From: Pseudomonas sp. A-1
GTDB taxonomy: Bacteria; Pseudomonadota; Gammaproteobacteria; Pseudomonadales; Pseudomonadaceae
Direction: 5' to 3'
Assembly (NCBI RefSeq): GCF_004801855.1
Contig: NZ_SSTC01000044.1
Location: forward strand, 1-39,588
Length of the DNA: 39,588 bases
Part shown: positions 1 to 39,588 of the stretch, in pieces
How the letters are laid out: each line of letters opens with the position of its first letter
How positions within the stretch are numbered: position 1 is the first letter of the stretch
The notes under the pieces: model-generated
Told to the model about the DNA's origin: nothing
Seen by the model: the letters and a program-made list of their open reading frames with translations, nothing else
The model's database searches: none
Program-made: the position numbers and the translations under genes

Positions 1-725
1 GGCTCGCCGCTGGACCAGAAGCGCGCCGGCTGCGCCGGCCCGGCCGCCAGCAGCTCGCGCTCGCCGAGCAGGCGCCCGAGCTGGCGCGCCACCGCGGCGC
101 CGGTGTCGATCAGCTGCACGTCCGCGGGCACCAGCTCGCGCAGCAGCGGCTTGAGGAAGGGATAGTGGGTGCAGCCGAGGATCAGGGTGTCGCAGCCGGC
201 GTCGAGCAGCGGCTGCACGTAGGACGCCAGCAGCGCGCGGGTCGCCGACGCGGCCAGCGCGCCCTGCTCGACGCACTCGACCAGCCCCGGGCAGGGCTGG
301 GTGACCACGCTCACGTCGTGGGCGAAACGGTCGAGCAGGGCGGCGAAGCGCGCGCTCTTCAGCGTGCCGGTGGTGGCCAGCACGCCGACCGTGCCGCTGC
401 GGCTGGCCGCCGCCGCCGGCTTGACCGCCGGCTCCATGCCGACGATGGGCAGGCCGGGGTGGCGCTCGCGCAGCTCGGCCACCGCCGCCACGGTGGCGGT
501 GTTGCAGGCCACCACCAGCGCCTTGGCGCCCTGCTCCAGCAGGAAATCGGCGATGCGCCGGCAGCGCGCGCGGATGTACTCGGGACTCTTCTCGCCGTAG
601 GGCACGTGGCCGCTGTCGGCGACGTAGAGCAGCGACTCGTGGGGCAGCCGCGCGCGGATCTCGCCGAGCACCGACAGGCCGCCGACCCCGGAGTCGAACA
701 CGCCGACCGGCGCTTCACTGGCCAT
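1..725 (-). CDS. murI: Glutamate racemase MurI, 3' end cut by window edge
   Basis: Converts L-glutamate to D-glutamate for peptidoglycan in the cytoplasm. The frame is open from ATG at 725 to the window edge and gives 241 codons of a protein that is usually about 265 residues, so only the C-terminus is missing. Visible motifs are DSGVGG at residues 11-16, PYGEK near 42 and the two catalytic cysteines that define the racemase: Cys74 in ACNTAT and Cys185 in GCTHYP. The start overlaps the end of the upstream moeB-like gene by 11 bases, so it is probably the last gene of the hemA-prfA-prmC-moeB-murI transcript. Nothing looks broken. Confidence 0.95.
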
Positions 726-1473
726 CGGGTTTCCCGCAGACCGCGCACTGCGGATCGCGCCTGACGCGCAGCTCGCGGAAGCGGCTGCCCAGCGCATCGA
801 CCAGCAGCAGGCGGCCGACCAGCGGCTCGCCGAAGCCGGCCAAGAGCTTGAGCGTCTCCAGCGCCTGCAGGCTGCCGACCAGGCCGACCAGCGGGCCGAG
901 CACGCCGGCCTCGCTGCAGGTCAGCTCGTCCTCGCTGCCCGCGCCGTACAGGCAGTGGTAGCAGGGGCTTTCCGCGCGGCGCGGATCGAACACCGACAGC
1001 TGGCCTTCCAGGCGGATCGCCGCGCCGGACACCAGCGGTCGGCCGGCGGCGACGCAGGCGGCGTTGACCGCGGCGCGGGTGGTGAAGTTGTCGCAGCAGT
1101 CGACCACCACGTCGACCGCCGCCACCGCGGCGGACAGCGTATCGGCATCCAGCGCCTGGCGCAGCGGCAGCAGCCGCACATGGGGGTTGATGGCCGCCAG
1201 GCGCGCCATCGCCGAGTCGACCTTGGCCTGGCCGACGCTGGCCGTGTCGTGGATCACCTGGCGCTGCAGGTTGGTCAGGTCGACCGTGTCGAAGTCGGCC
1301 AGGTGCAGCTCGCCGACCCCGGCCGCGGCCAGGTACAGCGCCACCGGCGAGCCGAGGCCGCCGAGGCCGACCACCAGCACCTTGCCGGCGCGGATCTTCA
1401 GCTGGCCGTCGATGTCGACCTGCCTGAGCAGGATCTGCCGGCTGTAGCGCAGCAGCTCGTCGTCACTCAGCAT
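715..1473 (-). CDS. moeB: MoeB/ThiF-type adenylyltransferase
   Basis: A 252-residue E1-like enzyme. The family adenylates the C-terminal glycine of a small sulfur-carrier protein (MoaD in molybdopterin synthesis, ThiS in thiazole synthesis). It shows the nucleotide-binding GLGGLGS at residues 36-42, the LTNLQRQ segment near 66, zinc-binding pairs CxxC at 171/174 and 243/246, and TCSEAGV at 185-191 matching the conserved cysteine region of E. coli MoeB. A longer open frame runs upstream to 1683, but ATG 1473 gives the family N-terminus [13 protein letters not shown] and overlaps prmC by 11 bases. MoeB versus ThiF/HesA cannot be settled from sequence; the Pseudomonas neighbourhood favours the moeB name. 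Confidence 0.9.
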
Positions 1474-2308
1474 GGGCGTCTTCCTCCCATTGGCCGAGGG
1501 TGATGCGCTGGTGACCGCCGAGATCGCGGCGGCTCTCGACGGCAGTGAAGCCGCGGGCGGCGAACAGCGCGCGCACTGCCGCGGCCTGGTCATAGCCGTG
1601 CTCGAGCAGCAGCCAGCCGCCGGCTTCGAGGTGCTCCGGCGCCTCATGGACGATCTGGCGGATGTCGTCGAGTCCGTCGGCACCTGCGACCAGCGCGCTG
1701 GCCGGCTCGAAGCGCACGTCGCCTTCGCCCAGATGGCGGTCGTCGGCGGCGATGTACGGCGGATTGCCGACGATCACCGCAAAGCGCTCACCGGCCAGCG
1801 CGGAGAACCAGCGGCTTTCGACGAAGCGCGCGTTGGCCAGCCCGAGCCGCGCGCGGTTGCGCTCGGCCAGCGCCACCGCCTCGGCCACCCGGTCGACGCC
1901 GAGCACCTGCCAGGCCGGGCGCTCGCAGGCCAGGGCCAGGGCGATGGCGCCGCTGCCGGTGCCGAGATCGAGCACCCTGGCCGGTCCGCCCGGGCCCAGC
2001 GCCAGCGCGGTCTCCACCAGCAGCTCGGTGTCCGGGCGGGGGATCAGGGTGTGCGGCGCCACCTCCAGCTCCAGGCTCCAGAAGCCCTGGCGGCCGAGCA
2101 GGTAGGCCACCGGCTCGCCTTTGCTGCGGCGCGCCAGCAGGGCGACGAAGGCGGCGCACTGCGCGGCGTCGGGCTCGCGCTCCGGCCAGGTGCGCAGGTA
2201 GCTGCGCGGCTTGCCGAGCACATGGGCGAGCAGCAGCTCGGCGTCCAGGCGGGCGCTCGGCGAGTCGGGCAGCTCGGCGCCGTTCAGCAGGGATTCGATG
2301 GTGGGCAT
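1463..2308 (-). CDS. prmC: Release factor glutamine methyltransferase PrmC
   Basis: Methylates the glutamine of the GGQ motif in release factors 1 and 2 using S-adenosylmethionine. The protein has 281 residues (E. coli 277). It has an N-terminal helical substrate domain, the SAM-binding DLGTGSGAI at 114-122 and the catalytic NPPY at 182-185. It lies directly downstream of prfA, which encodes its substrate, separated only by an 80-base gap that holds a palindromic repeat. The end overlaps moeB by 11 bases, consistent with one transcript. Confidence 0.96.
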   Translation of the reverse strand: MPTIESLLNGAELPDSPSARLDAELLLAHVLGKPRSYLRTWPEREPDAAQCAAFVALLARRSKGEPVAYLLGRQGFWSLELEVAPHTLIPRPDTELLVETALALGPGGPARVLDLGTGSGAIALALACERPAWQVLGVDRVAEAVALAERNRARLGLANARFVESRWFSALAGERFAVIVGNPPYIAADDRHLGEGDVRFEPASALVAGADGLDDIRQIVHEAPEHLEAGGWLLLEHGYDQAAAVRALFAARGFTAVESRRDLGGHQRITLGQWEEDAHAE

Positions 2309-2322
2309 GGCCGCTCTCCGGG

Positions 2323-2379
2323 CGTAGGGTGCGCCGTGCGCACCATGGCATTTGCGCGGTGCGCGCGGCGCACCCTACG
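2323..2379. repeat. Palindromic intergenic repeat between prfA and prmC
   Basis: Two 22-base arms (2323-2344 and 2358-2379) match as an inverted repeat at 21 of 22 positions around a 13-base loop. The outer core is CGTAGGGTGCGCC and its complement. It fills almost the whole prfA-prmC gap. It resembles the extragenic palindromes scattered through Pseudomonas genomes. In RNA it would form a very stable hairpin that could stabilise prfA mRNA or lower prmC expression. It has no U tract, so it is not a typical terminator. Confidence 0.7.
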
Positions 2380-2388
2380 GACGTTGGA

Positions 2389-3471
2389 TCAGTCGCCCAG
2401 CGCCGCCAGCTGGTCGGCCTGGTATTCCTGCAGCAGCGGCTCGATCACCTGCTCCACCGAACCGCCCAGCACCTCGCCCAGCGAGTACAGGGTCAGGTTG
2501 ATGCGGTGGTCGGTGACCCGGCCCTGCGGGAAGTTGTAGGTGCGGATGCGCTCGGAACGATCGCCCGAGCCGACCAGCAGCTTGCGCGTCTCGGACATCT
2601 CCCTGTGCGCGGCGGCGTCCTGCTGGTCCTGCAGCTTGGCCGCCAGCCAGGCCATGGCCCGCGCGCGGTTCTTGTGCTGCGAGCGCTCTTCCTGGCACTC
2701 GACCACCATCCCGGTCGGCAGGTGGGTGATGCGCACCGCCGAGTCGGTCTTGTTGATGTGCTGGCCGCCGGCGCCGGAAGCGCGGTAGGTGTCGATGCGC
2801 AGGTCGGCCGGGTTGATCTCGATGGCCGCCTGCTCGTCCGGCTCCGGCAGCACCGCCACGGTGCAGGCCGAGGTGTGGATGCGGCCCTGGGATTCGGTTT
2901 CCGGCACGCGCTGCACGCGGTGGGCGCCGGACTCGAACTTGAGCTTGGCGTAGACGTTGTCGCCCTCGACGCGGGCGATCACCTCCTTGTAGCCGCCGTG
3001 CTCGCCCTCGCTCTCGGAGAGGATCTCGACGCGCCAGCCCTGCTTCTCGGCATAGCGCGAGTACATGCGGAACAGGTCGCCGGAGAAGATCGCCGCCTCG
3101 TCGCCGCCGGTGCCGGCGCGGATCTCGAGGAACACGTTGCGGCCGTCGTTGGGATCTTTCGGCAGCAGCATGCGCTGCAGGCTGGCCTCGAGCACCTCGA
3201 GCTGCGCGCGGGCCGCGGCGACCTCCTCCTCGGCCATCTCGCGCAGGTCCGGGTCGCTGTCCTTGAGCAGCGCCTGGGCGCCCTCGAGGTCGCCCTGCAC
3301 CTTGCGGAAGGCGCGGAAGGCTTCGATCACCGGCTCGATCTCGGCGTATTCGCGGGAGTAGGCGCGGAACTTGGTCTGGTCGCCGATCACCTCGGCGTCG
3401 CCGAGCAGCGCGGTCAGCTCCTCGAAGCGGTCCTGCAGGGTATCGAGCTTGTTCAGCAGCGAGGCTTTCAT
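2389..3471 (-). CDS. prfA: Peptide chain release factor 1
   Basis: Recognises UAA and UAG stop codons and triggers peptide release on the ribosome. Full length at 360 residues. The stop-codon anticodon motif PxT is PET at 190-192, which separates it from RF2 (SPF). The catalytic GGQ is at 235-237 inside the conserved [18 protein letters not shown] block. It lies 53 bases after hemA and precedes prmC, whose product methylates the GGQ glutamine. The hemA-prfA-prmC order is widely conserved in gammaproteobacteria. Confidence 0.98.
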
Positions 3472-3524
3472 CGGGGCGTGTTCACCATGGCTGGCGCCGC
3501 GCCGCTCGGCGGGCGCGCAGGGCG

Positions 3525-4790
3525 TTAGCGATGCTGCTCGCCGGAAAGGTCGAGCAGTTCCTGGGCCACGGCCAGCGCATCGTGGCGGCCGGCGGCGGAA
3601 AACTTCTTCAGCTGCACGCTGGGCGCATGCAGCAGCTTGTTGGTCAGGCCGCGGGCCAGCTGGGCCAGCACCTCCTCGGCCGGGCTGCCGTTGCCGAGCA
3701 GGCGCAGGGCCTTGGCCAGCTCCTCGTCGCGCAGCTGCTCGGCGCGGGAGCGGTAGGCGCGCAGCAGGTCGACGCTGTCGCGCTCGCGCAGGCGCTCAAT
3801 GAAGGCACCGACCCCGGCCACCACCAGCTCCTCGGCGGCGCGCGCGGCGTCCTGGCGGTTGCGCAGGTTCTCGGCGATCACCTCGTGCAGGTCGTCGACG
3901 GTGTACAGGTAGACGTCGTCCAGCTCGCCGACCTCCGGCTCGATGTCGCGCGGCACGGCGATGTCGACCATGAACACCGGGCGGTGCTTGCGCTTCTTCA
4001 GCGCGCGCTCGACGGCGCCCTTGCCGAGGATCGGCAGCGGGCTGGCGGTGGAGCTGATGACGATGTCGCTGCCCACCAGCTGCTCGGGGATGTCGGCGAG
4101 CAGCACGGCCTGGCCACCGACCTCGCCGGCCAGCGCACTGGCGCGCTCGAGGGTGCGGTTGGCCACCACGATGCGCTTGACCCCCTGCTCGTGCAGGTGG
4201 CGGGCGACCAGGGCGATGGTCTCGCCGGCGCCGATCAGCAGCGCCTGGCTGCGGCCGAGGTCGCTGAAGATCTGCTTGGCCAGGCTCACCGCGGCGAAGG
4301 CCACCGACACCGGGTTCTCGCCGATGCGGGTATCGGTGCGCACCGTCTTGGCGGTGCTGAAGGTGGCCTGGAACAGCCGGCCGAGCAGCGGGCCGAGGGT
4401 GCCGGCCTGCTGCGCGCTGGCGTAGGCGTCCTTCATCTGGCCGAGGATCTGCGGCTCGCCGAGGATCATCGAGTCCAGGCCGCAGGCCACGCGCATCATG
4501 TGGCGCACCGCCTCGTTGCCCTGGTGGATGTAGGCGCAGGCACGCAGCTCGTCGAGGCTGAGGCCGTGGTAGCCGGCCAGCCAGGCGAGGATTTCCTCCG
4601 CACGCGCCTCGTCCAGCGCCAGGTACAGCTCGCTGCGGTTGCAGGTGGAGAGGATCGCCGCCTCGCGGCACGGCGTCACCCGGCACAGCTGCTGCAGGGC
4701 GTCGACCAGCTGCTCGGGGCCGAAGGCCACGCGCTCGCGGACCGCCACCGATGCGGTTTTGTGGTTGATGCCGAGGGCGAGAAAAGCCAT
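3525..4790 (-). CDS. hemA: Glutamyl-tRNA reductase
   Basis: Reduces glutamyl-tRNA to glutamate-1-semialdehyde with NADPH, the first committed step of the C5 haem pathway. It has 421 residues (E. coli 418). NHKT at 9-12 and the catalytic Cys50 in STCNRSE are present. They are followed by the Rossmann segment [16 protein letters not shown] and a C-terminal helical dimerisation region. ATG 4790 gives the canonical [12 protein letters not shown] start. It is the first gene of the leftward transcript, and the divergent gap to the TPR lipoprotein gene carries its likely promoter. Confidence 0.97.
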
Positions 4791-4823
4791 GCGGGGACGC
4801 TGAGGTGACCTGGAAAGCCGACA

Positions 4824-4852
4824 ATTGTCCTACTTGGCGCGATACAGGACAA
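4824..4852 (-). promoter_or_regulatory. Candidate hemA promoter with overlapping inverted repeat
   Basis: Read on the minus strand, TTGTCC (4852-4847) and GACAAT (4829-4824) are separated by exactly 17 bases, a reasonable sigma-70 pair 34 bases upstream of the hemA start. The perfect inverted repeat TTGTCCT/AGGACAA (4825-4831 and 4846-4852) covers both elements. A 10-base palindrome GACAATTGTC (4820-4829) overlaps the -10. Such overlap suggests an operator, but no regulator is known from the sequence. Confidence 0.45.
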
Positions 4853-4947
4853 CTGCCTAGCCGCCGCAGGCGACGATGGCCACCTGCAGCCATGGGATTG
4901 CCCCCCCGCTTGTGTCATGATTGCCCGACCTGCCGGTGAGCCCGCGT

Positions 4948-6684
4948 ATGCCTGCCATGAACAAATCCCTCGCGCTGCTGACTGCCCTGGCGTTGCTGGG
5001 CGGTTGCCAGTTCCTGCCCTCCACTAGCCCCGACGGCAACCCGCCTGTGTCCGAGTCGACCGCGGCGCCGGCCAAGCCCGCCGCGCCCAGCGCCTCGTTC
5101 AGCCAGGACACCCTGTACAGCCTGCTGGTGGCCGAGCTGGCCGGCCAGCGCGACCGCTTCGACATCGCCCTGGCCAACTACATGGAGCAGGCCCGCGCCA
5201 CCGGCGATCCGGCGGTGGCCGAGCGCGCCTTCCGCATCGCCGAATACCTGGGCGCCGACGAGGCCGCCCTGGAGACCGCCCTGCTGTGGGCCGACAGCGC
5301 CCCGGACAACCTCGACGCCCAGCGCATCGCCGCCATCCAGCTGGCCCGCGCCGGCCGCCACGACGAGGCCATGGGCTACATGGAGCAGGTGCTCAAGGCC
5401 AAGGGCGACACCCACTTCGACTTCCTCGCCCTGAGCGCCGCCCAGCTCGACCCCGAGGCCCGCGCCGGCCTGCGGCAGAGCTTCGAGCGCCTGCTCGAGC
5501 GCCATCCGGACAACGCCCAGCTGCTGTTCGGCCGCGCCGTGCTGCTGCAGCAGGACGGCCGCAGCGAGGAGGCGCTGGCCAGCCTGGAGGCGCACCCGGC
5601 CGGCAGCCGCGAGGTCGCCCCGCTGCTGCTGCGCGCCCGCCTGCTGCGCTCGCTCGACCGCGGCGACGAGGCCCTCAGGGTGCTCGAGGGCGGCATCCGC
5701 CTGCACCCCGACGACAAGCGCCTGCGCCTGACCTACGCCCGCCAGCTGCTCGAGGACGAGCGCCTGGAGGATGCCCACCAGCAGTTCCGCGAACTGCTCA
5801 GGCGCTTCCCCGAGGACGACGACCTGCGCCTGTCGCTGGCCCTGGTCAGCCTCGAGGCCGAGGCCTGGGACGAGGCCCGCCCGCTGCTGCAGGAGCTGAT
5901 CGCGCGCGACGCCCACGTCGACGCCGCCCACCTCAACCTCGGCCGCATCGCCGAGCAGGACGGCGATCGCGCCACCGCGCTGCGCGAATACGCCGCGGTC
6001 GGCCCGGGCAACGACTACCTGGCGGCGCAGGTGCGCCGCACCGAGCTGCTGGTCAAGAACGGGCGCATCGCCGAGGCCCAGCGCCTGCTGGCCGGCGCCC
6101 GCGACAGCCAGCCGGACTACGCCCTGCAGCTGTACCTGATCGAGATCGAGAGCCTGACCAACCAGGATCGCCTCGACGATGCCTGGCAGCGCACTGCCGA
6201 AGCGCTCGAGCAGTTCCCCGAGGATCTCAACCTGCTCTACACCCGCGCCATGCTGGCCGAGAAGCGCGGCGACCTGGCCGGGCTGGAGCGCGACCTGCGC
6301 TTCATCATCGGGCGCGAGCCGGAAAACGCCATGGCCCTCAACGCCCTCGGCTACACCCTGGCCGACCGCACCACCCGCTACGCCGAGGCCCACGCGCTGA
6401 TCGAGAAGGCCTACGCGCTGAACCCGGACGACCCGGCGATCCTCGACAGCCTCGGCTGGGTCAACTACCGCCTGGGCAACCTGGCCGAAGCCGAGAAGCT
6501 GCTGCGCCAGGCCCTGGCGCGCATGCCCGACCATGAGGTCGCCGCCCACCTCGGCGAGGTGCTGTGGGCCAGCGGCAAGCAGGCCGAGGCCCGCGAAGTC
6601 TGGCGCAAGGCCCTGGCCGACACGCCGGACAGCGACATCCTGCGCGACACCCTCAAGCGCCTGACCGGCAAGGTGAAACCGTGA
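4948..6684 (+). CDS. TPR-repeat outer-membrane lipoprotein
   Basis: A 578-residue predicted lipoprotein. A short hydrophobic signal ends in the lipobox LLGGC, with the acylated Cys at residue 20. The residue after Cys is Gln, not Asp, so Lol sorting to the outer membrane is expected. The mature protein is built of tetratricopeptide-like helical repeats (for example [13 protein letters not shown] and [19 protein letters not shown] near the C-terminus). The start at 4948 is chosen because GGTGAG lies 7 bases upstream; ATG 4957 is the alternative and keeps the lipobox. The stop overlaps lolB by four bases, linking it to lipoprotein localisation. Exact role unknown. Confidence 0.9.
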
Positions 6685-7295
6685 GACTGCACCACCTGCT
6701 GCTCGCCGGCCTGCTGCTGCTCGCCGGTTGCGCCGGCATCGGCCCGCGCGAGGATCTCGGCGGCCAGGGTAGCCCCGCCGCCTGGCGCAGCCACAAGACC
6801 CAGGTCGCCGCCATCGACGGCTGGCAGATCAGCGGCAAGGTCGGCATCCGCGCGCCGCAGGACTCCGGCAGCGGCGTGCTGTTCTGGCTGCAGCGCCGCG
6901 ACTACTACGACATCCGCCTGTCCGGCCCGCTCGGCCGCGGCGCCACCCGCCTGACCGGCCGCGAGGGCGACATCCTCCTCGAGGTGGCCAACCAGGGGCG
7001 CTACCAGGCCGCATCACCCGAGGCGCTGCTCGAGGAGCAGATCGGCTGGCGCCTGCCGGTGTCGCACCTGCTGTGGTGGATCCGCGGCCTGCCGGCGCCG
7101 GACAGCAAGAGCCGTCTGACCCTCGACGCCGACAGCCGCCTGGCGCGCCTGGAGCAGGACGGCTGGCGGATCGAATACGCCGACTACCGCGAGCAGAACG
7201 GCTTCTGGCTGCCGCAACGCCTCAAGCTGCTGGGCGAGAACCTCGACATCACCCTGGTGATCAAGGACTGGCAGCCGCGCCGCCTCGGCCTGTGA
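6681..7295 (+). CDS. lolB: Outer-membrane lipoprotein receptor LolB
   Basis: Accepts lipoproteins from periplasmic LolA and inserts them in the outer membrane. GTG 6681 overlaps the previous stop as GTGA and gives 204 residues (E. coli 207). The N-terminus is a lipoprotein signal ending LLAGC. The body shows the LolB fold signature segments [23 protein letters not shown] and GWRIEYADY. An upstream in-frame ATG would add residues antisense to nothing conserved and would bury the signal peptide, so it is rejected. It is followed 13 bases later by ispE, the standard order. Confidence 0.96.
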
Positions 7296-7308
7296 CCGCC
7301 CACCGCCC

Positions 7309-8175
7309 ATGACCGACATGCACGACGCCACCCTGATCCTGCCGGCCCCGGCCAAGCTCAACCTGTTCCTGCACATCCTCGGCCGCCGCGCCGACGGCTA
7401 TCACGAGCTGCAGACGGTGTTCCAGTTCCTCGACCACGGCGACGAACTGGGCTTCCGCCTGCGCGAGGACGGCGAGATCCGCCTGCACAGCGAGATCGCC
7501 GGGGTGCCCCACGACAGCAACCTGATCGTGCGCGCCGCGCGCCTGCTCCAGCAGGCATCCGGCACGCCGCTGGGCGCCGACATCTGGCTGGACAAGCGCC
7601 TGCCGATGGGCGGCGGCATCGGCGGGGGCAGCTCGGATGCCGCCACCACCCTGCTCGGCCTCGACCACCTGTGGCGGACCGGTCTCGGCCTCGACCGCCT
7701 GGCCGAGCTCGGCCTGTCGCTGGGCGCCGACGTCCCGGTGTTCGTCCGCGGCCGCGCCGCCTTCGCCGGCGGGGTCGGCGAGCAGCTGGTGCCGGTCGAG
7801 CTGGACGAGCCCTGGTTTCTCGTTGCGGTGCCGCAAGTGTCTGTCAGCACAGCAGAAATTTTCTCCGCGCCGGAGTTGACACGCGACACCCCGGCCATTA
7901 GAGTTTGCGGCCTTCCCGCAGGGGGCGGTCGTAACGACTGCCAGCCGGTGGTCGAGCAGCGTTACCCAGAAGTACGTAACGCCTTGAACTTGCTGAACAA
8001 TTTTGTTCCCGCAAGAATGACCGGCACCGGAGCTTGTGTGTTTGGGAGCTTCCCAAACCGCGACGATGCTGATAAAGTCTCGCGCCAGCTTCCGGGCACT
8101 CTGCCAAGCTTCGTGGCACGGGGTAGCAACATCTCGATGTTGCACCGCAGTCTCGAGGCAGTGCGCGGGAAGTGA
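7309..8175 (+). CDS. ispE: 4-diphosphocytidyl-2-C-methylerythritol kinase
   Basis: Phosphorylates the 2-hydroxyl of CDP-methylerythritol in the MEP isoprenoid pathway. It has 288 residues (E. coli 283). It is a GHMP kinase with substrate motif [21 protein letters not shown] near residues 12-32, the glycine-rich ATP loop [14 protein letters not shown] at 99-112 and C-terminal [10 protein letters not shown]. The lolB-ispE-tRNA-Gln-prs order is typical of Pseudomonas. The last 300 bases are somewhat less GC-rich than the rest of the gene, but the reading frame and motifs are intact. Confidence 0.96.
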
Positions 8176-8201
8176 ATGCAAGGCATTCGGTTATACGATA
8201 C

Positions 8202-8276
8202 AGGGGCGTCGCCAAGCGGTAAGGCAGCAGGTTTTGATCCTGCCATGCGTTGGTTCGAATCCAGCCGCCCCTGCCA
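8202..8276 (+). tRNA. tRNA-Gln (UUG), first copy
   Basis: A 75-nucleotide cloverleaf. The acceptor stem AGGGGCG pairs with CGCCCCT, CCA is encoded, and the anticodon stem GCAGG/CCTGC encloses a loop with anticodon TTG at 8234-8236. The T arm is GGTTCGAATCC. It lies 26 bases after ispE, suggesting processing from the ispE transcript. It is identical to the copy at 8326. Confidence 0.97.
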
Positions 8277-8325
8277 TAACCTCTCCGAGGGTCGTGTTTC
8301 CGGTTACACATTCGATTTACGCCAC

Positions 8326-8400
8326 AGGGGCGTCGCCAAGCGGTAAGGCAGCAGGTTTTGATCCTGCCATGCGTTGGTTCGAATCCAGCCGCCCCTGCCA
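8326..8400 (+). tRNA. tRNA-Gln (UUG), second identical copy
   Basis: Base-for-base identical to the tRNA at 8202-8276, with the same TTG anticodon and encoded CCA, and separated from it by 49 bases. The arrangement is a tandem duplication; the spacer between the copies differs from the sequence upstream of the first copy. A strong terminator follows within 10 bases. Confidence 0.97.
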
Positions 8401-8408
8401 TATTCCTG

Positions 8409-8459
8409 AAAAACCTTTGTGGTTTTGCGGTCATGACCGCGAGGTCACAAAGGTTTTTT
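8409..8459 (+). terminator. Intrinsic terminator after the tRNA-Gln pair
   Basis: A 13-base-pair stem (8409-8421 with 8446-8458) ends in a run of six T. The loop itself contains a perfect palindrome GCGGTCATGACCGC (8427-8440), so the RNA would form a forked hairpin. The A-rich 5' side and T-rich 3' side make it possibly bidirectional. It isolates the tRNA transcript from prs. Confidence 0.85.
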
Positions 8460-8497
8460 GTTCATCCAGGCCCACCCTCAGCCGGCAGGTACTGCGC

Positions 8498-9439
8498 GTG
8501 TCCAAGATGATGGTCTTCACGGGGAACGCCAACCCCGATCTCGCCCGCCGTGTCGTGCGTCAGCTGCACATCCCCCTCGGTGACGTTTCCGTAGGCAAGT
8601 TCTCCGACGGCGAAAGCAGTGTCGAAATCAACGAGAACGTGCGCGGCAAGGATGTGTTCCTGATCCAGCCGACCTGCGCGCCGACCAACGACAACCTGAT
8701 GGAACTGATCGTGATGGCCGACGCCTTCCGTCGTTCCTCGGCCAGCCGCATCACCGCGGTCATCCCCTACTTCGGCTATGCCCGCCAGGACCGCCGCCCG
8801 CGCTCCGCCCGCGTGGCGATCAGCGCCAAGGTGGTGGCCGACATGCTGACCGTGGTCGGCATCGACCGCGTGCTCACCGTCGACCTGCACGCCGACCAGA
8901 TCCAGGGCTTCTTCGACGTGCCGGTGGACAACATCTACGGCTCGCCGACCCTGGTCGACGACATCCAGGCCCAGCGCTTCGAGAACCTGATGATCGTCTC
9001 CCCGGACATCGGCGGCGTGGTGCGTGCCCGTGCCGTGGCCAAGAGCCTGGGCGTCGACCTGGCGATCATCGACAAGCGCCGTCCGAAGGCCAACGTCTCC
9101 GAGGTGATGCACATCATCGGCGACGTCGAGGGCCGCACCTGCGTGCTGGTCGACGACATGGTCGACACCGCCGGCACCCTGTGCCATGCCGCCACCGCGC
9201 TGAAGAAGCACGGTGCCGCCAAGGTCTACGCCTACTGCACCCACCCGGTGCTGTCCGGCCGCGCCATCGAGAACATCGAGAATTCGACGCTGGACGAGCT
9301 GGTGGTGACCAACACCATCCCGCTGTCCGCCGCTGCCCAGGCCTGCGAGCGCATCCGCCAGCTGGACATCGGTCCGGTGGTCGCCGAGGCCGTGCGCCGC
9401 ATCAGCAACGAGGAATCCATCAGCGCCATGTTCCGCTGA
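8498..9439 (+). CDS. prs: Ribose-phosphate pyrophosphokinase
   Basis: Makes PRPP from ribose 5-phosphate and ATP, feeding purine, pyrimidine, histidine and tryptophan synthesis. GTG 8498 gives 313 residues beginning [16 protein letters not shown], the Pseudomonas N-terminus. A longer open frame reaching back through the tRNA genes is spurious. Motifs are the catalytic FGYARQDRR at 92-100 and the PRPP loop [13 protein letters not shown] at 217-229. The C-terminus [10 protein letters not shown] is standard. AGGT upstream of the GTG is a weak ribosome site. It lies upstream of rplY and pth, as in related genomes. Confidence 0.97.
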
Positions 9440-9460
9440 GGAACGGGCGCCGATATAACC

Positions 9461-9531
9461 GCCCCGCCTTGCGGGGCCTACAAGCAACCGCCCGAACGCT
9501 GGTCGCAAGCGTGTCGGGCGTTGTTGTCATT
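9461..9531 (+). promoter_or_regulatory. Two hairpins in the prs-rplY gap (attenuator or terminator)
   Basis: Hairpin one is GCCCCGC/GCGGGGC with a three-base loop (9461-9477) and no U run. Hairpin two pairs 9489-9500 with 9508-9520, with one unpaired base, and is followed by the T-rich stretch TTGTTGTCATT up to 9531. The second could terminate prs transcription or act as a leader controlling rplY, which starts 13 bases later. Confidence 0.55.
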
Positions 9532-9544
9532 CTGGAGAACTGCA

Positions 9545-9838
9545 ATGACCAACTTCACCCTGAATGCCCAAGCGCGTTCCGACCTGGGGAAAGGTGCGAG
9601 CCGCCGCCTGCGTCGTAACGCCAACCTGGTTCCGGCCGTCGTCTACGGCGGCGAGCAGGCTCCGCAGTCCATCTGCATGGAAGCCCGCGAAGTCGTCAAG
9701 CTGCTGGAAGACCAGGCCGTGTTCGCCAACACCGTCGCCCTGAACATCGACGGCGTCGTGCAGAACGTGGTGATCAAGGCCATCCAGCGTCATCCGTCCA
9801 AGGGCTTCGCCCTGCACATGGACTTCGTGCGCGCCTGA
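9545..9838 (+). CDS. rplY: Ribosomal protein L25, short form
   Basis: Binds 5S rRNA in the large subunit. ATG 9545 gives 97 residues covering the whole L25 domain ([17 protein letters not shown] to HMDFVRA). The close match to Pseudomonas L25 ends exactly where the C-terminal CTC/TL5 beta domain normally begins. Pseudomonas L25 is usually about 200 residues, so this version lacks that domain and resembles the 94-residue E. coli form. Two stops, TGA TAA, end the gene, and only 32 bases separate it from pth, so no domain remnant is left. AGAAC/GGAG upstream supplies the ribosome site. Confidence 0.93.
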
Positions 9839-9870
9839 TAATCGCCTGCACGTCTGAGAGAGCCCCTGTC

Positions 9871-10455
9871 GTGACTGCCATCCAACTGATCGTCGGCCTC
9901 GGTAACCCCGGTCCGGAATACGAACAGACCCGGCACAACGCAGGGGCTCTTTTCGTCGAGGAACTGGCCCGCAAGCTGGGCGTCAACCTCGGCGTGGACA
10001 AGAAGTACTTCGGCCTGATCGGCAAGTTCAGCCATCAGGGCCGCGACGTTCGTCTGCTCATTCCCACCACCTACATGAACCGCAGCGGCCAGTCCGTGGC
10101 GGCGCTGGCGAACTTCTTCCGCATTCCGCCGGCGGCCATCCTGGTGGCCCACGACGAACTCGACATGCCCCCCGGCACCGCCAAGCTCAAGCAGGGCGGC
10201 GGCCACGGCGGGCACAACGGGCTCAGGGACATCATCGCCCAGCTCGGCAACCAGAATTCCTTCTATCGCCTGCGGCTCGGCATTGGCCATCCCGGCGACA
10301 AGAATCTCGTCTCCGGCTTCGTCCTCGGCCGGGCCCCGCGCAGCGAACAGGAAAAGCTCGAGGCGAGCATCGACTTCGCCCTCGGCGTGCTGCCGGACAT
10401 GCTCGCCGGCGACTGGACCAAGGCCATGCAGCAGCTGCACAGCCAGAAAGCCTGA
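9871..10455 (+). CDS. pth: Peptidyl-tRNA hydrolase
   Basis: Hydrolyses peptidyl-tRNA released from stalled ribosomes. GTG 9871 gives the normal 194 residues. It shows the family signature [18 protein letters not shown] near 8-25 with catalytic His22 and Asn12, then TYMNRSG and [11 protein letters not shown], which carries the general-base Asp. The glycine-rich [10 protein letters not shown] segment is also present. It sits between rplY and ychF as in most gammaproteobacteria. Confidence 0.97.
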
Positions 10456-10498
10456 CGCCCCCCTTTTCGACCGAATTCATCTCCGCGAGGGATACACC

Positions 10499-11599
10499 AT
10501 GGGATTCAACTGCGGCATCGTCGGCCTGCCCAACGTCGGCAAGTCCACCCTGTTCAACGCCCTGACCAAGTCCGGCATCGCCGCGGAGAACTTCCCGTTC
10601 TGCACCATCGAGCCGAACAGCGGCATCGTGCCGATGCCCGACCCGCGCCTCGACGCCCTGGCCGAGATCGTCAAGCCCGAGCGCGTGCTGCCGACCACCA
10701 TGGAGTTCGTCGACATCGCCGGCCTGGTCGCCGGCGCCTCCAAGGGTGAGGGCCTGGGCAACAAGTTCCTCGCCAACATCCGCGAGACCGATGCCATCGC
10801 CCACGTGGTGCGCTGCTTCGAGGACGACAACGTGATCCACGTGTCCAACTCGGTCGATCCCCGGCGCGACATCGAGATCATCGACCTCGAGCTGATCTTC
10901 GCCGACCTCGACAGCTGCGAGAAACAGCTGCAGAAGGTGCAGCGCAACGCCAAGGGCGGCGACAAGGAAGCCCTGGCGCAGAAGGCCATCCTCGAGCAGC
11001 TGATCCCGCACTTCACCGAAGGCAAGCCGGCGCGCTCGCTGATGAAGCACATGGACGAGGAACAGAAGCGCGTCATCCGCGGCTTCCACCTGCTGACCAG
11101 CAAGCCGGTGATGTACATCGCCAACGTCGCCGAGGACGGCTTCGACGCCAACCCCCACCTCGACGTGGTGCGCGCCATCGCCGAGGAAGAAGGCGCCATC
11201 GTGGTGCCGGTGTGCAACAAGATCGAGGCGGAGATCGCCGAGCTCGACGACGACGAGGAAAAGCAGATGTTCCTCGAGTCGATGGGCATGGAAGAGCCGG
11301 GCCTCAACCGGGTGATCCGCGCCGGCTACCAGCTGCTCGGCCTGCAGACCTACTTCACCGCCGGGGTGAAGGAAGTGCGCGCTTGGACCGTGAAGATCGG
11401 CGCCACCGCGCCGCAGGCCGCCGCGGTGATCCACACCGACTTCGAGAAGGGCTTCATCCGCGCCGAGGTCATCGCCTACGACGACTTCATCCAGTACCGC
11501 GGCGAAGCCGGCGCCAAGGAAGCCGGCAAGTGGCGCCTGGAAGGCAAGGACTACATCGTCAAGGACGGCGACGTGATGCACTTCCGCTTCAACGTCTGA
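10499..11599 (+). CDS. ychF: Redox-regulated ATPase YchF (Obg family)
   Basis: An Obg-family P-loop NTPase associated with ribosomes; the family prefers ATP to GTP. ATG 10499 gives 366 residues, the normal length. The P-loop GLPNVGKST is at 9-17, and the base-specificity loop carries an atypical NKIE rather than NKxD, as in other YchF proteins. A C-terminal TGS-like domain ends with [10 protein letters not shown]. The GAGGGATACACC ribosome site supports this start over an upstream in-frame ATG at 10283 that lies inside pth. Confidence 0.96.
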
Positions 11600-11615
11600 G
11601 CCTCCCCGCCTGCCG

Positions 11616-11648
11616 ACAAGCCCCGCCCCGTGCGGGGCTTGTGCTTTC
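11616..11648 (+). terminator. Intrinsic terminator after ychF
   Basis: An 11-base-pair stem ACAAGCCCCGC (11616-11626) pairs with GCGGGGCTTGT (11632-11642), followed by GCTTTCT. It ends the pth-ychF unit 16 bases after the stop. Confidence 0.8.
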
Positions 11649-11750
11649 TGCCCTTCCTCTTCCTCCGGGCGCTCGCCAGCGCAGCCGAATCGGCTGTCGC
11701 GCCTTGCCTTTCAGCTTTCCAGGCTGGGCGGCGACAGCAGATCAGCCGGG

Positions 11751-11775
11751 ATTGTCGGCCCTGCCGGCCGACAAT
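11751..11775. promoter_or_regulatory. Perfect inverted repeat upstream of ocd
   Basis: ATTGTCGGCC (11751-11760) and GGCCGACAAT (11766-11775) are perfect complements with a five-base loop, about 97 bases before the ocd start. The surrounding 220-base gap has no other gene. The repeat could be an operator, for example for a regulator responding to arginine, or a leader hairpin. The sequence does not decide between them. Confidence 0.45.
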
Positions 11776-11871
11776 AGCCCCATCGCCAGACGCGTACCGC
11801 GGACTGGCCGCAGCCAGGAGCAGGCCCCGCGCCGCTGGCCGCCCGAGCCGATAGCCAAGAGGAACAACAAG

Positions 11872-12918
11872 ATGACCCGCTATATCGACGTCAACGACCT
11901 GAGCCGTCTGGTGGCCCGCCAGGGCCTGACCACCTGCCTGGCCGAGATGACCGAGTACCTGCGCCAGGACTACCTGCGCTGGCCGGAGTTCGAGAAGTGC
12001 GCCCGGGTGGCCAACCACTCGGCCGACGGCGTGATCGAGCTGATGCCGGTGTCCGACGCCGCGCTGTACGCGTTCAAGTACGTCAACGGCCATCCGAAGA
12101 ACACCCGCGACGGCATGCTCACCGTGATGGCCTTCGGCGCCCTCGGCGACGTCGCCACCGGCAAGCCGGTGCTGCTCAGCGAGCTGACCCTGACCACCGC
12201 CCTGCGCACCGCCGCCACCTCGGTGCTGGCCGCCAGCGTGCTGGCACGCAAGAACGCGCGCAGCATGGCGCTGATCGGCAACGGCTCGCAGAGCGAGTTC
12301 CAGGCCATCGCCTTCCACCACATCCTCGGCATCGACGAGATCCGCCTGTACGACGTCGATCCGCAGGCCACCCGCAAGCTGGCACGCAACCTGGCCGGCT
12401 TCCCGGGCATCAAGGTGATCATCGCCGAGTCCACCGCTGCGGCGGTGCGCGGCGCCGACATCGTCACCACGGTGACCGCCGACAAGACCAACGCCACCAT
12501 CCTCACCCCGGAGATGATCGAGCCGGGCATGCACCTCAACGGCGTGGGCGGCGACTGCCCGGGCAAGACCGAGCTGCACCGCAGCATCGTCGAGGCGGCC
12601 AGCGTGTTCGTCGAGTACGAACCGCAGAGCCGCATCGAGGGCGAGATCCAGCAGCTGCCGGCCGGCTCGCCGACCACCGAGCTGTGGCAGGTGCTGAGCG
12701 GCGCCGCCGCCGGCCGGCGCAGCGAGGCGGAAGTCACCCTGTTCGACTCGGTGGGCTTCGCCCTCGAGGACTACTCGGCCCTGCGCTACGTGCGCGACGT
12801 CGCCGAGCGCCTGGACATCGGCAGCCTGATCGAGCTGGTGCCCAGCCCGCGCGATCCGAAGAACCTGTTCGCCCTGCTCGGCGAGGGCGTCGAGCAGCCG
12901 CTGCTCAAGCGCGCCTGA
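11872..12918 (+). CDS. ocd: Ornithine cyclodeaminase
   Basis: Converts L-ornithine to L-proline and ammonia with a bound NAD. ATG 11872 follows AAGAGGA and gives 348 residues; the open frame reaching back to 11212 lies inside ychF and is spurious. The NAD-binding segment MALIGNGSQSEFQA is near 132-145. GVGGDCPGKTEL places Asp at residue 228, the catalytic position in the Pseudomonas putida enzyme. Together with the neighbouring arginase and amino acid importer it forms an arginine-to-proline route. A terminator follows directly. Confidence 0.93.
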   Translation: MTRYIDVNDLSRLVARQGLTTCLAEMTEYLRQDYLRWPEFEKCARVANHSADGVIELMPVSDAALYAFKYVNGHPKNTRDGMLTVMAFGALGDVATGKPVLLSELTLTTALRTAATSVLAASVLARKNARSMALIGNGSQSEFQAIAFHHILGIDEIRLYDVDPQATRKLARNLAGFPGIKVIIAESTAAAVRGADIVTTVTADKTNATILTPEMIEPGMHLNGVGGDCPGKTELHRSIVEAASVFVEYEPQSRIEGEIQQLPAGSPTTELWQVLSGAAAGRRSEAEVTLFDSVGFALEDYSALRYVRDVAERLDIGSLIELVPSPRDPKNLFALLGEGVEQPLLKRA

Positions 12919-12937
12919 TCGGCCAGCGCAACACCGG

Positions 12938-12968
12938 ACGCCCCGCGCCATCAGGCCCGGGGCGTTTT
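12938..12968 (+). terminator. Intrinsic terminator after ocd
   Basis: ACGCCCCG (12938-12945) pairs with CGGGGCGT (12958-12965), followed by TTTT. It lies 20 bases after the ocd stop and between two convergent genes. Confidence 0.75.
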
Positions 12969-13009
12969 GCCGTCTCAGTGATCAGGGCGCTGGCCGCAGA
13001 CCGAGACTG

Positions 13010-13050
13010 CAAAGCAAACGACCGGGGCAGCCCTGCGGCGGCCCCGGTCG
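13010..13050 (-). terminator. Terminator for the arginase gene
   Basis: The perfect 10-base-pair stem CGACCGGGGC (13019-13028) and GCCCCGGTCG (13041-13050) is followed on the minus strand by CGTTTGCTTT, a T-rich tail. It lies 22 bases beyond the arginase stop. Confidence 0.7.
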
Positions 13051-13072
13051 TCATGCCGGGGGGAGGATCGCG

Positions 13073-14020
13073 TCAGCGCGCGGCGCGCATCAGCGTCGAC
13101 TTGCCGAACAGGCTCTCGGTCAGCTCCACCGCCACCCGTGCGGTGCGGTTGCACTGGTCCAGCGCCGGATTCAGCTCGACGATGTCCAGCGAGCGCAGCA
13201 GGCCGGTGTCGGCGATCATCTCCATGCACAGCTGCGCCTCGCGGTAGCTCGGCCCGCCGGGTACCGTGGTGCCGACCCCGGGGGCGATCTCCGGGTCGAG
13301 GAAGTCGACGTCGAAGCTGACGTGCAGGTGGGTGTCGTCGTCGAGGTCGGCCAGCGCCTGCTGCATGGCGGCGCGCATGCCCACCTCGTCGAGGTAGCGC
13401 ATGTCCATCACCTCGAGGCCGGCCTCGTGGACGCGCACGCGCTCGCCCTCGTCGACGCTGCGGATGCCGATCTGGCGGATCCACTGCGGCTGGATCGCCG
13501 GCACCGCGCCGGCCATCTCGACCAGCTCGCGCGGGCCGTCGCCGCACAGGCAGGCCACCGGCATGCCGTGGAGGTTGCCCGAGGGGGTGAGTTCGGAGGT
13601 GTTGAAGTCGGCGTGGGCGTCCAGCCAGATGATGCGCAGCTTCCTGCCGGTATCGCGGCAGTGGCGGGCCACCGCGCTGATCGAGCCGACGCCCAGGCAG
13701 TGGTCGCCGCCGAGCAGGATCGGCAGGCGCTCCTCGCGCAGTTCGGCGTAGATGGCATCGTGCACCGCCTGGTTCCAGGCGATCACTTCCGCCAGATGGC
13801 GGTAGCCCTGCCGCGGCGGCAGCCAGGGATTGGCCGGGCCGCTCAGGTTGCCGCGGTCGAGCACGTGGAAGCCGCGCTCGCGCAGCGCGCTCTCCAGGCC
13901 GGCGACGCGCAGGGCCTCCGGCCCCATGGAGGCACCGCGGGCGCCGGCGCCGACATCGGTGGGCGCCCCGACCAGGCTGACGGTCTTGGGCAGGGGGGAC
14001 GGGGCATGAAAGGCAGACAC
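13073..14020 (-). CDS. rocF: Arginase
   Basis: Hydrolyses L-arginine to ornithine and urea with a two-manganese centre. GTG 14020, preceded by GGAG at eight bases, gives 315 residues, the normal length. An upstream in-frame start at 14116 adds 32 residues with no family match. All ureohydrolase metal ligands are visible: His107 in GGDHCLG, Asp134, His136 and Asp138 in DAHADFN, and Asp237 and Asp239 in SFDVDFLDP. The tail VELNPALDQCNRTA matches arginase rather than agmatinase. It is divergent from an Lrp-type regulator that may control it. Confidence 0.93.
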   Translation of the reverse strand: MSAFHAPSPLPKTVSLVGAPTDVGAGARGASMGPEALRVAGLESALRERGFHVLDRGNLSGPANPWLPPRQGYRHLAEVIAWNQAVHDAIYAELREERLPILLGGDHCLGVGSISAVARHCRDTGRKLRIIWLDAHADFNTSELTPSGNLHGMPVACLCGDGPRELVEMAGAVPAIQPQWIRQIGIRSVDEGERVRVHEAGLEVMDMRYLDEVGMRAAMQQALADLDDDTHLHVSFDVDFLDPEIAPGVGTTVPGGPSYREAQLCMEMIADTGLLRSLDIVELNPALDQCNRTARVAVELTESLFGKSTLMRAAR

Positions 14021-14086
14021 GATGGCGGCTCCGGTTGAGTGAAATGGTGGGAAAATTCTAGGAAAGAGGCCGCCTAGCAGATAGAT

Positions 14087-14154
14087 AGATAAATTACATT
14101 TTTCGTACAATGACAAAGCAAAAAGACAGGTAAAGCTGACGTTTTGTCAAAAAC
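14087..14154. promoter_or_regulatory. Divergent arginase/Lrp control region
   Basis: An AT-rich pocket in otherwise GC-rich DNA. On the minus strand TTGTCA (14116-14111) and TTATCT (14092-14087), 18 bases apart, make a plausible arginase promoter. Toward the regulator gene, GTTTTGTCAAAAAC (14141-14154) is a perfect palindrome around GTCA and a candidate operator. A short GATA tandem repeat (about 14080-14090) adjoins the -10. Control by the divergent Lrp protein is inferred from position only. Confidence 0.4.
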
Positions 14155-14180
14155 CCTTCCCGCCCAGCCCGGTGACGCCC

Positions 14181-14612
14181 ATGCATGACCAACCCGATGA
14201 CCTCGACCGCCGCCTGCTCGCCCTGCTGCGCGAGGACGGTCGCGCCTCCACCGCCGCCCTGGCCGAACGCCTCAAGGTGTCGCGCGGCACGGTGCAGAAC
14301 CGCATCGACCGCCTGCAGCGCTCCGGCCTGCTGGTCGGCTTCACCATCAAGCTGCGCAACGAGCTGGAAAGCAGCGGCGTGCGCGCCATCACCCTGATCG
14401 AGCTGCGCGGCGGCGCCAGCGACGCGGTGATCGCCGCCCTGCGGCAGATCCCCGAGGTGGTGCAGGTGCATACCACCAATGGCCGCTGGGATCTGGTGGC
14501 GGAGATCCATACCGGCACCCTGGTCGAATTCGACCGGGTGCTGCGCGAGCTGCGCGCGATCAAGGGCGTCGCCAACTCGGAGAGCAACCTGCTGCTGGCG
14601 GCCTACAAGTGA
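14181..14612 (+). CDS. Lrp/AsnC-family regulator, divergent from arginase
   Basis: A 143-residue amino-acid-responsive regulator. The N-terminal winged helix covers about residues 8-55 (LDRRLLALLREDGRAS, then the recognition helix region SRGTVQNRIDRLQRSG). The C-terminal ligand-binding RAM/ActD domain runs to TNGRWDLVAEIHTG and the end. ATG 14181 follows GGTGA at five bases; GTG 14172 is possible. Divergent placement from arginase suggests it senses arginine or ornithine and controls rocF, and perhaps the importer downstream. That role is inference. Confidence 0.9.
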   Translation: MHDQPDDLDRRLLALLREDGRASTAALAERLKVSRGTVQNRIDRLQRSGLLVGFTIKLRNELESSGVRAITLIELRGGASDAVIAALRQIPEVVQVHTTNGRWDLVAEIHTGTLVEFDRVLRELRAIKGVANSESNLLLAAYK

Positions 14613-14857
14613 GGGCGCTCGTACAGATTTGCGACACCGCCGGCGCCCTGGGAACATAAAAGCAGCAGGCGACAGCCGATTCTGCTGTTTCCGGTTTTTT
14701 AACAACGATTTCTTGCCCGGCGGACAGCCCTTTACGACACCAATGGCGGCACGCCACAGGTCATTCTCTGTGCCCAGCCGATGCCGGCCCGGCGGTCCAC
14801 ACCGCCCGGTCCAGGCCCGTGGCACAACAAAAACAAGACCTACAGTGGAACACCTCC

Positions 14858-15637
14858 ATGAAAAAATTCTGCACGCTGGTAGCCGCAGTCGTCCTCCCCC
14901 TGTCCGCCGGACTGGCCCAGGCCAAGGAGTGGAAGGAAATCCGCTTCGGGGTATTCCCCGACTATCCGCCCTTCGAGTCGGTGGCCGCCGACGGCAGCCT
15001 CAAGGGCTTCGACATCGAGCTGGGCAACGCCATCTGCGCCAAGCTGGAGGTCAAGTGCACCTGGGTGACCAATGACTTCGACGGCCTGATCCCCGCCCTG
15101 CGCGCCCGCAAGTTCGACGGCATCATGTCGTCGATGGCCGTCACCCCGGCCCGCGAGAAGCAGATCGACTTCTCCGACAAGCTGTTCCTCAGCCCCACCT
15201 CGGTGGTCACCCGCAAGGACGCCGGCTTCGGCGAAACCCCGGAATCGCTCAAGGGCAAGCAGGTCGGCGTGCTGCAGGGCTCCATCCAGGAAGTCTACGC
15301 CCGCGCCAAGCTGGCCCCGGCCGGCGCGCAGATCAAGGCCTACCAGTCGATGGACCAGAACTACGCCGACCTGGCCAACGGCCGCCTCGACGCCATCGTC
15401 ACCGACAAGCTGGAGGCCGAGCTGAACTTCCTCTCCCTGCCCAAGGGCCAGGCCTTCCACAGCGGCCCGGCGATCCTCGACCCGGGCCTGCCCTCGGTGA
15501 TCGCCATCGGCCTGCGCAAGAACGACGCCGAGCTGAAGGCGCTGCTCAACAAGGGCATCGCCGCCCTGCACGCCGACGGCACCTACAAGGCCATCGAGCG
15601 CAAGTACTTCGGTCCGCAGGACATCTACCACGAGTAA
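14858..15637 (+). CDS. Periplasmic binding protein for basic amino acids
   Basis: The solute receptor of a polar amino acid ABC importer, 259 residues. The Sec signal is Met-Lys-Lys followed by a hydrophobic core, with AQA cleavage after residue 22. The mature domain starts KEWKEIRFGVFPDYPPFE, and GFDIELGNAICAKL is the SBP family 3 signature. It most resembles the HisJ/ArgT/AotJ group (arginine, ornithine, lysine, histidine). The context of arginase and ornithine cyclodeaminase favours arginine/ornithine. An upstream in-frame ATG at 14819 would bury the signal peptide. Confidence 0.92.
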   Translation: MKKFCTLVAAVVLPLSAGLAQAKEWKEIRFGVFPDYPPFESVAADGSLKGFDIELGNAICAKLEVKCTWVTNDFDGLIPALRARKFDGIMSSMAVTPAREKQIDFSDKLFLSPTSVVTRKDAGFGETPESLKGKQVGVLQGSIQEVYARAKLAPAGAQIKAYQSMDQNYADLANGRLDAIVTDKLEAELNFLSLPKGQAFHSGPAILDPGLPSVIAIGLRKNDAELKALLNKGIAALHADGTYKAIERKYFGPQDIYHE

Positions 15638-15647
15638 GCGCGCCACC

Positions 15648-15676
15648 GCCCGGCCCGCCTGCCCAGGCGGCCGGGC
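15648..15676 (+). promoter_or_regulatory. Stable hairpin after the binding-protein gene
   Basis: The outer stem GCCCGGC/GCCGGGC (15648-15654, 15670-15676) and inner stem CGCCT/AGGCG enclose a four-base loop, with one bulged C. It lies 11 bases after the stop and has no U run. Hairpins here commonly protect binding-protein mRNA and reduce read-through to the permease genes. Confidence 0.6.
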
Positions 15677-15709
15677 CCCGCCCTCGCCATTCCGAACAGG
15701 TATTCCATC

Positions 15710-16435
15710 GTGAATGACCTCCTGCTCTCCCTCGGCCTGCCGGTCATCGACCTGCACGGCTTCGGCCCCCTGTTGCTGCAGGGCACCTGGATGACGCTGA
15801 AACTGGCCGCGCTGTCGCTGCTGCTCAGCGTGGCCCTCGGCCTGCTCGGCGCCAGCGCCAAGCTCGCCCCGCTGCGCTGGCTGCGCCTGCTGGCCACCGG
15901 CTACACCACGCTGATCCGCGGCGTGCCCGACCTGGTGCTGATCCTGCTGATCTTCTACAGCCTGCAGACCTGGCTCAACGAGCTGACCGACGCGCTGGGC
16001 TGGGACTACATCGAGATCGACCCGTTCAGCGCCGGCGTGGCCACCCTCGGCTTCATCTACGGCGCCTATTTCACCGAGACCTTCCGCGGCGCCATCCTCA
16101 GCGTGCCGCGCGGCCAGCTGGAGGCGGCCACCGCCTACGGCCTCGGCGCGCTCAAGCGCTTCCGCCTGGTGCTGTTCCCGCAGATGATGCGTTTCGCCCT
16201 GCCGGGCCTCGGGAACAACTGGCTGGTGCTGCTCAAGGCCACCGCGCTGGTGTCGATCATCGGCCTCTCCGACCTGGTCAAGGCGGTGCAGAACGCCGGC
16301 AAGAGCAGCGGCGAGCCGTTCCAGTTCCTGATCATCGCCGGCCTGCTCTACCTGCTGATCACCAGCCTGTCCAACCTGGTGTTCCGCCGCCTGGAGCGCC
16401 ACTACAACACCGGCATCAAGGAGCTGGCGCCATGA
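15710..16435 (+). CDS. Amino acid ABC transporter permease (HisQ/AotQ type)
   Basis: Inner-membrane permease of 241 residues with about five hydrophobic segments. The EAA loop that contacts the ATPase is visible as LEAATAYGLGALKRFRLVLF. Residues such as GLPGLGNNWLVLLKATALVSIIG match the HisQ group. The start is GTG 15710 with AACAGG upstream. The stop overlaps the next permease gene as ATGA, so the two subunits are translationally coupled. Confidence 0.93.
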   Translation: MNDLLLSLGLPVIDLHGFGPLLLQGTWMTLKLAALSLLLSVALGLLGASAKLAPLRWLRLLATGYTTLIRGVPDLVLILLIFYSLQTWLNELTDALGWDYIEIDPFSAGVATLGFIYGAYFTETFRGAILSVPRGQLEAATAYGLGALKRFRLVLFPQMMRFALPGLGNNWLVLLKATALVSIIGLSDLVKAVQNAGKSSGEPFQFLIIAGLLYLLITSLSNLVFRRLERHYNTGIKELAP

Positions 16436-17145
16436 TCGAGCTGCTGCAACAGTACGGCCTGGCCTTCCTGTGGAACGACGGCTACAACCTCTCCGGCCTG
16501 GCCATGACCCTCTGGCTGCTGGTCGCCTCCATCGGCCTGGGCTTCGTCCTCGCCCTGCCGCTGGCCATCGCCCGCGTGTCGCGCAACCGCCTGCTGCGCT
16601 GGCCGGTGCAGTTCTACACCTGGCTGTTCCGCGGCACGCCGCTGTATATCCAGCTGCTGATCTGCTACACGGGCCTGTACAGCCTGGAGGCGGTACGCTC
16701 CCAGCCGCTGCTGGACGCCTTCTTCCGCGAGGCGATCAACTGCACCATCCTGGCCTTCGCGCTCAATACCTGCGCCTACACGGTGGAGATCTTCGCCGGG
16801 GCGATCCGCAACATTCCCCACGGCGAGATCGAGGCCGCCCGCGCCTACGGCCTCACCGGCTGGCGCCTGTACGTGCACCTGATCATCCCCTCGGCACTGC
16901 GCCGCGCTCTGCCCTACTACGGCAACGAGGTGATCCTCATGCTGCACGCCACCTCGCTGGCGTTCACCGCCACCGTGCCGGACATCCTCAAGGTCGCCCG
17001 CGACGCCAACGCCGCCACCTTCATGACCTTCCAGGCCTTCGGCATCGCCGCCCTGCTCTACATGCTGCTGTCCTTCCTGCTGGTCGGCCTGTTCCGTCTC
17101 GCCGAACGCCGCTGGATGACCTTTCTCGGCCCAACCCGGGGGTAA
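16432..17145 (+). CDS. Amino acid ABC transporter permease (HisM/AotM type)
   Basis: Second permease subunit, 237 residues, forming the heterodimeric channel with the preceding protein. The EAA loop is EIEAARAYGLTGWRLYVHLI. The TYTVEIFAGAIR-like block (here CAYTVEIFAGAIRNIPHGE) and the ALPYYGNEVILMLHATSLAF segment are typical of HisM. The ATGA overlap with the upstream gene and the three-base gap to the ATPase gene show a single operon. Confidence 0.93.
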   Translation: MIELLQQYGLAFLWNDGYNLSGLAMTLWLLVASIGLGFVLALPLAIARVSRNRLLRWPVQFYTWLFRGTPLYIQLLICYTGLYSLEAVRSQPLLDAFFREAINCTILAFALNTCAYTVEIFAGAIRNIPHGEIEAARAYGLTGWRLYVHLIIPSALRRALPYYGNEVILMLHATSLAFTATVPDILKVARDANAATFMTFQAFGIAALLYMLLSFLLVGLFRLAERRWMTFLGPTRG

Positions 17146-17148
17146 CTC

Positions 17149-18006
<858 letters not shown>

Positions 18007-18010
18007 TGCC

Positions 18011-18502
18011 ATGTCCGACGCCAGCCCCGACCACAACCTGCCCCTCGACCGCATCGACCAGGCGATCATCGAGGTGCTGCGCCACAACGGGCGGATCACC
18101 TACCAGAAGCTCTCCGAGCTGGTGCACCTGACCCCGCGGCCGTGCCTCGAGCGGGTGCGCAAGCTGGAGCGCATGGGGGTGATCCTCGGCTACGGCGCCA
18201 TCGTCGACCTGCAGCAGGTCTCCCCCGGCCTGTCGCTGCTGGTGCTGGTGGCGCTGTCCAACCAGAGCGGGCGTGCCGCGCAGAAGGCCTTCGAGGCCTG
18301 CATGCGCGCCTGCCCGCAGGTGCTCGAGTGCCGCCTGATCAGCGGCACCTTCGACTACAGCCTGCGCATGCGCTGCCGCGACATGGAGCACTACCGGGTA
18401 CTGACCGAGGCCTGGCTGGACAATCCCGAGCTGCACATCGACAAGCTGGTCGCCCACCCCGAGCTGGCCACGGTGAAGAACCCCGCGCCCATGCCGGGCT
18501 GA
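18011..18502 (+). CDS. Second Lrp/AsnC-family regulator
   Basis: A 163-residue protein starting four bases after the transporter ATPase stop, so it is probably the last gene of the importer operon. The N-terminal winged helix spans about residues 12-60 (LDRIDQAIIEVLRHNGRITYQ; recognition part TPRPCLERVRKLERMG). The RAM effector domain follows (VLECRLISGTFDYSLRMRC). It shares only family-level similarity with the regulator at 14181. It may autoregulate the operon in response to the imported amino acid. Confidence 0.9.
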   Translation: MSDASPDHNLPLDRIDQAIIEVLRHNGRITYQKLSELVHLTPRPCLERVRKLERMGVILGYGAIVDLQQVSPGLSLLVLVALSNQSGRAAQKAFEACMRACPQVLECRLISGTFDYSLRMRCRDMEHYRVLTEAWLDNPELHIDKLVAHPELATVKNPAPMPG

Positions 18503-18602
18503 GGAGCGGCACTGCGGCCGTCATGCCGGACGGCTGCTCACCGGCAACCATGGGACGGCGGCAAGCGTTTGATCGGACTGGATTTTTTTCTGCATCGAGG
18601 GG

Positions 18603-18631
18603 TTGACAGGCGCCCCGCCGGAGAGAATAAT
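18603..18631 (+). promoter_or_regulatory. Promoter of tRNA-Met
   Basis: A consensus -35 TTGACA (18603-18608), a 17-base spacer and a -10 AATAAT (18626-18631) lie just upstream of the tRNA at 18642. The GC-rich stretch GCGCGC after the -10 is a discriminator of the kind found in stringently controlled stable RNA promoters. Confidence 0.8.
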
Positions 18632-18641
18632 GCGCGCCGTT

Positions 18642-18718
18642 GGCTACGTAGCTCAGCTGGTTAGAGCACGGCATTCATAATGCTGGGGTCCGGGGTTCAA
18701 GTCCCTGCGTAGCCACCA
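18642..18718 (+). tRNA. Elongator tRNA-Met (CAU), integration target
   Basis: A 77-nucleotide cloverleaf. GGCTACG pairs with CGTAGCC, ACCA is encoded, and anticodon CAT lies at 18676-18678. The D arm GCTCAGCTGGTTAGAGC and an A-T containing acceptor start fit the elongator, not the initiator. Its 3' end is the integration site of the mobile element that starts here, and the gene remains intact. Confidence 0.97.
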
Positions 18719-18721
18719 AAT
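18696..18721 (+). other. attL: left attachment site in tRNA-Met
   Basis: The 3' end of the tRNA from TTCAAG through CCACCAAAT is the left copy of the attachment sequence. The right copy at 35523-35547 matches it with four substitutions and one missing base. A P4-type integrase gene follows immediately, the standard layout for elements that integrate in tRNA 3' ends. Confidence 0.8.
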
Positions 18722-18725
18722 CAAT

Positions 18726-18793
18726 GTTTCAGGTTGTCTCTCGATGTACCTGAAACGCCCCAAGAAGCCCGCCTAGTGCGGGCTTTCTTGTTT
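18726..18793 (+). terminator. Element-borne terminator behind tRNA-Met
   Basis: The first hairpin GTTTCAGGT/ACCTGAAAC (18726-18734, 18748-18756) is followed by a second, AGCCCGC/GCGGGCT (18766-18772, 18778-18784), with a TTCTTGTTT tail. The element thus supplies a new terminator to the interrupted tRNA unit. The original one probably lies at 35552. Confidence 0.7.
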
Positions 18794-18833
18794 CTAGCTG
18801 TCTCTCCTTGTCTCCCTACAGCACTGGGCACCG

Positions 18834-18881
18834 TGTATGCCCCTGTGTATGCTTCGTGATTAGTTGAACCCGAGGCATACA
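18834..18881 (+). other. Left integrase arm-type sites
   Basis: TGTATGC occurs at 18834-18840 and 18846-18852, starting 12 bases apart, and once inverted (GCATACA) at 18875-18881, just before the integrase ATG at 18885. The same pair with the same 12-base spacing is found at the right end of the element (35450 and 35462). Binding here could also repress integrase expression. Confidence 0.65.
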
Positions 18882-18884
18882 AGG

Positions 18885-20126
18885 ATGAAGCGAGCCGATA
18901 TCAAGCGCCGCCCGCTGGCGGATACCACCCTGGCCAGCCTCGAACCCGAGGCCAGCGTCTACCGCGAACTGGACGGCAACGGCCTGTACTTCCGGGTCAA
19001 GCCCAACGGGCAGAAGTCCTGGGAACTCCGCTACAAAAAGCCGGACGGCAAGTGGTCTTGGCTGGGGCTTGGCGGGTATCCCGAGGTGAGCGGTGCCCTC
19101 GCCCGCCAGAAGGCTGCCGAGCTGCGTGCCGATCAGGCCGCAGGCAAGAATCCCATCGTGAGCAGGCAGGCCCGCAAAGCCGCCGATCTGGCCGCCAGCA
19201 ACAGCACGTTCGAGGCCCTGGCGAGGGAGTGGCACAGCTCCCGTCTGGCCGGCTGGGACTCCGGCACGGCAAAGCGCATCCTCGGCGCCCTGGAGTTGCA
19301 CGTGTTCCCCACCGTTGGGAAACGAGCCTTCGTCGAGATCACCACCATGGAATGGCTGGAGCTGCTGCGCGGCATGGAGCGCAAGGGCATTCTCGAGCAA
19401 CTGAGCAGGGTCCGGGCCTACTGCAAGGACGCCTACGACCTCGCCCGAGTGACCGGACGCGCCAGTACCAACCCCCTCGAAGGTCTGCACAAGTTCATCC
19501 AAGCCCCAACCGCCGACAACTACGCCCACGTCTCCCTCGATGAACTGCCGGCCCTGCTGCGCGCTATCCGGGCCTATCCCCATGCCCATGACGTGCGCCT
19601 CGGGCTTCACCTGCTGTCCCTGCTGGCCGTCCGCCCTTCCGAGCTGCGCGAAGCCGAGTGGACCGAGTTCGACCTTGACCGCCAGCTGTGGACCATCCCC
19701 GAGCACCGCAAGGGTCGGAAGGGAGGTCGAGAACACCTGGTGCCACTCCCCCGCCAAGCCATCGAGGCCCTCGAGGAGCTGCGCACCATCACCGGCGCCT
19801 ATCCCCTGCTCTTCCCTGGGCGCAGCGACCGTACCAAGCCCCGCAGCGACACCGTGTTCCTGATGGCCCTGCGCCGCCTCGGTTACGAAGGCCGGCAGAC
19901 CGGCCACGGCTTCCGTCACCTGGCCAGCACCATCCTCAACGAACACGGCTTCGACGCCGACCACATCGAGGCCCAGTTGAGCCACAAGGCTCCCGGCGTT
20001 CGCGGGATCTACAACAAGGCCAAGTACCTGGAACAGCGCCGCGCCATGGTCCAGTGGTACGCCGATCACCTGGACGAACTCGCCACCGGCAACGTGGTGC
20101 AAGGCCAGTTCGGCAGGGCCTTGTAG
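18885..20126 (+). CDS. int: P4-type tyrosine integrase
   Basis: Site-specific recombinase of 413 residues for integration at tRNA-Met. It has an N-terminal DUF4102-like arm-binding region (residues 10-95, GNGLYFRVKPNGQKSWELRY), a core-binding domain (105-210) and a catalytic domain carrying Arg250 in RPSELR, His341 and Arg344 in HGFRH, His367 in LSHK and the nucleophile Tyr376 in IYNKAKY. All catalytic residues are present. ATG 18885 with GAGG nine bases upstream is chosen over TTG 18864. It directly follows the arm sites. Confidence 0.95.
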   Translation: MKRADIKRRPLADTTLASLEPEASVYRELDGNGLYFRVKPNGQKSWELRYKKPDGKWSWLGLGGYPEVSGALARQKAAELRADQAAGKNPIVSRQARKAADLAASNSTFEALAREWHSSRLAGWDSGTAKRILGALELHVFPTVGKRAFVEITTMEWLELLRGMERKGILEQLSRVRAYCKDAYDLARVTGRASTNPLEGLHKFIQAPTADNYAHVSLDELPALLRAIRAYPHAHDVRLGLHLLSLLAVRPSELREAEWTEFDLDRQLWTIPEHRKGRKGGREHLVPLPRQAIEALEELRTITGAYPLLFPGRSDRTKPRSDTVFLMALRRLGYEGRQTGHGFRHLASTILNEHGFDADHIEAQLSHKAPGVRGIYNKAKYLEQRRAMVQWYADHLDELATGNVVQGQFGRAL

Positions 20127-20157
20127 CGGGGCAGTTTCAGTACCCCTCGCTTTTTGC

Positions 20158-20279
20158 GTGTTCCACGTGTTCCGGTGTTCCGCTTTTGCGCAAGCCATTG
20201 ATTTAAAAGGATTTAACTGGCGTCTCAAGCTGGAACACCGATTTCGTTCCGCCGTGTTCCAAGGTGTTCCATGTGTTCC
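20158..20279 (+). repeat. Left iteron cluster (GTGTTCC), probable origin element
   Basis: GTGTTCC occurs directly at 20158, 20167, 20175, 20254, 20264 and 20273, and inverted at 20232. The two groups of three have 8-10 base spacing. Between the groups is an AT-rich stretch, GATTTAAAAGGATTTAA (20200-20216). P4-type satellites replicate from iteron-containing ori and crr sites bound by the primase-helicase, and the layout here fits that pattern. A mirror copy lies at 34409-34530. Confidence 0.7.
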
Positions 20280-20630
20280 GCTTTCGGCCCTCTCGACGGA
20301 TCGCCGAAAAGACCGCAAACCCGCGCCACTCCTGGGCCACAGCCGACTAAGGCCTCACAAGCTCGACACCAGCAGTTGGCGGATTTCCTAACGCAACAGC
20401 CCCTGGCTCGCATGGGCTACCACTCCCCCTCACCTCAACGAGGATCATGCCCCCACTTACTGGCACGTCTATCAGAAAACGGGCATGAGAAACGGCAAGG
20501 CTACCGCCCTTCCCTGGCGGCCCGCTGTTCGCCGGCTAGCTCGAACGAAGGGCAGCCCGGTGCAGCGCGAAGAACGCACTGCGGTCATGGGGCAAGGGGG
20601 CACAACCGTTCGTCGCCGCGTTGGGGATCA

Positions 20631-20660
20631 TTCGGCACCTTTCAGCACCTTTCGGCACCT
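20631..20660 (+). repeat. Three exact-length 10-base tandem repeats
   Basis: TTCGGCACCT, TTCAGCACCT and TTCGGCACCT follow one another without spacer; the middle copy differs by one base. The 10-base period keeps every copy on the same face of the helix, as in cooperative operators. It is about 145 bases upstream of the AlpA-type HTH gene, whose product is a natural candidate ligand. Confidence 0.6.
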
Positions 20661-20806
20661 AGCTCTAAACGCATTCAACGCCTGACGACAAAGCCAAAAA
20701 ATGCTTGTAGATAGATAGCCCTCATCAACAAACGCGAGGGCTTATCAAAGTGCACAACCAGTCGCTGGATGCAATGCGCCCTCGTCTCAACCCGAGGGCC
20801 TACCTG

Positions 20807-21067
20807 ATGAATCCCACCCCAGCCGTCCACGCGGTGCCCGCCCCCCAGCCGGCTATGCCGGCCATTCTCAACCCCTCCGACCTGCTGACTCCCGAAGCCG
20901 CGGCCACGCTGCTGGGCATGTCGAGCCGCACCCTGGCCACCTGGCGCAGCAAGCGCCGCCACGGCCTTCCCTACATCCGCGTTGGCGGCCGCATCCGCTA
21001 CAGCAAGACCGCCTTGCTGAACTGGCTCCAGTCGCGCCACCAGACCGGCGCCTTGCCTCCCCAGTAG
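20807..21067 (+). CDS. AlpA-type helix-turn-helix protein
   Basis: A small DNA-binding protein of 86 residues. The MerR-like/excisionase HTH_17 fold is visible as LLTPEAAATLLGMSSRTLATWRSKR, followed by the wing GLPYIRVGGRIRYSKTALLNWLQS. In P4-like elements such proteins activate integrase/excision or early genes. ATG 20807 has GAGGG eight bases upstream; GTG 20750 would add 19 residues without family match. It opens the rightward run of element genes. The exact target is unknown. Confidence 0.8.
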   Translation: MNPTPAVHAVPAPQPAMPAILNPSDLLTPEAAATLLGMSSRTLATWRSKRRHGLPYIRVGGRIRYSKTALLNWLQSRHQTGALPPQ

Positions 21068-21148
21068 CCCAACCACACAAGCGCCCCGCTGCTGCCGAGC
21101 CCCTTGCTGGCCGGCACAGAAACCATTTAGCGAACTGGAGCCAACCGG

Positions 21149-21493
21149 ATGAAAGAACTGCAGCAGAAAAGAAACCAGACAGCCCGCGACCTGCATGCGG
21201 CAGAAGAGCGGATGACAGCCATGCAACGCGAGTACGCGCGTGCCGCAGAATCGGGCCAGAGCGGGTCGGGTAGTTACACGGCCAATGAGGCCCCCGTGAA
21301 TCGCACTCAGGTCAGAGAGCTTTCCGAGGCCGCGCGCCTGCAAAAAGCGATTCAATCGCTCGACCGTGAAATCGCCGACAAGCGCCGGGATCTGGCCGAC
21401 CTGGATCGAGCCATCGCCTTCTACGGAGAAATGGCGTCAGCAGAAACCGAACTACAGCAGGCGGTCGAGACTCGCAGAAACTGGGCGCGTTGA
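21149..21493 (+). CDS. Coiled-coil protein, unknown
   Basis: 114 residues, rich in Glu, Arg, Lys and Ala, with long heptad-like helices (residues 1-35 and 55-110) separated by a Gly/Ser-rich hinge SGQSGSGSY. No catalytic motif, signal or membrane segment is seen. ATG 21149 has CTGGAG about 11 bases upstream. The stop overlaps the next gene as TTGA, so the two coiled-coil proteins are probably made together and may form a complex. The function is not recognised. Confidence 0.65.
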   Translation: MKELQQKRNQTARDLHAAEERMTAMQREYARAAESGQSGSGSYTANEAPVNRTQVRELSEAARLQKAIQSLDREIADKRRDLADLDRAIAFYGEMASAETELQQAVETRRNWAR

Positions 21494-22017
21494 AAACCCA
21501 GCGCAAAGAGCTGGCCGAGCGTCTGGAGACGCTCAAGAGCGACGCGGCGCAGGCGCTGGAAGACGCCATCGAGCATGAACGAAGCTGCGCAGACGCCTAT
21601 GCCAAGGCGCTCAGAAACAACGCCGCAGGCACAGATGCCGCCGGCGAGGCGATGAGCAAAGCCTCTACCGCACTATCTCTCGTGAAGCAGCAGAATGCCG
21701 GTAAGCAGCAGGTCTTCCTCACCTTGGAAGCCGAGCTGGAAAGTCTGGACAAGCAAATATCCGCGACCAACGAAGCCATCGAAGAAGCGCAGCGCGCCGC
21801 ATACCGCGCCAAAGCTATCGAGTTGGGGATTCGCTGGGATGAGCAGGTAACCCAGCTCATGAGCCTGGGCAGCGAACTACTGGCCGCCCGCATGGCCGCA
21901 GGCATGACGACCAAAGAGCTGGACAAGCTCATGCTCCCGCGCTTCAGCACCTATCGCGCCGCAGCTGCCGACGCCGCCGAATTGAAGCGCATGGCCGCCG
22001 AAGTTATCAGCCATTGA
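21490..22017 (+). CDS. Second coiled-coil protein, unknown
   Basis: 175 residues starting at TTG 21490, which overlaps the preceding stop as TTGA. Mostly helical, with coiled-coil character at about residues 1-105 (LESLDKQISATNEAIEEAQRAA). It ends in a more globular segment, ELLAARMAAGMTTKELDKLMLPRFSTYR. No known domain is recognised. The non-ATG start implies dependence on translation of the upstream gene. It could be structural or a partner of the upstream coiled-coil protein. Confidence 0.6.
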   Translation: MKTQRKELAERLETLKSDAAQALEDAIEHERSCADAYAKALRNNAAGTDAAGEAMSKASTALSLVKQQNAGKQQVFLTLEAELESLDKQISATNEAIEEAQRAAYRAKAIELGIRWDEQVTQLMSLGSELLAARMAAGMTTKELDKLMLPRFSTYRAAAADAAELKRMAAEVISH

Positions 22018-22020
22018 TAT

Positions 22021-22131
22021 TTGGACGGCCCGCTTACAGGCCGTCATCACGGATACCGCCGGCATGACTTCATCACCTGGCTGCAATGCGACCACTGCGG
22101 TGCGGCCATGTCGGCAAAGGAGAAGGTCTGA
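22021..22131 (+). CDS. Possible 36-residue CxxC mini-protein
   Basis: The frame opens right after the preceding stop. It can start at TTG 22021 and ends in TGA at 22129-22131, overlapping the next ATG by one base (TGATG). It encodes WLQCDHCGAAMSAKEKV at its end; the CxxC pair is suggestive of a zinc ribbon fragment. The next gene's ribosome site AAAGGAG lies inside it. It could be a real coupled leader gene, a remnant of an Ogr-like zinc protein, or chance. Confidence 0.3.
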   Translation: MDGPLTGRHHGYRRHDFITWLQCDHCGAAMSAKEKV

Positions 22132-22481
22132 TGCACCAACCTACCCAAGCTCCCCGCGCACGTTCTGCAGCACTTCCGAGCGCTCCGGCAACGCTGGCCA
22201 CCACCGTCCGCCAGTTGAACGCAACGACCACCAGCAAGCCCACTCGCGCAGTGAAACCTTTCGACCCAGAAACCACACTGATCCGCATGCCCGAGCTGCT
22301 GGCCATCACCGGCCTCGGCGGCCGGGCGACCGTGTACAAGCTGCTCAAGGACGACCCGAGCTTTCCCAAGCCCGTGTCATTGACCGGCGGCACCTCACGC
22401 AACGCGCCCATCGCCTGGGTACTCGCCGAAGTGCAGGACTGGATTCGGGCACGCATCGCCGCCCGGGGGAGCGCCGCATGA
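22131..22481 (+). CDS. AlpA-family-like regulator with N-terminal extension
   Basis: 116 residues. A low-complexity N-terminus (about 1-45, Ala/Thr/Arg-rich) is followed by an AlpA-like winged-helix segment: LIRMPELLAITGLGGRATVYKLLKDDPSFPKPVSL, then an aromatic-acidic helix VQDWIRARIAAR. AAAGGAG about eight bases upstream supports ATG 22131. It differs from the HTH protein at 20807, so the element carries two proteins of this type. The stop overlaps the next start as ATGA. Confidence 0.75.
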   Translation: MHQPTQAPRARSAALPSAPATLATTVRQLNATTTSKPTRAVKPFDPETTLIRMPELLAITGLGGRATVYKLLKDDPSFPKPVSLTGGTSRNAPIAWVLAEVQDWIRARIAARGSAA

Positions 22482-23155
22482 GCAAACAGCCCCGTTACCA
22501 GCCCGGCCCCTTCCGCGACACCTACGGCCTCGGCTTCCTGTTCCCACACCAGCACAGCGCCGGCCCGCTGCAGCGTAACCGCATCATCGCGGCCGTGAGC
22601 TGGGACGGCGACGAAGCCCAGTTCGTCAACGCTGCCGGCCTGGTCGTCCCCTGCACGGCACTGCTCGACCTCCCCACGACGCTGGCCCGCGCTACCCGCC
22701 GGGAGTACGGGGCGATCATCGGCGATGGCCAGTTCGCCAAGCCCGCACATGTGCTCAAGGCCCTGGAAGGCGCCGGCACGCTGCGCAAATGGGTGACCTA
22801 CCACTTCGAGCCGGGCGACCTCCGCTTCTACTGCGACGACGACACCGCCTGGGAAGCGCACGTGCAACGGGAAGTCGCCCCGCTCGATGCCAAATACATG
22901 CGGGAGGCCGCCGAAATTGAGCGTCAACTAGCGCTGCGCCAGCAGCGCCACCGCATTGCCGTCGACGACTTCGCCGCGTCTCTGCCTGCCCTACCCAGCC
23001 CCGAGGAACTGGAGCAGCGCAGCCAGCAGAGAATCGCCGAAGAGCGCGCCAATCTCGACCAGCACCGGCGCGCGCTCCTCGAGCACGACCGGAGACTGAG
23101 CGCCTGGCTGCAGGGCGAACTGCAGATGCCGCCCCTGCTGCGGGGGGCTGCGTGA
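22478..23155 (+). CDS. Conserved element protein, unknown function
   Basis: 225 residues. The N-terminal half is globular (YGLGFLFPHQHSAGPLQRNR, AAVSWDGDEAQFVNAAGLVVPC, WVTYHFEPGDLRFYCDDDTAWE). The C-terminal 90 residues are charged and probably a coiled coil (ELEQRSQQRIAEERANLDQHRR). No enzyme motif is seen. ATG 22478 overlaps the upstream stop as ATGA and the downstream start is again overlapping, so it is embedded in the coupled operon. I do not recognise the family. Confidence 0.65.
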   Translation: MSKQPRYQPGPFRDTYGLGFLFPHQHSAGPLQRNRIIAAVSWDGDEAQFVNAAGLVVPCTALLDLPTTLARATRREYGAIIGDGQFAKPAHVLKALEGAGTLRKWVTYHFEPGDLRFYCDDDTAWEAHVQREVAPLDAKYMREAAEIERQLALRQQRHRIAVDDFAASLPALPSPEELEQRSQQRIAEERANLDQHRRALLEHDRRLSAWLQGELQMPPLLRGAA

Positions 23156-23814
23156 TGGCAAAGGCGATCATCCCTCACGACTACCAAGGCCAGCCTGTAA
23201 GCTTCAATGACACCGGTTGGATCAATGCAACCGAGGCTGCTGCGCGATTCGGCAGGCTACCGCATGAATGGCTGCGCCTTCCCGATACGGTGGCCTACCT
23301 GGAAGCGCTGGAGCGTACATGCGGGAAAATCCCGCATGTAAAAACCAGTCGAGCCCGTGCGGATCGTGGCGGCGGCACCTGGCTGCATCCCAAGCTCGCC
23401 GTAGCCTTCGCCCGCTGGCTCTCGCCGGATTTTGCCGTCTGGTGCGACATGCAAATCGACGCCCTGCTACGCGGTGACGGCAGCCACTGGGCGACCGCCC
23501 GACGCGAAGCCACGCTCGGCCACCGCGCCATATGCGACGCCGTGGCGCTCAACTGCGAGGCACGCGGCAAGACGCCCCAGCGGCACCACTTCATCAACGA
23601 AGCCCGGCTCATCAACGAGGTGATAACCGGCGCCTTCGCCGGCCGCAGCCGCGACCAGTTGAATACCGCCGAACTGGAGATCGTCACCCTCGTCGAGCTC
23701 CGCGACACGGCCCTGCTCGGCGCAGGCATGAGCTACGCCGAACGCAAGGCCAACCTGCTGGGCTACGCCCAAACCTTGCAAGCCAAGCATCTGCAGGGAG
23801 CGCCCACCGCATGA
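23155..23814 (+). CDS. KilA-N domain protein
   Basis: 219 residues. The KilA-N DNA-binding domain of phages and large DNA viruses is recognisable in the first 110 residues: FNDTGWINATEAAARFG and TWLHPKLAVAFARWLSPDFAVW. The C-terminal half (ATARREATLGHRAICDAVALN onward) is helical and resembles the partner regions of phage antirepressors. GTG 23152 or ATG 23155 could be used; both overlap the preceding stop. A role as antirepressor or regulator is inferred. Confidence 0.85.
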   Translation: MAKAIIPHDYQGQPVSFNDTGWINATEAAARFGRLPHEWLRLPDTVAYLEALERTCGKIPHVKTSRARADRGGGTWLHPKLAVAFARWLSPDFAVWCDMQIDALLRGDGSHWATARREATLGHRAICDAVALNCEARGKTPQRHHFINEARLINEVITGAFAGRSRDQLNTAELEIVTLVELRDTALLGAGMSYAERKANLLGYAQTLQAKHLQGAPTA

Positions 23815-24269
23815 CCAAACACACTTGGCTCCAGCGCGGCAATGTCCGAAAAAAGACGTTCACAGAACGGCGAGCAACCCAGCAATGTGAGCGCCAGCCA
23901 CAACCGGAGCCCCGCCCGATGCTGCCCACCTTCCTGCCCCCTACCTGCCTCGACCTGCCGCCCGGGCACGCCGCCGGCCAGTTGCCGCCGCTGCGCCCGG
24001 ACGATGCCAGGGCCCGCGAACTGCTGCGCGCTCTGTGCGAGCAGGTGAGCGCCGATGGCGCGCAGGTGCTCATCCTGTTCTGGCCCGATGGGCTGTGGAC
24101 GCTGCTCGCCATCGACCCGCCCGCCGGCGCGGCCGTGGCCGACGCCCTGGAGCTGGTGCCCGTCCTGCTGGCCTGCCCCGAGGAGATGGCCACCATCCGC
24201 CAACGCGCCGCCGAAGGCCGCCGTCTCGTTCACCTGGTCATGCGCCAGCCACACGCCCCCCTGCACTGA
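23811..24269 (+). CDS. Hypothetical protein, coupled to the KilA-N gene
   Basis: 152 residues from ATG 23811 (ATGA overlap). An alternative ATG at 23919, with GGAG nine bases upstream, gives 116 residues and removes a basic, probably unstructured leader. The core has alternating helices and strands (ARELLRALCEQVSADGAQVLILFWPDGLWTLL, then LELVPVLLACPEEMATIRQRAAEG). No family is recognised. A hairpin GCCCCG/CGGGGC (24279-24300) follows the stop. Confidence 0.6.
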   Translation: MTKHTWLQRGNVRKKTFTERRATQQCERQPQPEPRPMLPTFLPPTCLDLPPGHAAGQLPPLRPDDARARELLRALCEQVSADGAQVLILFWPDGLWTLLAIDPPAGAAVADALELVPVLLACPEEMATIRQRAAEGRRLVHLVMRQPHAPLH

Positions 24270-24312
24270 CTCAACAGCGCCCCGACCACACCACCGGGGC
24301 GAGGAGATCCCC

Positions 24313-24963
24313 ATGCACGCGCAATCCACCACTTGCCCGTCGCACACGCTCGCACGCACAGCACACCGCCGGCTTGCGCCGGCCATCGGGCCGCGCTATG
24401 GTTCGCCCGTCACGGTCAATCCCGTGGCCGGGTTTGGCGACCCGAGTAGAAAAGGCGCACAGGCGCCCACCATCCCATTGCAGGCGCTTTTTTTGTGTCC
24501 GCAATGTCGTGTCATGGCGGCTGTGCGCGGGAGACCGAAAGGTCTGCCGGGTTCCTTTTCCCCGGTTCGCCAACCTGCGCACAGCTGCCACCAATATCGT
24601 TTGGCGACGATCCGTGGCAGCTCCACCAGAAAAGGAGCTGTACCCATGAAGCACGACCCCGCCCGCAATCCGTCCGCACTCCGCGACCGCGCCAGCGCCC
24701 ACCGCGCCATGGCCATCGCCGCCCTGCACGCCGACTCTTCCCTGTCCGTCCGCCTCAAGCGCTACAACCACCACATGGCCATCGCGCGCAGCCTGGAAGA
24801 CAGCGCCGCCCAGCAGCAGGCCACCAGCACCCGAGATCCGCGCGCCGCACTGACTTGGCTCAAGGCCGGCAAGGCGCTGCGTATCGACTCGCTCAACCTG
24901 CGCGACCACCTGCGCCACGTGCGCGCCCTGGCCACGCTGGAATCCCGTGGGGGTGCGAAATGA
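24313..24963 (+). CDS. Ash/Icd-like ORF overlapping an antisense-RNA region
   Basis: A continuous frame of 216 residues from ATG 24313 with GAGGAG eight bases upstream. The N-terminal part (GFGDPSRKGAQAPT, FLCPQCRVMAAVRGRPKG, PGSFSPVRQPAHSCHQ) matches the pattern of Ash or host-cell-division-inhibitor Icd-like proteins of P4 and P1-type phages. The C-terminal 105 residues are also available from an internal start at 24646. In P1 and P4 the equivalent DNA carries the immunity RNA and its targets, so much of the peptide pattern may reflect RNA constraint. Whether the long protein is made is uncertain. Confidence 0.5.
   Translation: MHAQSTTCPSHTLARTAHRRLAPAIGPRYGSPVTVNPVAGFGDPSRKGAQAPTIPLQALFLCPQCRVMAAVRGRPKGLPGSFSPVRQPAHSCHQYRLATIRGSSTRKGAVPMKHDPARNPSALRDRASAHRAMAIAALHADSSLSVRLKRYNHHMAIARSLEDSAAQQQATSTRDPRAALTWLKAGKALRIDSLNLRDHLRHVRALATLESRGGAK
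24368..24494 (+). ncRNA. Candidate P4 CI / P1 C4-like antisense immunity RNA
   Basis: A hairpin GCCGGC/GCCGGC (24368-24383) is followed by GGTTCGCC (24400-24407), GTTTGGCGAC (24432-24441) and a terminator-like end: AAAA-g-GCGC (24450-24458) pairs with GCGCTTTT (24484-24491) in a run of seven T. Downstream in the Ash-like frame the same pair recurs: GGTTCGCC at 24564-24571 and GTTTGGCGAC at 24599-24608. TTGGCGA in the RNA is complementary to TCGCCAA at 24567-24573. This arrangement of one short terminated RNA with repeated complementary targets is that of phage antisense immunity. Confidence 0.45.
24646..24963 (+). CDS. Internal-start protein inside the Ash-like frame
   Basis: 105 residues from ATG 24646, with AAGGAG nine bases upstream, in the same frame as the long Ash-like ORF. 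The product MKHDPARNPSALRDRASAHRA onward is helical and basic (RLKRYNHHMAIARSLEDSAA), with no recognised domain. The strong ribosome site immediately after the antisense-target region is the arrangement expected for a gene whose expression is gated by the upstream leader. The stop overlaps the next gene as ATGA. Confidence 0.65.
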   Translation: MKHDPARNPSALRDRASAHRAMAIAALHADSSLSVRLKRYNHHMAIARSLEDSAAQQQATSTRDPRAALTWLKAGKALRIDSLNLRDHLRHVRALATLESRGGAK

Positions 24964-25190
24964 ACCGCCAGGCCCTGACCCCTACCCAGATCATCGAAGC
25001 CGCCCGCCAGCGTCTGGCGAGGGCCAGGAGCGACGCCGGCATCGAGTTCGAGCGCGACTCCTCTATCGGCATGCTCAACACCCTGAAAGACCTGTGCCTG
25101 ATCGACATGGACAGCTGGGGCGTGACCCGCACCGAGTTCGACGCCTTGGCCGACAGCCGCCGCGCGCGGCTGGAAGGGGGTTTGCAATGA
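24960..25190 (+). CDS. Small hypothetical protein (76 aa)
   Basis: 76 residues, ATGA-coupled to the gene before and to the 19-codon gene after. Sequence MNRQALTPTQIIEAARQRLARAR followed by IGMLNTLKDLCLIDMDSWGVTRTEFDALADSR suggests a compact helical protein. No domain, signal or membrane segment is recognised. Position in the coupled run and its ordinary element codon use make it likely to be translated. Confidence 0.6.
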   Translation: MNRQALTPTQIIEAARQRLARARSDAGIEFERDSSIGMLNTLKDLCLIDMDSWGVTRTEFDALADSRRARLEGGLQ

Positions 25191-25246
25191 ATCAGCCCGC
25201 CCCTTCCCTGCTGGCCCACCTGCTGCGCGACCTGCTGGGGGAATAA
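25187..25246 (+). CDS. Tiny coupled gene (19 aa)
   Basis: ATG 25187 overlaps the previous stop as ATGA, with AAGGGGG upstream, and TAA follows after 19 residues (MNQPAPSLLAHLLRDLLGE). The second half would form a short amphipathic helix. It fills the gap exactly and is followed three bases later by the next start. Either a real micro-protein or a device to keep ribosomes on the transcript. Confidence 0.4.
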   Translation: MNQPAPSLLAHLLRDLLGE

Positions 25247-25249
25247 CCG

Positions 25250-25531
25250 ATGAGCAATCAAAAACGCTGCCAGAAGGCGGCGAAGGCCCCGGCTTGCCCG
25301 GAGAAAGCCCGCCGCGCCCATGACGAGCTGTCGGAAGCCCCCGCCCTGATCCTCCCGGCCCGGCACCTGGACACACTGCGCGCTGCCAGTACCGCCTATC
25401 GCCGCCTGTTCGAGCTGCGCGCCACCAGCCCGGAGTGGCGCAAGGCCTATGCCGAATGGCAGCGGCTGGCCGAAGACCTCGCCGGCGCCGCCGTCCGCGA
25501 GTTCGACGCACAGCGGGAGCTGCAGCCATGA
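25250..25531 (+). CDS. Small hypothetical protein (93 aa)
   Basis: 93 residues. A basic N-terminus with two cysteines (KRCQKAAKAPACPEKARR) is followed by helices (LRAASTAYRRLFELRATSPEWRKAYAEWQRLAEDLAG). GGGGGAA lies about five bases upstream of ATG 25250. The stop overlaps the next gene as ATGA. No domain is recognised; the helical, Trp- and Arg-rich second half could be a binding surface for a partner protein or nucleic acid. Confidence 0.6.
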   Translation: MSNQKRCQKAAKAPACPEKARRAHDELSEAPALILPARHLDTLRAASTAYRRLFELRATSPEWRKAYAEWQRLAEDLAGAAVREFDAQRELQP

Positions 25532-25917
25532 CCGGCCTTCGACTCTGCCAGCCCGCCACAACCCAACGGCGCCAGCGCGGCGCCCTCGATCTGCCCAAGG
25601 ATGAGCAAGCCATGCACCAGAACCTCTACGTTGCCGAACTGCTCGGCGTCCTGCCCGAGCCGTTGCCGCTCGAACTGGCCGAAGCGGTGGCCACCACCCT
25701 CGCTATCGGCGTGGACGAAATCGGCACCGGCCAACTGCCCGACGAAGGCGGCACCAGCCGCTGGGGCGTGTTCCGCGTGCATCTGGTCGTGCGCACCCAA
25801 GCCCGGGCGGAAACGGCCGCCCTGTGGCTGGCCCGCGAACTGGGCGACCCTCACCGCGCCTGCATCCTGCGCGACTGGCGCGAGCCGGGCCAAGGCCTGG
25901 CAGGGGGTGCCGTATGA
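25528..25917 (+). CDS. Hypothetical protein (129 aa)
   Basis: 129 residues from ATG 25528 (ATGA overlap); an internal ATG at 25612 is possible and would start at the better-structured part MHQNLYVAELLGVLPEPLPL. The core alternates helices and strands (AVATTLAIGVDEIGTGQLPDE, WGVFRVHLVVRTQARAETAALWLARELG). No family is recognised. The stop again overlaps the next start. Confidence 0.6.
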   Translation: MTGLRLCQPATTQRRQRGALDLPKDEQAMHQNLYVAELLGVLPEPLPLELAEAVATTLAIGVDEIGTGQLPDEGGTSRWGVFRVHLVVRTQARAETAALWLARELGDPHRACILRDWREPGQGLAGGAV

Positions 25918-26498
25918 CTGCCGCCACGCCGATCAAGGCCGCACCGCGCGCACAAGCTGGCAAGGCGCCGAACCTCAGCCGTATCCCTCCGGCAGCGCAG
26001 CAGCAAGCCCCCAGCCCTCTGCGCGGCGAGCTGTTGAGCACCGCCGACACATTGCACGGCGCCGGCGAGGTGCTGCAGCAACTGCACGGGCTGTTCGAGG
26101 CCATCCGCAAGCTGGGCGGGCAGGACGTGCAACCGCTGGCACGTATCGGCGCCAACCTCGCCATGGAGTGGGCCGACACGCTGGACGCCCACGCCGAACG
26201 CGCCATCGCCCAATGCAACGCCGTCGACAACGGCTCATCGCTGACACCGGCGACACCGGCGACACCGACCACCAAAGCAGCCGCCCCCGTCGCCACCCTC
26301 TCCATGGCCGCCTACGACACGGCCACCCTGCACCTGGAGAGAGCCGAAACGCTGGCGGAAATACTCGGCGTCCTCGGCTGCAAGGGCATCAACGAACTCA
26401 CGACCTCCGGCGTAACCGGGGCCTTCGACGGCCTGCTGGGCGAGCTGGTCGAAATTCGCGCGGCACTGGTGCAGGGCCTGCAAGGAGCTGACGCATGA
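25914..26498 (+). CDS. Hypothetical protein before the primase (194 aa)
   Basis: 194 residues, ATGA-coupled on both sides. A flexible Ala/Pro-rich N-terminus is followed by helices containing TADTLHGAGEVLQQLHGLFEAIRKLGG, then a Thr/Pro/Ala repeat (TPATPATPTTKAA at about 111-123) encoded by near-tandem CACCGGCGA units at 26245-26265, then another helical block with cysteine 158. No domain is recognised. The gene immediately precedes the primase-helicase and may encode an accessory replication factor, but this is position-based inference. Confidence 0.55.
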   Translation: MTAATPIKAAPRAQAGKAPNLSRIPPAAQQQAPSPLRGELLSTADTLHGAGEVLQQLHGLFEAIRKLGGQDVQPLARIGANLAMEWADTLDAHAERAIAQCNAVDNGSSLTPATPATPTTKAAAPVATLSMAAYDTATLHLERAETLAEILGVLGCKGINELTTSGVTGAFDGLLGELVEIRAALVQGLQGADA

Positions 26499-29452
26499 CC
26501 GAACAACGCCAACCCAAGCACCCCACCTTCGCCGAGGTGAAGGCCGCCGCCCTGCGCGCGATCGACCGCGTCTTGGCGCACTGGCTGCCCGGCGGCAAGC
26601 GCGTGGACGGCAACAAGGAATACACCGCGCCCAACCCGACCCGGGCCGACAAGCACGCCGGCTCGCTCAAGGTGAACCTGCGCCGCGGCACCTGGTGCGA
26701 CTTCGCCACCGGCGACAAGGGCGGCGACCTGATCGACCTGGTGCACTACCTGGACGGCGGCAGCGACGTGGACGCCTGCAACACGCTGGCCGCCTTCCTG
26801 GGCGTGACCGCCGGCACCAGCCCGGCGCCGGCCGGTAACGCCGAGCTGGCCAAGGCGCCGACCTGGGCGCCGGTGCTGCCGATCCCGCCCGAGGCGATGG
26901 CCAAGGTGTTCAAGACCCACCGCAAGAACGGCAAGCCCTCGAAGGTCTGGGTCTACAAGGACGCCCAAGGCCAGCCGCTGATGGTGCTCTACCGCTTCGA
27001 CCTGGAGCCGGACGCCGGGGGCAAGCCGCGCAAGGAATTCGCCCCGCTGACCTGGTGCCGCAACGCCAGCGGCGTCACGCAATGGCGCTGGGCGGGCCTG
27101 CCCGAGCCTCGGCCGCTGCTGCGCCTCGAGGAGCTGGCACAACGCCCCGGGGCGCCCGTGGTGCTCTGCGAAGGCGAGAAGTCCGCCGACGCGGCCGCCG
27201 TGCTGCTGCCCGACCACGTGGCCACCTGCTGGCCCAACGGCGCGCAGTCCTGGCAGAAGGCCGACTTCGCCCCGCTGGCCGGACGCGACGTGCTGCTGTG
27301 GCCGGACAACGACAAGGGCGGCCTCGCCTGCATGCAGGCGATTGCCGAGCGCCTGCGCCAGCTCGGCGCTGCTTCCGTGCGCCTGCTGTCGCTCGACGTG
27401 TTCAACTGGCAGCCGGCTGTGGTCGACGGCGCCGCCGTGCTCGAGGAGGGCGGCGAATGGCACGAAGGCGACGATGCGGCCGACGCGCTGGCCAGAGGCT
27501 GGACGGCCGAGCACATGGCCCAGCTGCTGCAGTCCGGCGAGCTGTACACGCCGGCGCCGGCGGCCGCACCAGCGCCACACGCCGATAGTGCAGCAGTACC
27601 GGCAGCCACCAAGACCACCAGCAGGCCCACCAGCGGCAGCAAACGCCAGCCGGCCCAGCCCAAGGGCAACACCGACAACGGCGCCGGCGAGCCGCAGGCG
27701 GGCTTTCGCGTCACGAATGCCGGAGTGTTCTACTGCGGCGACGACGGCGCCCCGGTGCCGGTCTGCTCGCGCCTCGACATTCTGGCGCGCACCCGCGACG
27801 ACAAGGGCCACAACTGGGGCCTGCTGGTGGAGTTCGACGATCCGGACGGGGCGAAAAAGCGCCTCAACATCCCGGCACAGGCGATGGCCGGCGAGTTCGG
27901 CAAGGAAGTGGTCGGCCCGCTGGTGAGCATGGGCCTGCGGCTCGCGCAGGGGCGCAAGGCGCGCAACTGCAAGGACAACCTGCAGAGCTACCTGCAAGCC
28001 TACGACAGCCCCGAGCGCGCCCGCCTGGTCAACCGCCTGGGCTGGCACGGCGACGCCTACCTGCTGCCCGGCGAGCAGTTGGGCAGTGCGGCCGAACACC
28101 TGCACTTCTACGAAGCCGGCGCCGCGCTGCCGCCCATCGAGCAGGCCGGCACCCTCGAAGACTGGCAGCAGGGGCTCGCCCGCTACTGCGTGGGCAACCA
28201 CCGGCTGGCCTTCGTGATGAGCACCGCCTTTGCCGGCCCCCTACTGCATCTGCTGGGCGCCGAGTCCGGCGGCTTCCACCTGTACGGCGACAGCTCGGGC
28301 GGCAAGACAACGCACCTCAAGGCGGCCGCCTCGGTCTACGGCGGGCCGCGCATGCTGCGCACCTGGCGCAGCACGGACAACGCCCTGGAAGGCACGGCCG
28401 CCGCCCACTCGGACGGGCTGCTGGTGCTCGACGAGATCCACCAGTGCGACGCCCGGGTGATCGGCGACACCGTGTACATGCTCGGCAACGGCACCGGCAA
28501 GACCCGCGCGAACGACCGGGGCTCCGTGACCAAGCAGGCCTACAGCTGGCGACTGCTGTTCCTCTCCACCGGGGAAAAGACCCTCGCCCAGCACATGGCC
28601 GAGGGCGGCAAGGAACTCAAGGCAGGCATGGAAGTGCGGATGGTCGGCATCCCTGCCGACGCCGGCAAAGGCCTGGGGCTGTTCGAGGAGCTACACGGCT
28701 TCCCCGACGCCGGCGAGTTGGCCGAAACCCTGACCAGCAACGCCGGCAGGTTCTACGGCACGGCGCTGCTCGCCTACCTGCGGGCCATGCTGGAGTCGAA
28801 GCCGCTGCCCAAAGTCTCCGAGGAGCTGGCACGGGTGACGGACCACTTCACCGCCAGGCTGCTGCCCTCCGACGCCGCCGGCCAGGCCCGGCGCGTGGCC
28901 GCACGCTTCGCCCTGGTCGCCACGGCCGGCGAGCTGGCCACCCGCCTGGGCGTCACGGGCTGGCCCGAACTGACCGCCTGGAACGCCGCGCGGACCTGCT
29001 TCAAGGCTTGGCTCGACGCCCGGGGCGGCGCCGGCAACCTTGAGGAGGAGGCCATCATCACCCACCTGCGAGCCATCATCGAGCGTTTCGGCGAAAGCCG
29101 CTTCACCCGCTGGGACGCCATCGCCGTCAAGACCGACGACCACGCCCCACGCACCACCGACCGCCTGGGCTTCCGCCGCACCATCGAGCACGGCGTGGGC
29201 GATGCGCTGTTCACCACGACGGACTACTACGTGCTGGCCGCCGTGTGGGCCTCCGAGGTCTGGAAGGGCTACAACGTGGCCAACGTCAACAAGGTGCTAC
29301 TGGCCCGGGGCATCCTGACGCCCGGCACGGACGGCAAGGCCGCCTGCTCCGAGCGGCTGCCTGGGATGGGGAAGACGAGGTGCTACTTGGTGAGCGCGGC
29401 GGCGCTGAATGCCGATGGTTCGGGAGGGGCGCGATTGGCTGAGGTGGCTTGA
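26495..29452 (+). CDS. TOPRIM/DUF927 primase-helicase
   Basis: 985 residues, the probable replication protein of the element. The N-terminal region (1-110) contains VNLRRGTWCDFATGDKGGDLIDLVHY, typical of phage primase leader domains. A TOPRIM-type domain follows, with Glu226 in CEGEK and Asp271/Asp273 in LLWPDND. A Pro/Ala/Thr linker runs from about 350 to 400. The C-terminal DUF927 helicase-like domain has Walker A GDSSGGKT at 598-605 and Walker B LLVLDE at 642-647. The start overlaps the previous stop as ATGA. It likely acts at the two iteron clusters, as alpha protein does in P4; that is inference. Confidence 0.85.
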   Translation: MTEQRQPKHPTFAEVKAAALRAIDRVLAHWLPGGKRVDGNKEYTAPNPTRADKHAGSLKVNLRRGTWCDFATGDKGGDLIDLVHYLDGGSDVDACNTLAAFLGVTAGTSPAPAGNAELAKAPTWAPVLPIPPEAMAKVFKTHRKNGKPSKVWVYKDAQGQPLMVLYRFDLEPDAGGKPRKEFAPLTWCRNASGVTQWRWAGLPEPRPLLRLEELAQRPGAPVVLCEGEKSADAAAVLLPDHVATCWPNGAQSWQKADFAPLAGRDVLLWPDNDKGGLACMQAIAERLRQLGAASVRLLSLDVFNWQPAVVDGAAVLEEGGEWHEGDDAADALARGWTAEHMAQLLQSGELYTPAPAAAPAPHADSAAVPAATKTTSRPTSGSKRQPAQPKGNTDNGAGEPQAGFRVTNAGVFYCGDDGAPVPVCSRLDILARTRDDKGHNWGLLVEFDDPDGAKKRLNIPAQAMAGEFGKEVVGPLVSMGLRLAQGRKARNCKDNLQSYLQAYDSPERARLVNRLGWHGDAYLLPGEQLGSAAEHLHFYEAGAALPPIEQAGTLEDWQQGLARYCVGNHRLAFVMSTAFAGPLLHLLGAESGGFHLYGDSSGGKTTHLKAAASVYGGPRMLRTWRSTDNALEGTAAAHSDGLLVLDEIHQCDARVIGDTVYMLGNGTGKTRANDRGSVTKQAYSWRLLFLSTGEKTLAQHMAEGGKELKAGMEVRMVGIPADAGKGLGLFEELHGFPDAGELAETLTSNAGRFYGTALLAYLRAMLESKPLPKVSEELARVTDHFTARLLPSDAAGQARRVAARFALVATAGELATRLGVTGWPELTAWNAARTCFKAWLDARGGAGNLEEEAIITHLRAIIERFGESRFTRWDAIAVKTDDHAPRTTDRLGFRRTIEHGVGDALFTTTDYYVLAAVWASEVWKGYNVANVNKVLLARGILTPGTDGKAACSERLPGMGKTRCYLVSAAALNADGSGGARLAEVA

Positions 29453-29872
29453 GGGGAGAGCTGCCGCCGGCGTTGGCCGGCGGTTGGGCTCTCCGGCCTG
29501 AACAGCCTGCATCGTGCCCATCACTCAGCGTCCACGCCGCTCAACGCCTGCAAGCCTAGTAGAGCTCATCTTTCCCATACTGTCTGTGGATTTCCGCTAA
29601 CAGCCCCGCTCGCAACTGACCGCATTCGCCCAAAGCGATCTGTAGTGATGGCCAGAAATCGGCCAGGACCGGACGATACGGGGTGAAAAGGGAATCCGTC
29701 ACCTTTTCCCCCAATGATCTTGGGGTGTTAGAGCCGCTGGAGTGATGCCAGTGGCTTTTCGCTGCTCGGTCCCTGTAGTAGCTTCATTGCCTGCTTTATC
29801 TCTAAAGCAGTCACGAATCAGGCAGGGAAGTCATGCAAGCAATCTGGACCAGCTTCATGGAGGGTGCTCACG
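29453..29872 (+). other. Gap between primase and nuclease: hairpins and cargo promoter region
   Basis: No convincing gene in 420 bases. It begins with a strong hairpin: GGAGAGC (29455-29461) pairs with GCTCTCC (29488-29494) around CCGCCGGC/GCCGGCGG, which may end the primase transcript. A second imperfect hairpin pairs 29680-29691 with 29702-29711. Base composition drops toward the nuclease gene, marking the left side of the cargo. The palindrome at 29791 is listed separately. Confidence 0.55.
29791..29810. promoter_or_regulatory. Palindrome upstream of the nuclease gene
   Basis: CTGCTTTA (29791-29798) and TAAAGCAG (29803-29810) form a perfect inverted repeat with a TCTC spacer, 62 bases upstream of the nuclease start. 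It is nested in a second pair TGCCTG (29788-29793) and CAGGCA (29819-29824). A dimeric repressor or activator could bind here; no regulator gene lies beside it. Confidence 0.45.
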
Positions 29873-31840
29873 ATGTTCATTGAGCGGCTCTCACTCACAA
29901 ATTTTCGTTGCTTCGGGGCAGAAGCGACGCCAATCGACCTGACGCCTGGTCTTACCGCATTCGTCGGAGCCAATGGCGCGGGCAAAACGGCCGTAATGCA
30001 GGCGCTACAACGACTGTTCGGTGTAACCAACGAACAGCGCCGTATTCGCCGGCAAGACTTTCATATTCCTGCAACTGAAGTGGTCACACCCCAGCAGCGT
30101 CATTTTGTCATCGAGGCCGTTCTTGCCTTTCCCGAATTGGACGTTGACGGTGGTGAGACGGCCGCCATCCCCGAGTTTTTCCAGCAAATGGCTGCCGATG
30201 AGGCAGGTCGGCTGAAGTGTCGCTGGCGGCTCGAAGCAACCTGGACCGATGACGGCTCGCTCGACGGCATCATCGAGCAGAAATACTGGGCCGTCCGTAC
30301 ATTCGGCGACTTCACCGAAGACGCCTGCATCGAGCTGAAAGCAATTGACCGCGCGCGTATCCAGATGATCTATGTACCGGCCTCGCGCGATGGCTCCTCA
30401 CAGGTAACTGCCTTCCTCCGCGGCCGCCTATGGCGTGCGATCAATTGGTCAGAGGGCGTACGCGAGACATTTTCTGATGCTGGAGCAAGGCTTAACAACG
30501 CTTTTGGGGGAGAAGCTGCAGTCGACGTGGTAGCCAATGCGGTACGGCAGCGTTGGCAAGAGGTACACACAGCCGGAACTGACACTACGCCTGTATTCCA
30601 GCCCGTTGATCTTCGGTTCCAAGAATTTATCCGCAAAGTCGAGGTTGTCTTTAGGCCTGATGAGGCTGGTCGAGAGCGCGCGCTTGACGACCTCAGCGAT
30701 GGTCAACGCTCACTGTTTCACCTAGCCATGACTGCCGCGACCCTAGACGTCGAAAACATAATCTGTGTCGATCCAGTCGCCGCAGGTTTCCAACCTGGTG
30801 GCGTCCCGCTGCCTACGCTAACCCTCATCGCCATTGAAGAACCTGAAAACAATCTCGCACCCTTCTATCTGTCGCGCATCGTCCGGCAGGTAGAAGACCT
30901 GACACATGGCCAACGCGCCCAAGCGGTTATCTCAAGCCATTCGGCCAGCATTCTTTCGCGAGTTGATCCGGCACAAGTGAGATATTTCCGCCTTAATTCT
31001 GCTGACCGGACCTCGCGTGTGCTCCCAATCCGCTTGCCCGAGGGACAAGAGGAGGCGTCGAAGTTCGTACGCGAGGCGGTTCTGACCTACCCAGAACTCT
31101 ATTTTGCTCGTTTCGCTGTTCTTGGTGAGGGGGCCTCTGAAGAAGTGGTTCTGCCTCGCCTCGCTACGGCAATGGGGCTCGACATTGATCGCTCCTTCGT
31201 GGCGGTCGTTCCGCTTGGCGGACGCCATGTCAATCATTTGTGGCGCTTGCTAAATGATCTCGAAATACCTCATGCAACCTTGCTCGATCTTGACTGGGGC
31301 CGCGACGGCGGCGGCTGGGGACGAGTCAAGACAGCCTGCACACAACTACTTGAGATTGGGATTACTCCTCAATCGATATTCGGTCAGTATCTCGATCCTG
31401 CTGGGCCGGCCGTCAATTTGGCAGCGTTCGATACTCTACCTGCAGAGAACATAACTCATATCAAAGAATGGACTAACTGGCTGCGCCAGTTCCATGTGTT
31501 CTTCTGTACCCCTCTTGACCTCGACTATTCGATGCTGCGTGCTTTCCCTGCCGCATACCAAGTAATAGAACCTGGCCGGCAGGGGCCATCGCCTCAAGGC
31601 GATCCCAGAACTGCAGTTCTGGGGGAAGCCGGTCGCGGTAATCTCTATGGCGCTGATGAAGATATCTCGCTGCGCTGGTATCGCTATCTCTTTTTGGGGC
31701 GTGGCAAGCCAAGCACTCATGTCCGCGTCCTAAGCAGTCACACACCCCAGGTCTTGGCAGCGAGCGCACCTGAAGAGTTGCGGGCTCTTCTTGCCTCCAT
31801 CGTGGCCCGCTTGGAGCCGCCACCAGTGCCGGGAGTCTGA
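29873..31840 (+). CDS. gajA: OLD-family ATPase-nuclease, GajA-like
   Basis: 655 residues. The ABC-type ATPase has Walker A GANGAGKT at 32-39, signature LSDGQR at 274-279, Walker B LTLIAIEEPE at 316-325 and His356 in SSHSA. The C-terminal TOPRIM nuclease has Glu419 and Glu423 in GEGASEE, the GG at 449-450 and Asp472/Asp474 in LLDLDWGRD. GGAGG nine bases upstream selects ATG 29873 over GTG 29864. The next gene is a UvrD-like helicase two bases on, which defines class 2 OLD proteins and Gabija defence. It is about 75 residues longer than Bacillus GajA. Lower GC than its neighbours suggests separate acquisition. Confidence 0.85.
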   Translation: MFIERLSLTNFRCFGAEATPIDLTPGLTAFVGANGAGKTAVMQALQRLFGVTNEQRRIRRQDFHIPATEVVTPQQRHFVIEAVLAFPELDVDGGETAAIPEFFQQMAADEAGRLKCRWRLEATWTDDGSLDGIIEQKYWAVRTFGDFTEDACIELKAIDRARIQMIYVPASRDGSSQVTAFLRGRLWRAINWSEGVRETFSDAGARLNNAFGGEAAVDVVANAVRQRWQEVHTAGTDTTPVFQPVDLRFQEFIRKVEVVFRPDEAGRERALDDLSDGQRSLFHLAMTAATLDVENIICVDPVAAGFQPGGVPLPTLTLIAIEEPENNLAPFYLSRIVRQVEDLTHGQRAQAVISSHSASILSRVDPAQVRYFRLNSADRTSRVLPIRLPEGQEEASKFVREAVLTYPELYFARFAVLGEGASEEVVLPRLATAMGLDIDRSFVAVVPLGGRHVNHLWRLLNDLEIPHATLLDLDWGRDGGGWGRVKTACTQLLEIGITPQSIFGQYLDPAGPAVNLAAFDTLPAENITHIKEWTNWLRQFHVFFCTPLDLDYSMLRAFPAAYQVIEPGRQGPSPQGDPRTAVLGEAGRGNLYGADEDISLRWYRYLFLGRGKPSTHVRVLSSHTPQVLAASAPEELRALLASIVARLEPPPVPGV

Positions 31841-31842
31841 CC

Positions 31843-33726
31843 ATGCCTCTCATACGCCCAGAAGCCTGGCAAGTGCGTGGTATTGATGACTTGGAGCCAG
31901 CTGCTTGGTGCGCATTACGCCAGCCTGGCTCGGCATGCGTCGTCGCCGGACCAGGAGCCGGCAAGACTGAGTTTTTGGCACAACGAGCCGTCTACTTGCT
32001 AGAAACCGGCCTCTGCCCTGCGCCGTACAGAGTGCTGGCTATTTCCTTCAAAAGCGACGCAGCCGACAACCTCGCAGCGCGCGTACGCAAGCGCTGCCCA
32101 GCCGATCTCGCCAGCCGCTTCACTTCGCTCACCTTCGACGCTTTCACGAAGAGCCTGGTTGATCGTTTCCACGCGGCAATTCCCGTCGATTGGCGTCCCA
32201 CACGCCCTTACGACATTGCTTGCCCCAAGCGCCCCCAAGTACAGGGGTTTCTTTACCGTACTCATCAGATCGCACCGCCTGAGTGGCAGAAAACAATAGC
32301 GGGCTTCACAGTCGAAAACTTCGAGTCGCATATAGCTGGGGCCTATAAACTCCCGAGCGCTTGCTCTCATCCGCAATCAGGAGAGGAATTTGCCATTCAT
32401 CGCTGGTGGCTCGAGCAGCTTAACAACCAAACATGCTCAGCAATTACCTTCACCGGCCTAAATCGTCTCGCAGAGCTTCTGTTGCGTACTAACCCACATA
32501 TCCGCCGGGCGCTTCAGATGACTTACCCCTTCGTGTTCGTCGATGAGTTCCAAGACACGACCTATGCCCAATATGACTTTCTTAGGTCAGCATTCGGCGG
32601 CACAGACATTGCTGTGACCGCAGTAGGCGATGATAAGCAGAGAATAATGACTTGGGCTGGCGCACGCCCTGATGCCTTCGAGCGCTTCGCTGCGGATTTC
32701 ACGGCCACTCGAATCCCCCTGCTATTCAACTTCCGTTCATCCCCAGGTCTTGTGCAGATTCAGCACGTCGTCGCTAGGGCGCTCGACCCAAATGCGGCCC
32801 AGACAGTTGCGCAAGCACAAAACCAAATAGATGGCGATGTGGCTCAAGTTTGGAGATCTCAGACAAAGCAACAAGAAGCTGAATATCTTGCACGATGGCT
32901 GGTAGACGATATGGCATCCCGAGGTCGTGCTCCGCGCGACTACTGTATCCTCGTAAAGCAGAAGTCTGACGACTTCGAATCCGACCTGGCGCCTGCCTTA
33001 TCACAACAGGGCCTTCGGCTCCGTAACGAAAGCCATGCGCTTGGTCGCACAACCCTGCAGGACTTGCTCTCTGATGAGTTTTCCAAAATCGCTATTGCGC
33101 TCCTCCGTCTTGGTGCAGACCGCAAGGCCCCTGCTGCTTGGCGGCATGCTGTTACCGCACTTCTAACCATCCGGGCAATAGCGCCGGACGACGAACTTGG
33201 GGAAATGCGTGTAGAAAATGAATTTACTGCGTTTCTTGCAAGGCTCCGCACCAGCATGGCAGCCAATGCGCCATCACGAGCTAATGCTGAGGCTTTCACC
33301 GATCAAGTCCTAGAGTTTCTGGATTTACCTGCAGTCAAACGGTCCTACATTGAGTACGCATCAGGGGATCTGCTAGCGCTCATGGCTGAAGCATTTCGCC
33401 TGCATTGCGCCGCATCGGCTGAGGGTGCACCAAGCTGGACAGCTTGCCTCGATGCCTTCGAGGGCTTAGCCCAGATTCCTCTGATGACAGTGCACAAAAG
33501 TAAAGGCCTCGAATATGACACCATTGTTTTTGTAGGCCTCGACGATCAGGCTTGGTGGGCTCACAGACCAGGCAATCAGGAAGGCTTAGCAACCTTCTTC
33601 GTCGCACTCTCTCGAGCAAAGCAGCGCGCTATCTTCACTTTCTGCCGGGAACGTGGCCAGCGTAGACGTGTAGCCGAGTTGTTCCAGCTTCTGACAGACG
33701 CTGGGGTGCCGGAGATCGCTATATGA
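31843..33726 (+). CDS. gajB: UvrD/Rep-like helicase, GajB-like
   Basis: 627 residues, an SF1A helicase with all core motifs: Walker A GPGAGKT at 36-42, DEFQD at 234-238, GDDKQ at 262-266, NFRSS at 296-300, TVHKSKGLEYD in the last quarter and ALSRAK near the end. In Gabija the helicase partner acts with GajA to stop phage replication, probably by sensing DNA ends or nucleotide depletion. It starts two bases after gajA, so the two are co-expressed. It is larger than Bacillus GajB (about 494). The TGA stop abuts a truncated recombinase, so this is the right edge of the cargo. Confidence 0.85.
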   Translation: MPLIRPEAWQVRGIDDLEPAAWCALRQPGSACVVAGPGAGKTEFLAQRAVYLLETGLCPAPYRVLAISFKSDAADNLAARVRKRCPADLASRFTSLTFDAFTKSLVDRFHAAIPVDWRPTRPYDIACPKRPQVQGFLYRTHQIAPPEWQKTIAGFTVENFESHIAGAYKLPSACSHPQSGEEFAIHRWWLEQLNNQTCSAITFTGLNRLAELLLRTNPHIRRALQMTYPFVFVDEFQDTTYAQYDFLRSAFGGTDIAVTAVGDDKQRIMTWAGARPDAFERFAADFTATRIPLLFNFRSSPGLVQIQHVVARALDPNAAQTVAQAQNQIDGDVAQVWRSQTKQQEAEYLARWLVDDMASRGRAPRDYCILVKQKSDDFESDLAPALSQQGLRLRNESHALGRTTLQDLLSDEFSKIAIALLRLGADRKAPAAWRHAVTALLTIRAIAPDDELGEMRVENEFTAFLARLRTSMAANAPSRANAEAFTDQVLEFLDLPAVKRSYIEYASGDLLALMAEAFRLHCAASAEGAPSWTACLDAFEGLAQIPLMTVHKSKGLEYDTIVFVGLDDQAWWAHRPGNQEGLATFFVALSRAKQRAIFTFCRERGQRRRVAELFQLLTDAGVPEIAI

Positions 33727-34014
33727 ACGCTAAGCCAATTCGGCAACCTCGACCTCGACGGCGTGGACCTGACCAGCGCCGCCGGCAAGCTGCAACTCAC
33801 AGTGCTGGCTGCCGTGGCCGCCTTCGAGCGTGACCGGATCAGGGAACGCACCAAGGAAGGCTTGGCCCGCACCTCGAAGAAAGGCGGACGCCCCGAGGCG
33901 CTGGAAACCACCAAGGCGGTGCAGGCCTGCAAGGCCAAGGGCCTGACCCAAAGCCAAGCCGCCGCCGAGCTGGCCGTGAGCCTGCCCACCATCAAGCGCC
34001 ACTGGAACAAGTAG
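33727..34014 (+). pseudogene. 5'-truncated serine recombinase/resolvase
   Basis: From the base after the helicase stop the frame reads FGNLDLDGVDLTSAAGKLQL, AAVAAFERDRIRERTKEGLA and ends with the HTH GLTQSQAAAELAVSLPTIKRHW. This is the end of a resolvase catalytic domain, helix E and the DNA-binding domain. The N-terminal part with the catalytic serine is absent, and none was found left of the cargo. A GTG at 33763 could still express an 83-residue DNA-binding fragment. The exact junction suggests that arrival of the nuclease-helicase module removed the 5' half. Confidence 0.8.
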
Positions 34015-34408
34015 GCGACCAGCGCCAACCCTCCGCCGGGCTGGCATCTGACCAGACCAGCAGCCCCCCGCCACTACACTCCCGCCCTCCTCGACTCAGC
34101 ATAGCAGCGCCCCGCCCTTCGCCTGCCGGTCCGTGGTTGCCGTGGGCGTTCCTGCTGCTGGGCACCGAACCGATCAGCTGGCCCGCACCTCGAGGCCATC
34201 CCGCGCGCCGGTTGCCCGGCCTCGGTGCCCTGCGCCTGGTCCCCATCGCCGCCCTGACGATCTGCTGCGCCTATCCAGCAGGTGGAACAGCTGGCGCCCG
34301 CCCTGTTCGATGCCCGGAGGATGAGCACACGCGCATCCAAACACGCTGCAGCCCACGGCTGGCGCGGGTTTGCAGCCTGTTCGTCGATCCTTCGACCGCA
34401 CTGAAAGC

Positions 34409-34530
34409 GGAACACCTGGAACACCTTGGAACACGCCTGAACAGAATCGGTGTTCCAGCTGGTGCCGCCCGTGAAGCCCTTGTAAATCAATGAATTGCGT
34501 AAAAGCGGAACACCGGAACACGTGGAACAC
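34409..34530 (-). repeat. Right iteron cluster, mirror image of the left
   Basis: GGAACAC (complement of GTGTTCC) occurs at 34409, 34418, 34428, 34507, 34515 and 34524, with one opposite copy GTGTTCC at 34450. Read on the minus strand the order three-one-three, the spacings and the flanks (GCTTTTNCGCAA, CATTGATTTA, AGCTGGAACACCGATT) match the left cluster at 20158-20279. The two are diverged inverted repeats of about 180 bases, some 14 kb apart. A two-part origin like P4 ori plus crr is the best explanation. Confidence 0.7.
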
Positions 34531-34654
34531 CGGAAAAACAGCCTAACCGGAAAAGAACTGCCCCCGCCCCGGCACGGGAAGGTGCCCGCAGCGAGACGAT
34601 TCCATTCCGTGCGCCAGCGATTCACCCAAGACGAACGCCCCAACGCCCTTGGCT

Positions 34655-34815
34655 TGGCACCGGACTACCGGGAGGGGGGCGGCAAAAGTCTAGGCAGGCC
34701 TCGAACGACGGGGGGAACCACGCTCACAGCTCCGGGAAAAATGGGAAGGGGGCCTTCTGCAAGTGGGCGCTCTGTGCTGCAAAGTAGGCTGGCAGGCGGA
34801 AGACTCAGCCCCAGC
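34655..34815 (+). other. Possible captured phage cos/terS-start region
   Basis: GGGAGGGGGGCGGCAAAAGT (34669-34688) is followed about 50 bases later by ATG 34741, whose frame begins MGRGPSASG and stops after 25 residues. HK97-type phages carry cos upstream of a P27-family small terminase that starts MGRGP. Satellites often keep a helper-like cos so that helper terminase packages them. The match rests on the short MGRGP start and the G-rich/AAAAGT context, so it is tentative. Confidence 0.3.
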
Positions 34816-35036
34816 TGACCACCTGTCGGCCACCTGGTGCGGGTCCTTCCCGGAATGGGGTCAATCTACGGCGGCGTGGACCGCAAAATTTTTGCAGATG
34901 TGTCACCACATAGGGGGTTCCGCTTCCGCCCCCCTGCAAAGGAATGGCATGCAGGCAACCAGCCTCGAAAAGGTGAGCTCGAAGCATCGATCAGGTAGCC
35001 TGCGCAAGACTTGCCAGGACAGAGGAATAGGGAAGG

Positions 35037-35432
35037 ATGAACTTCAACATCGTTGGGTTTACAGGCTACGACATCGCGCTGCTCGTGGCCTGCACTGCAG
35101 GGGCTGTGATCGGCAGCTTTGCCCAGGCGATCATGGCAACGATCCACCCTGACGGCCCTCCGAACAAAGAGGGCATCATGCACTTCGCTTCGCCTGAGCT
35201 GCAGAAGGCTCGTGGAACCTGGATAGCTCTTCGTCTCATGCTTGGTGCGATTCTGGGATTCGTCTTCGGGCTGTACTTCGTCGGCACCCTTCATGAGACT
35301 CCGGCGACCTTCGCCAAGGTGTGGGCCCTGTCCTTCATCGTCGGCTATGCCGCGCCGAAAATATGGCTGGCCAAGGAACAAGCAGTCCTGCAAAAACTCG
35401 AGAAAGCGGCATGCCGCCAGGTCGAGGATTGA
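35037..35432 (+). CDS. Small inner-membrane protein, unknown
   Basis: 131 residues with two clear transmembrane helices (about 13-34, ALLVACTAGAVIGSFAQAIM; about 66-86, LMLGAILGFVFGLYFVG) and a weaker third near 95-110. A loop with HPDGPPNKEG lies between the first two. The C-terminus is charged and probably cytoplasmic. AGGGAAGG just upstream of ATG 35037 is a strong ribosome site. It is the last gene of the element, next to the right attachment site, a typical place for cargo such as exclusion proteins. Function not recognised. Confidence 0.75.
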   Translation: MNFNIVGFTGYDIALLVACTAGAVIGSFAQAIMATIHPDGPPNKEGIMHFASPELQKARGTWIALRLMLGAILGFVFGLYFVGTLHETPATFAKVWALSFIVGYAAPKIWLAKEQAVLQKLEKAACRQVED

Positions 35433-35442
35433 GGGCACAGAG

Positions 35443-35468
35443 GCATACTTGTATGCCTATGTGTATGC
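35443..35468 (+). other. Right integrase arm-type sites
   Basis: TGTATGC at 35450-35456 and 35462-35468, starting 12 bases apart, with an inverted near-copy GCATACT at 35443-35449. The spacing equals that of the left pair (18834, 18846). The mirrored presence at both ends fits binding by the P4-type integrase. Confidence 0.65.
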
Positions 35469-35522
35469 CCAACCAATCAATGAAATGTAAAACCCTTTAG
35501 AATCAATAGGCTACGCAACCAC

Positions 35523-35547
35523 TTCAAATGTCTGCGTACCACCAAAT
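35523..35547 (+). other. attR: degenerate right attachment site
   Basis: TTCAAATGTCTGCGTA followed by CCACCAAAT matches the tRNA-Met 3' end (18696-18721) except for four substitutions and one missing G. The best-conserved part, CTGCGTA and CCACCAAAT, is where strand exchange would be expected. It marks the right edge of the element. Confidence 0.7.
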
Positions 35548-35551
35548 TCCG

Positions 35552-35583
35552 AAAAGGGCCTGCAGCGATGCAGGCCCTTTTTT
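35552..35583 (+). terminator. Strong terminator just outside attR
   Basis: A 13-base-pair stem AAAAGGGCCTGCA (35552-35564) and TGCAGGCCCTTTT (35569-35581) with a GCGA loop and a six-T tail. Its place four bases beyond the attachment site suggests it is the original tRNA-Met terminator, now 17 kb away from its gene. Confidence 0.85.
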
Positions 35584-35664
35584 CGTTTGTCTGCGCCATG
35601 CCCTGCCGGCTACGCTGGGCGGACCCCGAAGGACCCGGGGGTACCGCACAGGCCAGGAGGCCGC

Positions 35665-36144
35665 ATGCACACTGACCGCACCCCACCGTTCACCGTCCGC
35701 TGCAGGCACAGCCTGGGGCCTCTGCTCGCCCTGCTCCTCATCGCCGGGCCGGCGGCGGCTGGAGCCACGACGCCCGCCGGCGAAGCCCCGCCGCGCCAGA
35801 CCGAGTTCAACGAGAACAACTACCGCCCGCGGGAAATCGTCAACCGCCTGCCACCGCCGCCGTCCATCGCAAAGCCCAAGCGCAGCCCTACCCCGGCCAA
35901 GGCGGTCACCCGCTCGGCCAAGTGGACCTGGAAGAGCCGGCAGACCGTCGAGCGCGGCACCTTCAAGTGGCGCGAGCGCAACGGGCGCATCGACAATGCC
36001 AGCGTGTGCATGAACGAAAAGCCCGGCTCGCTGCGCTACCGCGACTGCCGGCGCGGGGCCAAGGTGGCCTTCGCCAGGCTGTGCCGGGAGCGCCGCGATC
36101 CGGCCGCCTGCCACGCGCAGAACAACTACTCGCCGCTGCGCTGA
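35665..36144 (+). CDS. Secreted hypothetical protein
   Basis: 159 residues with an N-terminal signal sequence: a basic start, hydrophobic LLALLLIAGPAAA and likely cleavage near residue 33. The mature part is basic and proline-rich (REIVNRLPPPPSIAKPKRS), then SAKWTWKSRQTVERGTFKWRERNGRIDNASVC, and carries an even number of cysteines (three near SVCMNE, YRDCRR, RLCRER and one in AACHAQ) that could form disulfides in the periplasm. AGGAGG four bases upstream fixes ATG 35665. The end overlaps the convergent transporter gene by 19 bases. Function unknown. Confidence 0.8.
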   Translation: MHTDRTPPFTVRCRHSLGPLLALLLIAGPAAAGATTPAGEAPPRQTEFNENNYRPREIVNRLPPPPSIAKPKRSPTPAKAVTRSAKWTWKSRQTVERGTFKWRERNGRIDNASVCMNEKPGSLRYRDCRRGAKVAFARLCRERRDPAACHAQNNYSPLR

Positions 36145-37043
36145 ACGCTCGGCGCCGGACGGGTGGCCAGCAGCAGGCCGGCGAAGATCAGCACCCCGCC
36201 CAGCCAGTGGTAGAAGGCCAGCCGCTCGTCGAGCAGCAGCCAGGCCAGCAGTGCGGCGAACACCGGCATCAGGTAGCTGAACAGCGAGGCGCGCGCCGCA
36301 CCGAGCACCTTGAGGCCGTGGTTCCAGGTCAGGTAGGCGAGCAGCGAGGCGAACAACGCGGTATAGCCGATGGCGCCGAAGGTCGCCGGCGTCGGCGCGA
36401 AGCCGCCGACACGGACCAGCTCGGCCAGGTAGAACGGCAGCATCAGCACCAAACCGAACAGGATCATCACCCCGAGCAGCGGCAGCGGCGCCAGCCCCAG
36501 GCGTGCGCCCCACAGGCGCATCAGCAGCGAATACAGCGCCCAGGCGGCCACCGCCAGCAGCATGATCAGGTCGCCGCGGTAGAAGTCGAGGGCGCGGAAG
36601 GTCGCCAGCTCGCCGCGGCCGATCAGCAGCAGCAGGCCGCCGGCGGCCACCGCCATGCCGAACCAAGCGCGCCGCGCCGGCCATTCGCCGAGCAGCAGGC
36701 CGGCGCCGAGGAAGGTGGCCAGCGGCAGGCAGGTGTTGAGCAGGGTGATGTTGATCGCCGAGGTGCTGTGCGCGGCGTGGTAGAGCAGCGAGTTGTAGCT
36801 GGCGATGCCCAGCCCGGCGACCAGCCACAGCCGCCAGCCAGCCGCGCGCACCACGGCCCGCTGCCGCCACAGGGCGGGGGCGACGAAGGGCAGCAGGATG
36901 GCCAGCGCCAGCGACCAGCGCCAGAACGCCAGCGCCATCGGCGGGATGCTGTCGGCCACCGCACGCGCCACCAGCGCATTGCCGGCCCAGCACAGGCAGG
37001 ACAGCACCAGCCCGCCGGCCGCCCAGCCGTGACGCAGATTCAT
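36126..37043 (-). CDS. EamA/DMT-family transporter
   Basis: 305 residues with ten predicted transmembrane helices arranged as two EamA repeats (residues about 8-140 and 150-295). Typical segments are CWAGNALVARAVADSIPP, FWRWSLALAILLPF, INITLLNTCLPLATFLGAGLLLGEWP and AARASLFSYLMPVFAALLAWLLLDE. The family exports small metabolites such as amino acids; the substrate cannot be told from sequence. GGGAAGG precedes ATG 37043. Confidence 0.9.
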   Translation of the reverse strand: MNLRHGWAAGGLVLSCLCWAGNALVARAVADSIPPMALAFWRWSLALAILLPFVAPALWRQRAVVRAAGWRLWLVAGLGIASYNSLLYHAAHSTSAINITLLNTCLPLATFLGAGLLLGEWPARRAWFGMAVAAGGLLLLIGRGELATFRALDFYRGDLIMLLAVAAWALYSLLMRLWGARLGLAPLPLLGVMILFGLVLMLPFYLAELVRVGGFAPTPATFGAIGYTALFASLLAYLTWNHGLKVLGAARASLFSYLMPVFAALLAWLLLDERLAFYHWLGGVLIFAGLLLATRPAPSVQRSGE

Positions 37044-37202
37044 CGCCGGCCCTTCCCGCAGGAAAACGGCGACGCGATGGGCGAACGGGCGATGGACATG
37101 GGCAACTCCTTGCAGGCCAGCGCGGCACCATACGTAGCCCCAGCCCCGCTTGGCAAGCCTGTGCCAGAGCCGCTGCCAGGCGCCGGACCATCGCCGGCGA
37201 GA

Positions 37203-38528
37203 TCAGCCTAGGGCGAGGACCTCCTCGGCCGCCCGTTCGCCGGCTTCCACCGCCCCCTCGAGACTGCCGGGCCAGCGCGCGGCAAGATCGGCACCGGCGA
37301 AGTGCACCCGCCCCAGCGGACGCCGCAGCAGGGCGGCCTGCAGGCTCCAGCCGCCGGCGGGCCAGTTCGCTGCGGCGCTGCGCAGGAAAGGCTCCTCGCC
37401 CCAGTCCTGCAGCAGGCACTCCAGAGGCGTGCGGGCCGCCTCGCCAAGCAGCCCGGCCAGGCCCTCCAGCAGGCGTACGCCGCGCGCCGGCTCTGTCAGG
37501 GCGGCCAGTCGCCGCGCCCACTCGCCGCTCAGTTGCACCCGCAGGGCGCCCTCGCCTGCGCGCACGGGCGGCATCTCGACGATCAGCCATCCGGCGTGAC
37601 GGGCAGGCAACTCGATCCGCGGCAGACGCTCGCGCCAGAACGGCCGCTCATAGCGCAGGCGAACCTCCAGCGTCGCCTGCGGCAGCAGGTGGCGCAGGGC
37701 ATGGTCGTGTCGGCCGGCCAGGGCCGGAAAGAAGTCGAGGCGCGCCAGCTGCAGCGCCGGCAGCGCCAGCACCACCCGCCGCGCGCGGTAGCTGCCGCCG
37801 GAGGTGACCAGCTCGACCCCGCGGGCATCCTGGCGCAACGCCAGCAGCGGCGCGTCGAGGATCAGGTCGTCGCCCAGTCGTGCGGTCAGTCCCTGACAGA
37901 TCGCCTGCATGCCGGCCGCCGGACGCCAGTGGTTCAGGCCGAGACGCAGCTCGAGCAGTCCCGCGCTGCCACCATGGCGACGCAGCTGCAGCAGCGCCTG
38001 CAGCAGGGACAGCTGTTGCGGCCCGGCGCCGAACAGTTGCTCGGCCGTCGCCGCGAAGCACTGCCGGGCCGCCAGGCCCAGCCAGGATTGGCGCAGGGCG
38101 TCGGCCAGGCTGCACTGATCCAGCTCCCGCGCCAGCGCATGCTGGGCGGCCGGCTCGGGCGGCAGCTGGGCGGCCTGCCGCTCCAGCCGGCGCCAGAGGC
38201 GCTGCAGCTGCCAGCGACGCTGCCAGGGCAAGGCGTCCAGCGCCGCGTCGTGCAACGCTGCGCTGGCGGCGGCGGGATCGGGCGCCTGCAGCACCAGGCC
38301 CAACTCGTCGACCAGCTGGCGCAGGCGTGCCTGCCCCGGGGCGATACCGCCGGCGCCCAGCTCGACGAGCCGGCCAGCGGCGAAACTGCCGGTCAGGATG
38401 CGCCCGCCAATGCGCGGCGCCGCCTCCAGCACGCGCACGTCCTTGCCGGCCCAGCCCAGACGCCAGGCAGCCGTCAGCCCGGACAGGCCGGCACCGACCA
38501 CGATCACCTCGGCACATGGCTGGGGCAT
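37203..38528 (-). CDS. FAD-dependent amine oxidase family protein
   Basis: 441 residues. The FAD dinucleotide motif VVGAGLSGLTAAWRLG is at 10-25, with GGR at 41-43, and the C-terminal FAD-contact block VHFAGADLAARWPGSLEGAVEAGERAAEEVL closes the fold. This is the monoamine oxidase/phytoene desaturase superfamily, and overall layout is nearest flavin monoamine oxidases. The usual flavin-linking cysteine of eukaryotic MAO is not seen. The substrate is unknown. The ATG lies 67 bases after rimI. Confidence 0.88.
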   Translation of the reverse strand: MPQPCAEVIVVGAGLSGLTAAWRLGWAGKDVRVLEAAPRIGGRILTGSFAAGRLVELGAGGIAPGQARLRQLVDELGLVLQAPDPAAASAALHDAALDALPWQRRWQLQRLWRRLERQAAQLPPEPAAQHALARELDQCSLADALRQSWLGLAARQCFAATAEQLFGAGPQQLSLLQALLQLRRHGGSAGLLELRLGLNHWRPAAGMQAICQGLTARLGDDLILDAPLLALRQDARGVELVTSGGSYRARRVVLALPALQLARLDFFPALAGRHDHALRHLLPQATLEVRLRYERPFWRERLPRIELPARHAGWLIVEMPPVRAGEGALRVQLSGEWARRLAALTEPARGVRLLEGLAGLLGEAARTPLECLLQDWGEEPFLRSAAANWPAGGWSLQAALLRRPLGRVHFAGADLAARWPGSLEGAVEAGERAAEEVLALG

Positions 38529-38595
38529 GGGAATACTTTCCGGAAAACAGCACAGCGGCCCCGCCGCTGTGGCGCGACGGGCTCGCTGCGCGGGA

Positions 38596-39048
38596 TCAGT
38601 CGAACAGCGGGCAGGCCATCACCAGCGCATCCTCCCGCCCGCCGACCGCCGGGTAGTAGTCGCGGCGACGGCCGATCTCGTTGAAGCCGAAGCGCTCGTA
38701 CAGGCGGTAGGCCGACTGGTTGGAGGCGCGCACCTCGAGGAAGCACTCGTTGCCGCCGCGCTCGCGGGCACGCTGCATCAGGTGGGTGAGCAGGCGCAGG
38801 CCGAGGCCGCGGCCCTGGCTCTCCGGCTTGACGGTGATGTTGAGCAGGTGGGCCTCGTCGGCGATCAGCTGGATCACCCCGTGGCCGACCTGCTGGCTGC
38901 CCTCGTACATCAGCCAGCATTCGTAGGAGTTGAGGGCATCGGTGAAGATGCCGCGGGTCCAGGGATGGCTGAAGGCGGCGTATTCGATCTTGAGTACCGC
39001 ATCCAGGTCGTCGGCGGTCATGCGCCGGAAACTTACCGCATCAGTCAT
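38596..39048 (-). CDS. rimI: Ribosomal protein S18 alanine N-acetyltransferase
   Basis: 150-residue GNAT enzyme that acetylates the N-terminus of S18 from acetyl-CoA. Acetyl-CoA binding motif LLNITVKPESQGRGLGLRLL is central, with QGRGLG as the P-loop-like signature; EVRASNQSAYRLYERFGF is the conserved C-terminal part. ATG 39048 gives MTDAVSFRRMTADDLDAVLKIE; a longer upstream frame runs into the neighbouring gene. The start overlaps the upstream stop as ATGA. Confidence 0.95.
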   Translation of the reverse strand: MTDAVSFRRMTADDLDAVLKIEYAAFSHPWTRGIFTDALNSYECWLMYEGSQQVGHGVIQLIADEAHLLNITVKPESQGRGLGLRLLTHLMQRARERGGNECFLEVRASNQSAYRLYERFGFNEIGRRRDYYPAVGGREDALVMACPLFD

Positions 39049-39588
39049 GCTTCGTTCGTCCAGCGACGCATGGCGCGCCGCATGCTGTGCCACAGCTCGG
39101 CCTTCAGCGGCGGAGCTTCCATCAGTTGTTCCAGTCCCGGCAGGGTCCAGACATGGCCCAGGCCTGCCAGGTCGATTTCCCGACACGCCGCAGGCGCCTC
39201 TTCCTCGCCGGCGAAACGCGCGGCCGGCGTGCCGATGAGCCACACGCAGGCGGCCGGCTCCTGCTCCAGCTGGCCCTGCAGCACGGTGCGCACGTAGTCG
39301 CGCGCCGCCGCCGGGCCCTGGTCGAACTCGGGGTTGTTGCGGATCAGCGGCCAGCGGATCGGCTCGCCGAGCGGCCGCGGGCTGTCCGGCAGGCCGGCGG
39401 CGCGCAGCAGATCCTTGAGCAGGCGGTAGGCCGGATCGCGGCTGGCGAACGGCTCGCCGCTCGGCAGTTCGGTCAGCAGCAGGCAGTTGCCGGCACGCAG
39501 CAGCTGCAGGGCGAAACGCGGCGGCGGCTCGCGCCGCGGCGCAGGCGGCGGGGCGACCTCGGCCGGCGCTGCAGCCGCCTTGTCGGCC
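39045..39588 (-). CDS. Protein encoded beside rimI, possible DNA polymerase III psi; 5' end off window
   Basis: The frame is open to the window edge, so at least 180 residues are present and the N-terminus is missing. The visible start is Ala/Pro-rich (PAEVAPPPAPRREPPPRFA), followed by ALQLLRAGNCLLLTELPSGEP and IRWPLIRNNPEFDQGP, and later ACVWLIGTPAA. In Pseudomonas this rimI neighbour is usually annotated as hypothetical or TonB-like, and it has been proposed as the diverged psi (HolD) subunit, matching the rimI-holD pairing in E. coli. I cannot confirm that from sequence. The stop overlaps rimI as ATGA. Confidence 0.6.
   Translation of the reverse strand, partial: ADKAAAAPAEVAPPPAPRREPPPRFALQLLRAGNCLLLTELPSGEPFASRDPAYRLLKDLLRAAGLPDSPRPLGEPIRWPLIRNNPEFDQGPAAARDYVRTVLQGQLEQEPAACVWLIGTPAARFAGEEEAPAACREIDLAGLGHVWTLPGLEQLMEAPPLKAELWHSMRRAMRRWTNEA

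What the first reader, a model, noticed from the sequence alone, without database searches (positions are those of the whole stretch)
20158..34530. Two mirror-image iteron clusters about 14 kb apart
Seen: GTGTTCC in a three-one-three pattern at 20158-20279 and the same pattern reverse-complemented at 34409-34530, including shared flanks. The pair brackets every element gene except integrase and the terminal membrane protein. Known: P4 needs ori plus a distant crr, both bound by its primase-helicase. Here the two sites are inverted and sequence-related, implying a designed two-part origin for the DUF927 protein.
Basis: partly seen in the sequence, partly recalled or inferred. Interest (0 to 1): 0.75.

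Follow-up and report, generated by a model that had tools for sequence, protein, structure and literature searches.

The report
Split mirror-image replication origin of island
A mobile DNA island in a Pseudomonas-family bacterium carries two mirror-image clusters of a short repeat that look like the two halves of one replication origin, probably read by the tail of the island's own helicase, in a layout like that of the satellite virus P4.

Summary
GTGTTCC occurs 7+7 times in two clusters with identical spacing (+[9]+[8]+[57]-[22]+[10]+[9]+), inside a 193-nt inverted repeat (83%). The pattern is conserved: 29 of 31 near relatives have one module on + upstream and one on - downstream of the DUF927 gene. 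In a strict scan of 117 sequences, 21 have paired modules over 500 bp apart, all mirror, none direct; no shuffle of 1,170 gave a pair. The repeat word differs between elements but is shared by both modules of one element. In a natural chimera (L026/L030) both modules switched with the last ~125 residues of the DUF927 protein, a predicted winged helix, while the first 850 did not. So the clusters are most likely a two-part origin bound by that domain. In other relatives the two halves lie joined as one array behind the gene, often palindromic, as in PICI/SaPI origins. The bold reading: P4's ori and crr are two halves of a split palindromic origin. Binding and replication are untested; one relative has mixed repeats, and the domain mapping rests on one chimera.

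The parts
18642..18718 (+). tRNA-Met; its 3' end is attL
   Evidence: ARAGORN; uninterrupted site in same-genus genomes
18864..20126 (+). tyrosine integrase, ends 31 bp before the first left iteron
   Evidence: Pfam Phage_integrase 4.6e-20
20151..20343 (+). left half-origin module: seven GTGTTCC iterons, +++[57]-[22]+++
20182..20231 (.). A+T-rich gap of the left module, 58% A+T against 33% overall; candidate melting site
   Evidence: 0.76% of 50-bp windows are as A+T-rich; function inferred
23152..23814 (+). KilA-N domain protein
   Evidence: Pfam 3e-20; matched in 2 of 31 near-relative loci, the window and L023
26495..29452 (+). 985-aa primase-helicase: Toprim-like fold (res. about 204-354), DUF927 MCM-like helicase (res. 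417-681), C-terminal winged helix
   Evidence: Pfam DUF927 6.2e-76; Toprim part from a full-length model that is poor overall
29045..29449 (+). C-terminal domain (res. 851-985), proposed iteron reader
   Evidence: 12 class-separating residues, all between 860 and 971; chimera; model
29864..31840 (+). GajA (Gabija defence), cargo
   Evidence: PADLOC GajA 2.1e-242
31843..33726 (+). GajB (Gabija defence), cargo
   Evidence: PADLOC GajB 3e-222
33763..34014 (+). C-terminal remnant of a serine recombinase
   Evidence: phrog_125 DNA invertase 7.4e-17, profile 115-201 of 254
34345..34538 (-). right half-origin module, mirror image of the left one; A+T-rich gap 34457-34506 (50% A+T)
35037..35432 (+).
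   Evidence: phrog_15254, unknown function, 2.8e-43
35523..35549 (+). attR, degenerate copy of the tRNA-Met 3' end
   Evidence: sequence; right flank of same-genus genomes starts matching at 35523

Best explanation
The two clusters are the two halves of a bipartite replication origin of an integrative element, laid out like P4 ori and crr. Each half is one module: two or three head-to-tail iterons, a gap (A+T-rich in the window), one inverted iteron, and about 22 bp on two or three more iterons. The C-terminal winged helix of the DUF927 primase-helicase binds the iterons (inferred from co-variation). Each module would load one MCM-like hexamer (inferred; six is the commonest iteron count, 17 of 42 modules tabulated, range four to nine). 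After excision, protein bound at both sites would pair them by looping so that two opposed hexamers start replication (inferred). Shown: the modules, their mirror orientation, their conservation, and their joint change with the C-terminal domain in one chimera. Not shown: binding, looping, replication.
For: (1) Clusters real and identical in layout. (2) Same-species genome G050 keeps the pair; mirror pairs in 29 of 31 near relatives (window and G050 included), 14 of which were not used to build the models. (3) Strict grammar scan of 117 sequences: 21 have a mirror pair more than 500 bp apart, 0 a direct pair that far apart; 0 of 1,170 shuffles gave a pair. With 7-mer clusters, 3 or more copies match in mirror in 32 of 69 genome loci and in direct register in 3 of 69, those 3 by another word or a tandem array; no shuffle (20 per locus) exceeded 2. 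(4) The iteron word differs between elements (GTGTTCC, GTGTWAC, GTGGGAA, CTGGGAA, TCGGGGC, GGTAAC and others) but is shared by both modules of one element. (5) All 12 columns that strictly separate GTGTTC from GTGTWAC elements lie in residues 860-971. L026/L030 have a GTGTTC-type body, a GTGTWAC-type C-terminus and GTGTWAC modules on both sides. (6) The model puts 6 of the 12 (916, 929, 937, 960, 961, 967) on the helices and wing of a winged helix; homologues with solved structures are SaPIBov1 Rep and SCCmec Cch. (7) Of 13 window ORFs searched in 42 loci, only DUF927 was found in all; int in 41. [quoted passage not shown]
Against: No binding or replication data. The exclusive C-terminal mapping rests on the two related chimeras: without them and L115, 35 columns separate the classes, 22 of them in residues 1-850. 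L115-116 has a GTGTTC-type protein but mixed iterons, 5 GTGTWAC + 3 GTGTTC left and 4 + 5 right; counted as GTGTWAC it leaves 1 separating column. The right module was not found in L117-118 and L139-140 within about 12 kb. In 78 of 117 sequences the strict grammar found no pair. With 7-mer clusters the direct match was the better one in L131-132 and L194, among others that scored 2 or less. The full-length model is poor (pLDDT 54.7).
Confidence: 0.8

Rival explanations
1. One module (probably the downstream one, in the place of SaPI/PICI origins) is the origin; the other is a copy-number control or titration site that pairs with it (handcuffing) to limit replication.
For: Many relatives have an iteron array directly behind the gene and no second one was found; iteron plasmids use such control (general knowledge).
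Against: In the window both modules are equally complete, 7 iterons each with identical spacing. Conserved mirror orientation and co-switching of both modules are not required for simple titration.
Confidence: 0.25
2. The inverted repeats serve recombination: an invertible cassette or a past inverted duplication of no function.
For: Arms up to 95% identical in L169-170; an extra module in L115-116.
Against: int is on the same strand as DUF927 in all 41 loci where int was found. Modules only 63-85% identical to each other keep spacing and orientation.
Confidence: 0.03
3. The clusters are operators for the integrase/excision machinery or for a transcription regulator such as KilA-N.
For: The first left iteron lies about 25-45 bp behind the end of the int match in many near relatives.
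Against: KilA-N was matched in 2 of 31 loci. Int type does not follow iteron type: L024, L026 and L030 share an int type but differ in iterons, while L024 and L025 share iterons with different int.
Confidence: 0.07

Closest known systems
Satellite phage P4 ori and crr, bound by the alpha protein (binding recalled)
   Same: Two iteron sites bracketing the operon that ends in the primase-helicase gene; layouts ++[43]-[22]+++ and ++[43]-[18]-[14]+; most likely mirror orientation; one site near int/attP.
   Different: Alpha has a Zn-ribbon, Toprim_3 and a D5-type helicase, no DUF927 match. crr is two tandem 120-bp repeats; iteron TGTTCACC. In the window both sites are near-identical single modules, and cargo lies between gene and right site.
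SaPI / PICI replication origins (SaPIBov1 Rep)
   Different: Their origin is one locus directly behind rep (passages); here the halves are 14.2 kb apart.
SCCmec Cch helicase (5dgk)
   Same: DUF927 MCM-like helicase with C-terminal domain.
   Different: No fused Toprim-like primase domain and no mirror-paired sites known to me (recalled).
Iteron plasmids (RK2, pSC101 type)
   Same: Clustered short direct repeats next to an A+T-rich stretch (recalled).
   Different: Different initiator; no distant mirror-image second cluster as a rule (recalled).

Membership tests
P4-type satellite (bipartite ori/crr) | Two iteron sites of shared sequence bracketing the primase-helicase operon | tested here: met
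P4-type satellite (bipartite ori/crr) | Alpha-type primase with D5-family helicase | tested here: not met
   window protein: DUF927 6.2e-76; alpha: Zn_Ribbon_Prim, Toprim_3, D5_N, Pox_D5
P4-type satellite (bipartite ori/crr) | crr made of two direct 120-bp repeats | tested here: not met
   single module on each side
P4-type satellite (bipartite ori/crr) | Helper-exploitation genes (sid, psu, delta) and cos | not tested
   not searched for specifically; no such match in Pfam for the ORFs given
PICI / SaPI | Origin as one locus directly behind rep with two iteron sets around an A+T-rich region | tested here: not met
   right module begins about 4.9 kb behind the gene, left module lies upstream; each module alone has iterons on both sides of an A+T-rich gap
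DUF927 (SaPIBov1 Rep / Cch) replicative helicases | DUF927 helicase domain plus C-terminal winged helix | tested here: met
   (winged helix from a model)
DUF927 (SaPIBov1 Rep / Cch) replicative helicases | Specific binding of iterons by the C-terminal domain | not testable with these tools
   co-variation only
Gabija defence (cargo) | Adjacent gajA and gajB | tested here: met
   PADLOC 2.1e-242 and 3e-222

The most novel reading that the evidence does not exclude
P4-like split origins and PICI/SaPI compact origins are one design: a palindrome of two half-origins, each loading one helicase hexamer. In compact elements the halves touch; in P4-like elements they have been pulled apart by int/att on one side and regulators, primase and cargo on the other, and must be rejoined by looping to make a double hexamer. 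P4's crr would then be the second half of ori, and mirror symmetry the conserved requirement whatever the distance (about 20 bp to 14 kb).
Probability: 0.4. Interest if true: 0.85.

Novelty: new variant of a known kind. Interest (0 to 1): 0.72.

Why it matters
Why P4 needs a second, distant site (crr) for replication has, as far as I recall, no accepted explanation. A large natural family with the same two-site layout, with changing but matched iterons and a chimera in which both sites moved with one protein domain, makes the question testable: one can ask whether orientation, distance or both halves matter. It also links the origins of PICIs and P4-like elements, which use different helicase families, and marks the stretch between helicase gene and downstream half as a place where cargo such as the Gabija defence pair sits.

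Tried and rejected
Inversion or recombination cassette: int orientation never differs from DUF927 (41 of 41 loci with int). KilA-N as binder: matched in 2 of 31. 'Inverted sites set it apart from P4': rejected from P4's own annotation. That test is moderate only, because crr is nearly symmetric in itself and the direct alignment also beats shuffles (41/47 against a shuffle maximum of 36/37); the exact-word scan listed P4 only under direct pairs, one search gave 3 copies in mirror against 1 direct, and one search found no pair in it.

Concerted evolution of the two modules: undecided. L-L and R-R identities between related elements (0.66-0.96) are mostly a little above L-R within an element (0.63-0.85) in the 10 pairs tried.

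Joined (compact) arrays are not uniform. In the 350 bp behind the gene, 23 of 37 loci have more copies of one word than any of 200 shuffles; of these 23, mirror exceeds direct in 12, ties in 6 and is lower in 5, one of the five (L169-170) being a single module of a split pair. In the strict scan 2 compact loci had only a direct pair and 11 had both, all direct pairs 500 bp or less apart. The best cases are complete mirrors: L201-202 and L207-208 12 of 12, L197-198 10 of 10, L230 12 of 12, L269 10 of 10. In L230, L236 and L269 the long gaps face inward rather than outward. I first thought that joined arrays go with helicase-only proteins; this holds for most genome loci (549-634 aa) but not for L194 (933 aa), and split pairs also occur with short proteins (L040, L042, L055 and others, 570-649 aa). 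The L038 repeat at 4658/21064 looked to me like duplicated coding sequence (not tested) and was not counted.

Short 25-nt matches of the left gap in 15 other genomes were not followed. A DNA search of plasmids with 18600-25900 found no record covering 80% of it. The full-length structure model was poor. The classical P4 review asked for is not in the library, so I do not claim that the ori/crr comparison is absent from print.

Full report
Observation. GTGTTCC occurs 23 times in the window against 3.4 expected, 14 of them in two clusters at 20158-20279 and 34409-34530. Read in mirror, both have the layout +[9]+[8]+[57]-[22]+[10]+[9]+, seven copies each, spacing identical. They sit in the longest inverted repeat of the window, 193 nt at 82-83%. 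The gap after the first three copies is A+T-rich (left 58%, right 50%, window 33%).

The element. It lies between tRNA-Met and a degenerate copy of the tRNA 3' end at about 35523-35549; in 5 of 6 other same-genus genomes without an element there the tRNA adjoins the right flank. It carries an integrase, a KilA-N protein, the 985-aa DUF927 protein and, as cargo, a Gabija pair. Across the att site of the excised circle the clusters would be about 2.45 kb apart.

Conservation. A genome of the same species has the pair at 85%, without Gabija matches between gene and right cluster. Motif-free comparison finds inverted pairs flanking the gene in many of them, for example 95% over 146 bp in L169-170 and 94% over 127 bp in L167-168. 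Profile searches of 31 near relatives (window included) find one module on + upstream and one on - downstream in 29 (12 of 13 with GTGTTC, 17 of 18 with GTGTWAC); in L117-118 and L139-140 the right module was not seen within about 12 kb. Fourteen of the 29 were not in the training sets.

Uniform tests. With 7-mer clusters in 69 genome loci, 3 or more copies match in mirror in 32 and in direct register in 3 (L023 and L034 by another word, L209-210 a tandem array); no shuffle exceeded 2. I then wrote the module as a grammar (two copies 8-11 bp apart, an inverted copy 28-62 bp on, another copy 17-28 bp on, any exact 6-mer) and scanned 69 genome loci, 47 viral loci and P4. 39 of 117 have at least one pair: 26 mirror only, 11 mirror and direct, 2 direct only. 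21 loci have a mirror pair over 500 bp apart and none has a direct pair over 500 bp apart. One of the 21, L115-116, scores through an extra module. 0 of 1,170 shuffles gave a pair. Sensitivity is limited, since 78 of 117 gave nothing by exact words.

The word changes, the layout stays. The word is GTGTTCC, GTGTWAC, GTGGGAA, CTGGGAA, TGGGACA, TCGGGGC, CGTGAC, GGTAAC or GGTTAC in different elements, shared by both modules of one element; of 42 modules tabulated, 17 have six copies (range four to nine), and spacings of about 9, 32-59 and about 22 bp recur, though not in every row.

P4. In the P4 record, ori on the alpha strand reads +[10]+[43]-[22]+[11]+[10]+ and each crr repeat on the other strand +[9]+[43]-[18]-[14]+. 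ori lies upstream of the operon ending in alpha, crr directly behind alpha. Mirror alignment beats direct (52/61 against 41/47, shuffle maximum 36/37). The window is thus P4-like in layout, with another helicase family.

Joined form. Other relatives carry one array beginning within about 130 bp of the gene's end; the clearest read +++[33]-[23]++[30]--[23]+[33]--- (L201-202, L207-208, 12 of 12 copies in mirror), and L230 and L269 in viral contigs, with long imperfect palindromes in L038, L173-174, L197-198, L201-202 and L207-208. Each half has a layout like the split modules. PICI origins are described as two iteron sets flanking an A+T-rich region (PMC6092414, passages), and SaPI Rep as binding apparently as two hexamers (PMC7581432, passages). 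Not all joined arrays are mirror-symmetric (12 higher, 6 equal, 5 lower of 23), and joined or split does not follow protein length strictly.

Reading. The best account is a two-part origin read by the C-terminal winged helix. The bolder account, that the two sites are halves of one palindromic origin which loads two opposed hexamers, would explain mirror orientation at any distance and the usual six or so iterons per module, but is inference.

On re-reading the calls I recomputed the far-pair count (unchanged), corrected the iteron range, the identity profile of the chimera, the empty-site count and the statement tying joined arrays to helicase-only proteins.

Noticed in passing
window 29864-33726: Complete Gabija (gajA/gajB) defence pair as cargo between the DUF927 gene and the right module; L139-140 also has Gabija matches. 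G050 has none there.
   Followed up: partly
window 33763-34014: C-terminal piece of a serine recombinase/invertase next to the right module, N-terminal part missing.
   Followed up: no
L135-136 21652-21849 and 24054-24238; L115-116 24787-25141: Elements with extra copies of the right module; L115-116 has a 355-bp inverted duplication (91%) and mixed iteron types.
   Followed up: partly
L123-124, L125-126, L127-128, L129-130, L131-132, L133-134, L147-148, L161-162, right of the right module: A second short inverted pair (about 55-84 bp arms, roughly 190-360 bp apart) recurs just outside the right module in many GTGTWAC elements.
   Followed up: no
window 20191-20216: A roughly 25-nt stretch of the left A+T-rich gap matches single places in 15 other family genomes (E 1e-5 to 9e-4), with no GTGTTCC cluster nearby.
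   Followed up: no
G000 contig C89, 30002-31342: The same genome has a second DUF927 gene (35% identical).
   Followed up: no
window 8194-8402: Two nearly identical tRNA-Gln genes 124 bp apart (98% over 85 nt).
   Followed up: no
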